Positions 1 through 47,779 of a stretch of DNA of 47,779 nucleotides are shown here, piece after piece. The number at the start of each line of letters is the position of its first letter. Positions within the stretch are counted from its first letter, which is position 1. The notes below the pieces were generated by a model. That model was not told where the DNA came from. It ran no database searches and worked only from the letters and a program-made list of their open reading frames with translations. This DNA comes from Nioella nitratireducens (GTDB taxonomy: Bacteria > Pseudomonadota > Alphaproteobacteria > Rhodobacterales > Rhodobacteraceae): positions 1-47,779 of the forward strand of contig NZ_MNBW01000021.1 of the NCBI RefSeq assembly GCF_001879715.1, read 5' to 3'. Position numbers and translations under genes: made by a program.

Positions 1-1
1 T

Positions 2-742
2 GAGCGTCAGTCTCAACGCGCAAACAACCCAACAGAAACCTTAAAGGGGTTTTCTGCACTCAGCCCCACTCGACCCCAACTGGCGTCGATGGCCTGGGAC
101 CAGGTGACCGACAGCCGAAAGCCGCCGCAACACGCGGTATCGGAACAGGACCGTACGCTTCATGCCGGCGACATGGGCCTCGCCTTGAGGGACCCATCGG
201 ACCATCTCGGTCCAATCACAGAAGAGCTCCGAACCCTCGCCCGCTATCGCACGGAGATGCCGGATGATGAGTTTGGAGCGGCCGTCCAGGATGAAATCAA
301 CCACCTTCGTTCGCTCGGTGCCTCGCGCGCCTATATCAGCGAGCGCAGCCTCATTATCGAGGATCAGGCGCGACAGGACTACGCCGAGCGCCGGTATCTG
401 GAAGAGACCGCTCCAACCGTCATGGCCTTTGTGCAAAATGCTGATGCCGGGGTTCCGGTCCCCGAGGCGGAACAGCAGGACATCGTACGTGAGGTCAACG
501 AGCGACTAAGCCCCGACGCAATTGACGCGCTGCGATCCGGCAATGCGGAGGTTTTGGACAAGTTCACCGAAGATCCACTGCGCCAGCTCGAACTCGCCAA
601 GACCTATCTTCAAAGCAGCGAGGTCACTGCGCATGGCCCGGCCATGGAGCGCGTTCTCGATGCATTGGCCGAAGAGCAGATCGAGGCGCAGCGCGCGCGC
701 CACGCCGCGACCCATGGCGAGAAGGGGATCACCCATGGATAA
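2..742 (+). CDS. C-terminal part of a probable mobilisation/relaxase protein (5' end outside window)
   Basis: The reading frame is open from base 2 to the TAA at 740-742, so this is most likely the tail of a longer protein rather than a gene starting at the in-frame ATG at 89. It is hydrophilic, rich in Glu, Arg and Ala, has no signal peptide or membrane segment, and looks mostly helical. I see no catalytic motif in the part present. It overlaps the virD4 start by 8 bases (ATGGATAA), which implies translational coupling. In VirB/VirD4-type plasmids the gene just before virD4 is usually the relaxase (VirD2/MobA type); identity as a relaxase C-terminus is inferred from position only. An independent small accessory protein starting at 89 or 173 remains possible. 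Confidence 0.55.
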   Translation, partial: ERQSQRANNPTETLKGFSALSPTRPQLASMAWDQVTDSRKPPQHAVSEQDRTLHAGDMGLALRDPSDHLGPITEELRTLARYRTEMPDDEFGAAVQDEINHLRSLGASRAYISERSLIIEDQARQDYAERRYLEETAPTVMAFVQNADAGVPVPEAEQQDIVREVNERLSPDAIDALRSGNAEVLDKFTEDPLRQLELAKTYLQSSEVTAHGPAMERVLDALAEEQIEAQRARHAATHGEKGITHG

Positions 743-2702
743 AGGCAAGATTGCCCTCGGAGTGTTGAGCCTCGTGCTGGTCGGCCTCGCCATGGGCTAT
801 GTCGTGGCGACCGGCTTTGTCATGTTCCGGTACGGGCTCTCCCCCACGCGTTTCGACGTCACCCTGCTCGCCCGCGAATACCGGGGCCTGTCTCAGTCTG
901 CGCCGAAGGACTTCCACTGGGTGAACCTCATCCTTGGCGGCTTCGGCCTGGCATCGCTGATGCTGAGCGTCACGCTCCTGGGGGATGCCTTGACCCGCTT
1001 CGGGACGACGCATTGGCAGACCCGCGGTGAGATGAAGAGGAACGGTTTCTTTGCCAAGCCCGGTGGCGGCTTCCTTCTGGGCAAGCTCGGATCCCCGAAG
1101 TCCAAGCGCCCGTTCCTTGTCTCAAAAACCTTCCCCCACGCACTGATCGTGGCGCCCACGGGCCGCGGCAAGGGCGTGGGGTTCGTGATCCCGAACCTGC
1201 TCACCTATAAAGGTTCGGCCGTGGTGCTCGACGTGAAGGGCGAGAACTTCCGCGAAACCTCACGCTTTCGCGCCAGCATGGGCGACAAGGTGTTCCGGTT
1301 CGCGCCGACCGACTGGGACCGCCCGACGCATCGCTACAATCCGCTGGCGCGCATCGCGGACATGACCAACCCTGACCGGCAGCAGATGGAGCTGAAGCTC
1401 ACCGCCAAGCTCTTTCTGCAAACCGACAACGAAAAGCTGAGCGGGCTTCTGGCCGGGGGTATCGACCTCTTCGTGGCGGCCGGTCTTCTGGCCTTCGAGC
1501 GCGGGGTGCCGACCATCGGCGAAATCTACCGCATCACCGCTTCGGGGGGTGACAAGCAGAAGGAATACCTCAAGCGCGCGCAGGAGGTGAAGAACAGGTC
1601 GGCCAAGTTGATCTTCGAGCGCATGGCCTCGACCAACAATGACACCCTGACCTCCTATCTCTCGCTCCTCATGACGTCGGGTCTCGACACCTGGGACAAC
1701 CGTGCGATCGACGCGGCCACCGCGACCTCGGACTTCTCCTTCCGGGACATTCGGCGCCGCCCGCATGCGATCTATCTCGTGGTCGAATCCGAGATGATCC
1801 GCCCTCTGGCTCCGCTGATCCGGCTGTTCTTCTCGGACCTGATCGCTTCGCTGCAGGCGCAGGAGCCCGGGGATGACGAGCCTTGGCCCGTGATGATCAT
1901 GCTCGACGAATTCGACCGGCTCGGGAAAATGCCGATCGTCGCCGAGAGCATCAAGACGCTGCGCTCCTTCGGCGGCAACCTCGCCATCGTCACCCAGACG
2001 ATCCCCGCGCTGGACGAGATCTATGGTGAGAACACCCGCAGGTCGCTTCAAGGCGGCGCCGGTGTGAAGCTCTATCTGACCCCGTCGGAGCAGAAGACGA
2101 TCGAGGAGCTGAGCCAAGCTGTCGGCAAGACCACCAAGCGCGTGGTGACCCGCTCCCGCGCTGTCGGGCGCAATCCGTTCGAAGGGCGCAGCGTCTCCGA
2201 GCGAACCGAGGATACCCCACTCCTGACCGAGGATCAGGCCCGGCGTATGGACCTCGACGAGGTAATCCTTGTGATCGACGCGCAGATGCCGATCCGCGCG
2301 CGGCGGATTAAGTACTTCGAGGACCCGGTGTTGAAAGTGCTGCATGCTGGTCAGGTGGGGAGCTTCCCATACCCTGACGAAGACGGGCTAAGGCGGGATC
2401 GGCAGATGTCAGAGACCCGTGAGACGGTGGAGAAGCTGAAGCAGGAACTGCAGGACGTGCGCGCGGCAAATGTAGCTCAGGGAACCGGTTCAAATGCGCC
2501 GAAGTCGGGGACTGACGCATCGAAGTCCGAACCTGTCAGCTCAGCAAAGGCGCGAGGCCGCGCGGCGCGCGCTGCTGCGAGTGGCGGTGGCCAAGGCCAA
2601 CTGGCGCTCGATATCGAAGGGCTAGGGATTGAGGGTGCAGACAAGACAATGTTGGCCTCGGCCGTTCAAACAACGAGAGCAATCATTGCCGAACATGGCT
2701 GA
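735..2702 (+). CDS. virD4: Type IV secretion coupling protein VirD4/TraG
   Basis: This 655-residue inner-membrane ATPase would link the relaxosome to the mating channel. Two N-terminal membrane segments (about residues 6-31 and 63-83) precede a cytoplasmic NTPase domain. Walker A is APTGRGKG (140-147) and Walker B is MIMLDEFDRLG with D391-E392. The C-terminal ~90 residues are low-complexity (Ser/Ala/Gly/Arg-rich), as is common for the substrate-interacting tail. The start at 735 is chosen because it gives the first membrane helix and overlaps the upstream stop. The length is normal for the family. The partner virB genes lie at the opposite end of the window on the other strand, so the transfer system is interrupted by the cargo region. 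Confidence 0.95.
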   Translation: MDKGKIALGVLSLVLVGLAMGYVVATGFVMFRYGLSPTRFDVTLLAREYRGLSQSAPKDFHWVNLILGGFGLASLMLSVTLLGDALTRFGTTHWQTRGEMKRNGFFAKPGGGFLLGKLGSPKSKRPFLVSKTFPHALIVAPTGRGKGVGFVIPNLLTYKGSAVVLDVKGENFRETSRFRASMGDKVFRFAPTDWDRPTHRYNPLARIADMTNPDRQQMELKLTAKLFLQTDNEKLSGLLAGGIDLFVAAGLLAFERGVPTIGEIYRITASGGDKQKEYLKRAQEVKNRSAKLIFERMASTNNDTLTSYLSLLMTSGLDTWDNRAIDAATATSDFSFRDIRRRPHAIYLVVESEMIRPLAPLIRLFFSDLIASLQAQEPGDDEPWPVMIMLDEFDRLGKMPIVAESIKTLRSFGGNLAIVTQTIPALDEIYGENTRRSLQGGAGVKLYLTPSEQKTIEELSQAVGKTTKRVVTRSRAVGRNPFEGRSVSERTEDTPLLTEDQARRMDLDEVILVIDAQMPIRARRIKYFEDPVLKVLHAGQVGSFPYPDEDGLRRDRQMSETRETVEKLKQELQDVRAANVAQGTGSNAPKSGTDASKSEPVSSAKARGRAARAAASGGGQGQLALDIEGLGIEGADKTMLASAVQTTRAIIAEHG

Positions 2703-2975
2703 GCGATGACCTTCTCAAGCTGGGCGTTTCTGTCGTGTTGCTTGCCAAATTGACCGTAATCTGCACGCGGGAGCGGTCTACTGCTTGGGATTTATCTGAA
2801 ATTCGGCCCAATCCTCCAGCACTGGAACAATGGGCTGACCAAGATCGCATCCTGCTCTCATCACAGACATCGGAGAGAGCGACTGTGAGGTCGAATCGCC
2901 TCCGTCACTCAATGCAATGCTCCCTTCTCAGTTGCAGACCCCCGAAAGCCACGATTCATCGACACTTTCAACGCG

Positions 2976-3536
2976 TCAATGTGTTGTTTCACCTCGCGCG
3001 ATTGCAATGTGGTGAGCGCGATGATGGTCGCCCGTTGCCATCAGACCAAAAAAACCTAGTGCCTGGATTTGGTTAGTGCTTCTGCCGGCCGGATCCGCAA
3101 CTGTCCATAATAGGGCTTCCGCGCCGAATTCCACATTCGATGTCCACCCGGACTCGTCTGCGAGAACCGGTCCGTGAGCCGGGACCATGCGCATGGCGGC
3201 ATCTCCGGCAGATCCTGTCAGCGACACGCGCATCGCCAGCCCATCGGGCCTAGGCTCTGTCTCGACCTCGGCACCCAAGACAAGTGCGTTCATATCGACA
3301 AGGTGCGCGCGCAGGGCGTCGAGGTTCGCCTGATCCCAATCGGTGCTGGGGTCCGCCCTGAGAATATTGACGATCTCGGCGATGGCGGCGAATGCATCCT
3401 GGCCGGGTTCGCCTGGGATGGTGCCGCTTCCGGTATTCTCCATATGGGCGCTGTGATCCATCTCCTGGGCTAAGGCCGGATCAAAAGACAACATCGCGAT
3501 AGCCAACGCGGTGATTGTTGCTTTGGTGATGATCAT
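2976..3536 (-). CDS. Secreted His/Met-containing protein of unknown function
   Basis: This 186-residue protein has a clear Sec signal peptide (MIITKATITALAIAMLSFDP, cleavage after ALA-Q near residue 24). The mature N-terminus carries a metal-binding-looking EMDHSAHMEN stretch, and the C-terminus has a GDHHRAHHIAIARG segment, so it is probably a periplasmic metal-interacting protein. I do not recognise a named family. The ATG at 3536 is preferred over the upstream one at 3578 because it begins the signal peptide. It is divergent from the Crp-type regulator at 3591, with only 54 bases between the two starts, which suggests a shared regulated promoter. Confidence 0.75.
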   Translation of the reverse strand: MIITKATITALAIAMLSFDPALAQEMDHSAHMENTGSGTIPGEPGQDAFAAIAEIVNILRADPSTDWDQANLDALRAHLVDMNALVLGAEVETEPRPDGLAMRVSLTGSAGDAAMRMVPAHGPVLADESGWTSNVEFGAEALLWTVADPAGRSTNQIQALGFFGLMATGDHHRAHHIAIARGETTH

Positions 3537-3590
3537 CGTGCGCAGCTCCGTGTCGGTTTCCGAAATAATACGTAGCAAGCAGCGTACCGC

Positions 3591-4211
3591 ATGAATATGA
3601 TCACGATCATGTTAAAGCCGGATTTCTTCAGGGCCATTGAAGCGGTGTGTCCCGCGACAGCTACGAACACGATCTTGCTTATGGTCGGAGAACCACTGTT
3701 TCGGCAGGGCGATCCATCGCCCGGTCTTTCAGTCGTTCTGGGAGGCCACGTCGAACTCGTCCGGTGGACGTTATCGGGTAGGGCCGTCAGAATCCACGCG
3801 GCAGAGGCTGGCGAAACTTTCGCCGAAGCATCGCTCTTCGCCCCGGCTTGCCATTGCGACGCAATTGCCATTGCTCCGACCCGACTTACGACGATCAGGA
3901 AAGAAGACGTGCTTTCGGCGCTCGCAGACAATCCCGACCTGGCGACAGGGCTCCTTCATCATCTCGCGGGAAACCTGATGCAAGCGAGGCGTCTACTGGA
4001 GCTTCGAGCGACGTCGCCACTGACCGATGCCGTGCTGGCGAGGCTGTCCGAGCTGGTCGATGTGGCGGGGCGGCTGCCCGAAGACCTGCCGCTACAGTCG
4101 CTCGCCGCGGACGCGGGCGTCACGGCGCCCGCACTCTATCGGGCGCTTGCAGCGCTGGAACGAGATGGCTTGATCGAGAGGCCCGCGCGTGGGCGCGTTC
4201 GACTGGTGTGA
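3591..4211 (+). CDS. Crp/Fnr-family transcriptional regulator
   Basis: This 206-residue protein has an N-terminal cyclic-nucleotide-binding-type beta-roll (about residues 15-125), a dimerisation helix, and a C-terminal winged helix-turn-helix (about 165-206: LQSLAADAGVTAPALYRAL followed by LERDGLIER). It has Cys residues near positions 20, 88 and 90 but lacks the four-Cys arrangement of true FNR, so oxygen sensing by a [4Fe-4S] cluster is not supported. It is divergently arranged with the secreted His/Met protein, its most likely target. Start codons at 3597 and 3609 are also possible because no strong ribosome site is visible. Confidence 0.88.
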   Translation: MNMITIMLKPDFFRAIEAVCPATATNTILLMVGEPLFRQGDPSPGLSVVLGGHVELVRWTLSGRAVRIHAAEAGETFAEASLFAPACHCDAIAIAPTRLTTIRKEDVLSALADNPDLATGLLHHLAGNLMQARRLLELRATSPLTDAVLARLSELVDVAGRLPEDLPLQSLAADAGVTAPALYRALAALERDGLIERPARGRVRLV

Positions 4212-4525
4212 AGTATTTGTTCTCGCCGTCATTAACCTTCCAGTGTGGGTTGAAGAGGCTCCGGAGTGGTTCCTGGTCTACACCTCTAACAAGTATGTCC
4301 CGATCTGAGACGACGTTTGCACACTGCCTCACATGGCCGCACTCCAGCCTCTCGCAGCGGCATGATCACGGAAGGGAGCGAACGCCCTGAAAGCACGCCG
4401 AACAGGCGCCGCTCACAGGGGATTCAAGTGCGGAAAAGCATCGATCCTCAAAATCGCGGATTTAATCTCTTGTCCCATGGCACGTGCCATCGACGTTTAG
4501 CCGTTAGGCATGGAGACTGCCTATC
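4212..4525. other. Intergenic region, no supported gene
   Basis: These 314 bases between the Crp-type regulator and the membrane-protein gene hold no convincing open frame. It contains a degenerate CueR-like half dyad (TTAACCTTCCAGTGTGG at 4232-4248) whose right arm does not match, so it is not called as an operator. The promoter of the 4526 gene should lie here. Confidence 0.5.
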
Positions 4526-5185
4526 ATGCAAAAATACTTCGCCATTGAGATGTCGGCTGTGCGTTTCGTACGGAACACACTGATCTTCAGCCTGATCGCC
4601 CTGGTGCCGCCGCTGATGGCCTTCGTCGCCTTGACTCCGGGTTTCGGTGCGATGTTGGCTGGCGGTGGGCCTCCGCTTGGCAGATTCATGCGGCAGGTCA
4701 TTACCAACGGTCTGCCGGTCGTCTTTGTCGTAAACTACGTGAGTTTCTTCTTGTTTGCGTGGATCGTCGCCAAGCCGGGCCAGCGTTACGGGATAAAGCT
4801 TGTGCTACTCGTCGATATGCCGGTCCGCGTCATCGGCTTCATCGCACTGCATGCCGTGATTTATGTCCTGTCGGCCGACTGGTTCGGGTCCTTTGGAGGA
4901 AGCCGCGCGACGGCGCTTCGGGTCGTGGCGCCGACACTGGCTCGTTCTTTCCTCTTCGAGAACATCTCCGGTGTCTATCTTTATGCGACTATGGTGAGCG
5001 CGCTACCGTTCTATGTCACAGCCATCGAAAACTCGGACAGCCTCGGCGGGTTGGCACAGAGACTTCCAGGACGGTTGGGATATGTGCTTTTCGCGGTGGT
5101 GATGTTCGCCTTCTCCGTTATGGCACTAACGACATTCGCAGCCTTGCTTCGCGCTTTCCAGGCACAACTCGGTGCAATGTCGTGA
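4526..5185 (+). CDS. Integral membrane protein of unknown function
   Basis: This 219-residue protein has about five predicted membrane segments (roughly residues 15-40, 57-80, 90-113, 145-165 and 185-210) and no signal peptidase site. I do not recognise its family. It is the last + strand gene before the long - strand operon and converges with the APC permease gene. GGAG is found 10 bases before the chosen ATG; a second in-frame ATG at 4550 is possible. Confidence 0.7.
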   Translation: MQKYFAIEMSAVRFVRNTLIFSLIALVPPLMAFVALTPGFGAMLAGGGPPLGRFMRQVITNGLPVVFVVNYVSFFLFAWIVAKPGQRYGIKLVLLVDMPVRVIGFIALHAVIYVLSADWFGSFGGSRATALRVVAPTLARSFLFENISGVYLYATMVSALPFYVTAIENSDSLGGLAQRLPGRLGYVLFAVVMFAFSVMALTTFAALLRAFQAQLGAMS

Positions 5186-5203
5186 CCTCGCAGGCCGTCG
5201 TTG

Positions 5204-5219
5204 CCGGGACGGTGTCCGG
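5204..5219. terminator. Possible terminator hairpin between convergent genes
   Basis: CCGG(G)AC, loop GGT, GTCCGG forms a short GC-rich stem with one bulged G, followed by TTCGATTAATT. It lies 19 bases after the stop of the membrane-protein gene and 51 before the end of the APC permease gene. The T-tract is weak, so this is tentative. Confidence 0.3.
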
Positions 5220-5269
5220 TTCGATTAATTCGCCGTGGCATCCGCCGGTCCGCTGTCCTCCCGCCGAAA

Positions 5270-6598
5270 TCAGTGGTCATGCGCGGCCTGCTGGGGTGCC
5301 AGCCACCGAGACAAATAGATCCGCTCGAATATGAAGACGGCGGTGATGCCACCAACTGCATAGAGCACGATGAGCGGATCGCTCCGAAGTTTCATCGCGG
5401 TGAAGGCCGCCAGCACGACGGAATCGAACGCCAGAGCCAAAAGCAGCACGCAGCCTGAGGCACCGACCTCCTCGCGTCGGTAGCGGAAAACGCCCCAGTG
5501 CACGGCCATGTCCATGACAAGATAGAAAAAGGCACCGAGCGAAGCGATCCGGCCGAGGTCGAAGAACACAGCAAGCGTCGAAGCGATGACAATTGTGTAA
5601 ACGAGCATATGCCGTTGGATCGGTCCCGGCATGCCGAAATGGCTGTGAGGGACCATCTTCATATCTGTCAACATCGCCAGCATGCGCGATACGGCGAACA
5701 CACTGGCCAGCACGCCAGAAGCCGTGGCCACCGCCGCCAGGATTACGGTCAGAAAGAAACCGGTTTGCCCCAGGGAGGGTTCGGCGGCCTCGGCCAGCGA
5801 ATAGTCCCGCGCTGCGACGATCTCGTCGATGGTCAGGCTCGAGCCGACACCGAAGGCAACCAACAGATAGACAGCCACGCAGATTGCGATGGATATCACA
5901 ATGGCCCGGCCCACGTTGCGGTTCGGGTCGGTGATCTCGGAACCGCTGTTCGTGATCGTGGTGAAGCCCTTGAAGGCCAATATCGCGAACGCCACCGATG
6001 CGATGAAGCCCATCACACCATAGGACTGCGTGTCGCTCGTTGCAGACGAAAACTGGAAGCCGCTCGACCAGATCGCGGCGATGCCGAACAACCCGATGCC
6101 GCCGATCTTGATCGCCGCCATGATCAGCGAGAACACCCCGACCGACCGGTTGCCGGCGATGTTTACCAGGAAGGCGAAGACAATGACGCCCACGGCGAGG
6201 GTTGGCACCAGCGGACCACCGGTTATGTCGAAGGGGCGCAGGACGTAGGTTGCGAAAGTCCGGGCCACAAGGCTTTCGGCAATCACCATGCTGAGGGCCA
6301 TTAGCAGGGCGGCTCCCGCCGCGACCGCGCCGGGGCCATAGCATTTCTGCAGGATCATCGCGATCCCGCCCGAGGACGGCCATTTGTTCGACATCCGTAT
6401 GTAGCTATAGGCGCTGAAGCCGGTCACGATTGCGCCAGCGATGAAGGCAAGCGGGAAGAGCGGCCCGGCAAGCTGCGCGATCTGCCCGGTCAGTGCGAAG
6501 ATGCCCGCGCCGATCATAACACCGGTTCCCATGGCGACGGCGCCGCCCAATGTGATCGACCCTTCGCGGTAGGTGTCGCTTCTATCCTTGTCTTGCAT
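5270..6598 (-). CDS. APC-superfamily amino acid/polyamine permease
   Basis: This 442-residue inner-membrane protein has about 12 hydrophobic segments. The first helix carries the APC signature (residues about 17-35: AMGTGVMIGAGIFALTG), and a Ser/Gly-rich later helix is followed by TNSGSEITDPNRNVGRAI, typical of this superfamily. The substrate cannot be read from sequence. It is the last gene of the long - strand operon. Its ATG lies inside the 3' end of the UbiB-like gene (17-base overlap), so translation is probably coupled. Longer upstream extensions in this frame belong to the neighbouring gene's sequence and are not used. Confidence 0.88.
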   Translation of the reverse strand: MQDKDRSDTYREGSITLGGAVAMGTGVMIGAGIFALTGQIAQLAGPLFPLAFIAGAIVTGFSAYSYIRMSNKWPSSGGIAMILQKCYGPGAVAAGAALLMALSMVIAESLVARTFATYVLRPFDITGGPLVPTLAVGVIVFAFLVNIAGNRSVGVFSLIMAAIKIGGIGLFGIAAIWSSGFQFSSATSDTQSYGVMGFIASVAFAILAFKGFTTITNSGSEITDPNRNVGRAIVISIAICVAVYLLVAFGVGSSLTIDEIVAARDYSLAEAAEPSLGQTGFFLTVILAAVATASGVLASVFAVSRMLAMLTDMKMVPHSHFGMPGPIQRHMLVYTIVIASTLAVFFDLGRIASLGAFFYLVMDMAVHWGVFRYRREEVGASGCVLLLALAFDSVVLAAFTAMKLRSDPLIVLYAVGGITAVFIFERIYLSRWLAPQQAAHDH

Positions 6599-8651
6599 GC
6601 TTTGCTGCCTCTTCGTTTTCGACTTCGTCCAACACTGGCACGGTGTGCCACCTGAAATCACAATGGTCGTGGCCCCCGGCAATCGTCTTCGGCCGCACCA
6701 GCTGCCCGCCCCATTTCTCGGCCACCGGAAAATCGAGGGCGCACCACGTTGCCGCGCAGAGCGCTGAGGCATCATGGCCCGCAAAGAACTCGGCCACCGG
6801 GCATTTCGTACAGTCGAACGCAACGACGCCTGCGCCCGCCTCGACGTCGCGCCAACCATAGGCTGGCGGTCCAAAGGGGAAATGGCGGAACAGGTCCGTC
6901 GCGATGCGCAATCGCTTGGCCGGATCGGTGGTGATGGCGCGGGCGAACTCGAACGGGGGATCGGCCATGCGATTGTAGATGTCCCAGCCGATCGCATGGA
7001 TGACCTCATGGCTCTGCGCCTCTGACCGCCCTCGTGCGATCAGGGTTCGATGCAACGCAAGCGTCAGCGCGGCAAGATGCGTGGTCAGGATCGCGCCGGC
7101 GTTCGGCTCCAGCGGAAAGCCGCGTTCAAGCAGATCGTAGGCCACCCAGGTCTCCGAGAGGATCGCGTCAGTCTCCTCGCCCAGATGGCGCAGGGCGAAA
7201 TGACTGAAAAGTATCGTCAGCGCGGCGCGGCCGATGCTCTCATCCGATGAGGTGATGGCCGCCAGTATCCCGCGCCCCATCCCGCGGGTTGCGAAACGGT
7301 CCCAGGTCTCGTCAATCGCGTCAGCAGGTGGCATGGCACCTGTCAGCAGAAGCTCGGGAAGCACCTGCGTGATACGCCCCAGCGGATCGCTGGCCGCCAG
7401 ACGCGTGGCGACCTCGCGCGCGATGAAGGGCCGCGACAAGTCGTCGAACCGCGCCTCGGGCGCCAGCACGAACAGCAACGCCTCGGCGGTGGTCAGCGCC
7501 TTGGCATGGAGCATGAGCGAGGCAGGAAAGACGAACCCGGCGCGGTAGCCCGCGCGCATCATCGCAAGATAGGTTCGCGCAAGGCTGGCCTCGCGTGAGG
7601 GCGCCGCGTAGAATTCCGCCGCAAGCTCCTCGAACCTTTGCCGGAACAGCGCGTGATCGGCGCCCGCCAGGGCTTCGGTCTGGGCGCTGAAATGGTGATA
7701 GGCGCGCCGGGTCTGCCGCTGTGCGACGGCCATCCAGTACAGCACGAAGCGGTCGCGCTGCGCCGCATCTAACTCGCCATACATGCCGAAATCGAGCAGC
7801 GTGACACTGCCGTCGGTATGAAAGACGATATTGCCGGGATGCAGGTCGGCGTGAAACAACCCGTCCGACACGAACATCTTCAGCAGCATCGACACCAGCG
7901 CCTCCACCAGTACGGATCGGGTTTGTTCAGGAAGGGTGGCCGAGGCCTCGGACAGGCGCATGCCGTCGACCCAATCCATGGTCAGCACGCGGGCCGTCGT
8001 ATGGTCGGGATACGTCCTTGGAATTCGGACACGATCCTGCCCTGCGAGATTCTCGCGAAACCGCTCCATCACAGCCGCTTCGGCGCGAAAATCAAGTTCG
8101 GCCAGGGAGTAGCGCCGAAACTCCAAGAGGAACGCCGACAAATTCGTGCGCCGAAGACGGCGCGGCAGCACCATACGCGCGATCCGCAGCCCGAGGTCGA
8201 ACGCGTCGAGATCGCGGTGGAACAGCGGCCCCAGCCCCGGTCGATGCACCTTGACCGCGACCGCCGTGCCATCCGCCAGACTTGCCTTGTGCACTTGGGC
8301 CAGCGACGCGGCAGCGACGGGTTTGACCTCGAAGCTGGCAAAGGCTGTTTCCAGCGGCGCAGCCAGTTCACCCTCGACGATGCGCCGCACCGTGGCGAAG
8401 TCAACCTCGGGCGCACGCTCCTGCAATTCCGCCAGCCGCGCGACGTAGCTTTCGGGCAGAATGTCGGGGCGGGTGCTGAGGATCTGGCCCAGTTTGACGA
8501 AGACCGGCCCCAGAGCGAGCAGGTTTCGGGCGAACCTGTCCGGTGCACCAGTGTCGCCGCTGGCCGGATCATATCGCCTGAGGGTCCAAATGTCTTTCGA
8601 CAAGACGACGACAATCCGGGCCAGCCGCAGGAAGTTCTTGGTGCGGTTCAC
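6582..8651 (-). CDS. UbiB/ABC1-like atypical kinase fused to an ATC-hydrolase-like C-terminal domain
   Basis: This 689-residue protein has an N-terminal two thirds with the marks of the ABC1/AarF/UbiB kinase-like family: KLGQ (53-56), the Ala-rich loop AAASLAQVH (113-121) followed by VAVKVHRPG, catalytic-type HADLHPGN (267-274) and DFG (287-289). UbiB members support ubiquinone biogenesis or lipid handling. The last ~80 residues carry FDCTKCPVAEF (from C614), an LC...WC pair (C632, C637) and CDFRW (C664). This resembles the C-terminal part of L-2-amino-thiazoline-4-carboxylic acid hydrolase-type proteins. The segment between (about 330-600) is helical and unassigned. The gene overlaps the upstream reductase gene by 4 bases. 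The kinase call is firm; the second domain and what it acts on are inferred. Confidence 0.8.
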   Translation of the reverse strand: MNRTKNFLRLARIVVVLSKDIWTLRRYDPASGDTGAPDRFARNLLALGPVFVKLGQILSTRPDILPESYVARLAELQERAPEVDFATVRRIVEGELAAPLETAFASFEVKPVAAASLAQVHKASLADGTAVAVKVHRPGLGPLFHRDLDAFDLGLRIARMVLPRRLRRTNLSAFLLEFRRYSLAELDFRAEAAVMERFRENLAGQDRVRIPRTYPDHTTARVLTMDWVDGMRLSEASATLPEQTRSVLVEALVSMLLKMFVSDGLFHADLHPGNIVFHTDGSVTLLDFGMYGELDAAQRDRFVLYWMAVAQRQTRRAYHHFSAQTEALAGADHALFRQRFEELAAEFYAAPSREASLARTYLAMMRAGYRAGFVFPASLMLHAKALTTAEALLFVLAPEARFDDLSRPFIAREVATRLAASDPLGRITQVLPELLLTGAMPPADAIDETWDRFATRGMGRGILAAITSSDESIGRAALTILFSHFALRHLGEETDAILSETWVAYDLLERGFPLEPNAGAILTTHLAALTLALHRTLIARGRSEAQSHEVIHAIGWDIYNRMADPPFEFARAITTDPAKRLRIATDLFRHFPFGPPAYGWRDVEAGAGVVAFDCTKCPVAEFFAGHDASALCAATWCALDFPVAEKWGGQLVRPKTIAGGHDHCDFRWHTVPVLDEVENEEAAKHARQG

Positions 8652-9748
8652 GGTCTTCCTCGTTTGACCCCTGTCGACCAGGTTTCGACTGCCATGCTCG
8701 GCAGGAGACGGCGGAGATCGTCCAACGCCATGGCGAATGTCAGGTGGTCGATGATGGTCGACACGCCGGGTATCGGGCTGTCCGCCGGGGGCAATGCGCG
8801 GATCGTGGAAAGGATCATTGCCGCCGTCACCTCGGCCTGATCGCCGGCTGCGACATGACGCGAGGCAGCAACGCTGCCGTCAGCCTCTTGCACCTCGACG
8901 GCTATGCGGGTCCGGGCTTGACCCAGTTCCGGCAGCCGCCTCAATACTCGCGTCACGCTGCGTTTGCGCCGCGACAGCACCGGACCGAGACCAAGCCGCA
9001 AGAGCAGGCCGACAGCGCGCGTCACGAAAGGAGGATCGATCGCCACGAAAGTACGGACCAGGACCGGGGGCCCGCTGGCCGAACAATCCGCGACGCCATC
9101 CACAGGGAAGCCGATCCCAAGCGCGGGGCGCGTCCGCCCGCCCCGCTCGAAAGCAAATGAGCGACGGAGGTCTCCCGGCCTGACCGTGGTGTTTTCGGGA
9201 CCGGAAAGCCGATACGGGCGGCCGAAGGCGCAAATGGACCATTCCGTCGCGGCCGTTCCATAGTGGCGGCCCATGCCGAGTTCCAACCCGATGTCCACCG
9301 CAACAGCCTCTTTTTCGCGGACAAGTTCTGCCGCCATCAAGGTGCTCAAGCCGGGCGCGGCCCCGACGCAGAGGACGAGCGTGCCCGGACCACCGACCTC
9401 CACCACGTCGCGTCTCAGTGCCTGTAGGTAGTCCGGCGACGCCGAGGTCTCGAGGAAGCTTCCGCCGCTACGAACCACTTCGACTGCGATCGATGGCGGC
9501 GTCGCTTCGGTCAGGTTTATCACCGTTGCGCCAAGGGGCAGTTTTCTGGCGGCGCCCCTACCGGCGATGTCGAGCCGGAGCGCCTCGACACGATCACCTG
9601 ACCCAACACCGCTGCGAGAAACCAGCAGTATGCGGGCTGCCGTCTGATCGACCAGCAACCGAACCAGCCGTCCGCCGACATCGCCCGTGCCTCCGATCAG
9701 CACGACGGTTCCTTGCACTGGTGGCTGGTCGGGGCGTCTTGCCATCAT
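8648..9748 (-). CDS. Saccharopine-dehydrogenase-like NAD(P)-binding protein
   Basis: This 366-residue protein opens with a Rossmann nucleotide-binding loop (VVLIGGTGDVGGRLVRLL, about residues 15-32). The overall pattern (ATVINLTEATPP, then GAAPGLSTLMAAELV) is that of the saccharopine dehydrogenase/carboxynorspermidine synthase-like family, cytoplasmic and of unknown substrate in most members. It is clearly not the lysine-pathway enzyme by context. It is coupled by 4-base ATGA overlaps to the cytochrome gene upstream and the UbiB-like gene downstream, so it likely acts with one of them. Confidence 0.75.
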   Translation of the reverse strand: MMARRPDQPPVQGTVVLIGGTGDVGGRLVRLLVDQTAARILLVSRSGVGSGDRVEALRLDIAGRGAARKLPLGATVINLTEATPPSIAVEVVRSGGSFLETSASPDYLQALRRDVVEVGGPGTLVLCVGAAPGLSTLMAAELVREKEAVAVDIGLELGMGRHYGTAATEWSICAFGRPYRLSGPENTTVRPGDLRRSFAFERGGRTRPALGIGFPVDGVADCSASGPPVLVRTFVAIDPPFVTRAVGLLLRLGLGPVLSRRKRSVTRVLRRLPELGQARTRIAVEVQEADGSVAASRHVAAGDQAEVTAAMILSTIRALPPADSPIPGVSTIIDHLTFAMALDDLRRLLPSMAVETWSTGVKRGRP

Positions 9749-10242
9749 TCGATCCCGTTGGCGCGCTGCAACGCGCGGATGTAGCTGACGATCAGACCAA
9801 CCGTTTCCACCTCGATCCCTTCGACGGGCGGCATGTCACCGAAGTTCCAGTGATGCGACCGAACGCCTGCCGTCGCTGCCCGTTGGAACGCCCCATCCCC
9901 ATGATGACCAGGTTCGTATATGGAATGGATCAGCGGCGGACCATTGCCGGTCCCGCCAGCTCCGTTTTCACCATGACACGATGCGCAGTTTTGCTCGAAC
10001 GCGATCTGGCCAAAATATGATGGTGCGCTCAGGGTTTCCGGCACGATGATGGTATCGGGATCGGGTGCGGGCGCCCCGGCGGCGTCGCCATGCATCTGGG
10101 TGTTGACCCTTGGTCGGTCGGCTTCCACCTCATCGGACTGGACCAACAGGCCAGTTGCCAATCCGAATGCGAGCAGGGAGGCAATCGCCATTGTCTTTCG
10201 GGGCATTGTTGCGGAGTTTCCGCGCTTCTTGGTTTTTGTCAT
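9745..10242 (-). CDS. Class I c-type cytochrome with SHHWNFG motif
   Basis: This 165-residue protein has an N-terminal membrane anchor or uncleaved signal (about residues 18-34), a variable linker, and one haem site CASCH (86-90). Downstream is a conserved-looking block YEPGHHGDGAF...GVRSHHWNFGDMPP, whose Met is the likely sixth haem ligand. The C-terminal half is strikingly similar to the cytochrome at 36288. It is periplasmic-facing. The ATG at 10242 is preferred (GGACGGGA upstream) over 10284. It sits between the methyltransferase-like and reductase genes. Confidence 0.88.
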   Translation of the reverse strand: MTKTKKRGNSATMPRKTMAIASLLAFGLATGLLVQSDEVEADRPRVNTQMHGDAAGAPAPDPDTIIVPETLSAPSYFGQIAFEQNCASCHGENGAGGTGNGPPLIHSIYEPGHHGDGAFQRAATAGVRSHHWNFGDMPPVEGIEVETVGLIVSYIRALQRANGIE

Positions 10243-10253
10243 ATTCCCGTCCG

Positions 10254-10910
10254 TTATCTGTTTGCACTTATCAAGTTCGACCACCGGTGCGGAATGAAAG
10301 CGGGAGCATCTGCGGCGTAGCGATCCCAGTCATCCCCGAAGCGCGACCGGCTGTCGGCCTCCTCGGCGTGGGCGAGACGTGCGTACATCCAGACCAACAC
10401 CGGGAACATCGCAAGCGTCAGCAGTGTCGGCCATTGCACGAGAAAGCCCGCCATGATCAGCACGAAGCCCACATATTGCGGGTGGCGAATGCGTGAATAG
10501 GGCCCGGTCGTTGCCAGTACGCCGCGTCGCTGCGCCGACCAGAGATGGTGCCAGGCCACCGAGATCAGCCAGAACCCGCCGCCGATCAGTGCCAAGCTCA
10601 GGAAATGGAATGGACCGAAATGCGGATTTGCGCGCCATCCGATCATCATCTCGGGGAGATGCCCACTGTCATGCGCGAACCAGTCGACATCCGGCCAGGT
10701 TGACTGGAGCCAGCCGGACAGGAAGAAGATGGTTAGGGGAAACCCGTACATCTCGGTAAAAAGGGCCACGATGAAGGCGCTGAACGCCCCGAAACTGCGC
10801 CAGTCCCGCGACGTCTGCGGCTTGAAGAAGCTGAAGGCGAAGATAATGAAGACGGCCGAGTTGATGAAGACCAGCAGCCAAAGGCCATAGGCAGTTCCGG
10901 GATCGGTCAT
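10254..10910 (-). CDS. Isoprenylcysteine-methyltransferase-like membrane protein
   Basis: This 218-residue protein has about five membrane segments. The C-terminal block GPYSRIRHPQYVGFVLIMAG followed by HAEEADSRSRFGDDWDRY is the S-adenosylmethionine-binding signature of the ICMT/PEMT-type integral-membrane methyltransferases. The substrate is unknown; bacterial members are often found in metal-resistance clusters. Its start overlaps the stop of the DUF2933 gene by 4 bases. Confidence 0.82.
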   Translation of the reverse strand: MTDPGTAYGLWLLVFINSAVFIIFAFSFFKPQTSRDWRSFGAFSAFIVALFTEMYGFPLTIFFLSGWLQSTWPDVDWFAHDSGHLPEMMIGWRANPHFGPFHFLSLALIGGGFWLISVAWHHLWSAQRRGVLATTGPYSRIRHPQYVGFVLIMAGFLVQWPTLLTLAMFPVLVWMYARLAHAEEADSRSRFGDDWDRYAADAPAFIPHRWSNLISANR

Positions 10911-11170
10911 GTCCTGTCTCCTCCTCCGCCATGTCCGCCGTGGCCCCCATGCATGAAGAAGTGCATGCCCACGCAAAGCAGTAGCGGCAACCACAGGAGC
11001 CAGTTGCTGCCGAGGATGTGGACCCGGTGCTCGTAGCCCAACAGGAGGCCGCCAACGACCAGCGCAACGATCAGGTAAATGCCAGCGCGCGACCGCCAGA
11101 AGGAAGGGGTCGGGGAAGATTCCTGCAATTGGTCGCGATCGGCATGTGCAGGTTCAGGGTGCTTGTTCAT
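10907..11170 (-). CDS. DUF2933-type small membrane protein
   Basis: This 87-residue protein has two hydrophobic segments (about residues 28-47 and 55-70). The second ends in LCVGMHFFMHGGHGGHGGGG, a Cys/Met/His cluster suited to metal binding at the membrane. The match to the DUF2933 family rests on the LLC-GMHxxMHGGHG pattern. It follows the P-type ATPase gene by 15 bases and resembles the protein at 35178, which lies behind another CueR-type operator. Confidence 0.85.
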   Translation of the reverse strand: MNKHPEPAHADRDQLQESSPTPSFWRSRAGIYLIVALVVGGLLLGYEHRVHILGSNWLLWLPLLLCVGMHFFMHGGHGGHGGGGDRT

Positions 11171-11185
11171 GTTGGATTTCCATTT

Positions 11186-13534
11186 CTAAACCTTTGCGCT
11201 GCGCAGACGCAGCGAATTGAGCACCACCGAGATCGACGAGGCGCTCATGGCGAAAGCGGCGAACATGGGGCTGATGAGAATGCCGAAGAAGGGAAACAGA
11301 ACACCCGCCGCGACCGGTACGCCGGAGGCATTGTAGATCAGCGCGAAGAAGAGATTCTGGCGGATGTTGCGCATGGTCGCCTGCGCAAGCCGTCGTGCGC
11401 GAACGATACCGTCGAGGTTTCCCTTAACCAAAGTGATGCCGGCGCTTTCGATGGCGACGTCGGCGCCGGTGCCCATGGCGATCCCGACATCTGCTTGGGC
11501 CAACGCCGGCGCGTCGTTCACGCCGTCCCCGGCCATCGCGACCTTGCGGCCTGCCTCTTGCAGCTCCCTGATGATGCGGGCCTTGTCCTCGGGCAGAACA
11601 TCTGCCCGGATCTCGTCGATGCCGAGCCGCGATCCGATCGCCTTTGCCGTGCGTTCATTGTCGCCCGTGGCCATGATGACGCGGAAACCAAGCGCATGCA
11701 GATCCTTGATCGCAGCGGGGGTCGTCTCCTTGATCGGGTCCGCGACGCCGACCAGGCCGGCGATCACGCCTTCGACCACCACGAACATGACCGTCTCGCC
11801 TTCGTCGCGGCGAGCGTCTGCCTTGGCAGTCAGGTCGCCTGCCTCGAGCCCCAGATCGCGGATCATCGCGAGGTTGCCGAGCGCGACCGACTTTCCATCG
11901 ACGACTCCTTTGACCCCCTTGCCGGTCACGGCCTCGAAATCCGTCGCATCGGCCATCTTCACCCCGCGCTCTTCCGCACCCCGAACGATGGCTTCGGCGA
12001 GCGGATGCTCGGACCCGCGTTCGAGCGAGGCGGCAAAGCGCAGGACTTCCGGCTCGTCATGGCCTGTCTCGGGCAGGACGGCGACAAGCTTCGGCTTGCC
12101 CTCGGTCAGGGTGCCGGTCTTGTCGACAATGAGAGTGTCGACCTTTTCGAACCGCTCCAGCGCCTCGGCGTTCTTGATCAGTACCCCGGCCTGTGCACCG
12201 CGGCCTGTGGCTGTCATGATCGACATGGGCGTGGCCAAGCCCAATGCACAGGGGCAGGCAATTATCAACACCGCGACGGCTGAGATCAACGCATAGGACA
12301 GCGCCGGTGCCGGCCCCCAGATCGCCCAGGCGATGAAGGACAGGATTGCGATGCCGATCACCGCCGGGACGAAAAATCCGGCGACCTGGTCGGCGTATTT
12401 CTGGATCGGCGCCCGGCTGCGCTGCGCGTTCGCCACCATTTCGACGATCTGGGACAGCATCGTGTCGGCCCCGACGCGCGTTGCCTCCATCACCAGGCTG
12501 CCGGTTCCGTTGATCGTGGCCCCGGTCACAGGATCGCCCTCGGTCTTCTCGACAGGGACAGGCTCGCCCGAGATCATGCTTTCATCGACGGAGGACCGGC
12601 CATCGACCACGACGCCGTCGACCGGCACCTTGTCACCGGGCCGCACGCGCAGTTCGTCGCCCACCTGAACCTCTTCGAGTGCGATTTCCTCTTCCGTCCC
12701 GTCAGGCCGGATCACGCGGGCGGTCTTTGCCGCCATGTCAAGAAGCGCGCGGATCGCCTTGCCCGTGCCTTCTCGGGCGCGCAGCTCCATCACCTGGCCG
12801 AGCAACACGAGTGTCACGATCACGGCGGCCGCCTCGAAATAGACGCCGACATGCCCCTCGGGGTCGCGGAAGCCGTCCGGAAAGATGCCCGGAGCCAGAA
12901 CCGCGACGATGCTGAAGATCCAGGCAGCCATCACGCCCATGCCGATCAGCGAGAACATGTTGAGGTTCATGGTGCGAAACGAATTCCAGCCGCGTACCAG
13001 GAACGGCCATCCGCACCAGAGGACGACGGGCGTGCCGAGCACCAGTTCGATCCAGAGCGTCGTGCGTTCGCCGAAGATATCCCGCACACCGGGGAACCCG
13101 ACGAACGGCGCCATGGTCAGAATCAGCAGCGGGATCGTTAAAACAGTGCCAACCCAGAAGCGCCGGGTGAAATCGACCAGCTCCGGGTTCGGGCCCTCCG
13201 CAGCCATCGCGGCCGATTCCAGTTCAAGCCCCATGCCGCAGATCGGGCAGGAGCCGGGATGCGTCTGACGGACCTGTGGGTGCATCGGGCAGGTATAGAC
13301 GGCGCCATCATATCCGGCCGGAATCTCATCGTATCTGGCATCCGTCTTGCTCGAATGTCCTTGCGCGCCGTGGGCGTGGTGATCGTGCCCGGCATGGGCG
13401 TCAAGCTCCGCCTCCGGGACAAGGTGCATCCCGCATTTCGGGCAATCGCCGGGACCGTCCTGCCGCACTTCGGGGTGCATCGGGCAGACATAGGTGTCGG
13501 TGTCATCGGCGGACTGGTGAGCGTGGTCGTTCAT
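11186..13534 (-). CDS. Heavy-metal P1B-type ATPase (copper/silver type) with two HMBD domains
   Basis: This 782-residue inner-membrane metal exporter has two N-terminal heavy-metal-binding domains ([20 protein letters not shown] from C17; [20 protein letters not shown] from C82), separated by a His-rich linker (about 48-60). The CPC metal-selectivity motif is at 427-429, the phosphorylated Asp is D471 (DKTGTLTEG), and TGDN and [10 protein letters not shown] follow. CPC plus YHS/HMBD-type domains, rather than CxxC HMA domains, place it with CopA/CopB-like Cu pumps distinct from the 23262 gene. A CueR-type promoter lies 39 bases upstream of the start, inside the preceding gene. AAGGA precedes the ATG. 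Confidence 0.95.
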
Positions 13535-14478
13535 CGGGTGTTCCTTTCGGAGCGAGTCGGGGTCAACCTAATCCTTCCACTTACTGGAAGGTCAATGCCT
13601 GACACAGCTGACCGAACCGCCTTGGCAAGCACACCGGCGGTTCCGATCACATTGGAGGGATGCGGGATGGTATCGGTGGTGACAATCCGTGCGGCACCGG
13701 CGGACATGATGACGTCATATGCCCCTTCCGCAAAGACCGCGTGGATGGCCAGACAGACCGGCGATCCGGTTCCGGCTGCAAGCAATCGCTCGACGGCGCG
13801 CGCCATCGTCCTGCCGGAAGACGCAATGTCATCGAGTATCACCGGGGTGCCCTGGTGAAGCGTGGCGCTCTCTGGCACGCTGACATCAACCTGGAGATCG
13901 CCGATCCTGACCTTTCGCAAGACTTCGTACGGTCGTGCGGCGAGCCGGGCCACTTCAGCAACCCATTGCTGGCTTTCGCTGTCAGGTCCCACGAATACGG
14001 CATCGGGCAGATTTGTCCGAATCCAGTCGGCGAGAAGTGAGGCGGAAGCGACACGCACGGCCGGGATCGTGAAAACATCCTCCAGGCGCTCGATGCGGTG
14101 CAGATGGGGATCGACCGTCACCAGCCAGTCAAAACTGTCGGCGAGAAATCCGGCGAACAGCTTTGCGCTGACGGCCTGTCCGGCATGAAAGCGCCGGTCC
14201 TGCCGCATGTATCCCAGATAAGGCGCGATCAGCCCGACGCTCCGGGCTCCCAGCTCTCGGGCCGTCTGCGCGACGAAGCGCAGCGGAAGTGCCAGCCGGT
14301 CGGGATCACGAAGGGTTGCGAGAACCGCGACATCGGCACCTTCCATATTGCCCGGCAAGGTCATCAGGCTTTCGCCGTCGGGGAAGCGATGCCAGTCGAG
14401 CGGACAGAGTTCTGCACCCAATGCCGGCGCGAGGGATCGCGAGAGAGTTTTCATTTCCGGGAACGGAACAAGGATCAT
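13531..14478 (-). CDS. Ribose-phosphate pyrophosphokinase (PRPP synthetase) homologue
   Basis: This 315-residue protein has a duplicated phosphoribosyltransferase-type fold. It has the flexible ATP loop YMRQDRRF (90-97), the metal-binding VDPHLHR (122-128), and the ribose-5-phosphate loop [11 protein letters not shown] (215-225). VDPHLHR replaces the usual DLHxxQ of bacterial class I enzymes, so it belongs to a divergent branch and is probably not the housekeeping copy. It is coupled by ATGA overlaps to the AMP-phosphorylase-type gene before it and the Cu ATPase after it. A role in handling ribose phosphates from that enzyme is inferred. Confidence 0.85.
13573..13595 (-). promoter_or_regulatory. 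CueR-type operator/promoter upstream of the Cu ATPase, inside the prs-like gene
   Basis: On the - strand TTGACC (13595-13590) serves as -35 and overlaps a perfect dyad CCTTCC-N7-GGAAGG (13591-13573). A -10-like TAGGTT lies 19 bases after the -35 (13570-13565). The 19-base spacing with a central dyad is the hallmark of MerR-family activated promoters, and the dyad closely matches the known E. coli copA CueR site. Unusually, it lies within the last 65 bases of the upstream coding sequence. Confidence 0.8.
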
Positions 14479-15983
14479 GCCGAATCCTCCGACAGGGTCA
14501 GCGCGCCGACATGGGCTTCTGCATAAGCGCGTGCATAGGCCAGTTCGCCGGTCGTCTCGGCGTGGATCTCATAGAGCGGCTGTCCTGCTTCCACTGCTTC
14601 TCCGACCCGCACCAGCAGACGAATTCCCGCCCTCTGCTGGCGCGGCGCGCCGGCAAGCTTTGTAATGCGGGCAATCAAACGGTTGTCGATGGCAGAAATA
14701 TTTCCTGCCGCTGCGGCTGGCATCTCAACGCGTTGCGGCGCTTCTCCGGGTTCGTGGAACCCACCCTGCGCGGCGCAGATCGCCAGGAATTTCGCCTCTG
14801 CAGCGCCCGTGTCGAGCAGAATTTCTGCCCGCGCCCTGCCCCTTCCGCCGGTTGCGCCCGGTGCCATGTCGAGCAGCCGACCCGCAAGGTCAAGAGCACG
14901 TTCGCGCAAATCCGTCGGCGCACCCGGCGCACGCCGAAGCACCGCCAACACATCCGCCGCCTCGAGCGCAGGGCCGATGCCGCGCCCGACCGGGGCCGTG
15001 CCATCACTTTCATGAAGCGCGACGCGCAGCCCGATGGCTTGACCGACCGAACTCAGGCGGGATCCCAGGGACGCTGCTGCCAGCGCTGAGCGCACCTTGG
15101 CTGTTGGCCCGACCGGCATATCGATCAGCACGTCAGTTGCACCGACCGCCGCCTTCTTTGACAGGACGCTGGCCACCAACTGTCCGGTGCTGTCAAAATC
15201 CAGCGGTCTCTCGATGCGGATGAAGTGATCGTCGGCCGGGCTGAGGTTCAGTCCGCCGCCCCAGACCACGCATCCGCCTTCGGCTTCGACCACCCTGCGC
15301 AGCGCTGCAGCGTCCAGAGCTACCGGTGCCATGACTTCCATCGTGTCGGCGGTCCCGGCGGGGGAAGTGATCGCCCGGCTCGACGTCTTGGGGATCAGAT
15401 GCCCGGCTGCGGCAACGATGGCGACGACGATCGGGGTTGTTCGGTTTCCCGGCAGGCCACCGACACAATGCTTGTCCAGGACGGTCTCGCCACCCCAGTC
15501 AAGCGTTTCGCCCGCAGCCTGCATTTCGCGGGTCAGCGCCACCGTCTCTCCATCGTCAAGACGGTTTCCGGCGCTGGCAGTGATGAAGGCGGCGAGATCT
15601 AGATCCGAGAGACGGTTGTCGAGCGTATCGCGAATGATCGCGGCAAAATCCTCTCGCTGCAAACGCCCTCCATAGACCTTGGCCCGGATAGCGGACGACG
15701 AAACAGGCGGCTCGGGATGCGAGAAACCTGCCCGGTCGCCAACTTGCGCCTTCAGCGCCTTCCAGGCCGAGACCGACAGCGCAGCCTCTTCCACGGCCAG
15801 CCATGCGCCGCGCGCGACCACGTTCAGCGTGGCGATGATCCAGCGGTTGCGCAGGTCTACGCGAATTCGGGTCTCGGCGGCGAACCCTTCGGAACGACAG
15901 ATGTGGCAATCTTCGTGCATGTAGACGACCGGTTGGCGGTAGGTGTCTATTCCGGAGGGGACGAGTGCGAGCGTTTCGGTCAT
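14475..15983 (-). CDS. AMP phosphorylase/thymidine phosphorylase-type enzyme
   Basis: This 502-residue protein has a ~90-residue extra N-terminal domain followed by the nucleoside-phosphorylase fold. Motifs are DKHCVGGLPGNRTT (170-183) and SSRAITSPAGTADTMEV (201-217), the latter being the family phosphate-binding signature in the form seen in archaeal AMP phosphorylases rather than SGRGLGHTGGTLDKLE of classical DeoA. Length and both motifs therefore fit the group that cleaves nucleoside 5'-monophosphates with phosphate to give a base and ribose-1,5-bisphosphate. Substrate choice cannot be proven here. It overlaps its neighbours by 4 bases on each side. Confidence 0.85.
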   Translation of the reverse strand: MTETLALVPSGIDTYRQPVVYMHEDCHICRSEGFAAETRIRVDLRNRWIIATLNVVARGAWLAVEEAALSVSAWKALKAQVGDRAGFSHPEPPVSSSAIRAKVYGGRLQREDFAAIIRDTLDNRLSDLDLAAFITASAGNRLDDGETVALTREMQAAGETLDWGGETVLDKHCVGGLPGNRTTPIVVAIVAAAGHLIPKTSSRAITSPAGTADTMEVMAPVALDAAALRRVVEAEGGCVVWGGGLNLSPADDHFIRIERPLDFDSTGQLVASVLSKKAAVGATDVLIDMPVGPTAKVRSALAAASLGSRLSSVGQAIGLRVALHESDGTAPVGRGIGPALEAADVLAVLRRAPGAPTDLRERALDLAGRLLDMAPGATGGRGRARAEILLDTGAAEAKFLAICAAQGGFHEPGEAPQRVEMPAAAAGNISAIDNRLIARITKLAGAPRQQRAGIRLLVRVGEAVEAGQPLYEIHAETTGELAYARAYAEAHVGALTLSEDSA

Positions 15984-17362
15984 CGCGGACGGTCCAGATA
16001 CACGGTTTCCAGATGCTCGGGCGCGCGGGCCGGTCGTCCGAGTTCATGGTCAATGCGGAAGCGCAGGGCATCGGATGCCGAAGGCTCGCCATGTGTCACG
16101 TAAGTCATGCGCGGTGTCGGACCGGTCGACATCCAGCGCAGGATCTCTTCGGCGTCGGCATGGCCTGAAAACGACTGAAGTTGCACGACCTCGGCCTCGA
16201 TGGGGTATTCGCGGCCAAACATCCGTAGATGATGTGCACCGTTGGCCAAAGCGGCCCCACGCGTGCCACCGGCCTGAAATCCCGACAGGAGGATCGCATT
16301 GCGGCGGTCGCCTCCGAAACTGATCAGATGATGCAGGATGCGTCCGCCGGTCAGCATTCCACTTGCCGAGATGATGATCATCGGCCCTTGGCGGGTGTTC
16401 AGGTGCTTGGATTGCTCGACGGTGTTCACTCGCTTGGCCAGCTTGAACATCGCCAAGCACTCTTCCCAGCTGACATGATGCTCGTCATGGTGCCGGTGAT
16501 AGATCTCGGTGGCGTCGACCGACATGGGGCTGTTGAGAAAGACCGGGATATAGGGAATTTCGCCCCGCTCGATCAACCGCGAAATATGCAGCATCAACCC
16601 TTGGGCACGGCCGACAGCGAAAGACGGAATCAAGACCGTGCCGCCCCGGGCGAAGACCCGTTTCAGGACCGGCGCCAGTTCCGCCTCCGGGTCGATGCCG
16701 GGATGGACGCGGTTGCCGTAGGTGGATTCGCAGACAAGGACATCGGCACCGGCAAAGGGCGCGGGCGGACGCATCAACGGGTCCGGGTCGTGCCCCAGAT
16801 CGCCGCTGAAATGGATGACCTTTCCACCGAACTCGATCCGGATCTGCGCTGCGCCCAGAAGGTGCCCCGCCGGAATGAAGGTCGCGGTGATATCGTCGCC
16901 CAGATCGACCCTTTGCCCGAAATCCACGGTATCGAACCGTTCGAGCGCCGCCTCGGCGTCCTTCAGCGTGTAGAGCGGTTTCGGGTTCTTGTGTTTGGAA
17001 AACCCCCGGCGCGCGGCATAGCGCGCTTCCTCCTCCTGGATGTGGCCGCTGTCCGGCAGGATCAGCCCGCAAAGCTCGGCCGTGGCACGGGTGCAGATGA
17101 CGCGGCCCCCATAACCGGCCCGGATCAGTGCAGGAAGATACCCGGAATGATCCAGATGCGCATGCGTCAGCAACACGGTGTCGATGGTGGACGGTCGCGC
17201 CGGGAAGGGTTTCCGGTTTCGCGCGCGCAGTTGCTTGAAGCCCTGGAACAGGCCGCAATCGACCAGAATGCGTCGCTGACCGATCTCGAGCAGGTAGCGC
17301 GAGCCCGTGACGGTTCCGGCGGCTCCGAGAAACCGCAGCGAGGGGCGTTTGAAGGGTGTCAT
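15980..17362 (-). CDS. RNase-type metallo-beta-lactamase (beta-CASP, CPSF-like)
   Basis: This 460-residue protein has an N-terminal metallo-beta-lactamase domain with the zinc motif HAHLDHSG (67-74) and later GHLLGAAQI and SGDLGHDPDPL. A beta-CASP insert follows, and a C-terminal RNA-specificity segment ends in SFSGHADAEEI. The family (CPSF73/RNase J relatives) contains endo- and 5'-exoribonucleases. The ATG at 17362 gives the standard family start; sequence upstream in frame belongs to the adjacent gene. The gene overlaps the phosphorylase gene by 4 bases, suggesting a stepwise RNA degradation and salvage pair. Confidence 0.9.
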   Translation of the reverse strand: MTPFKRPSLRFLGAAGTVTGSRYLLEIGQRRILVDCGLFQGFKQLRARNRKPFPARPSTIDTVLLTHAHLDHSGYLPALIRAGYGGRVICTRATAELCGLILPDSGHIQEEEARYAARRGFSKHKNPKPLYTLKDAEAALERFDTVDFGQRVDLGDDITATFIPAGHLLGAAQIRIEFGGKVIHFSGDLGHDPDPLMRPPAPFAGADVLVCESTYGNRVHPGIDPEAELAPVLKRVFARGGTVLIPSFAVGRAQGLMLHISRLIERGEIPYIPVFLNSPMSVDATEIYHRHHDEHHVSWEECLAMFKLAKRVNTVEQSKHLNTRQGPMIIISASGMLTGGRILHHLISFGGDRRNAILLSGFQAGGTRGAALANGAHHLRMFGREYPIEAEVVQLQSFSGHADAEEILRWMSTGPTPRMTYVTHGEPSASDALRFRIDHELGRPARAPEHLETVYLDRPR

Positions 17363-17724
17363 GCTACCCTCCTGCGGTTGGCGAAGGCGTTGAACAGGCC
17401 ACCGAAGATCAGGGCGACATACCAGCCGTAGAGGAAGCTCTCGACAAGGCCGATGACGAACCCTGCGGGCGTCAGCCAGACGAACCCGGGCAGCAAGCCC
17501 GCCCAAGTCTCATACATTGCATAGCTGGGAAATATCAGGTCGAACGCCACGCAGATCAGGAAGGTCAGGGTCAGGAACAGGCTCAGCGCCCAACCAAAGG
17601 CCATCAACGGGATGCGCACTGCCCCTTCTGGACCGGACTTGCCCATCACGCAGTCACCACAGGTGAAGCGAAGCGCCACGAACAGGATGACTGCGAGGAC
17701 GGCAAAATAGATGATTGCGATCAT
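17359..17724 (-). CDS. DUF5676-type membrane protein
   Basis: This 121-residue protein has three to four membrane segments. The block LPGFVWLTPAGFVIGLVES followed by FLYGWYVALIFGGLFN fits the DUF5676 family; its function is unknown. An N-terminal TM with FTCGDCVMG has a CxxC pair that could bind metal or a cofactor. Start 17724 is chosen from the initial hydrophobic helix and the upstream AAGGAGA. It overlaps the metallo-beta-lactamase gene by 4 bases. Confidence 0.82.
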   Translation of the reverse strand: MIAIIYFAVLAVILFVALRFTCGDCVMGKSGPEGAVRIPLMAFGWALSLFLTLTFLICVAFDLIFPSYAMYETWAGLLPGFVWLTPAGFVIGLVESFLYGWYVALIFGGLFNAFANRRRVA

Positions 17725-17838
17725 TTCAATTCTCCTTGTTGCGAACGATGGCGTTTTGACGCCTCCACCACCTTTCGATCGCTTCCGAAGCAGCCGACAC
17801 GCCCTGCTTGACCTGTCCAATTTGTCGCGGATACGTCA

Positions 17839-18438
17839 TTACCCAATTACCAGTTGTAGATCGGTGCCCAACTCATAGGGCGGAATGTCCAGATTGCGTG
17901 GCGCGGGCCCTCTTCGAATTCTGCCTGAAGTGTCGTAGTGAGACCCGTGGCAAGGGCAGAACCAGCCGCCGAAATCGCCGACTGCCGCACCGTCCTGACC
18001 CAGAGGGATGCATCCAAGATGCGTGCAGACGCCGATCACCACGAGCCATTCTCCGGTTGCGTCCGCGGCCCTGTTCTCATCCAGCGCCGGAACTTCGGCG
18101 TCGAGGTTCGGGTTCTCGCGTCTGGTATCTAGCGGATCGACCAAGTCATCGAGAGAAACGTTTCGCGCAGCGGCGACGGCGTCGGGCGATCGCCGCCAGA
18201 CGAAGACCGGACGTCCCTGCCAAAGGACGGTAATACGTTGACCCTCTTCCACCCCAGTGAGGTCGATACGAACAGTTGACGCACTGCCGACATCGGCTGA
18301 AGGATTCATGGAGTTGATCAGCGGCCAGATGGCGGCACCGGTTGCGACGGCTCCGGTGCCCGCAGTTGCATAGTATAGAAAGTCGCGCCGCTCTTCTTTC
18401 CGAGGCGATTCCAGATCATCAGAAACCCAGGTCATCAT
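17839..18438 (-). CDS. petA: Rieske iron-sulfur protein (PetA-like), orphan
   Basis: This 199-residue protein has a Tat-type N-terminus ([10 protein letters not shown]), a single membrane anchor (about 24-42), and the two Rieske boxes CTHLGC (C138, H140, C143) and CPCHGSHYD (C161, C163, H164) that hold the [2Fe-2S] cluster. The length matches alphaproteobacterial cytochrome bc1 Rieske subunits. No cytochrome b or c1 gene is near it, so it either joins a chromosomally encoded bc1 complex or has another partner. AAAGGAG lies just before the start; a second ATG at 18435 is equally possible. Confidence 0.93.
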
Positions 18439-18453
18439 TGGTTCTCCTTTCGG

Positions 18454-18762
18454 TCACTCAGTTCTAGCTGCCGTTGGGACGGCTAGTAACGTCGCCACCA
18501 GGTCCACCGCGACGTCCCCGCGCAAGCCGGCAAGCAGATACGCACCATCGCCCGCCCCGATCCCCATCTCTCGCGTGGCTTCCTCCAGCTTCTGGCGCTT
18601 GATTTCCACACGCCAGAACACGTCACGAGCAAGCGGCGCATTGGCGTGACCGGCTCGATCGGCACAGGCACAACTCATGCGGTTTACCAACGCCAGCAGA
18701 TCGCCAGCGGTCCGAGGTTCTTGCAAGGGGCTTGTGTCGCGGCTTGGCGGGCATTGTCCCAT
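18454..18762 (-). CDS. Small hypothetical protein
   Basis: This 102-residue protein is not recognised. It has a Cys pair near residues 31-33 (MSCACADR) and a helical C-terminal half. A strong ribosome site (GGAGG, 8 bases before ATG 18762) and its position 15 bases before the Rieske gene in the same direction support it as a real gene of the operon. It lies between the ECF sigma and the Rieske genes. Confidence 0.6.
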   Translation of the reverse strand: MGQCPPSRDTSPLQEPRTAGDLLALVNRMSCACADRAGHANAPLARDVFWRVEIKRQKLEEATREMGIGAGDGAYLLAGLRGDVAVDLVATLLAVPTAARTE

Positions 18763-18784
18763 CCATGCAGCCTCCTGTGGTCTT

Positions 18785-18800
18785 ACCCCACATAGGGGGT
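18785..18800. promoter_or_regulatory. ACCCC-N6-GGGGT dyad upstream of the small protein/Rieske pair
   Basis: A perfect inverted repeat ACCCC-ACATAG-GGGGT lies 22 bases upstream of the ATG at 18762, between that gene and the end of the ECF sigma gene. GC-rich dyads of this shape are seen at CsoR/RcnR-type metal-sensor operators, but no such sensor gene is in the window. The role is inferred. Confidence 0.35.
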
Positions 18801-18853
18801 CTGTATCGTAGACGCCGAGCTTTCCGGAGCATTACAAGAAAAGTCCTCCCGGC

Positions 18854-19474
18854 TCACATCACTGCGGCATCCTCCCTGCAATTCGAATGCAGCGCGTGGT
18901 TTTCGCATCCGGCAGGCGGGCAGAAGCAGTCGTCGCGATCCGTCTCGCAACAGGGCCCGCAATGGCTTAGCAAGCTATCCTTCAGGGCAGTGCGCGCGCG
19001 ATGCAATCGCACCGCCAAAGTGCCGCGCGTCAGCCCCAGATCAGCGGCGACAGTGGCACGGTCGTCCTCTTGCAGGTCTATCCGGCGGATCAGATCGGCA
19101 TCGGTCGGCCGCAATTCGGGGAGCAGACCCGCAGAACAGCGGCATAGTCGCGACAACTGACCGGTCGCATCCTCCGTCCAGCCCTCCGGCTCGGCCGCCA
19201 CGGTCTCTGCAAGATGCCGTCGCCGCGAGGCTTTGCGATAGTGATCGTTCAGGGCCGAGCGCAGTACGGCATAAAGCCAGGCGTTCATCCGCTCGACATC
19301 GCGAAGCTGATCCTTGCGGGCCAGAACCCGAATGCAGAAGTCCTGAAGCACATCCTCGGCCTCTGAACGGTTTCCGAGGCGTTTGGCAAGAAATCCAAGG
19401 AACGCTTTGCGCCCCTCAATCAATGCGGTCTCGGTCGATGGTCCGCAGTCAGTTCCTTTCATATTGTTGCACAT
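18854..19474 (-). CDS. ECF sigma-70 factor with Cys-rich C-terminal tail
   Basis: This 206-residue protein has sigma region 2 (about 25-90: EAEDVLQDFCIRVL, then MNAWLYAVLRSALNDHYRK) and region 4 (about 120-170: TVAADLGLTRGTLAVRLHRA). The last 35 residues hold seven Cys (172, 175, 176, 183, 185, 190, 199). A Cys-rich tail of this kind is known from CorE-type ECF factors that sense metals directly. No anti-sigma gene is adjacent, which fits. The ATG at 19474 is chosen because AAGGAAGGA precedes it; upstream codons only allow a TTG start. It follows lgt by 31 bases. Confidence 0.88.
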   Translation of the reverse strand: MCNNMKGTDCGPSTETALIEGRKAFLGFLAKRLGNRSEAEDVLQDFCIRVLARKDQLRDVERMNAWLYAVLRSALNDHYRKASRRRHLAETVAAEPEGWTEDATGQLSRLCRCSAGLLPELRPTDADLIRRIDLQEDDRATVAADLGLTRGTLAVRLHRARTALKDSLLSHCGPCCETDRDDCFCPPAGCENHALHSNCREDAAVM

Positions 19475-19505
19475 TCCAATTCCTTCCTTCAGTGACGACG
19501 ATAGG

Positions 19506-20429
19506 TCACGCGACAAAACTGGTTCGCTGCTTGGTTGCGGTTCCCGATCGTCTGAACGCGTGCAATACCAAGGCCAGCCCGATCAGGATCATCGGCGCCG
19601 AGAGCACCTGCCCCATGGTCAGTCCCCAATCGCCAAAATGGATCGCATGGCCGACAGGATTTCCGGGGGTGACGAATTGCGTATCCGGCTGGCGAAACAA
19701 CTCCACGAGACTTCTGGCAGCGCCGTATCCGACCAGGAATGTCCCGGTGAGCGCTCCCGGCATCTTCAACCAACCGCGCCGCCAGGCGAGGTAGATCAGA
19801 ACGGTGCCAAGTAGCAGGCCTTCGAGCAGCGCCTCGTAAACTTGCGAGGGATGGCGGGCGCAAAGGGAAACGACACCGAGGCAATTTTGCGCAGCCGCAC
19901 CCGGAAAGATCACTGCCCAGGGAACGTCGGTGGGGCGGCCCCAAAGCTCATTGTTGATGAAGTTTGCGAGCCGCCCGAGAAACAGCCCCGTCGGGGTCGC
20001 CAACGCGAGAAGGTCGGCCACACTGAGCAGCGACGCCTTCTGGCGAAGACAGAAGACCAGCCCGGCGATGGCAACGCCCAGGAAACCGCCATGGAACGAC
20101 ATGCCGCCCTGCCAGACTTTCAGTATCTCCAGCGGATTGGCCATGTAGTATTCCGGTTGGTAGAACAACACGAAACCGAGGCGTCCGCCGACGATCACGC
20201 CGAGGATGATCCAGGTGAGAAGTTCCTCGATCTGGCGTCGATCCAGCGGTGGCCCGGCCCTGGACCACAGCGCCGGGCGGCTGACCGCCATCACGCAAAT
20301 GCGCCAGCCGATCAAAAGGCCGAAAATATAGGCAAGCGCGTACCAGCGCAGCGCAAACGTGAAGCTGCGGATCTCTATCGAGAAAAGCTCGTGGCTAATG
20401 TCCGGAAATGGGATGGCGGCGGTCAGCAT
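19506..20429 (-). CDS. lgt: Prolipoprotein diacylglyceryl transferase
   Basis: This 307-residue inner-membrane enzyme transfers diacylglyceryl to the lipobox Cys of prolipoproteins. It has about seven membrane segments and the characteristic motifs [29 protein letters not shown] and [12 protein letters not shown]. Its length is slightly longer than usual because of the C-terminus. Every such bacterium has a chromosomal lgt, so this is probably a second copy. Its pairing with a Cys-rich ECF factor and metal genes suggests lipoprotein supply under metal stress (inference). It follows the TVP38-like gene after a 123-base gap. Confidence 0.95.
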
Positions 20430-20552
20430 AGGCTTTTTTCCTGTAGCAACGGTTTGACTTTGAAACCGGCAGCAATCCCCGGACGGCTCATTGGATTTAT
20501 CAACCTGACGGCGCTTGAAAGACCCGGCGGCAGCAGCACGAGAGCGCGGCGA

Positions 20553-21278
20553 TCAATCATGGCGCACCCGATGTCTTTTCCAGTCCCTCACGGCCACGAC
20601 CAGAAAGGGCGTCAGCGTCAGAGCACCCAACCCTATGGCGGACCAGGCGGCTCGGGAAGAACTCCCGCTGACCGCCTGGTTGCCGAAATGGGCAAGAACG
20701 AAGCTCGCCGGGATGATTCCGGCGAGTGTTGCGACTGCGAACCGCCAGAAGTGCAGTCGGCTCAGCCCCGCCGCGTAACTGACGATGTCGAAGGAAATGA
20801 ATGGCAGCAACCGACTGCCGAAGACCGTGAATGTCAATGCGTTCTGCGACCCCAGCCAGCCCGCGTCCACCTTGTCGCCGAGCCAGCGAATGAGAGCGTC
20901 GCGCCCCAGAAATCGCGCCAGTCCGAATGCGACAAGCGCGCCCGATTCGGCTCCGGCGACGATGTAAACGGTTCCCAATGTATGTCCGTAGGCGGCCCCC
21001 GCGGCCAGTGCGATCGGTGCGCTTGGAATTGGTGTGGCGACGATCGCGGCCGTCATCAGGACGATGACAAGCATGGGGCCCCAAAGCCCCGCCGCCTCCA
21101 CCCATCCGGAAATCCGGTCGCCATCAATACGGTCGATCGCACCTGCAAGCGGACCGATAAACAGGATCGCAAGGCCCACCACCAGGAGCGCCGCGATGGC
21201 CGTCTTGGCGACCCGGCGGGAGATCGACCAATGCGCCATTCGCGGTCTCATGGCAGAAAGGGGGCGATCAGGCGGCAT
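20553..21278 (-). CDS. TVP38/TMEM64 (DedA-like, VTT-domain) membrane protein
   Basis: This 241-residue inner-membrane protein has about six hydrophobic segments. The VTT/SNARE-associated core is visible as TAAIVATPIPSAPIALAAG...GSRLLPFISFDIVSYAAGLSR. Family members are implicated in lipid scrambling and envelope stress or metal tolerance. The start is uncertain: 21278 overlaps the DUF302 gene by 11 bases, 21251 and 21239 are alternatives, and none has a clear ribosome site. Confidence 0.85.
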   Translation of the reverse strand: MPPDRPLSAMRPRMAHWSISRRVAKTAIAALLVVGLAILFIGPLAGAIDRIDGDRISGWVEAAGLWGPMLVIVLMTAAIVATPIPSAPIALAAGAAYGHTLGTVYIVAGAESGALVAFGLARFLGRDALIRWLGDKVDAGWLGSQNALTFTVFGSRLLPFISFDIVSYAAGLSRLHFWRFAVATLAGIIPASFVLAHFGNQAVSGSSSRAAWSAIGLGALTLTPFLVVAVRDWKRHRVRHD

Positions 21279-21654
21279 CGACCGCTTTTCGAAGCATATC
21301 GCGAACCTCGCCCGCGACCTCGTGCAACTGCTGGTTGTCGATGGCCTTCATCGATGCAACCGGGTCGATGGCGCTGATCTCGGTGCCGCCATCCACCGTG
21401 CGCAGGATCACGTTGCAGGGCAACATCGCGCCCACGCGCGGCTCGATCCCGATGGCCTTGTGCGCCATGCCGGGATTGCAGGCCCCGAGGATCCGGTAAG
21501 GTGTCATGTCGACGTCGATCTTCTTTTTCATCGTCGCCTTGACGTCGATCTCGGTCAGGACTCCGAATCCCTTGTCGGCAAGGGCCGCGCGAATGCGCAT
21601 TTCAGCGTCGTCGATGCCGGTGCCATTCAGAATGCGATCATAGGTATAGACCAT
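21268..21654 (-). CDS. DUF302-domain protein
   Basis: This 128-residue single-domain protein has no signal peptide. It matches DUF302 through ALADKGFGVLTEIDVKATM, YRILGACNPGMAHKAI and GAMLPCNVILRTVDGGTEI. DUF302 proteins are small and often metal-linked, with unsettled function. The two Cys (in GACNPG and LPCNV) could bind a metal. The start at 21654 follows AAAGGAG and fits the family start; an upstream ATG at 21741 does not. Confidence 0.85.
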   Translation of the reverse strand: MVYTYDRILNGTGIDDAEMRIRAALADKGFGVLTEIDVKATMKKKIDVDMTPYRILGACNPGMAHKAIGIEPRVGAMLPCNVILRTVDGGTEISAIDPVASMKAIDNQQLHEVAGEVRDMLRKAVDAA

Positions 21655-21671
21655 TCCTGATCTCCTTTCGT

Positions 21672-21767
21672 TCACTTGGACAGATATTTGACGAATGCGA
21701 AAATCCCCAACACCACAAAGACGAAGAGGAGCAGCATCCATATTCCGCCCATACCGTAACTCATCAT
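21672..21767 (-). CDS. 31-residue membrane micropeptide
   Basis: The sequence begins MMSYGMGGIWMLLLFVFVVL and ends KYLSK: a Met/Gly-rich head, one membrane helix and a basic tail. A strong GGAGG lies 5 bases before the first ATG. It sits between the EF-hand gene and the DUF302 gene in the same direction. Such short single-span peptides with a Met-rich head are seen in copper clusters; here it would be a small inner-membrane accessory protein. The second ATG (21764) is equally possible. Confidence 0.7.
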   Translation of the reverse strand: MMSYGMGGIWMLLLFVFVVLGIFAFVKYLSK

Positions 21768-21824
21768 GGAAACCTCCATAAACTCAGAGTGATGCGGCGC
21801 CAGCATTGCGCCGGCGCCGGCCAC

Positions 21825-22418
21825 TCAGTTGTCGTCCATCATGGTGCCGTCGCTCATGCCCGCGCCCATGCCGGGCTGCGCTGACATCATGCTCTCGCGC
21901 ATCGACTGCATGCGATCCATCATGTCGGCTGGTGCCATCATTTCTTCTGACGTGACCGATCCATCGCCATCGGCGTCCAGATGCTGGAACCGATCCACCA
22001 TCATCTCGCGGATCATGGCGCTGTGAAGGGTTTCGAACTCGGCGATCGAGAGTGCGCCGTCGCCGTCGCTGTCGTATTCGCCCAGTTGCGCCTGCATCTG
22101 GCCGCGCATTTCATCGGCCGTCACAGTGCCGTCGCCATCCGCGTCGAACATCTGCATCATGGTGCCACCCATCGGGCCCATTCCGCCCATCATGCCGCCG
22201 CCCATCATGCCGCCGCCATGCATCTGCTGCATCATGCCCATCATGTCGTTCATGCCGCCCATCATCCCCATCATGCCGGAACCACTGTTCTGCATTGCGC
22301 CCGACACCGGCGTGACATCTGCTCGGCCGCCATGGCCATGATGGGAATCCGCGAGTGCAGCACCGCCAATGGCGGTTGTTGTCACCGCGATTGCTGCAAG
22401 AAGAGTAGTGCGTTTCAT
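21825..22418 (-). CDS. Secreted Met/Gly-rich EF-hand protein
   Basis: This 197-residue protein has a Sec signal peptide (residues 1-23, ending GGAALA-D), a His cluster (HHGHGG, 26-31), a Met/Gly-rich stretch (about 41-90), and three EF-hand calcium loops: DADGDGTVTADE (92-103), DSDGDGALSIAE (116-127) and DADGDGSVTSEE (148-159). The tail is again Met-rich. The combination suggests a periplasmic protein binding soft metals (Cu/Ag) through Met and Ca through the loops. The start at 22418 begins the signal peptide. It heads the long - strand series. Confidence 0.87.
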   Translation of the reverse strand: MKRTTLLAAIAVTTTAIGGAALADSHHGHGGRADVTPVSGAMQNSGSGMMGMMGGMNDMMGMMQQMHGGGMMGGGMMGGMGPMGGTMMQMFDADGDGTVTADEMRGQMQAQLGEYDSDGDGALSIAEFETLHSAMIREMMVDRFQHLDADGDGSVTSEEMMAPADMMDRMQSMRESMMSAQPGMGAGMSDGTMMDDN

Positions 22419-22917
22419 TTGGAAAACCTCGTATCCGTGTTGCGATAACGATGATATGGCAGGTGATTGGCGCGATGGAATGCCGGGCACTTCGGCGCTT
22501 TGTATCGGTGGGTCGCAATTGAGGAACCCGTTACATTGCGCGACAAAACTCCGTTGGGGATCCCGAAGAAATCGTCAGACTTGGGGTTGGGTACGATCGG
22601 CGTATTCATCTGCAACCGCTGACAAACACAAATCCCCCACGGAATTGTTTGCGGCGGGCACGACAGACAGCTGGCGGTCCTTGTCGTGCTGCTGCAAACG
22701 CAATCCGCCCGGTAACGGAAAATCCGCCCCCGGCGATGCTGCCAACCCATGGCCATCCACTTTTTCAGGGCGGATATGTGAAGCCCCGCTTGCGGTCGAT
22801 CAAGTGCGGGTCAATACCAGTCTACCGCGTATCACCGTGCGCTACATGGAGCACTGGTCACGACGTGCGCTCATCCGCGTATCATCACAACTGGCACAGG
22901 ATTTTCCCCACCGGATC
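22419..22917. other. Intergenic region, no supported gene
   Basis: These 499 bases lie between the EF-hand gene start and the copZ stop. Open frames on both strands are unconvincing (no ribosome site, unusual composition). It should contain the promoter for the EF-hand gene and holds the repeated motif at 22530. The rest may be decayed sequence. Confidence 0.5.
22530..22547 (+). promoter_or_regulatory. Repeated operator-like motif, copy 1 (GTTACATTGCGCGACAAA)
   Basis: This matches the motif at 26361 and 35546 (shared GTTACATNNCGNNACAA). It lies 112 bases upstream of the EF-hand gene start, on the opposite strand orientation. The two half sites TTACA and CGACA are 10 bases apart, typical of OmpR-family direct-repeat operators. 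A role as a site for the response regulator at 26422 is inferred. Confidence 0.45.
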
Positions 22918-23124
22918 TCAAGTCCCCGCAAGAGATGACACGTCGTAGCCCGCCTCGCGGATGGCCTCGGAAATGGCGCTTTCGCTTAGGAAGCTCTCGA
23001 CGGTAACGGATTTGACATCAAGTGCGCACTCAACAGTCGCCGTCGGGTCGATTGCCTTGATTGCCTTTTCGATTGCCGCGGTGCAATGCCCGCAGCTCAT
23101 GTCCGGTACATTGAATCTGCTCAT
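22918..23124 (-). CDS. copZ: CopZ-like HMA-domain copper chaperone
   Basis: This 68-residue cytoplasmic protein is a single ferredoxin-like HMA domain with the metal site MSCGHC near residues 9-14 and the usual GYDV near the end. It would carry Cu(I) to the ATPase and/or CueR. The start at 23124 is chosen because AAGGAG lies 7 bases upstream; in-frame ATGs at 23130 and 23139 are less well placed. It is transcribed divergently from copA, with a CueR-like dyad immediately upstream. Confidence 0.9.
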   Translation of the reverse strand: MSRFNVPDMSCGHCTAAIEKAIKAIDPTATVECALDVKSVTVESFLSESAISEAIREAGYDVSSLAGT

Positions 23125-23158
23125 AGCCATCTCCTTCATCCTCGCGACGAAGATGGGT

Positions 23159-23180
23159 GCTTCCCACATGGGAAGGTCAA
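23159..23180 (-). promoter_or_regulatory. CueR-type operator/promoter for copZ
   Basis: On the - strand TTGACC (23180-23175) runs into CCTTCCCATGTGGGAAG. The arms CTTCCCA/TGGGAAG form a perfect 7-base dyad. The gap between CTTCC and GGAAG is 6 rather than 7 bases, one shorter than the copA site, and the -10 (around 23150-23156) is poor. Confidence 0.6.
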
Positions 23181-23204
23181 GAAAAAAAATTCTTTTGCAC
23201 CCCG

Positions 23205-23235
23205 TTGACCTTCCAGCAAGGGGAAGCCCTAGGTA
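23205..23235 (+). promoter_or_regulatory. CueR-type operator/promoter for copA-cueR
   Basis: TTGACC (-35, 23205-23210) overlaps the dyad ACCTTCCAGCAAGGGGAAG, with a -10-like TAGGTA after a 19-base spacer (23230-23235). The dyad core is essentially the reverse complement of the well-known E. coli copA CueR site. The transcript start would fall about 20 bases before the chosen copA ATG. Confidence 0.88.
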
Positions 23236-23261
23236 CTGTCGAGATGATGAAGGAGACTCAG

Positions 23262-25781
23262 ATGCAAATGTCACAAGGCCTGCGGGTTTCTGTCCAGAAC
23301 ATGTCCTGCGCTTCATGCGTGGGCAGGGTCGAGCGCGTTCTCTCAGCCCTGCCTGGCGTCACAGAGGTGAATGTGAACCTCGCGGCTGAAACGGCGCAGG
23401 CGCAGGTCGATTCCACATCCCGGATCAGCGAAGTGGTCGAAGCATTGAACCAGGCGGGCTATCCCGCCCGAACCCGATCGGTTCGGCTGAACATTTCATC
23501 CATGTCCTGTGCCTCCTGCGTGGGCCGCGTGGACAAGGCCCTGGCAGCGGTGCCCGGGGTCTTGAGCGTCAATGTCAACCTCGCGTCAGAAACCGCAACC
23601 GTCGACTTTGCCGATGGAGCCGTTGATCTGGCCGATCTGCTGAAGGCCGCAAAGGAGGCTGGCTACCCGGCGGAGGCCTCTGGCGATACGTCTCCAGAGG
23701 ATCGCGGTGCGCGCAAGCAAGACGAAGCCCGAGAACTCGCCCGCAAGACGGCCTTTGCGGCAACACTTGCGCTGCCGGTTTTCCTGCTCGAGATGGGCGC
23801 GCATCTGGTGCCGGGCATGCATGAGTTGATCGGTCGCACGATAGGCCACCAGACAAGCTGGATGATCCAGTTCATCCTGACCACCGTAGTACTGGCCTGG
23901 CCCGGAAGACACTTCTACACAAAGGGATTGTCGGCACTGCTGAAAGGCGCGCCTGACATGAACAGCCTCGTGGCTGTGGGAACTGGCGCGGCGTATCTCT
24001 ATTCCCTCACCGCGCTTTTTGCGCCGTCGCTGCTGCCCGAAGCGTCCCGCGCGGTCTACTTCGAGGCGGCTGCGGTCATTGTCGTATTGATCCTTCTGGG
24101 GCGCTGGATGGAAGCACGCGCCAAGGGCCGCACCGGGGCGGCGATCCAGAAGCTGCTCGGCCTGCAACCAAACACCGCGCGGGTCTTGGTGAACGGAGAG
24201 CCGACGGACGTCGCCATCGACCAGATCGGTGTCGGCGATATTCTGGTCGTCCGGCCCGGAGAACGCGTCGCGGTGGATGGTGAAGTGACCCAAGGCAGCG
24301 CGCGCGTCGATGAAAGCATGATCACTGGCGAGCCGGTTCCTGTTGAGAAAGCAGAGGGCGACCCGGTGACGGGTGGCACTGTCAACGGCGCCAGCAGCTT
24401 TCAGTTTCGCGCCGTTCGCGTCGGGGCGGATACGACGCTCGCCCAGATCATCCGAATGGTGGAAGAGGCACAGGGTGCGAAGCTGCCGATCCAGGGAATC
24501 GTGGATCGCATCACGCTGTGGTTCGTTCCGGCGGTCATGGCGTTGGCCCTGTTGACGGTGCTGACATGGCTCTTGCTGGGACCATCACCGGCGCTGTCCT
24601 ACGCGCTTGTGGCGGGTGTATCGGTGCTGATCATCGCCTGTCCTTGCGCTATGGGTCTGGCGACACCGACCTCCATCATGGTGGGGACCGGACGCGCCGC
24701 GGAAATGGGTGTTCTGTTTCGCAAAGGCGACGCGCTGCAGGAGCTGACGTCGGTCAATGTTGTGGCCCTGGACAAGACCGGCACGGTGACCGAAGGTCGC
24801 CCGGAATTGACCGACTTGGTGCTGGCCGAAGGATCTGCCCGCGCGGAGGTGCTCGCACTTGTTGCAGCAGTCGAGGCACAATCGGAACATCCCATTGCCG
24901 ATGCTGTCGTTCGGGCGGCCAGGACCGAGGGTGCGGCACGTTATGAAGCCGAGGCTTTCGAGTCGATCACCGGCTTTGGCGTGCGGGCTAAAGTTGCGGA
25001 GCACGATGTGTTGGTCGGCGCGGATCGCCTGATGACCCGTGAAGGTCTGGACATCAGCGCACTGGCGGATGCGGAACGTCGTATCGCGGAACAGGGCCGG
25101 ACAGCGCTCTTTGCGGCGGTGGATGGAACGGTCGCGGCAGTTATCGGCGTGGCGGATCCGGTGAAGCCTGCCAGCGCCGCCGCGATTCGCGCCCTGCACG
25201 ACCTCGGGTTGAAGGTTGCCATGATCACGGGCGACAAAGCGGAAACAGCAAATGCCATCGCACGGGAAACCGGCATTGACCACGTATTCGCTGGCGTTTT
25301 GCCTGATGGCAAGGTGGCAGCGCTGGAGGCGCTGAAGGGCGACCATCAACGGATAGCGTTCGTCGGAGATGGTATCAACGACGCACCCGCGCTGGCCCAC
25401 GCAGATGTCGGCATCGCCATCGGCACCGGAACCGATGTGGCCATCGAATCCGCAGATGTCGTGCTGATGTCGGGCGATTTGCGGGGTGTCGTGAATGCGT
25501 TCCAGGTATCGGCACGCACCATGCGAAACATTCGTCAGAACCTGTTTTGGGCCTTCGGATACAACGTCGCTTTGATTCCGGTGGCCGCTGGCGTCTTGTA
25601 TCCGACCTTCGGCCTGCTGCTGTCGCCCGTGCTTGCGGCAGGCGCAATGGCGTTCAGTTCGGTTTTCGTTTTGACCAATGCGCTGCGGCTTCGCTGGGTT
25701 CGCCCTGCGATGAGCGAAGCCGAGGTGCCGTTCACCGAAGAGACCGCTTCACCGGTCTCTGTCCCGATTGCCGCTGAATAG
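23262..25781 (+). CDS. copA: Copper-exporting P1B-1 ATPase CopA
   Basis: This 839-residue inner-membrane Cu(I) exporter has two N-terminal HMA domains with MSCASC (C16/C19 and C83/C86), then the P1B core: CPC at 460-462, phosphorylation site D504 (DKTGTVTEG), [18 protein letters not shown] and [10 protein letters not shown]. Length and domain order are standard. The start at 23262 is chosen because AAGGAG lies 6 bases upstream and the CueR promoter would begin transcription just before it; earlier in-frame ATGs lie in the promoter. cueR follows after 13 bases. Confidence 0.97.
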
Positions 25782-25794
25782 GGAGGGTTGCAAA

Positions 25795-26214
25795 ATGAAC
25801 ATCGGAGACGTGGCCGAGAAGTCCGGCTTGCCGCCCAAGACGATCCGCTATTATGAGGAGATCGGACTGGTGAAGCCTTTGCGCAGCGCAAACGGATATC
25901 GTACCTTTCTGGAAAGCGACGTCCACAAGCTCGCGTTTTTGGGCCGCGCCCGCGCGCTAGGATTTACTATAGAAGACTGCCGCAATCTGATGGCACTTTA
26001 CGAGGATGACCAACGAGCCAGCGCAGAGGTCAAGGAGATCGCCGAACAGCATCTCGAACGGATCGACAAGAAAATCACTGAGCTTGAGCAAATGCGTGCG
26101 ACGCTCTCGAATCTGGTTCATGCCTGTGCCGGAGACCACCGCCCGGATTGCCCAATTCTGGCAGACCTTGCCGCGACATGCCTGGACAACGAGTTGATTG
26201 AAAACACGGCATAG
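25795..26214 (+). CDS. cueR: CueR, MerR-family Cu(I)-sensing activator
   Basis: This 139-residue protein has an N-terminal MerR winged helix (MNIGDVAEKSGLPPKTIRYY), a long dimer helix, and the metal-binding loop with C111 and C119 (HACAGDHRPDCPI), matching the two-Cys spacing of CueR/HmrR for monovalent metals. GGGAGGG precedes the ATG. It is co-transcribed with copA and is the natural activator for the dyads at 13573, 23159, 23205 and 35525-35613. Confidence 0.94.
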   Translation: MNIGDVAEKSGLPPKTIRYYEEIGLVKPLRSANGYRTFLESDVHKLAFLGRARALGFTIEDCRNLMALYEDDQRASAEVKEIAEQHLERIDKKITELEQMRATLSNLVHACAGDHRPDCPILADLAATCLDNELIENTA

Positions 26215-26360
26215 CGGGGATCCGCAGGCTTCGCCTGGGCGATCTTACGAACCGACGCGCTTTCATGATCGAACCGCGCCGATCCGAGGGTGATCGATGA
26301 TCGCGGCGTCATCGCTTCCTCGTGCCCGGATTGTATCGGGTCGTCATGTTTTCCGTCCTT

Positions 26361-26378
26361 GTTACATATCGTGACAAT
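26361..26378 (+). promoter_or_regulatory. Repeated operator-like motif, copy 2 (GTTACATATCGTGACAAT)
   Basis: This lies 43 bases upstream of the response-regulator ATG. It is one of three copies of GTTACATNNCGNNACAA in the window, with half sites TTACA and TGACA 10 bases apart. Position next to the regulator's own gene suggests autoregulation by an OmpR-family protein (inference). Confidence 0.5.
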
Positions 26379-26421
26379 TCCGAGGCGGAAACACCACGGC
26401 CTTTGGCATAGGACTTATTCA

Positions 26422-27147
26422 ATGAAGTCAGAAAGCCCACATATCCTCGTCGTGGACGATCACCGCGAAATCCGTGATGCAGTAACACGCTTCCTGCAAA
26501 AAAGCGGCTTGCTGGCGACATCGGCGACCGATGCTGCCGATATGGATCAGAAGCTCGCCGTCGGCAGCTTTGACTTGATCGTTCTGGATGTGATGATGCC
26601 GGGCGAGGACGGGCTGTCGGTATGTCGCAGGCTGTCGGCTTCGGGATCCTGCCCGATTATCATGCTGACGGCGCTAGGTGACGACATGGACCGGATCATC
26701 GGGCTTGAGATTGGCGCGGATGACTACCTGCCCAAACCATTCAACCCGCGCGAGCTTCTGGCCCGGATAAAGGCTGTGCTCAGGCGCAGCGAGCGTCTGG
26801 ATTCCCTCGCCGGGCGCCTGGCGGGAAAAACCGTTCAGTTCGCACATTGGCATCTTGATGTGGATCGACGCGCACTGCTGTCGGATTCCGGGATAAAGGA
26901 TAGCCTATCCAATTCAGAGTTTCGCCTGCTGATCACATTTCTGGAACGGCCCAGGCTAATCCTTAGCCGCGAGCAGCTTTTGGACCTCACCGCCGGGCGA
27001 TCAGCAGGCCCGTTTGACCGCACGATCGACAATCAGGTCAGCCGCCTGCGCCGCAAGATCGAGGCGGATCCAATGCGTCCGAGGATCATCACGACAGTCC
27101 GAAACGGCGGCTACTGTCTGGCAACGGACGTGGAGATTGCGTCGTGA
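26422..27147 (+). CDS. OmpR-family response regulator
   Basis: This 241-residue protein has a receiver domain (about 7-120) with acidic pocket VVDDH, phospho-acceptor D56 (LIVLDVMMPGEDG), and K in DDYLPKPF. The C-terminal winged helix (about 140-235) ends RIITTVRNGGYCLAT. It is likely the DNA-binding partner of the adjacent kinase (4-base overlap). Context (copper genes, ccm genes) suggests periplasmic copper or redox stress sensing; the signal itself is not visible. Confidence 0.95.
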   Translation: MKSESPHILVVDDHREIRDAVTRFLQKSGLLATSATDAADMDQKLAVGSFDLIVLDVMMPGEDGLSVCRRLSASGSCPIIMLTALGDDMDRIIGLEIGADDYLPKPFNPRELLARIKAVLRRSERLDSLAGRLAGKTVQFAHWHLDVDRRALLSDSGIKDSLSNSEFRLLITFLERPRLILSREQLLDLTAGRSAGPFDRTIDNQVSRLRRKIEADPMRPRIITTVRNGGYCLATDVEIAS

Positions 27148-28592
27148 TCCGGAGCTTTATTCTGAGCTTGCGGGGGCAGTTGATCCTGCTTCTGCTAGGC
27201 GTGCTGCTGGCAGCCCAGATTGTGAGCTTGTTCTTTTTTGTCGATGAACGGAGCCTTGCCGTGCGCGCGGCACTGGGCTTCGAAGCGGCGGGGCGTGCCG
27301 CGAGCGTTGCGCGTCTGCTGGAAGAGGCCCCGAACGAATTGCACGCATCCATCCTGCGGGCCGCGAATTCACCGCTGGTTCGCTTTGATGTGACCGAAAC
27401 CCCGCGAATTCTGGGCGTCAATCACAGTGATGGCGGACCGGTCGAGGACAGGATCAGAAGGCTTCTTGGCGATCAGTTCACCCGTGAAATCAGGGTCGAT
27501 GTGCATGAAGTTGAGGGGACAATCTTGCCTTTGCCACATCTCTCACCCGACATGGCTGAAATGCATGTTGCGATGATGCGGGGCGATCTGTCGGCGATAG
27601 AGATGAGCGTTTCAATCGCGCTGTCGGGTGGCGATTGGCTAAATGTCGAAACCCGCTTCGAACGGCCGCCGCTGCAATGGGCCTGGGGCTCGACCCTGAC
27701 CTTCGTGGTGACCGCTTCGGTCCTTCTGGCGGCTGGCTTCTGGTTCCTGATGGCACGGATCACAGGCCCGCTGCGACGTCTGTCCGTGGCCAGCGAACGT
27801 CTGGGACGCGGCGAGGATATGGAGCCCGTGAAACCGACCGGCCCGACCGAAGTGCGTGACCTGACGGCGGCCTTCGCTATCATGCAGCGCCGTCTGACCC
27901 GGTTCGTCGAGGACCGCACCCGCATGTTGGCGGCCATCGGCCACGATCTGCGCTCGCCGCTGACGGCGTTGCGGGTCAGGACGGAAATGGTAGATGACGC
28001 GGAAACGCGCTATGCGCTGACCTCCAGTATCGAAGAGATGCAGGGAATGCTGGATGCGACCCTGTCCTATGCCCGCGGCGTCAGTGCCTCCGAACCGTCA
28101 GAGCGCGTCTTGGTCGGTCAGTTGCTCAGCGATATCAACCAGACAATCACCACACCCGCAACTTTAGTGCCGGGGCCCGAAGTTGCGGTGTCGGTGCGCC
28201 CGTTCGCATTTCGGCGCGCGGTGCGCAACCTCATCGAGAATGCGCAGCGATACGGTGCCAATGCACGGGTCAGCCATGACGTTGAGGGCGACGTTCTGGC
28301 GATCAGGATTGCCGATAATGGCCCCGGCATTCCCGACAACCTGCTGGAGGATGTGTTCGCCCCTTTCCACCGGCTGGAGCAATCGCGGTCGCTGGATACC
28401 GGTGGCCATGGTCTGGGCCTGTCAATCGCGCGGGGCATCTTGCGGGCGCATGGCGGCGATGTCGTGTTGTCCAACTCCCCCGAGGGAGGGCTGATTGCCA
28501 CCATAACCCTGCCGATCGATACGGCGGCCTCCGCGAATGGGCCCGAAAACGCACCGGGCGGGACCCACCCGCATCCCGAAATCGAACATTGA
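27144..28592 (+). CDS. EnvZ-like sensor histidine kinase
   Basis: This 482-residue inner-membrane kinase has TM1 (about 8-30), a periplasmic region of ~145 residues, TM2 (about 180-205), HAMP, a HisKA box with H267 (AAIGHDLRSPLTAL), N-box NLIENAQRYG, and G-boxes DNGPGIP and GGHGLGLSIA. The periplasmic domain contains HVAMMRGDLS and similar Met/His residues but no obvious CusS-type metal site. The gap to ccmF is only 7 bases, so kinase and cytochrome maturation genes are one transcription unit. Confidence 0.95.
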   Translation: MIRSFILSLRGQLILLLLGVLLAAQIVSLFFFVDERSLAVRAALGFEAAGRAASVARLLEEAPNELHASILRAANSPLVRFDVTETPRILGVNHSDGGPVEDRIRRLLGDQFTREIRVDVHEVEGTILPLPHLSPDMAEMHVAMMRGDLSAIEMSVSIALSGGDWLNVETRFERPPLQWAWGSTLTFVVTASVLLAAGFWFLMARITGPLRRLSVASERLGRGEDMEPVKPTGPTEVRDLTAAFAIMQRRLTRFVEDRTRMLAAIGHDLRSPLTALRVRTEMVDDAETRYALTSSIEEMQGMLDATLSYARGVSASEPSERVLVGQLLSDINQTITTPATLVPGPEVAVSVRPFAFRRAVRNLIENAQRYGANARVSHDVEGDVLAIRIADNGPGIPDNLLEDVFAPFHRLEQSRSLDTGGHGLGLSIARGILRAHGGDVVLSNSPEGGLIATITLPIDTAASANGPENAPGGTHPHPEIEH

Positions 28593-28599
28593 GGAAGAC

Positions 28600-30600
28600 A
28601 TGATCCCTGAACTCGGACACTTCGCGCTGACGCTCGCTTTTGGGTTTGCGCTGGTTCAAAGCGTCCTGCCGATGCTCGGGGCAAGCCGTGGCAACCTGCT
28701 CTGGATGCGGTCGGCGCGGGCGACATCGCTGGCGCAGATGGTTTTTACCTTCGTCGCCTTCGCGGCGCTGATGCGGTCATTCGTGGTCAGCGATTTCACC
28801 GTGTTGAACGTGGTCGAGAACTCGCATTCGCTCAAGCCCCTTCTGTTCAAGATCGCGGGCACCTGGGGCAGCCACGAGGGCTCTTTGCTGCTGTGGGTGC
28901 TGATCCTGACCGTGTTTGGGGCCGGTGTGTCGATCTTTGGCACCAATATATCGGAGGGGCTGCGAGCGCGGACCCTCTCGGTGCAGGCTTGGATCAGCGT
29001 TGGCTTCTTCAGCTTCATGCTGTTCACGTCAAACCCGTTCGAGCGGGTCTTTCCGCCGCCGCCGGATGGTCAGGATCTCAATCCGCTGCTTCAGGATGTT
29101 GGCCTCGCCATGCACCCGCCGCTTCTTTATTTTGGCTATGTCGGGTTTTCGATCGTATTCTCGTTCGCCGTCGCCGCGTTGATCGAGGGCCGCGTCGATG
29201 CGGCCTGGGCGCGGTGGGTCCGTCCGTGGACGCTCGCAGCCTGGGTCAGCCTGACAGCAGGCATCGCGCTCGGGTCATGGTGGGCTTACTACGAACTTGG
29301 CTGGGGCGGCTGGTGGTTCTGGGATCCGGTCGAGAACGTCAGCTTCATGCCGTGGCTTCTGGGCACTGCGTTGCTGCATTCGGCCATCGTGACCGAGAAA
29401 CGGGACGCCTTCAAAAGCTGGACAATCCTTCTTGCGATCCTGACGTTCTCCATGTCGCTTCTGGGCACTTTCATTGTGCGCTCGGGGCTGCTCACGTCGG
29501 TCCACGCTTTCGCCGTGGACCCTGAACGCGGGCTCTATATCCTGTGGCTTCTGGGGCTCAGCATCGGGGGTTCCCTGCTGCTATTCGCATGGCGCGCCCC
29601 GGCGCTTGAATCCGGCGGCCTGTTTCGACCGATCAGCCGCGAAGCCGGATTGCTCGTGAACAACCTGGCTCTCGCCTCGGCGACCGGCACCGTCCTCTTC
29701 GGCACGCTCTATCCGCTGTTTGTCGAGGCACTCGCAGGGGAACGGCTTTCCGTCGGGCCACCCTTTTTCAACGCGACCTTTGTTCCGATGATGCTTCCCC
29801 TGGTTTTCGCCATGGCGATCGGGCCGTTTCTGTCGTGGAAACGCGCCGATCTTGCGGGTGTCTTGCAACGATTGAAATTCGCGGCAGTGCTGTCCGGTCT
29901 GACTGCGCTGGCTGTCTGGTACCTGACCGAGGGCGGGCCGGTTCTGGCCTATCTGTCCATTGCACTCGCGGTCTGGCTGTTCCTTGCCTCGGTGATGGAA
30001 TGGGCAGGGCGGGTCCGGTTTGGCGAGGTGCCCATCAGCGAGGCACTGCGCCGCGCGAAGAACCTGCCACGCGCTGCCCACGGGATGACACTGGCCCATC
30101 TGGGCCTTGCCGTCGCGATACTGGGTTTCGTTGGCTCCAGTGCCTGGAAATCGGAAGAGATCGTGTTCGTCACGCCTGGAACAGAAATCTCGATTGCAGG
30201 GTTCGATGTGGTCTTCGAAGGCGTCGAGCGCGTGACCGGGCCGAACTATGTCGCCAATCGTGGAACCCTCGTCGTCGAACGCAACGGCAACTACGTGACG
30301 ACCCTTTACCCGGAACGCAGGCAATATCCCGTGGCGCAATTCAGCACAACGGAATCGTCCATACGCTCTACACTTGCAGGCGACCTTTATGCCTCGCTGA
30401 CGGAACCTGCCAGTGCAGAGGCCGAGGCACAGGGGGCCTGGACGCTGCGCATACTCTATGAACCACTGGTGAACTTCATCTGGATCGGTGCGGCAATGCT
30501 GGTTCTCGGTGGCGGTTTGTCGTTGTCGGACAGACGTCTACGTGTCGGCGCACCACGCCGCGCAGCCCGGCCGACAGCCACTGAAGCACCAGCGGAGTAA
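28600..30600 (+). CDS. ccmF: Cytochrome c haem lyase subunit CcmF
   Basis: This 666-residue protein has ~15 membrane segments and the tryptophan-rich WWD signature (GWGGWWFWDPVENVSFMPWL, about residues 234-253), plus conserved periplasmic His residues. It attaches haem to apocytochromes in system I maturation. GAGGA precedes the ATG. It is followed after 4 bases by ccmG. The ccmABCDE genes are absent from the window, so this copy would rely on chromosomal haem delivery. Confidence 0.96.
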   Translation: MIPELGHFALTLAFGFALVQSVLPMLGASRGNLLWMRSARATSLAQMVFTFVAFAALMRSFVVSDFTVLNVVENSHSLKPLLFKIAGTWGSHEGSLLLWVLILTVFGAGVSIFGTNISEGLRARTLSVQAWISVGFFSFMLFTSNPFERVFPPPPDGQDLNPLLQDVGLAMHPPLLYFGYVGFSIVFSFAVAALIEGRVDAAWARWVRPWTLAAWVSLTAGIALGSWWAYYELGWGGWWFWDPVENVSFMPWLLGTALLHSAIVTEKRDAFKSWTILLAILTFSMSLLGTFIVRSGLLTSVHAFAVDPERGLYILWLLGLSIGGSLLLFAWRAPALESGGLFRPISREAGLLVNNLALASATGTVLFGTLYPLFVEALAGERLSVGPPFFNATFVPMMLPLVFAMAIGPFLSWKRADLAGVLQRLKFAAVLSGLTALAVWYLTEGGPVLAYLSIALAVWLFLASVMEWAGRVRFGEVPISEALRRAKNLPRAAHGMTLAHLGLAVAILGFVGSSAWKSEEIVFVTPGTEISIAGFDVVFEGVERVTGPNYVANRGTLVVERNGNYVTTLYPERRQYPVAQFSTTESSIRSTLAGDLYASLTEPASAEAEAQGAWTLRILYEPLVNFIWIGAAMLVLGGGLSLSDRRLRVGAPRRAARPTATEAPAE

Positions 30601-30604
30601 GCCC

Positions 30605-31162
30605 ATGAAACGCCTTCTATTCGCTAGCCCGGTACTTGTCGCTCTGGTCTTTGGTGCTTTTTTCATCTGGGGCCTAAACCCCGAGCGCGATCCGAATTCC
30701 ATCCCGTCTGTGCTGATTTCGCGCCCTGCCCCTGCTTTCAGCCTGCCGGAGATTGTGGGAACCGATGTGCCAGGCTTCTCGCGTGCTGATCTGGAGGGAA
30801 ACGATGCCCCGGTCATCGTCAACATCTTCGCCTCCTGGTGCGTCCCGTGTCGGGCAGAGCACGCGGTGTTGACGCGGCTGGTCGCAGAGGAAGGGGTGCA
30901 GCTGTTCGGCATCAATTACCAGGATGAGCCGGAGGATGCTTTGCGTTGGCTGAACGAGCTCGGTAATCCCTACGCGCGCATCGGCTCTGATATCGAGGGG
31001 CGCGTTGCGATCGACTGGGGTCTGACCGGGGTGCCGGAAACCTTTATCGTTGGCCCGGACGGGACGGTCCTTTACAAACATGTCGGCCCGATCCTCGGCG
31101 ATGCGGCCCTTCGTGACTTCACCACCGCCCTCTCGCAGGCCCGGCAGGCGGGCATGACATGA
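30605..31162 (+). CDS. ccmG: CcmG/DsbE thioredoxin-like protein
   Basis: This 185-residue membrane-anchored periplasmic thioredoxin (TM about 4-23) has the active site WCVPC (C79, C82) and GVPETFIVGPDG with the cis-Pro. It reduces apocytochrome CxxCH cysteines, presumably with electrons from the DsbD-type protein encoded convergently at 32806. It overlaps ccmH by 4 bases. Confidence 0.95.
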   Translation: MKRLLFASPVLVALVFGAFFIWGLNPERDPNSIPSVLISRPAPAFSLPEIVGTDVPGFSRADLEGNDAPVIVNIFASWCVPCRAEHAVLTRLVAEEGVQLFGINYQDEPEDALRWLNELGNPYARIGSDIEGRVAIDWGLTGVPETFIVGPDGTVLYKHVGPILGDAALRDFTTALSQARQAGMT

Positions 31163-31644
31163 TCAACCGACTTCTTTTTGCCCTCGCAGTGGTGCTGACC
31201 TCTGCGACCATCGCCCTGGCGGTCGAACCAGACGAAATGTTGGCAGACCCGGCACTGGAAGCGCGCGCGCGCGTGGTGTCGCAGCAGCTTCGCTGTGTCG
31301 TCTGCCAGAACCAGGACATCGACAGTTCCAACGCCGGTATTGCTCGCGATATGCGGGTGTTGGTTCGTGAACGCATCGTTGCCGGAGACAGCAACTCCGA
31401 GGTTCTGGACGCCATGGTGGCGCGCTACGGCAACTACGTTCTGCTACGCCCGCCCTTCAACACGCAGACCTATGCCCTGTGGTTCGCACCGCTTGCCCTG
31501 CTGCTTCTGGCCGCGTCCATCGGCATCTTTGTCGTCCGGCAGGCACGGCAAACACCTGTGGAACCCGATGCGTTGACCGCGGAAGAGGAGAACGCCCTCC
31601 GGGCGGTTATCGACACCCCGCCGCCGACGGAGCCCCGCCAATGA
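31159..31644 (+). CDS. ccmH: CcmH (CycL-type) apocytochrome thiol-reductase subunit
   Basis: This 161-residue protein has a signal peptide (1-22, ending ALA-V), the redox motif LRCVVCQNQDIDSSNA (C46, C49), and one C-terminal membrane helix (about 105-127). It is the short alphaproteobacterial form, with the TPR part encoded separately as ccmI. It overlaps ccmI by 4 bases. Confidence 0.95.
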   Translation: MINRLLFALAVVLTSATIALAVEPDEMLADPALEARARVVSQQLRCVVCQNQDIDSSNAGIARDMRVLVRERIVAGDSNSEVLDAMVARYGNYVLLRPPFNTQTYALWFAPLALLLLAASIGIFVVRQARQTPVEPDALTAEEENALRAVIDTPPPTEPRQ

Positions 31645-32789
31645 CGCTTTTCCTGACTTTCGTGGCCATGTCGGCCCTTGCGATCCTGTTTGTGCTGCTG
31701 GCGCTGCGCCGGGGTGGCATGAGCAGCGGGGACCGCGACGCAGGCGCGATTGCCGTTCTGCGCGACCAACTGGTGGAAATCGAGCGGGACGAGGCACGCG
31801 GTCTGATCAACATCGCCGAAGCACGTGACGCCGGGATCGAGGTCAAGCGGCGATTGCTGACCTATACGGGTGGGCAGACCCGCGCGGCCCCCTCTCCTCG
31901 TCGTGGTGCGTGGGTTCTGGTTCCAGCCCTCGCGGTCGTCCTGACCAGCGGCATCGGGCTTTATCTCGTCCTGGGTCAACCCTCCGTTCCAAGCATGCCC
32001 TTCGCTGAGCGTGGGGCGGAACGGGCTGCGGCGAGTGAACTGGCAGGGCTGGCCGCCGAATTGCGCGACCGCCTGGAGGCCGAGCCGGATGGTGGGGCGC
32101 ACGAGGGTTGGATCTTGCTAGGCCGGACCTTCATGCGGATGAACGACTATTCCGCAGCTGTCGGTGCGTTTACCGTCGCCTCCGAGCGCCCTGAAGCCTC
32201 ATCAGCCTCATTTTCGCAGTTGGCAGAGGCCATGATTGCCAATGAAGATGGGATCGTGACACCCCTCGCCGAGGCCGCGATTGCCCGAGCGGTTGAAATG
32301 GATCCGCTCAATCCGGCAGCGATCTACTATCACGCCATCGCGCTTGACCAGACCGGCAGCAGCGCAATGGCCTATGATGCGCTCGCGGCTCGCATCGCTG
32401 TCGAGACCGAAATCGCGCCCTGGATGCAGATCTTCACCGCGCGGCTCAATCAGATCGGAGAGCGCATCGGTCGCGCGCCTGTGGGGCCGATGATGCTGAT
32501 GGCGGGCAGTGACGCCCTCGGCCCCGATGCCGCAGATATGGCAGCAGCCGCCGAGATGAGCGCCGAGGACCGGGCCGCGATGGTGCAATCCATGGTCGCC
32601 CGCCTGGCCGCCCGGCTGGAGGAGGAACCGGATGATCTGGAAGGCTGGTTGCGGCTGGCCAATTCTTACCGGGTTCTGGGAGATCTCGATGCCGCCCGCG
32701 CCGCCCTGGCCCGGGCCGAGCCGCTGCTTCCCGAAACCGGCCCTGCGCGGCAAAGCTTCGATGATCTGTCCGACGATCTTGGTGAATGA
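31641..32789 (+). CDS. ccmI: CcmI (CycH-type) apocytochrome chaperone
   Basis: This 382-residue protein has two N-terminal membrane helices (about 3-22 and 92-112) flanking a cytoplasmic loop, then a periplasmic region with TPR-like repeats (WILLGRTFMRMNDYSAAVGAF; later WLRLANSYRVLGDLDAARAAL). It binds apocytochrome C-termini for the haem lyase. It ends 16 bases from the convergent DsbD gene, with no visible terminator between. Confidence 0.92.
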   Translation: MTLFLTFVAMSALAILFVLLALRRGGMSSGDRDAGAIAVLRDQLVEIERDEARGLINIAEARDAGIEVKRRLLTYTGGQTRAAPSPRRGAWVLVPALAVVLTSGIGLYLVLGQPSVPSMPFAERGAERAAASELAGLAAELRDRLEAEPDGGAHEGWILLGRTFMRMNDYSAAVGAFTVASERPEASSASFSQLAEAMIANEDGIVTPLAEAAIARAVEMDPLNPAAIYYHAIALDQTGSSAMAYDALAARIAVETEIAPWMQIFTARLNQIGERIGRAPVGPMMLMAGSDALGPDAADMAAAAEMSAEDRAAMVQSMVARLAARLEEEPDDLEGWLRLANSYRVLGDLDAARAALARAEPLLPETGPARQSFDDLSDDLGE

Positions 32790-32805
32790 CCGCGTGCGGC
32801 AAGGC

Positions 32806-34920
32806 TCAGTTGGCGGCGGCAACCGCGCTGGTCTCGGCCTCGCGCAGTGCTTCCAGGACCGCCTCGGCGCTTAACAGCTCCGGCAGCGCTATTCCGTTCG
32901 GTGCGCCGGGGCCATAAACCGCGTTGAACGGGATGCCGTAGCGGTCGAATGCGGCCAGATAGCGGGAGATCTGCTCATCCGGACGCGTCCAGTCGGCGCG
33001 CATGGCAGTCACACCGGGTGCGGCCAGGGCCTCTGCCACCGAGTCGCGGTCCAGCACCAGAAGCTTGTTGGCCTGGCAGGTCAGGCACCAATCGGCGGTC
33101 ACATCGACAAACACGACCTCCCCGCGTGAAACATGGCGGGCAATCGCGGCGCGGTCGAAGACGGCCCATTCGGTGCCCGTGTCCCTTTTTGTGCTGCCCT
33201 GATCGGCCAATTGACCTGCGGCGATGACAGGGGCAACGGCCAGCACCGCGACGCCGACCCATCTTGCAACCGACGGCACCCGCCGGATGGCAAGCAAGCT
33301 TATCAGGGCGGCGATCAAGCCGACCGTCACCAACACCGAGACCGGCCCGGCCACGCCCGACAAGACCCAGACCAGCCATGCCGCCGTCAAAAGCAGCAAG
33401 AGGCCCAGAACCGCCTTGAGCACGATCATCCACCGCCCCGGCTTCGGCATCATCAGCGCCAAGCGCGGATAGGCGGCGACCGCGAAATAGGGCGTGGCAA
33501 GACCGAGCCCGAGCCCGGTGAACACAACGCCGATATCGACGATACCGCCAGTCAACGCAAAAGCGATGGCGGTGCCAAGGAAGGGCGCGGAACACGGCGT
33601 GGCCAGCATTGCAGCAAAAGCCCCGGTGGCGATGTCCCCGGCATAGCCGCGCTGCGCACCGCTGCCTGCCAGGCGGGTCTGCAGCCGCGACGGCAATGAG
33701 ATTTCAAACAGCCCCAACATGTTAGCGGCAAAAACGGCCAGGATCCCGACCATCAGAGCCAGAAATCCGGGGTTCTGGAACTGCAGCCCCCACCCCACTG
33801 TGACGCCGATCTGGCGCAGGGCAAATGTCGCCGCCGCAAGCACCCACATGAAAGCCATCACCCCGACGGCCGAGGCCAGAAAGCTTGCTCGAATTTCCCG
33901 GCCGGTCTTGTTCCCGCTGGTGATCACCGATGCCAGCTTGATCGACAGCACCGGCAGAACGCAAGGCATCACATTCAGGATAAGCCCGCCCAGAAAAGAG
34001 ATCAGGCCAATCCAGACCAGGGCGGAAATCGGCCGTCGGTCAATTTGCCGTGCAAACGGGGCCGGTGGGGACGTTTCCAGGGCGCGCGCCTCAATTGTGC
34101 GTGCCAGTGCGCCATCGGTCAGCGTGATCACGGGCGCTGTCGCGTCCGGGTCGAGGGACAAGATCGGAAGCTGCGCCCAAAGCCCGCGCCCGTCACCCGC
34201 AAGCCGGATATCCGGTTCGCCAAACGCCGTGAAACTGCCCATTTCAGGAAACACGTCCGGTGTCTCGAAGGAATGAGTTCCACTTGCCGTGATGGTCAGC
34301 GTCCGAGCATCCTCGTTAACGAAGGCAGCAACGTCGGAGATCTCCGCGGTCGGGCCAACGAGCGGCACCAAGGCGGCAAAGGTCGCGATCCGCGCCGCCG
34401 AGACCCGGTCTATGGCGCCCTGCGTGCCAGACCCACCTGCCGGCAGATCGATTGCAAAGGCGAAGCTCGACGGGACGCAGATCTCGGAACAGACCAGAAT
34501 ATCGGCCTCGACCCGCAGGTTGACGGCTTCTCCCGGTCGCTCCAAATGGATGCGGATGGGCAGGACGACCTCCCCAGAATAGCCGAAATTCTGAATGCCG
34601 AAGGCGGTAAAGCGGTGGGGCGCGGGCCACAGGATCTCCACCTCCGCCACATTCACCGATCCCGTGAAATCCAGTTCGGGTGGCAAACCCACCTCACCCG
34701 GGCTTCGCCAATAGGTCTTCCAACCCTCCGACAACGACATGTCGAGACCGGCAGAGATCGAGGTCGCCCCCGGAGCAATCCTATTCTCGGCGGTGACAAG
34801 CGCGACCTCGATGGCGGGGCTGCTTGCGACATCGGAACTCGCCGACATGGCGGGCAACGACATCGACAAGAGCAGAGCGACCAGCGCGACCGCCGACCTT
34901 AAGGGGGCCACCATGCCCAT
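32806..34920 (-). CDS. scsB: DsbD/ScsB-type thiol:disulfide interchange protein
   Basis: This 704-residue protein has a signal peptide (1-26), a periplasmic N-terminal domain with a CxxxC-like pair (VCSEICVPSS), a central eight-helix electron-transfer domain with the two redox prolines (MPCVLPVLS, TPCSAPFLG), and a C-terminal thioredoxin domain with WCLTC (C612, C615). The long N-domain fits ScsB (suppressor of copper sensitivity) rather than classical DsbD. It would reduce periplasmic partners such as CcmG and the DsbA-like protein at 40582. It is third in the DUF2933-lipoprotein-scsB operon. Confidence 0.93.
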   Translation of the reverse strand: MGMVAPLRSAVALVALLLSMSLPAMSASSDVASSPAIEVALVTAENRIAPGATSISAGLDMSLSEGWKTYWRSPGEVGLPPELDFTGSVNVAEVEILWPAPHRFTAFGIQNFGYSGEVVLPIRIHLERPGEAVNLRVEADILVCSEICVPSSFAFAIDLPAGGSGTQGAIDRVSAARIATFAALVPLVGPTAEISDVAAFVNEDARTLTITASGTHSFETPDVFPEMGSFTAFGEPDIRLAGDGRGLWAQLPILSLDPDATAPVITLTDGALARTIEARALETSPPAPFARQIDRRPISALVWIGLISFLGGLILNVMPCVLPVLSIKLASVITSGNKTGREIRASFLASAVGVMAFMWVLAAATFALRQIGVTVGWGLQFQNPGFLALMVGILAVFAANMLGLFEISLPSRLQTRLAGSGAQRGYAGDIATGAFAAMLATPCSAPFLGTAIAFALTGGIVDIGVVFTGLGLGLATPYFAVAAYPRLALMMPKPGRWMIVLKAVLGLLLLLTAAWLVWVLSGVAGPVSVLVTVGLIAALISLLAIRRVPSVARWVGVAVLAVAPVIAAGQLADQGSTKRDTGTEWAVFDRAAIARHVSRGEVVFVDVTADWCLTCQANKLLVLDRDSVAEALAAPGVTAMRADWTRPDEQISRYLAAFDRYGIPFNAVYGPGAPNGIALPELLSAEAVLEALREAETSAVAAAN

Positions 34921-34950
34921 GAGACGTGCCTTTCTCTGCTTATTCTGCGG

Positions 34951-35175
34951 CTATCTGACGACAAAACCCGTGCGGTTGCCGTCGCACTGTAGGCGGTAGA
35001 TGCCTTCTCCGAGGTTTTCAACGGCTCGGCAGTCGGCCTCGACACCTGGCACTGCCAAGGCAGCGTTATCCAGCGTCAGCGCCGGATCATCGCATTGCTG
35101 AAACGCGATACCGCAACCGCCAAGTCCAAGCAAAAAGCCAAACAAACCAATGCTCCTTAGCCGATGTGGCCGCAT
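34951..35175 (-). CDS. Small lipoprotein of unknown function
   Basis: This 74-residue protein has a lipoprotein signal with lipobox LGG-C (C21), and three more Cys (28, 49 and 64 region) in a ~50-residue mature part. It is not recognised as a named family. It starts 2 bases after the DUF2933 stop and precedes scsB, so it is probably translated from the same message and could be a redox or metal partner. Confidence 0.75.
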   Translation of the reverse strand: MRPHRLRSIGLFGFLLGLGGCGIAFQQCDDPALTLDNAALAVPGVEADCRAVENLGEGIYRLQCDGNRTGFVVR

Positions 35176-35177
35176 GT

Positions 35178-35477
35178 TCAGCGGCTTTGTATGACGGTTC
35201 CGGGGCGCGCGATTGGCACAGCGTCCCGTTGTGGGTCAGATTCGGTTTGCTCTGATCCCGCCCCGTGACAGGATCGACCCATCATGCGGTGCATGATCAC
35301 GTGCATTCCCAAGCACAATGCGAGCGGCAGAAACAGGCCGATATTGCCCAGAACCGCGCCAACGCCTCCGGTCAGCAAGACAATCGCTATGGGTGCGGCC
35401 ATGATAAGACTACATGCAGCCATCCCGAACTTGGCAAACCGATTGCCGGTCTGGTTTAGATTTGACGTATTGCTCAC
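35178..35477 (-). CDS. DUF2933-type small membrane protein
   Basis: This 99-residue protein has two membrane segments; the second ends LCLGMHVIMHRMMGRSCHG, matching the Cys/Met/His end of the DUF2933 protein at 10907. The GTG at 35477 is chosen because GAGGTGA lies 5 bases before it and the CueR-type promoter would begin transcription near 35508. The ATG at 35516 has no ribosome site and would lie at or before that start. It is first of three genes leading to scsB. Confidence 0.8.
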   Translation of the reverse strand: MSNTSNLNQTGNRFAKFGMAACSLIMAAPIAIVLLTGGVGAVLGNIGLFLPLALCLGMHVIMHRMMGRSCHGAGSEQTESDPQRDAVPIARPGTVIQSR

Positions 35478-35524
35478 CTTTATCACCTCGGATTGCGTTT
35501 CGATATTCCGATCCATTGAGTTGA

Positions 35525-35545
35525 TTCCAGCGCGGGAAGGTCAAT
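35525..35545 (-). promoter_or_regulatory. CueR-type operator, left arm of a 21-base inverted repeat
   Basis: On the - strand TTGACC (35544-35539) is followed by TTCCCGCGCTGGAA. This 21-base block is an exact inverted copy of 35591-35611. It faces the DUF2933-lipoprotein-scsB operon. The outer dyad arm is incomplete (GGAATC rather than GGAAGG) and the -10 is weak. Confidence 0.6.
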
Positions 35546-35563
35546 GTTACATAGCGATACAAA
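35546..35563 (+). promoter_or_regulatory. Repeated operator-like motif, copy 3 (GTTACATAGCGATACAAA)
   Basis: This sits between the two inverted CueR-type blocks of the divergent promoter. It shares GTTACATNNCGNNACAA with the copies at 22530 and 26361, so both copper-sensing systems may act on this promoter (inference). Confidence 0.48.
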
Positions 35564-35590
35564 AATCACGAATTTGTAAGCCGCCTTTGG

Positions 35591-35613
35591 ATTGACCTTC
35601 CCGCGCTGGAAGG
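35591..35613 (+). promoter_or_regulatory. CueR-type operator upstream of the L,D-transpeptidase operon
   Basis: TTGACC (35592-35597) overlaps a perfect CCTTCC-CGCGCT-GGAAGG dyad (35596-35613). The arm spacing is 6, one less than at the copA site. It faces the + strand genes from 35656; no good -10 is visible at 19 bases. Confidence 0.68.
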
Positions 35614-35655
35614 CTCGAAAAGGCTCCTGTTACGCCTTCAAGAGCAGTGGCAGGT

Positions 35656-36249
35656 ATGAGCGAGAACAAGACACAAACCCTCACGCGACGTCGGATGCTG
35701 ACGGTGGCGGCGGTTGGATTGCCCGCATTGGCGGCCCCGTCCCTTCTTCTGGCCTCCAGCGACAGTGCGCAATCCGTTGCCGAATCCCGGCGCAACATAT
35801 CGTCTTTTGCAGTGCATGACTGGCGCGACCATTTCGATGCCTTGGGCCTTGGGGTCATTCTGTCCGACACCAATCGGCGGATCCTGCAGCACTGGACGGC
35901 AGATGGCGAGATGCGGGTCTACCCCACCTCCGTTCCCGCGACGGATGAACTGACACGTCGCGGCTATACCGAAGTGGTAGAAAAGCGTGAAAATCCCGGA
36001 TGGGCCCCGACCCCGTCGATGCGTGAACGATATCCCGAGTGGCCCGCCTATGTGCCAGGAGGCGATCCGACCAACCCGCTCGGGACACGGGCGCTTTATC
36101 TCAGTTGGCAATACTACCGCATTCACGGAACCCAGGACACACGCAAGATCGGACGGCGATCCTCGAACGGGTGTATTGGCCTTTTTAACGAACAGATCGA
36201 GGAAGTCTATGACCGCACCCCACTGGGCACGCAGGTCCGACTAATCTGA
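35656..36249 (+). CDS. L,D-transpeptidase (YkuD domain), Tat-exported
   Basis: This 197-residue protein has a Tat-like signal (TRRRMLTVAAVGLPALAAP), then a YkuD domain whose active site is RIHGTQDTRKIGRRSSNGCIG with catalytic Cys in SNGC. These enzymes crosslink peptidoglycan (3-3) or attach lipoproteins. Compared with the common SHGCIR form, His is Asn and the following Arg is Gly, unlike the copy at 41435 (SNGCAR). It is the first gene behind the CueR-type operator. A GTG at 35647 is an alternative start. Confidence 0.87.
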   Translation: MSENKTQTLTRRRMLTVAAVGLPALAAPSLLLASSDSAQSVAESRRNISSFAVHDWRDHFDALGLGVILSDTNRRILQHWTADGEMRVYPTSVPATDELTRRGYTEVVEKRENPGWAPTPSMRERYPEWPAYVPGGDPTNPLGTRALYLSWQYYRIHGTQDTRKIGRRSSNGCIGLFNEQIEEVYDRTPLGTQVRLI

Positions 36250-36287
36250 GCCCTTCGCCACCCGATATACCAGGAAAGCAAATCCAA

Positions 36288-36746
36288 ATGTCAAAAGCAG
36301 GTATCGGCATCGCAGCCTTTTTCCTCATCGGTCTGGGACTGGCCGTCACCAATTTCCTTACCCGAGAGGAGGTGACACCGACGCATTCGATGGAACCTCC
36401 GGACCTTTCCGATGTGGAGCAAGGCGGTCCGATCGCCGCAGTAGCGCTGCCAAGCGAATTGTCGTCCGAGGCGCAGATCGGGCAGCGCGTGTTCGAGGCC
36501 GCCTGCGCCGACTGCCACGGGATCAACGCCGCCGGACAGAATGGCGTTGCACCGCCGCTTGTCCACATCACCTATGAGCCCAATCATCACTCGGACCAGT
36601 CGTTCCTGATGGCGGTGCGCAACGGCGTTCGCTCGCATCACTGGAATTTCGGCAACATGCCCACCATAGACGGGCTAACCAATGGCGATGTCCGGGCCAT
36701 AATCCAGTATATCCGCGAGCTGCAGCGCGAGAATGGGATTTCCTAA
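36288..36746 (+). CDS. Class I c-type cytochrome with SHHWNFG motif
   Basis: This 152-residue protein has an N-terminal membrane anchor (about 5-22), haem site CADCH (73-77), and YEPNHHSDQSF...GVRSHHWNFGNMP with the presumed axial Met. The C-terminal half closely resembles the cytochrome at 9745. It overlaps the next gene by one base (TAATG). Confidence 0.9.
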   Translation: MSKAGIGIAAFFLIGLGLAVTNFLTREEVTPTHSMEPPDLSDVEQGGPIAAVALPSELSSEAQIGQRVFEAACADCHGINAAGQNGVAPPLVHITYEPNHHSDQSFLMAVRNGVRSHHWNFGNMPTIDGLTNGDVRAIIQYIRELQRENGIS

Positions 36747-37123
36747 TGCGCCCAGGCATTGCGATAGCCGATCCGATCCGACTGATTGCCTTGGTTTGCC
36801 TCTTGGTTCTCGGCTTCGCGGCGAAAGCGATTCCTGACGCGGGCGACATTGCCAGAGGCCGGGCTGATGCTCCGGTCGGGACGCAGGACGGCCATTCACA
36901 CGGCGTGCAGGATCACGTGCAATCGGGGCCGGATCAAACGGAGATCGGCGGGCATTGTCATCCGGGGCTAGAGTGCTCGCTCACGGCCGTGATGTCCGAT
37001 CAGGAGAGAGTTTCCTTTTGGCGTCGTTTCGTCCAGCTCTCCGTCATCCACAATGGCCATCACCTGGCTTCTTTCACTCAGGTCGACGATCCCCCGCCTC
37101 CGCGAGGGTCGGTCTTGATGTAA
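36746..37123 (+). CDS. Small secreted His/Cys protein, CopL-like
   Basis: This 125-residue protein has an N-terminal hydrophobic segment (about 10-28) acting as signal or anchor, then a mature part with DGHSHGVQDH and GHCHPGLECSLTAV. The HCHPGLxC block resembles small CopL/DUF2946-type copper-linked proteins, a loose match. The end (DDPPPPRGSVLM) is Pro-rich. It is co-translated with the cytochrome before it. Confidence 0.62.
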   Translation: MRPGIAIADPIRLIALVCLLVLGFAAKAIPDAGDIARGRADAPVGTQDGHSHGVQDHVQSGPDQTEIGGHCHPGLECSLTAVMSDQERVSFWRRFVQLSVIHNGHHLASFTQVDDPPPPRGSVLM

Positions 37124-37153
37124 CCCCCAACATTCAAGACCGAGGACAGAAAT

Positions 37154-37729
37154 ATGAAAAAGACACTTGTGACCCTGACAGCCGGCAGTCTCCTTTTCGC
37201 AGGAATTGCCGCTTCGCATGAGGGTGCCACAGGCATCGTGCGCGACCGCATGGATGGCATGGTGGCGATGCGCGACGCGGTGCGCGATCTGACACCCATG
37301 ATGCAGGGCCAGGCCGAATATGACCGCGAGGCCGTCATCGCTGCAGCGGCGGTGATCGAACGGCATGCAGGCAACACCATGACGGCGCTGTTTCCCGAAG
37401 GCAGCGACGACGACGCCTCCTATGCGCGGGCCGAGATTTGGCAGGACTGGCAGGCCTTCGAGGCGATGGCAATGCGGCTGGAACTCGTCGCCGGGGCGCT
37501 GGCCGAGGCCGCCGATAGCCCGCCGGGGTCGGACCTGCCCGGACAGATGGACAACTCCTCGATGATGGGTGGAGGCTCTGGCATGATGGGCGGTGGCTCT
37601 TCCATGATGGGGGGTGACGCCGGGCCGGATGCCGCGATGTTGGCGCAAATGCCAGTGGATCGCGTTTTCGCGGTTGTCGCTCAAGCCTGTTCGGCCTGTC
37701 ACACCCAATTCCGCACCGAGCGTGATTGA
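37154..37729 (+). CDS. Cytochrome c' with Met/Gly/Ser-rich insert
   Basis: This 191-residue protein has a signal peptide (1-20), a four-helix-bundle pattern, and C-terminal haem site CSACH (179-183), the arrangement of cytochrome c'. Between the third and fourth helix (about 134-160) it carries a repeated SMMGGGS/GMMGGGS insert not normal for the family and resembling Met-rich copper-binding segments. Cytochromes c' bind NO or serve in envelope stress. Confidence 0.87.
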   Translation: MKKTLVTLTAGSLLFAGIAASHEGATGIVRDRMDGMVAMRDAVRDLTPMMQGQAEYDREAVIAAAAVIERHAGNTMTALFPEGSDDDASYARAEIWQDWQAFEAMAMRLELVAGALAEAADSPPGSDLPGQMDNSSMMGGGSGMMGGGSSMMGGDAGPDAAMLAQMPVDRVFAVVAQACSACHTQFRTERD

Positions 37730-37731
37730 CC

Positions 37732-38637
37732 ATGAAGAGGTGGAAACTTGCAGGCCTGCTATTTGGCGCGGCTGCGGCAACCTCCGGGGCCGTCATCTTC
37801 TGGCCTGTCGGAACTCGGCCCGACCCCATCGAGCTTGCTGGCGATGTCGGTCGTGGGGCCTATCTGGCCCGAGCCAGCGGCTGCATCGCCTGTCACACCA
37901 ATGTCGCGGAGGGTGCCGCGCCGCTTGCGGGTGGCGTGGAACTGGAGACCCCGTTCGGCACCTTCTATTCCCCGAACCTGACCACCGATCCCGCGCATGG
38001 CATTGGTGACTGGACCATCGAGGACTTTGCCGTCGCCGTTCGACAGGGGATCAGCCCGGAGAGAGAGCCCTATTACCCAACCTTCACCTATCCGTTCTAC
38101 GCGGATTTCACGGATCAGGATATTGCGGATCTCTGGGCGGCGTTTCAGACCGTGCCAGCGGTCGCCGAAGCGGCCCCTGCCCATGACGTCGGGTTCCCCT
38201 TCAACCTGAGATGGAGCCTGAAGCTCTGGCGGGCGGCCTTCCTCACCGACCCGGAAACGGAACCGGTGGAAGGGCAAAGCGATATCTGGAACCGGGGCCG
38301 GGAACTGGCCCGTGGTGCGGCCCATTGCGGTGCTTGCCATACCGGTCGCAACATCGCCGGTGCGCGGATTACCTCGTCCTTCTATGCGGGCAATGATGCC
38401 CTGCCCGGCGGCGATCATGCACCGTCGATCCGGCTGGAGCACCTGATCGACCAAGGGTGGACAGTGGAGTCACTCGTCTATGCGCTCGAGACCGGTATCA
38501 CGCCGTCCGGGGATGTTTTCGGCGGCGGCATGGGCGAGGTGGTGCAATACGGCACCAGCTTCCTGACACCGGAAGATCGGTTGGCAATTGCCACCTACCT
38601 CATGGATCCAGAGGATGAGGCCTGGGTCCGGGAATGA
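37732..38637 (+). CDS. Dihaem c-type cytochrome (alcohol-dehydrogenase-subunit type)
   Basis: This 301-residue protein has an N-terminal anchor (about 5-24) and two haem sites, CIACH (51-55) and CGACH (199-203). GVELETPFGTFYSPNLTTD and the fold resemble the cytochrome subunits of membrane dehydrogenases. No dehydrogenase is adjacent; the multicopper oxidase follows, so it may pass electrons from or to it (inference). The ATG at 37732 follows the cytochrome c' stop by 2 bases. Confidence 0.9.
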   Translation: MKRWKLAGLLFGAAAATSGAVIFWPVGTRPDPIELAGDVGRGAYLARASGCIACHTNVAEGAAPLAGGVELETPFGTFYSPNLTTDPAHGIGDWTIEDFAVAVRQGISPEREPYYPTFTYPFYADFTDQDIADLWAAFQTVPAVAEAAPAHDVGFPFNLRWSLKLWRAAFLTDPETEPVEGQSDIWNRGRELARGAAHCGACHTGRNIAGARITSSFYAGNDALPGGDHAPSIRLEHLIDQGWTVESLVYALETGITPSGDVFGGGMGEVVQYGTSFLTPEDRLAIATYLMDPEDEAWVRE

Positions 38638-38646
38638 AGAACTGAT

Positions 38647-38676
38647 TTTCCCGGGCAGAGATGTCTGCCCGGGAAA
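38647..38676 (+). terminator. Strong 13-base-pair hairpin between cytochrome and multicopper oxidase genes
   Basis: TTTCCCGGGCAGA, loop GATG, TCTGCCCGGGAAA is a perfect 13-pair stem-loop 9 bases after the dihaem cytochrome stop. No T-tract follows on the + strand, so full termination is doubtful. It could be a partial terminator or an mRNA-stabilising or processing element between two operon segments. Confidence 0.55.
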
Positions 38677-38703
38677 TTCGTGTGTTGAAGGATAGAGACG
38701 ATC

Positions 38704-40095
38704 ATGCAAACCAGACGACAGTTCATGGCAGGTACCGCCGCGGCCACCGCCCTGCTTGGTTTCCTGCCGCGCGAAGCTATGGCGACGGGCTCATTCGAGA
38801 CGCTCGAAGCGATACCCGCATCGGTCCAGCTGGCACCCGACAGCTATCCGGCCACCGATATCTGGGGCTATGGCGGCACCGCCCCCGGCCCGATCCTGCG
38901 CGTGGACAAGGGCGGGAGGTTGCAAAGGCGCTTCGTCAACAGCCTGCCGCAGGCCAGCAGTATTCACTGGCACGGCATCCGTATCGACAATGCGATGGAT
39001 GGCGTACCGGGCCTGACACAGGCCGCCGTCGAGCCCGGTGAAGGTTTCGATTATGACTTTTTGCTGCCGGATGCCGGAACCTATTGGTATCACTCCCATA
39101 ACCACTCGACGGAGCAGGTGGCGCGCGGACTGTACGGAGCACTGATCGTCGAGGAGAGCACACCGCCCGACGTCGACCGGGACGAGGTTTTGGTGCTCGA
39201 TGACTGGTTGATAGACCCGGAAACCGGGCAGCTTTCTGGTGATTTCGGCAGCCCGCATGCGCACAGTCACGCCGGGCGCATGGGAAATCTCATTCTGACG
39301 AACGGCATTTTCGACAATACCATGACTGTGCAACGCAACGAACGCCTGCGCCTGCGCCTGATCAATGCGGCGAATGCCCGGATCTTCGTCCTCGGGCTAA
39401 TCGGGTTGGAGGGCTGGACCGTGGCGCTAGACGGAATGCCGTTGCCTGCACCCGAGCCGCTAGAGGAGGTGCTGGTGCTCGGCCCCGGCCAACGTGCCGA
39501 TCTGATCGTGGATGTGATCGCCGAGGATGGCGGCACGGCCTATCTGGCCCGTGCAGATGAAGCGCGCAGCGCACCGCAGGTCACTTTCCATGTGCGCGGT
39601 CAGGCCAGCCTCGCCCGGCGCGGCGCTCCGGCCGCGTTGCCGCCCAATCCCGGCCACGCGATGCAGCTGTCGCAAGACACCGCTCGCCTGACCCTGAACA
39701 TGGAGGGCGGCGCAATGGGTGGACTTCGCCAGGCCATGTATGAAGGCGAAGAGCACAGTTTCCGCAATCTGGCGCAGGCTGGGCAGTTCTGGGCGTTCAA
39801 TGGAACGGTCGGGATGCCTGACACGCCACTGGCCACAATCGACCGTGGCCAAATCGTGCGACTGACGATCTTGAACGACACCGCCTTCCCGCACGCGATG
39901 CACCTGCACGGCATGCATTTCCGCGAGGTTCTGGAAGGCGATAGCCTGGGACCGATGCGCGATACGCTGCTGATGGCCAGCACTGAGCGCCGCGAGATCG
40001 CCTTTGCCGCCGACAATCCCGGTGACTGGCTGTTGCATTGCCACATGCTGTCCCATGCGGCTTCGGGCATGATGACCTGGGTTCGGGTCGCATGA
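38704..40095 (+). CDS. Multicopper oxidase (CueO/CopA-like), Tat-exported
   Basis: This 463-residue protein has a Tat signal (QTRRQFMAGTAAATALLG). Copper sites are HWHG (H88, H90), HSH (H130, H132), HAMHLHGMHF (H397-H402) and HCHMLSH with C446, H451 and axial M456. It would oxidise Cu(I) to Cu(II) in the periplasm. It is relatively short, lacking a long Met-rich domain, but has a GGAMGGLRQAM stretch. It overlaps the cytochrome at 40092 by 4 bases, hinting that the oxidase passes electrons to, or takes them from, that cytochrome. Confidence 0.95.
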   Translation: MQTRRQFMAGTAAATALLGFLPREAMATGSFETLEAIPASVQLAPDSYPATDIWGYGGTAPGPILRVDKGGRLQRRFVNSLPQASSIHWHGIRIDNAMDGVPGLTQAAVEPGEGFDYDFLLPDAGTYWYHSHNHSTEQVARGLYGALIVEESTPPDVDRDEVLVLDDWLIDPETGQLSGDFGSPHAHSHAGRMGNLILTNGIFDNTMTVQRNERLRLRLINAANARIFVLGLIGLEGWTVALDGMPLPAPEPLEEVLVLGPGQRADLIVDVIAEDGGTAYLARADEARSAPQVTFHVRGQASLARRGAPAALPPNPGHAMQLSQDTARLTLNMEGGAMGGLRQAMYEGEEHSFRNLAQAGQFWAFNGTVGMPDTPLATIDRGQIVRLTILNDTAFPHAMHLHGMHFREVLEGDSLGPMRDTLLMASTERREIAFAADNPGDWLLHCHMLSHAASGMMTWVRVA

Positions 40096-40580
40096 AGCGC
40101 GCATGTTCAGCCCTCTCGGCGCTTGCGCTGGCTCTTTCAGCCACCAGCCCCTTGCCAGGCACCGCGCAGGAGGTCGTCAACGAAATTCCGATCATGCCCG
40201 AAGACGTGGATCTGAATCGGGGTGAAATGCTCTATGCAGAATCCTGCGCCACCTGTCACGGGGCTGCGCTCGAAGGTCAGCCCAACTGGCGCACGCCGGG
40301 TGATGATGGCGTGTTTCCCGCGCCGCCCCATGATGACGCAGGCCACACGTGGCACCATTCCGATGCCGTGCTTTTCAATTACTCGGCCCTGGGTGGCACC
40401 GAAGTGATGGCGCAGATGGGGATCGTGTTCAACAGCGGGATGCCGGGCTTTGCCGACACTCTCACCGAGCAGGAGATCTGGAATATCCTCGCCTTTATTC
40501 AATCCACATGGCCTGACCGGATGCGAGAGATCCAGGCCGTTCGTACAGAGGCGGAGTTGTCCGCACAGGGAGACCGCTGA
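40092..40580 (+). CDS. Class I c-type cytochrome, multicopper-oxidase neighbour
   Basis: This 162-residue protein has a signal peptide (1-26), haem site CATCH (52-56) and a GHTWHHSDAVLF segment, with SGMPGF providing the likely axial Met. This pattern is often seen in cytochromes beside copper oxidases. It is coupled to the oxidase gene (ATGA), and the next gene starts 1 base after its stop region. Confidence 0.88.
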   Translation: MKRACSALSALALALSATSPLPGTAQEVVNEIPIMPEDVDLNRGEMLYAESCATCHGAALEGQPNWRTPGDDGVFPAPPHDDAGHTWHHSDAVLFNYSALGGTEVMAQMGIVFNSGMPGFADTLTEQEIWNILAFIQSTWPDRMREIQAVRTEAELSAQGDR

Positions 40581-40581
40581 A

Positions 40582-41319
40582 ATGACCGCTATCAAACGAA
40601 TACTCATCGCACTGTTGCTGCTGGTGCTGCCGCTGACAGCCTTTGCCCAGGTGGATCTGACCGAAGCGCGTGTGCGCGAACTTGTGCGCGAAACTCTGTT
40701 GGCGAACCCGGAAATCCTGGTGGAAGCGATCGCGATCCTCGAAGAGCGCGCGGCGCAGGACCGGGTGACCGCCGGCGCCGACATGATCGCCGCACAGCGC
40801 GAGGCACTGGAGAACGACCCCAATGCCCCGGTGCTGGCCAATCCCGAGGGCGATGTCACCATCGTGGAATTCTTCGACTACAATTGCCCCTATTGCCGCC
40901 GCGCCATGCCGACTGTCGAGGGCTTGATCCAGGCCGATCCCGGTATCCGTCTGGTCTATCGTGAGTGGCCGATCCTGGGCGAAGGCTCGGTCTTTGCCGC
41001 CCGCGCAGCGCTGGCCGCACGTCAGCAGGGGCTCTACGAGGAGTTTCACTGGGCCCTGATGGGCATGAGCGGGCGGGCCGAGGAACGCTCGGTCCTGGCG
41101 GTCGCGGAAGAAGTCGGTCTGGATATTGACCGGTTGCAGGCAGACATGGATGCCCCCGACGTCGCAGAGCATATCGAGACCTCGATGCGGCTCGCCGATC
41201 TTCTGGGCATCACGGGAACACCGACATTCATTCTGGGTGACAATCTTATCCCGGGCGCAGTGGAGCAGGACGTTCTTCAGCGATTGGTTTATGAGATGCG
41301 CGAGGGGCAAGCGGAATAG
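40582..41319 (+). CDS. scsC: DsbA-family thioredoxin-like protein (ScsC/Com1 type)
   Basis: This 245-residue protein has a signal peptide (1-22), an N-terminal helical domain (about 25-85), and a thioredoxin fold with CPYC (C102, C105) and cis-Pro in GTPTFI. The N-terminal domain suggests a ScsC-like isomerase or a trimer. It would be kept reduced by ScsB (32806). It follows the cytochrome gene directly. Confidence 0.9.
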   Translation: MTAIKRILIALLLLVLPLTAFAQVDLTEARVRELVRETLLANPEILVEAIAILEERAAQDRVTAGADMIAAQREALENDPNAPVLANPEGDVTIVEFFDYNCPYCRRAMPTVEGLIQADPGIRLVYREWPILGEGSVFAARAALAARQQGLYEEFHWALMGMSGRAEERSVLAVAEEVGLDIDRLQADMDAPDVAEHIETSMRLADLLGITGTPTFILGDNLIPGAVEQDVLQRLVYEMREGQAE

Positions 41320-41434
41320 GGACTTGTAACAAAGGACAAGGCCAGGATGCCCTCGTGAAAGGAAGAGAAGCAAAATCGGGGTTGTTATGGCGGCTGGCGT
41401 CGCTGTCGCAACGATCATAATAAGGGAGAGCACT

Positions 41435-42022
41435 ATGGCTTCAGACATGGCCCGCCGCACTTTTATTGCTGGCATTGGCGCAACCACAGCCCTCGGCGCA
41501 TCCGGCAGCATTGCGCATCCCGTCGCCTTGCCCGAACGCTTCCTGCCGCAACTCGTCAATACCTATCGGCCCGATTGGCTGGTTGGCGATATCCACGTCA
41601 CGCCCGACGACTTTTACCTCTATTTCATGCTGGGTCGCGGTTTGGCCATCCGCTACGGTGTCGGGGTCGGTCGCGCCAACCTTTACGAGGCAGGCACTTT
41701 TACAGTGGCACGCAAGGCGGAATGGCCGTGGTGGCGGCCGACGGATGCCATGATCCGGCGTAGTCCCGAACGCTATGCCCAGTTCGCGGATGGTGTTCCC
41801 GGTGGGCCAAGCAACCCACTCGGTGCGCGAGCGCTCTACCTCTACGATGCCGGTGGGCACGACACTTATTTGCGGATTCATGGTACCAACGCGCCTGCCA
41901 CCATTGGCAGTGCCGTATCCAATGGCTGTGCCCGCTTGACCAACGAGCATGTCATCGATCTCTACCCGCGCGTAGACATCGGCGCGCAGGTCCACCTCTA
42001 TCCTAAGGTGAACACGGCCTAA
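41435..42022 (+). CDS. L,D-transpeptidase (YkuD domain), Tat-exported
   Basis: This 195-residue protein has a Tat-like signal (MARRTFIAGIGATTALGASG) and YkuD active site RIHGTNAPATIGSAVSNGCAR. It is the second such enzyme in the island, related to the one at 35656. GGGAGAG precedes the ATG. It is the last cargo gene before the virB arm. Confidence 0.88.
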   Translation: MASDMARRTFIAGIGATTALGASGSIAHPVALPERFLPQLVNTYRPDWLVGDIHVTPDDFYLYFMLGRGLAIRYGVGVGRANLYEAGTFTVARKAEWPWWRPTDAMIRRSPERYAQFADGVPGGPSNPLGARALYLYDAGGHDTYLRIHGTNAPATIGSAVSNGCARLTNEHVIDLYPRVDIGAQVHLYPKVNTA

Positions 42023-42429
42023 TCCGGCGAGCCGCCTCAGTCCCGTGGCCCGCATCCGGCAAAACCGGATGACGTTTCTGTGGGGCAAGCGAACGGTCGA
42101 TAGATCGACGATGCGATCGAGTCCTAGAACCTGTTCTCGGCTCCCTTGACGGCAAGTTCAATCGTTCTTTGGCAATGCCCAATCTCATAGTTGATAGGTT
42201 GAATCGCATGCGATCTCCTATCCTCGACAAGCCCGTACCGTTGGTAATCAAGGTCGCATCGAAATGATCGGAGTCGTTCAACCTCAGCAGGTTGCCTTTG
42301 CCTCTTCGGTTTGCCGGGCGACCACCGCAGGGGCGGAGATGCCCGAGGGGAACGGACTGCAAGACAAGGTGCAACTGGTTTTCATGGGTAAAACGCAGAA
42401 CAACGAATGCAATAAGATAGCCCAATCCA
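42023..42429. other. Junction region between cargo and virB6, no supported gene
   Basis: These 407 bases contain the hairpin at 42053 and otherwise no convincing gene. Open frames on the - strand are unsupported by ribosome sites. It probably marks one end of the inserted cargo or decayed sequence; I see no insertion-sequence ends or target-site repeats. Confidence 0.45.
42053..42071. terminator. Terminator-like hairpin after the second L,D-transpeptidase
   Basis: CATCCGG, loop CAAAA, CCGGATG makes a perfect 7-base-pair stem 31 bases after the stop, followed by ACGTTTCTG. The T-run is short, so it may be only a partial terminator. Confidence 0.5.
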
Positions 42430-43455
42430 TCATTGGCGCAACCGTTGCGCCCTCGCGGCCATCCGCACCACCTTTGCGCTGGTTGCTGTGCCGACCCTGC
42501 GTACAACTTCTGGTGTCTGCGCAGCCCTCCGCCCGATCGTTTCCCCAATCGTCAGCGCGCCGATCCGAGCCCTGCCTTTTACTCCAGCAGTGTTGAAGAG
42601 CCCTCGCATCACCCCAGTCGATCCGGCAACAACAGCGGGTGCCGCTGCCACCATCAGGTTCCCCGAGATGCCCCGCACGATCAGGGGTGTTGCTGCCACA
42701 AATCCCTTGGCCAAGAAGACCATCACGAAGAATGGCACCAGCGACCCGATATTGGTCGCGGAGCTCGGATCCCCAAGTTGAGCCAGAAGTGCATTGGCCA
42801 TGCCGACGACGGTCGAGAACATCGCGGCGATGACAACCGGGTAGAAGGCATAGCTGATCGTGGTCGAAACCCACCTATGGAAGAAATCCTTGGTCGCATC
42901 GAAAAGTGACAGCGCGATCATGATCGGTGCGAGGCCGAGCATCAGCGTCAGCATCATCTTGGCGAAGATGAGCACGATGCCGGTCATGAATCCGAGCAGG
43001 CTCAGCAGGATGAGACCGATCCCGCCCAGGATCGCACCTGTCATCCAGTTCAGGTTGCTGCCGATGGCGTTCAAGTATTGGCTGAACTCTGAAATGAGAT
43101 CATCGAACTCGGCCGCGAAGTATGTGGCCCCCGCCCCTCCGCCGCCGACCGAGGAAATCAGGGCTCCAGCGACATAGTCGAGCCCGCCGATAATGGCATT
43201 CGCGACCGCGTTGAAGTTGGCCCAGTTGAAGGCGAAGAGCCCTATCAACATCAGCTTTATCAGGTACCAAAAGAAGCTGGCCCCATCCATGCTGCGGAAC
43301 TGAAAGGCCATGTTGATGCAGACGCCGATCAACGACAGCGTGACCATCAGCAGGACGATCGTGCCGGTATTACTCGCCACGGCCCCAAACTGGGACTCGG
43401 CGGCATCGGCAAGGAACCCATCGGCGGTTCCGACCATCCAGCTGACGACCCCCAT
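42430..43455 (-). CDS. virB6: Type IV secretion protein VirB6/TrbL
   Basis: This 341-residue polytopic inner-membrane protein has about six to seven hydrophobic segments and Gly/Ala-rich helices (LIKLMLIGLFAFNWANF; GLILLSLLGFMTGIVLIFAK). The tail is basic. It forms part of the inner-membrane translocation channel. It overlaps the preceding gene by one base (TAATG). Confidence 0.9.
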   Translation of the reverse strand: MGVVSWMVGTADGFLADAAESQFGAVASNTGTIVLLMVTLSLIGVCINMAFQFRSMDGASFFWYLIKLMLIGLFAFNWANFNAVANAIIGGLDYVAGALISSVGGGGAGATYFAAEFDDLISEFSQYLNAIGSNLNWMTGAILGGIGLILLSLLGFMTGIVLIFAKMMLTLMLGLAPIMIALSLFDATKDFFHRWVSTTISYAFYPVVIAAMFSTVVGMANALLAQLGDPSSATNIGSLVPFFVMVFLAKGFVAATPLIVRGISGNLMVAAAPAVVAGSTGVMRGLFNTAGVKGRARIGALTIGETIGRRAAQTPEVVRRVGTATSAKVVRMAARAQRLRQ

Positions 43456-43874
43456 TACCAGTTGCCTTGCGCTTCGCAGAGATCCTGGACGTCACGGGCG
43501 ATCTGGTTCTGTTGGTCCCTGAGGGCAAGCCGAGCTTGAGTGTGTTCGGCTTGCGTACTTGATGAGAACCGTTCTTCGTATTCCGCTGATACGGAATCCC
43601 AGGTCGGGAAGCGGACATCACAACCACAATCGCTTGATGACCTGATCGCCTGCCAAGCACGCAACTCATAGAGCCGCATCAGCGTCAGCGCCTTGTAGGC
43701 CTCGCGCGGGTGGACCTCGTCCATCCAGGTTGGACGTGCGGGCCGGTCATTGCAGATCCGGTACTGCTGGGGCGCGATGGTCACTGTGAGATCGTTCGTC
43801 ACCTGTGGCGCGGTCTGGGCCACGAGGGGTGCGGCCAGCATGATGACGGCCGCGGCGAGGGTGATCTTGCGCAT
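43455..43874 (-). CDS. Small periplasmic transfer-associated protein (VirB5-position)
   Basis: This 139-residue protein has a signal peptide (1-20, ending LVAQ). The mature part has conserved-looking Cys in RICNDRPARPTW, SDCGCDVRFPTW and DLCEAQGNW. It is shorter than typical VirB5 and not recognised as such; the place between virB11 and virB6 suggests a T4SS accessory. Start 43874 is chosen for AAGGA 8 bases upstream; an ATG at 43895 overlaps the virB11 stop. Confidence 0.72.
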   Translation of the reverse strand: MRKITLAAAVIMLAAPLVAQTAPQVTNDLTVTIAPQQYRICNDRPARPTWMDEVHPREAYKALTLMRLYELRAWQAIRSSSDCGCDVRFPTWDSVSAEYEERFSSSTQAEHTQARLALRDQQNQIARDVQDLCEAQGNW

Positions 43875-43891
43875 GGAGGTTTCCTTTCGGT

Positions 43892-44926
43892 TCATTCGGC
43901 CGCGACCGCGGAGCGCTTTGCGCCCTCGGTTCTGGCTGTGCTCTGGACTGAATGTCTTGCCTGACCCGGTAGGAAAAACTCAGTGATGCCGCGCGCCCCT
44001 TCATGGCGGCCTGCCTGAATGATCACGTCAATCGAGCCTTCGATGTAATCGACCATGTCAGCATAGGTCATCGGCATATCGGTTTTCAGGGCGGCGATGG
44101 CGAGCCGGCGCACGGCCAGTTGTGGGGTCTCGGCATGCAGTGTGGTCAGCGATCCACCGTGACCGGTGTTGATCGCCTCGAGAAACGTCATCGCTTCGCG
44201 CCCGCGGACTTCGCCCAGGACGATCCGGTCGGGTCGCATGCGAAGCGTTGAGGCCAAGAGCACATCGGCACTGCGGGCATCCGTGTCCCGGTCCGCGATC
44301 AACGTCACGACATTGGGCTGCTCGGGGCGCAGCTCGGCCGCCTCCTCGATGGTGATGATCCGCTCTTCGGGCGGGATCAGCGAAAGGATCTTGCGCGCCG
44401 CGACCGTCTTGCCGGTCGATGTGCCGCCCGAGACGATCATGTTGAGCTTGTTCTCGACGCAAAACCGCAGCGCGGCGTCTATGTCGCCGGACCTCACCAC
44501 ATCGCGCAGCGCGGCGTTCCGTTCCCGACGCAGATCCTCAAGGCTGCGTTCCTTGCCGAAAAGGAATCCGAGTTTGATCTTCTCAAGCGGCAGGGAGGAG
44601 AAGAACCTAAGAGAAATTGAGAAACCGCCCTCGACTGCCGGCGGCTGGATCACCTGCGCACGGATCGGGCGATTTCGATACAGGATCGAGACTGAGACGA
44701 TAGGCTTCTTGGTGCTGAGTGTCGTCGAGGCGGCCGACGCGATCTGGTTGCCGAGGTCCTTGATCTCGGTCTGGCTCAGCGGGCTGCCGAGACCTCGCAT
44801 GAAGTGGTCGCCCTGGAATTCTCCCCAGACTTGTCCGTCGGGATTGATACAGATCTCGATCGTGTCGTCGCGCAGGATATCGGGGCCGAAACGGTCGAGC
44901 GACGCTTCCAGATAACTTGCAGCCAT
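43892..44926 (-). CDS. virB11: Type IV secretion ATPase VirB11
   Basis: This 344-residue hexameric traffic ATPase has Walker A GGTSTGKT (167-174), the Asp box, Walker B GEVRGREAMTFLEAINTGHGG, and the His box (TLHAET). It powers pilus assembly and substrate transfer. The start at 44926 is adjacent to the virB10 stop at 44928. Confidence 0.95.
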   Translation of the reverse strand: MAASYLEASLDRFGPDILRDDTIEICINPDGQVWGEFQGDHFMRGLGSPLSQTEIKDLGNQIASAASTTLSTKKPIVSVSILYRNRPIRAQVIQPPAVEGGFSISLRFFSSLPLEKIKLGFLFGKERSLEDLRRERNAALRDVVRSGDIDAALRFCVENKLNMIVSGGTSTGKTVAARKILSLIPPEERIITIEEAAELRPEQPNVVTLIADRDTDARSADVLLASTLRMRPDRIVLGEVRGREAMTFLEAINTGHGGSLTTLHAETPQLAVRRLAIAALKTDMPMTYADMVDYIEGSIDVIIQAGRHEGARGITEFFLPGQARHSVQSTARTEGAKRSAVAAE

Positions 44927-44927
44927 G

Positions 44928-46253
44928 TCAGAAAATCTCGAGGTCACGATCAACCATGACCGTGATCCGTGTACCCTGGTCGACATGTATCACTGACCGG
45001 ATCGCCAGATAGTCCTGCATCACGCTTTGCGTGCTATCGCGCAGATCCGTGCCGACATCGCTCGCAACATCGGCCGCCGCCTCGCTGTCGATTTGACCCG
45101 CTGCAGCCGCAGGCAAGGCGCCGATCAAGGAGATCAGCGCGGCGGAGCCGAACCGCTCTGCGAAACGGGTGTCGACAGACCCAGTGGTACCCGTACGGCC
45201 GAGTTCGTCTCCACCGAAGGCACTGATCTGCACGGTCTGATTATCGGGCAAGATGATCCGGTCCCATGCCACCATGACGCGCGATTGGGCAAGTGCGACA
45301 TCTGAGCGGTAGCGCCCGATCAGCCGCGCGCCGCGCGGGATCAGGATACGCGTTCCATCGAAAGAATGGACGTCTTCCGAGACGATGGCGCGGATCGCGC
45401 CGGGCAGTGTGCTGTCGAGGGCCGTCTCTGTCACAGCCTGAATCATGGTGCCCTGAACAACCGTGTTCGATGGGTTCGCGATCACTTCGGCACGTGTCAC
45501 CTGTGCTGGTTGCGCGCCCGAACGAACAAAGGCTTCATCTGCATTCAGACGCGCGGCTTCCAGCGTATTCTCCCTATCCGCACCCGCGCCCATCCCGGAG
45601 AACGCGATCATAGGAGACGCGATGCGCTCTGCGCGGGCCTCGGCTTCGGCTGCGCGCCGCCTTTCGAGTTCGGCCAGCCGCAATTCTTCTTCACTTGGTC
45701 CCAATGAGGTCGGCTCTGGTGTTACAAGCCGTGCAAGCTCCAAGTCCATGCGGAGCTGATCCAATTCGCGATCCCGCTCGGTCAGCTGCCGCTCGAGGGC
45801 ACGCTGCGCCTCGGCGGATGCTTCCTGTAAGGTGGCAATTTGCGCCGTCAGGTCCGCAATAGCCTGCTCCGCCCCGCTATCCGCGGCCTCGGCCGGTCTT
45901 GCGCGCAACTCGTCAAGTTCCGCTTGAAGAGCGGCGAGGCTCTCCATCAGGGCCTGTTCGGTCTCGGACGGTCCGGTGTCTGTTGGTGGAGGCGGAGCGG
46001 GCTCAGCCACTGGCATAGGCGCCAGGTCCCCGAATCCTGATCCTTGCGACTGGAACTCCTCGGGAGCGGCCGTCGCCATGAGGGGCTGTGGGGCAGGTTT
46101 CAGAGCAGCCCAGGCAAGGCCGCCCAAGATGAGGAACGCGGATCCGCCGAGCAAGGCGGTGAGGGCAGACGAGCGGCCGCGAGGACGCACCCTGCCCGAC
46201 GTCCGTTCCAGGGCCGCGAGCCGGGCGGTAAGGTCTTCGGTTTCCTGCGTCAT
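44928..46253 (-). CDS. virB10: Type IV secretion core protein VirB10/TrbI
   Basis: This 441-residue protein has a short cytoplasmic N-terminus, one TM (about 28-50), a Pro-rich and coiled-coil periplasmic linker (about 85-195), and the C-terminal beta-barrel VirB10 domain (about 230-441) with GTMIQAVTETALDSTLPGAI and LIPRGARLIGRY. It spans both membranes. It overlaps virB9 by 4 bases. Confidence 0.95.
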   Translation of the reverse strand: MTQETEDLTARLAALERTSGRVRPRGRSSALTALLGGSAFLILGGLAWAALKPAPQPLMATAAPEEFQSQGSGFGDLAPMPVAEPAPPPPTDTGPSETEQALMESLAALQAELDELRARPAEAADSGAEQAIADLTAQIATLQEASAEAQRALERQLTERDRELDQLRMDLELARLVTPEPTSLGPSEEELRLAELERRRAAEAEARAERIASPMIAFSGMGAGADRENTLEAARLNADEAFVRSGAQPAQVTRAEVIANPSNTVVQGTMIQAVTETALDSTLPGAIRAIVSEDVHSFDGTRILIPRGARLIGRYRSDVALAQSRVMVAWDRIILPDNQTVQISAFGGDELGRTGTTGSVDTRFAERFGSAALISLIGALPAAAAGQIDSEAAADVASDVGTDLRDSTQSVMQDYLAIRSVIHVDQGTRITVMVDRDLEIF

Positions 46254-46954
46254 GACGCGGCCTCGCGTCCCAGATCCTGGACACAGACGATACCCTCACC
46301 CAGGCGGAGCACCCACTGCTGGTTGACACCCGAGACCCGGATCACCCCGTCACCCTGGGCCATGCTATTGACCGCCCGCTCGGCCCCGTTCGAATATCGG
46401 AAGATGGCGGGCACCGGCGCGTTCCGTGCCAAGCGGAAATACGTGAAGGTTCCATCATCCCAGATCGCGTTGGGCGTGAAATCCTCTTCGGAGCTCACAC
46501 CGTAATTCGCGTAGGGCGCGTCGGCCGCGACAGCGTGGGTCGGTTCGACGCGGGTTTCCGGGTAGCGGAACTGAACCACGTAATGGGGTGTTTCGCGCGC
46601 CTCGACGACGTGGAAATAGTAGGAGCGGCGGTTGGTGTAGACGGTGATGTTGGTCGTGACGCCTGAAGCCATGGGCTTGATCGCGAAGGCGCGCCCGCCT
46701 GGCACACCGTCGAGCTGGAACCCCACCGTATCGCCCGCGATGATCGAGCGGATGGTTTCGCCTTCGCCGAACTCGACCGTGGTCACGCGCGTCAGACTGG
46801 TGACCAGCCGGTAGACCTGTCCCGGTTGCCAGGTCGCGATGCGAACACGTGTGTCGTGAGACCCTGGACGTGGGGTTGCCTCGGCGAACACGGCCCCGGA
46901 TGAGAAGGCCAAGGCTCCGGCAAGGAGCAGGGCGGAAACGGGAAAGCGGGTCAT
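46250..46954 (-). CDS. virB9: Type IV secretion core protein VirB9
   Basis: This 234-residue protein has a signal peptide (1-25, ending VFA-E). It has an N-terminal beta domain and the C-terminal VirB7-binding half (about 140-234) with NYGVSSEEDFTPNAIWDDG and FRYSNGAERAVN. It overlaps virB8 by 4 bases. Confidence 0.94.
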   Translation of the reverse strand: MTRFPVSALLLAGALAFSSGAVFAEATPRPGSHDTRVRIATWQPGQVYRLVTSLTRVTTVEFGEGETIRSIIAGDTVGFQLDGVPGGRAFAIKPMASGVTTNITVYTNRRSYYFHVVEARETPHYVVQFRYPETRVEPTHAVAADAPYANYGVSSEEDFTPNAIWDDGTFTYFRLARNAPVPAIFRYSNGAERAVNSMAQGDGVIRVSGVNQQWVLRLGEGIVCVQDLGREAAS

Positions 46955-47616
46955 TCTGAACGGTCCGATCGGATGGCATATTGGGTGACGATGAAGCCGA
47001 AGGGGTTCTGCCAGACATCGTCGAGGGAACGGGTCCGCTCCGGCTGGAAATCAAACATCAATGTCACGGTGAAGGATCCGTCCTGCACCCCTTGCGGGCT
47101 GGTCAGGCGCTTCCTCAGGCGCACCTGAGCGCGGTTCTCGCCAATGAGGGTGATCGAGTCGATCTCAACAGCCATCTCGGCCGCGCCCCCGTATCGCGAT
47201 GGCGGATAGTTCTCCTGTCCCGAGGTCCACATCGCGCGCATGCTGGCCTCGGCCGACCCAGAAGACTGTGCCAGGACGCGGCGGACACGAAGATCGTTGT
47301 CGAGCTGGTTGTAGGTCTCGCGGTCGAGAATGTAGCGGTAGATCTGTGCCTCGATCACAGCAGGCCGTTCGGCAAGCGACACGGCGGCGACCGCCGCGTT
47401 CGGAAGCGCCATGCCGGTTTCGGGATCGTAGGGCACAACCACGGGAGGCGGCGTCTCGACCATCAGCGCGACAACGGCCGCCACCAGGCATCCGATCACG
47501 CCAAAGCCTGCTCCCGAAAGCCCGATCGCCTTCCACAGCTGTTCCCGGCGCAGGGCACCGTAGACAAGTTCCTCTTCCACGAGCTCGCGCGCGTTCATTT
47601 CCGCGAGGCCGCTCAT
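46951..47616 (-). CDS. virB8: Type IV secretion protein VirB8
   Basis: This 221-residue bitopic protein has one TM (about 28-51) followed by a periplasmic NTF2-like domain with NQLDNDLRVRRVL-type sequence and FDFQPERTRSLDDVWQNPFGF near the end. It nucleates the assembly. The ATG at 47616 overlaps the stop of the upstream remnant. Confidence 0.94.
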   Translation of the reverse strand: MSGLAEMNARELVEEELVYGALRREQLWKAIGLSGAGFGVIGCLVAAVVALMVETPPPVVVPYDPETGMALPNAAVAAVSLAERPAVIEAQIYRYILDRETYNQLDNDLRVRRVLAQSSGSAEASMRAMWTSGQENYPPSRYGGAAEMAVEIDSITLIGENRAQVRLRKRLTSPQGVQDGSFTVTLMFDFQPERTRSLDDVWQNPFGFIVTQYAIRSDRSE

Positions 47617-47711
47617 GGCCGCAGTTCCGGCAGGGTGAAGTCCATGTAGCGTTGTTCCTCGGCGATGGTCGCAGCATCAACGAGACCGGTGGTCCCCGCG
47701 CCGTAACCGCC
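47613..47711 (-). pseudogene. Broken VirB7-like lipoprotein remnant
   Basis: The frame ending at TGA 47613 reads GGYGAGTTGLVDAATIAEEQ and finishes in DFTLPELRP. It has no start codon in frame before a TGA at 47712-47714, apart from an internal ATG. Its Gly-rich start looks like the mature end of a lipoprotein after the lipobox Cys, in the place where virB7 is expected (before virB8). An ATG at 47713-47715 in another frame has lost the coding link. A sequencing error is an alternative. Confidence 0.45.
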
Positions 47712-47717
47712 TCATTG

Positions 47718-47779
47718 TTACCGCGGCGATTCAGCTTTGATGCGCGCCGCCAGATCGGTGTCATCCACGAAGTCATCAA
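47718..47779 (-). CDS. 3' end of an upstream transfer gene (truncated by window)
   Basis: The frame runs in from the window edge and ends at TAA 47718-47720; the visible tail is DDFVDDTDLAARIKAESPR. Position upstream of virB8 suggests a virB gene, but 19 residues are too few to name it. Confidence 0.45.
   Translation of the reverse strand, partial: DDFVDDTDLAARIKAESPR

Follow-up and report, generated by a model that had tools for sequence, protein, structure and literature searches.

A conserved trio of bacterial genes that may recycle RNA through ribose-1,5-bisphosphate under stress

In Thermococcus kodakarensis, an NMP (AMP) phosphorylase, an R15P isomerase and RuBisCO make up a pathway, as laid out in passages of two publications (PMC9700705, PMC8376864); literature excerpts also place the conversion of NMP to ribose-1,5-bisphosphate in other archaea and in some RuBisCO-bearing bacteria. 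The gene trio analysed here, encoding a beta-CASP RNase, a phosphorylase and a PRPP-synthetase homologue, resembles the archaeal pathway in the phosphorylase family, its N-terminal region, the lysine at the place of Lys288 and the expected product, ribose-1,5-bisphosphate. It differs in that the host module has the RNase and the PRPP homologue and no RuBisCO or R15P isomerase, and in that its phosphorylase scores under the AMP phosphorylase cut-off. The trio would lower AMP and release adenine, as the AMP nucleosidase of E. coli does, although the latter works by hydrolysis, to ribose-5-phosphate. In Bradyrhizobium diazoefficiens, bll3117-bll3116-bll3115 have the three annotated functions of the trio, a likeness by annotation (PMC9104804, PMC6515984), in the order TP-PRPP-MBL. 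The available parts of that account describe a predicted operon with a FixK2 box, FixK2-dependent in microoxia (−6.6 fold for bll3117 and −30.6 fold for bll3115 upon fixK2 deletion), and put a phosphoketolase-acetate kinase operon in the same 26-unit table (PMC9104804); they give control by microoxia without a named pathway, and copper was not found in them as a signal.

The window, i.e., the whole 47,779-nucleotide stretch of Nioella nitratireducens DNA analysed, is in large part occupied by copper genes. The trio is part of a run of genes on one strand, given here in the direction of reading:

18854..19516, minus strand: sigma-70 family factor (region 2; Pfam Sigma70_r2, 39.1 bits), the probable start of the gene run
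17839..18438, minus strand: Rieske Fe-S protein (TIGR01416, 209.2 bits), 18 bp upstream of the DUF5676 gene on the same strand
17359..17820, minus strand: DUF5676 membrane protein (PF18926, 28.8 bits, cut-off 27.6), heading the chain of ATGA overlaps
15980..17362, minus strand: beta-CASP metallo-beta-lactamase RNase, TTHA0252-like, 460 aa
14475..15983, minus strand: 502-aa member of the thymidine phosphorylase superfamily, similar to NMP (AMP) phosphorylase
13531..14478, minus strand: PRPP-synthetase homologue of 315 aa, class III-like and divergent
11186..13534, minus strand: P1B ATPase of the Cu(I) type, 782 aa, containing two HMBD stretches and linked to the trio through an ATGA overlap
10907..11170, minus strand: DUF2933 protein (PF11666, 56.3 bits), 15 bp past the Cu ATPase
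10254..10994, minus strand: ICMT/PEMT-like membrane methyltransferase (PF04140, 27.0 bits, cut-off 24; PF04191, 26.2 bits, cut-off 25), its true start probably further in
9745..10284, minus strand: cytochrome c (PF00034, 41.6 bits)

A sequence-only reading of this DNA had described the trio as joined by ATGA overlaps and running into the Cu ATPase gene, and the reading frames, Pfam domains and four-base junctions all agree with this. The DUF5676 and RNase genes share the same four-base ATGA overlap as the RNase/phosphorylase, phosphorylase/PRPP homologue and PRPP homologue/ATPase pairs, so the chain extends one gene further upstream than first noted. The RNase reading frame is open as far as 17506, and the ATG at 17362 overlaps the preceding gene. 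In Roseovarius, a sigma factor gene likewise stands some genes upstream of the trio.

The RNase has a complete MBL, beta-CASP and RMMBL architecture (Pfam Beta-Casp 112.7 bits, RMMBL 52.9 bits), with the metal motifs HxHxDH, SGD, EST, SGHA and HGE all present, and its closest solved relative is Ribonuclease TTHA0252 (E 1.6e-70). The phosphorylase contains the Pfam domains Glycos_trans_3N, Glycos_transf_3 and PYNP_C and scores above the cut-offs of the PRK04350/TIGR02645 subfamily (NF003338, 626.2 against 434 bits; TIGR02645, 547.1 against 434.6 bits). Against TIGR03327, the archaeal AMP phosphorylase equivalog, it reaches 432.6 bits, short of the cut-off of 535, with model positions 11-486 of 500 covering residues 14-490, including the extra N-terminal domain. 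The closest solved structures are 4ga4/4ga5. In alignments with 4ga5 and 5oln, Lys296 matches Lys288 of the Thermococcus enzyme (4ga5), which presumably contacts the 5'-phosphate, at a position where pyrimidine phosphorylases have phenylalanine. The lysine is present in 91 of 91 phosphorylase loci; the host's own thymidine phosphorylase (PRK05820, 571.5 against 269 bits), 32% identical to the trio protein, has phenylalanine there. The supposedly archaeal-style motif, SSRAITSPAGTADTMEV, was located at residues 201-217, and the earlier assignment to the AMP-phosphorylase type is borne out in so far as the lysine and the archaeal-type N-terminal region make the enzyme look nucleotide-specific. 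Judged by these sequence features, it is a putative NMP phosphorylase, and very probably a true one.

The PRPP homologue consists of Pribosyltran_N and Pribosyltran domains and belongs to the PRK07199 subfamily (NF005537, 365.4 bits, cut-off 322). Its AlphaFold2 model (mean pLDDT 92.4) has the PRPP synthase of M. jannaschii, 1u9y, as top PDB match, and it has its fold and catalytic residues in common with the class III synthetases of M. jannaschii (1u9y) and T. volcanium (3mbi). Phe32, Asp34, Glu36, Arg92, Gln93, Asp94, His125, Asp166, Lys189, Arg191 and Asp217, the 11 catalytic positions of PRPP synthetase that were checked, are each conserved in 82 of 82 homologues. The canonical active-site segments PDxGG and HAxQ are absent from all 82 homologues examined; DPHLHR and GPDxES are invariant in these (82/82), whereas the host's housekeeping PRPP synthetase (362.5 bits) has DLHATQ and SPDVGG at the same segments. 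Speculatively, the homologue could be a new enzyme acting directly on ribose-1,5-bisphosphate, whose second phosphate would be recognised by the invariant pairs His127/Arg128 and Glu168/Ser169 next to the catalytic residues; together with RNase and NMP phosphorylase, it would then form a mobile, RuBisCO-free bacterial pentose-bisphosphate pathway leading from RNA to PRPP, or to ATP and ribose-5-phosphate, when oxygen or respiration fails, copper poisoning included. We consider this unlikely.

Absence of the trio outside this sequence had been set beforehand as a refuting result; the trio was found to recur. The survey covered 240 alphaproteobacterial genomes, among them that of the window. A phosphorylase above 700 bits occurs in 14 of these, and every one of the 14 carries both the PRPP homologue (above 240 bits) and the RNase (above 600 bits), these three limits having been picked with the scores already known. 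A phosphorylase of the family occurs in 17 of the 18 genomes with the PRPP homologue (Fisher p 2e-19 for their co-occurrence, at score limits chosen after the gaps were seen). Of the 21 genomes with this type of RNase, 7 lack a phosphorylase above 700 bits; G167, one of the 7, has one at 581 bits. Further loci comprised 80 from genomes, top-ranked among at least 585 stretches, and 10 from plasmids, hand-picked among 60 listed of 150 matching records; their genes are mechanical reading frames retained by conservation, and cluster names come from one or a few scanned members. Of the 82 loci with flanks, 71 have the PRPP homologue within 300 bp of the phosphorylase and 53 have the complete trio. 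Because several loci are near-identical (L003/L015, L018/L039, L059-L063 in part, L067, L068), we also give counts after thinning at 90% identity, 52/61 and 36/61, respectively. Within the stretches examined, some of which stop at contig ends, the PRPP homologue is missing from 9/91 loci (200-bit limit) and the RNase from 24/91 (300-bit limit). The trio also appears in Beta- and Gammaproteobacteria, Bacteroidota and Chlamydiota, and 109 plasmid records contain a relative that spans 80% or more of the phosphorylase. A second phosphorylase lineage, with no such PRPP gene adjoining, has RNase and phosphorylase as neighbours in G231, G093, G135, G236 and G175. Pairwise identities of the three proteins correlate (r 0.73, 0.76 and 0.65), which says only that the trio genes move together. 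The trio is a real conserved module.

RuBisCO and R15P isomerase had been reported as not near the trio, and their absence extends to the entire draft host genome. Only one protein matched the model for R15P isomerase (144.2 against 314.1 bits), and it was rejected, being a methylthioribose-1-phosphate isomerase of the MtnA type (TIGR00512, 417.6 against 279 bits); with both enzymes missing, a RuBisCO-type archaeal route in the host is also rejected. The host does encode a PhnN above its cut-off (184.2 against 156 bits) that could convert ribose-1,5-bisphosphate to PRPP, an exit overlooked before. Acetate kinase lies within 10 kb in 12/91 loci, and phosphoketolase-like genes in 28/91. The phosphoketolase linkage is found chiefly in Gamma- and Betaproteobacteria, several betaproteobacterial loci having the gene on the opposite strand; a few Alphaproteobacteria and one chlamydia also show it. 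The phosphoketolase-like proteins scored fall far under the NCBI phosphoketolase cut-offs (L016, 129.7 against 777; L008, at best 135.1 against 962). Neither the window's organism nor a set of 15 additional alphaproteobacterial loci, some of which are short, yielded a phosphoketolase, and association with the trio among the 240 genomes is lacking (1/14 against 8/226, p 0.42).

The pump in the window (TIGR01511, 588.6 bits, cut-off 397) has CPC, YNASGVP and MSASS motifs and satisfies the P1B-1 Cu(I) criteria, CPC, YN....P and M..SS being the mark of such ATPases. The supposed wiring of the trio to copper did not generalise. In just 12 of 82 loci is the PRPP gene followed, at no more than 200 bp, by a CPC-type ATPase; looser limits add L020, lost through start codon choice, and Legionella L079, where a copper-type ATPase (616.6 against 397 bits for TIGR01511) is about 250 bp away. 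In a 33-row tree, in which L019 (partial ATPase) and L020 are labelled as copper loci and L054 is not included, the pump loci fall in one alphaproteobacterial clade, and L016/L017, with a phosphoketolase-like gene in the slot, are nested inside it (98/97 support). Elsewhere there are P-type ATPases that are Ca-type or unclassed, phosphoketolase-like or other genes, or none near. Upstream of the RNase, a CPC-type ATPase occurs in 3 of 15 further alphaproteobacterial loci. Of the proposed adjacency of the three families with P1B ATPases, the trio itself stands and a steady P1B neighbour does not. A copper-specific module was rejected as a general reading, and the copper link looks mostly local, the pump being apparently a clade-specific addition, outside the pathway.

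The three proteins probably work in one route from RNA to ribose phosphate, and we favour, a shade less firmly, bacterial recycling of RNA and NMPs via ribose-1,5-bisphosphate under stress. RNA would be cut by the beta-CASP RNase, giving NMPs, as its family suggests; the phosphorylase would convert NMP and Pi to base and ribose-1,5-bisphosphate, consistent with its active-site residues; and, going by gene content, chromosomal PhnN kinase or the PRPP homologue would turn this into PRPP. The homologue may then interconvert PRPP and AMP with ribose-5-phosphate and ATP, in one direction or the other. With plentiful AMP from RNA breakdown, the reverse direction would remove AMP, lift the energy charge and free ribose-5-phosphate, from which phosphoketolase and acetate kinase, where present, could make further ATP. 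That energy or AMP removal is the module's purpose we suggest tentatively. Since the Cu(I) pump and electron-transfer proteins are encoded in the module's gene run, the stress that calls for them would also bring about its expression. FNR-type boxes are enriched over the 91 loci taken together, with 37 sites where ten shuffles gave 2-10; in the window, none was found beyond chance.

The same genes could instead serve nucleobase and PRPP salvage in the forward direction: the homologue would make PRPP and AMP from ribose-5-phosphate and ATP, the phosphorylase would clear AMP, and PhnN would turn ribose-1,5-bisphosphate into more PRPP. After damage, this would feed the salvage of purines, pyrimidines and NAD and not serve carbon or energy. 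The catalytic residues examined match a PRPP synthetase working forward, class III synthetases are the nearest folds and the host has PhnN, but a housekeeping PRPP synthetase is already there, and the RNase and the phosphoketolase/acetate kinase neighbours are left unexplained; we rate this as rather unlikely. Rather unlikely, too, is that the trio is a passenger of general stress islands, helping in low oxygen or starvation, with P-type ATPases, UbiB, DUF6629 and others as cargo without a shared pathway; the highly variable neighbours, the plasmid records and the over-represented FNR-type boxes fit this, yet the cohesion of the trio exceeds that of every other neighbour counted.

A copper-specific response, in which the trio would repair or recycle copper-damaged RNA in functional tie with the pump, draws on the many copper genes in the window, on a CPC-type ATPase coupled by ATGA or closely adjoining, both here and in loci of the Roseobacter group, Stappiaceae, Erythrobacter and Novosphingobium, on Legionella L079 and on the three loci with an upstream pump. 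The small share of loci with a downstream pump, their single clade with L016/L017 nested in it and the Ca-type or unclassed ATPases elsewhere make it improbable, and the partial texts returned by a literature search naming copper held no report of trio induction by copper. That the enzyme is a thymidine phosphorylase in ordinary salvage of pyrimidine nucleosides, as the public annotation has it, is very improbable given lysine in place of phenylalanine at 296, the archaeal-type N-terminal region and the low identity to the host's own thymidine phosphorylase, whose presence makes a second one unneeded. Counting against the favoured RNA recycling are the phosphorylase score below the AMP phosphorylase cut-off, the lack of a host phosphoketolase and of its genome-level association, the loci without PRPP homologue or RNase, the RNase type in genomes without a high-scoring phosphorylase, and the lack of an FNR/FixK-type box beyond chance in the window.

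If RNA recycling is right, the trio would be a proteobacterial version of the pathway with a different exit, on plasmids with metal-resistance genes and FixK2-controlled in a model rhizobium, and would reveal, in a genetically tractable system, a way for bacteria under stress to regain energy or PRPP from their RNA. The public annotation of the phosphorylase is 'thymidine phosphorylase family protein'. Relatives are encoded in 584 of 585 matched stretches (of a total of at least 585), and, were NMP activity true, several hundred genes that at present bear the thymidine phosphorylase name would need renaming.

The trio lies in a minus-strand run ordered sigma factor, small ORF, Rieske protein, DUF5676, beta-CASP RNase, phosphorylase, PRPP-synthetase homologue and Cu ATPase, continuing past the ATPase with DUF2933, an ICMT-like protein, cytochrome c and further genes. 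The intergenic distances from the sigma factor to DUF2933 are, in order, 91, 15, 18, -4, -4, -4, -4 and 15 bases; past DUF2933 the genes overlap, to an extent that varies with start choice. Rechecking of the open reading frames and junctions showed the trio coordinates, ATGA overlaps and phosphorylase motif of the sequence-only reading to be correct. The host draft genome measures 4.0 Mb in 84 contigs, of which the window is one, C14, of 47779 bases. Many copper genes are found between conjugation-type genes of both contig ends, and the contig appears to be a conjugative element rich in such genes. The features concerned are:

522-2702, VirD4-like ORF (445.6 bits, below the NCBI cut-off)
11186-13534, minus strand, Cu ATPase
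13531-14478, minus strand, PRPP-synthetase homologue
14475-15983, minus strand, phosphorylase
15980-17362, minus strand, beta-CASP RNase
23157-25781, second P1B ATPase
25768-26214, MerR regulator
26290-28592, two-component pair, named from reading of the translation only
38704-40095, multicopper oxidase
43892-44986, VirB11-like ORF (228.9 bits, below the NCBI cut-off)
44928-46253, VirB10-like ORF (184.3 bits, below the NCBI cut-off)

Of 240 genomes drawn evenly across Alphaproteobacteria, the window's own included, 35 have the phosphorylase family (E 1e-60), 18 the PRPP homologue above 240 bits and 21 the RNase type above 600 bits; the bit limits were chosen after the scores were seen. Both partners are present in 14/14 genomes with a phosphorylase over 700 bits (Fisher p 2e-19 and 7e-18); the PRPP gene adjoins the phosphorylase in 12 of them and is on a separate contig in 2. 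Conversely, 17/18 genomes with the PRPP homologue have the phosphorylase family. Together with linked loci in several phyla, this establishes co-occurrence outside the window, the lack of which would have refuted the sequence-only reading by its own terms. We compared 91 loci (the window, 10 plasmid loci and 80 genome loci, the best of at least 585 matched stretches), among them members of the Bacteroidota, the Chlamydiota and the alpha, beta and gamma classes of Proteobacteria, counting adjacency in the 82 with 1.5 kb of flank on each side. The PRPP homologue lies within 300 bp of the phosphorylase in 71/82 (52/61 after 90% identity thinning), the RNase within 1.6 kb in 59/82 (41/61), and all three genes are together in 53/82 (36/61). 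Phosphorylases of another lineage, scoring about 600 bits (L093-L097, from genomes G231, G093, G236, G165 and G175), stand next to a beta-CASP protein that is more remote in sequence (about 423-455 bits), with the PRPP gene not nearby, in 4/5 loci (not G165) and in G135; the RNase-phosphorylase pairing extends past the trio.

The RNase retains its metal motifs and, by sequence, has Ribonuclease TTHA0252 as its nearest solved structure. The phosphorylase passes the NF003338 and TIGR02645 cut-offs and scores under that of AMP phosphorylase TIGR03327. Its Lys296, aligned to Lys288 of 4ga5 and to a Phe in pyrimidine phosphorylase 5oln, is a lysine in 91/91 loci; 16 other alphaproteobacterial family members have Lys (13), Arg (2) or Leu (1), and the host's own thymidine phosphorylase has Phe. 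A lysine at this position reportedly holds the 5'-phosphate. The nearest solved relatives, 4ga4 and 4ga5, are presumably the Thermococcus enzyme. That enzyme was for long misnamed thymidine phosphorylase, according to a passage in PMC8376864.

The PRPP homologue scores over the NF005537 cut-off, and its AlphaFold2 model (34 alignment rows, mean pLDDT 92.4) best matches archaeal PRPP synthases (1u9y, TM 0.79/0.90). Among the 82 loci with a protein over 200 bits, the catalytic residues Phe32, Asp34, Glu36, Arg92, Gln93, Asp94, His125, Asp166, Lys189, Arg191 and Asp217 are kept in all and Asp216 in 81. Pro124, Leu126, His127 and Arg128 (Leu, Ala, Thr and Gln in the host's housekeeping enzyme) and Glu168, Ser169, Gln171 and Trp172 (Gly, Gly, Ala and Arg) are likewise shared by 82/82. 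By this conservation, the homologue is a distinct enzyme type, not a decayed copy.

The host genome contains PhnN, over its cut-off, and a housekeeping PRPP synthetase separate from the trio homologue. RuBisCO and R15P isomerase are absent genome-wide, the single weak match to the latter being an MtnA-type enzyme, so the archaeal route is incomplete in the host, as had been read from the neighbourhood. Given these presences and absences, a closed route would lead from RNA via NMP, ribose-1,5-bisphosphate and PRPP to ribose-5-phosphate. The families' known reactions, summed with the PRPP homologue in reverse, would amount to 2 AMP + phosphate -> adenine + ribose-5-phosphate + ADP; AMP would be removed and the energy charge raised. 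The boldest reading is that the homologue may use ribose-1,5-bisphosphate directly. Among titles and abstract openings of the open-licence papers listed in our literature searches, we found no description of the trio as a pathway.

The proposed copper-pump linkage is largely local and is not supported as a general feature of the trio. Directly downstream of the PRPP gene, at a distance of up to 200 bp, 12/82 loci carry a CPC-type ATPase and 11/82 a phosphoketolase-like gene; L020 also has the ATPase there and falls outside the 200-bp limit through start codon choice, and the Legionella locus L079 has a copper-type ATPase that begins roughly 250 bp beyond the PRPP gene. With the distance widened to 10 kb, 56/91 loci (35/69 thinned) have some P-type ATPase: CPC in 23, CPH in 11 and neither in 25, one of which (L010) scores highest with Ca-type models. 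Among 15 more alphaproteobacterial loci, taken from the class sample, 5 have one (3 CPC, upstream of the RNase), and 0/16 loci of other phosphorylase lineages do, on shorter stretches. From these counts, the association with P-type ATPases is recurrent, neither universal nor copper-only. In a 33-row tree (a subset of loci) built on the phosphorylase and PRPP proteins combined, the 13 Cu-labelled rows fall in one group of 15 that also includes L016 and L017; these nest with support of 98/97, and the Cu label changes twice. In place of the ATPase these two carry a phosphoketolase-like protein of 826 aa, and after it genes from the DUF2933 and ICMT-like clusters; most simply read, the slot was refilled in them.

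Other neighbours within 10 kb are phosphoketolase-like genes (28/91 loci; 15/69 thinned), acetate kinase (12/91; 9/69), ATP-cone/Mrr proteins (10/91; 9/69) and a GAPDH-like protein (10/91; 3/69). No phosphoketolase was found in the window's genome or the 15 further loci, and across the 240 genomes it is not associated with the trio (1/14 versus 8/226, p 0.42). Phosphoketolase-like proteins of about 800 aa stand beside the trio in L016 (12427-14907), L008 (5203-7572) and L057 (12481-14886); the first two score far under every NCBIfam phosphoketolase cut-off, the third matches Pfam XFP at 143.7 bits, and they appear to form a divergent subfamily. In Bacteroidota and Chlamydiota, ATP-cone proteins adjoin or lie near the RNase (L078, 2127-2981, also with an Mrr-like nuclease domain; L011, 1972-2817; L010, 6780-7622), possibly as a nucleotide-sensing partner.

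A trio of matching annotation appears as table rows in two Bradyrhizobium papers (PMC6515984, PMC9104804). In the microoxia table of PMC6515984, bll3115-3117 are an MBL fold metallo-hydrolase, a ribose-phosphate pyrophosphokinase and a thymidine phosphorylase family protein, alike by annotation to the window trio. Table 2 of PMC9104804 covers B. diazoefficiens in microoxia and gives 37 genes with lowered expression in both fixK2 mutants, grouped into 26 units with a FixK2 box; among these units are the predicted operon bll3117-bll3116-bll3115, with a box at -74 (bll3117 and bll3115 having their own rows, bll3116 only in the operon name), and bll2518-bll2517 (phosphoketolase, acetate kinase). 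Across the 91 loci, FNR-type boxes number 37, versus 2-10 in ten shuffles; the window has no excess (5 one-mismatch matches versus 3.4 expected).

Also on the window's minus strand are Lgt, a prolipoprotein diacylglyceryl transferase (19506-20429, 233.9 bits; its cluster in 5/91 loci), and a UbiB/ABC1-type kinase (6582-8651) that matches ATC_hydrolase (43.4 bits) at its C-terminus; in 21/91 loci a member of the UbiB cluster occurs no more than 10 kb from the phosphorylase. Plasmids NZ_CP066787.1 and CP070277.1, identical in length (166348 bp) and in their matches, are recorded for Martelella lutilitoris and for a Dysgonomonadaceae bacterium, respectively; they may be a single plasmid sequenced from a mixed culture, or one of the records may be misfiled.
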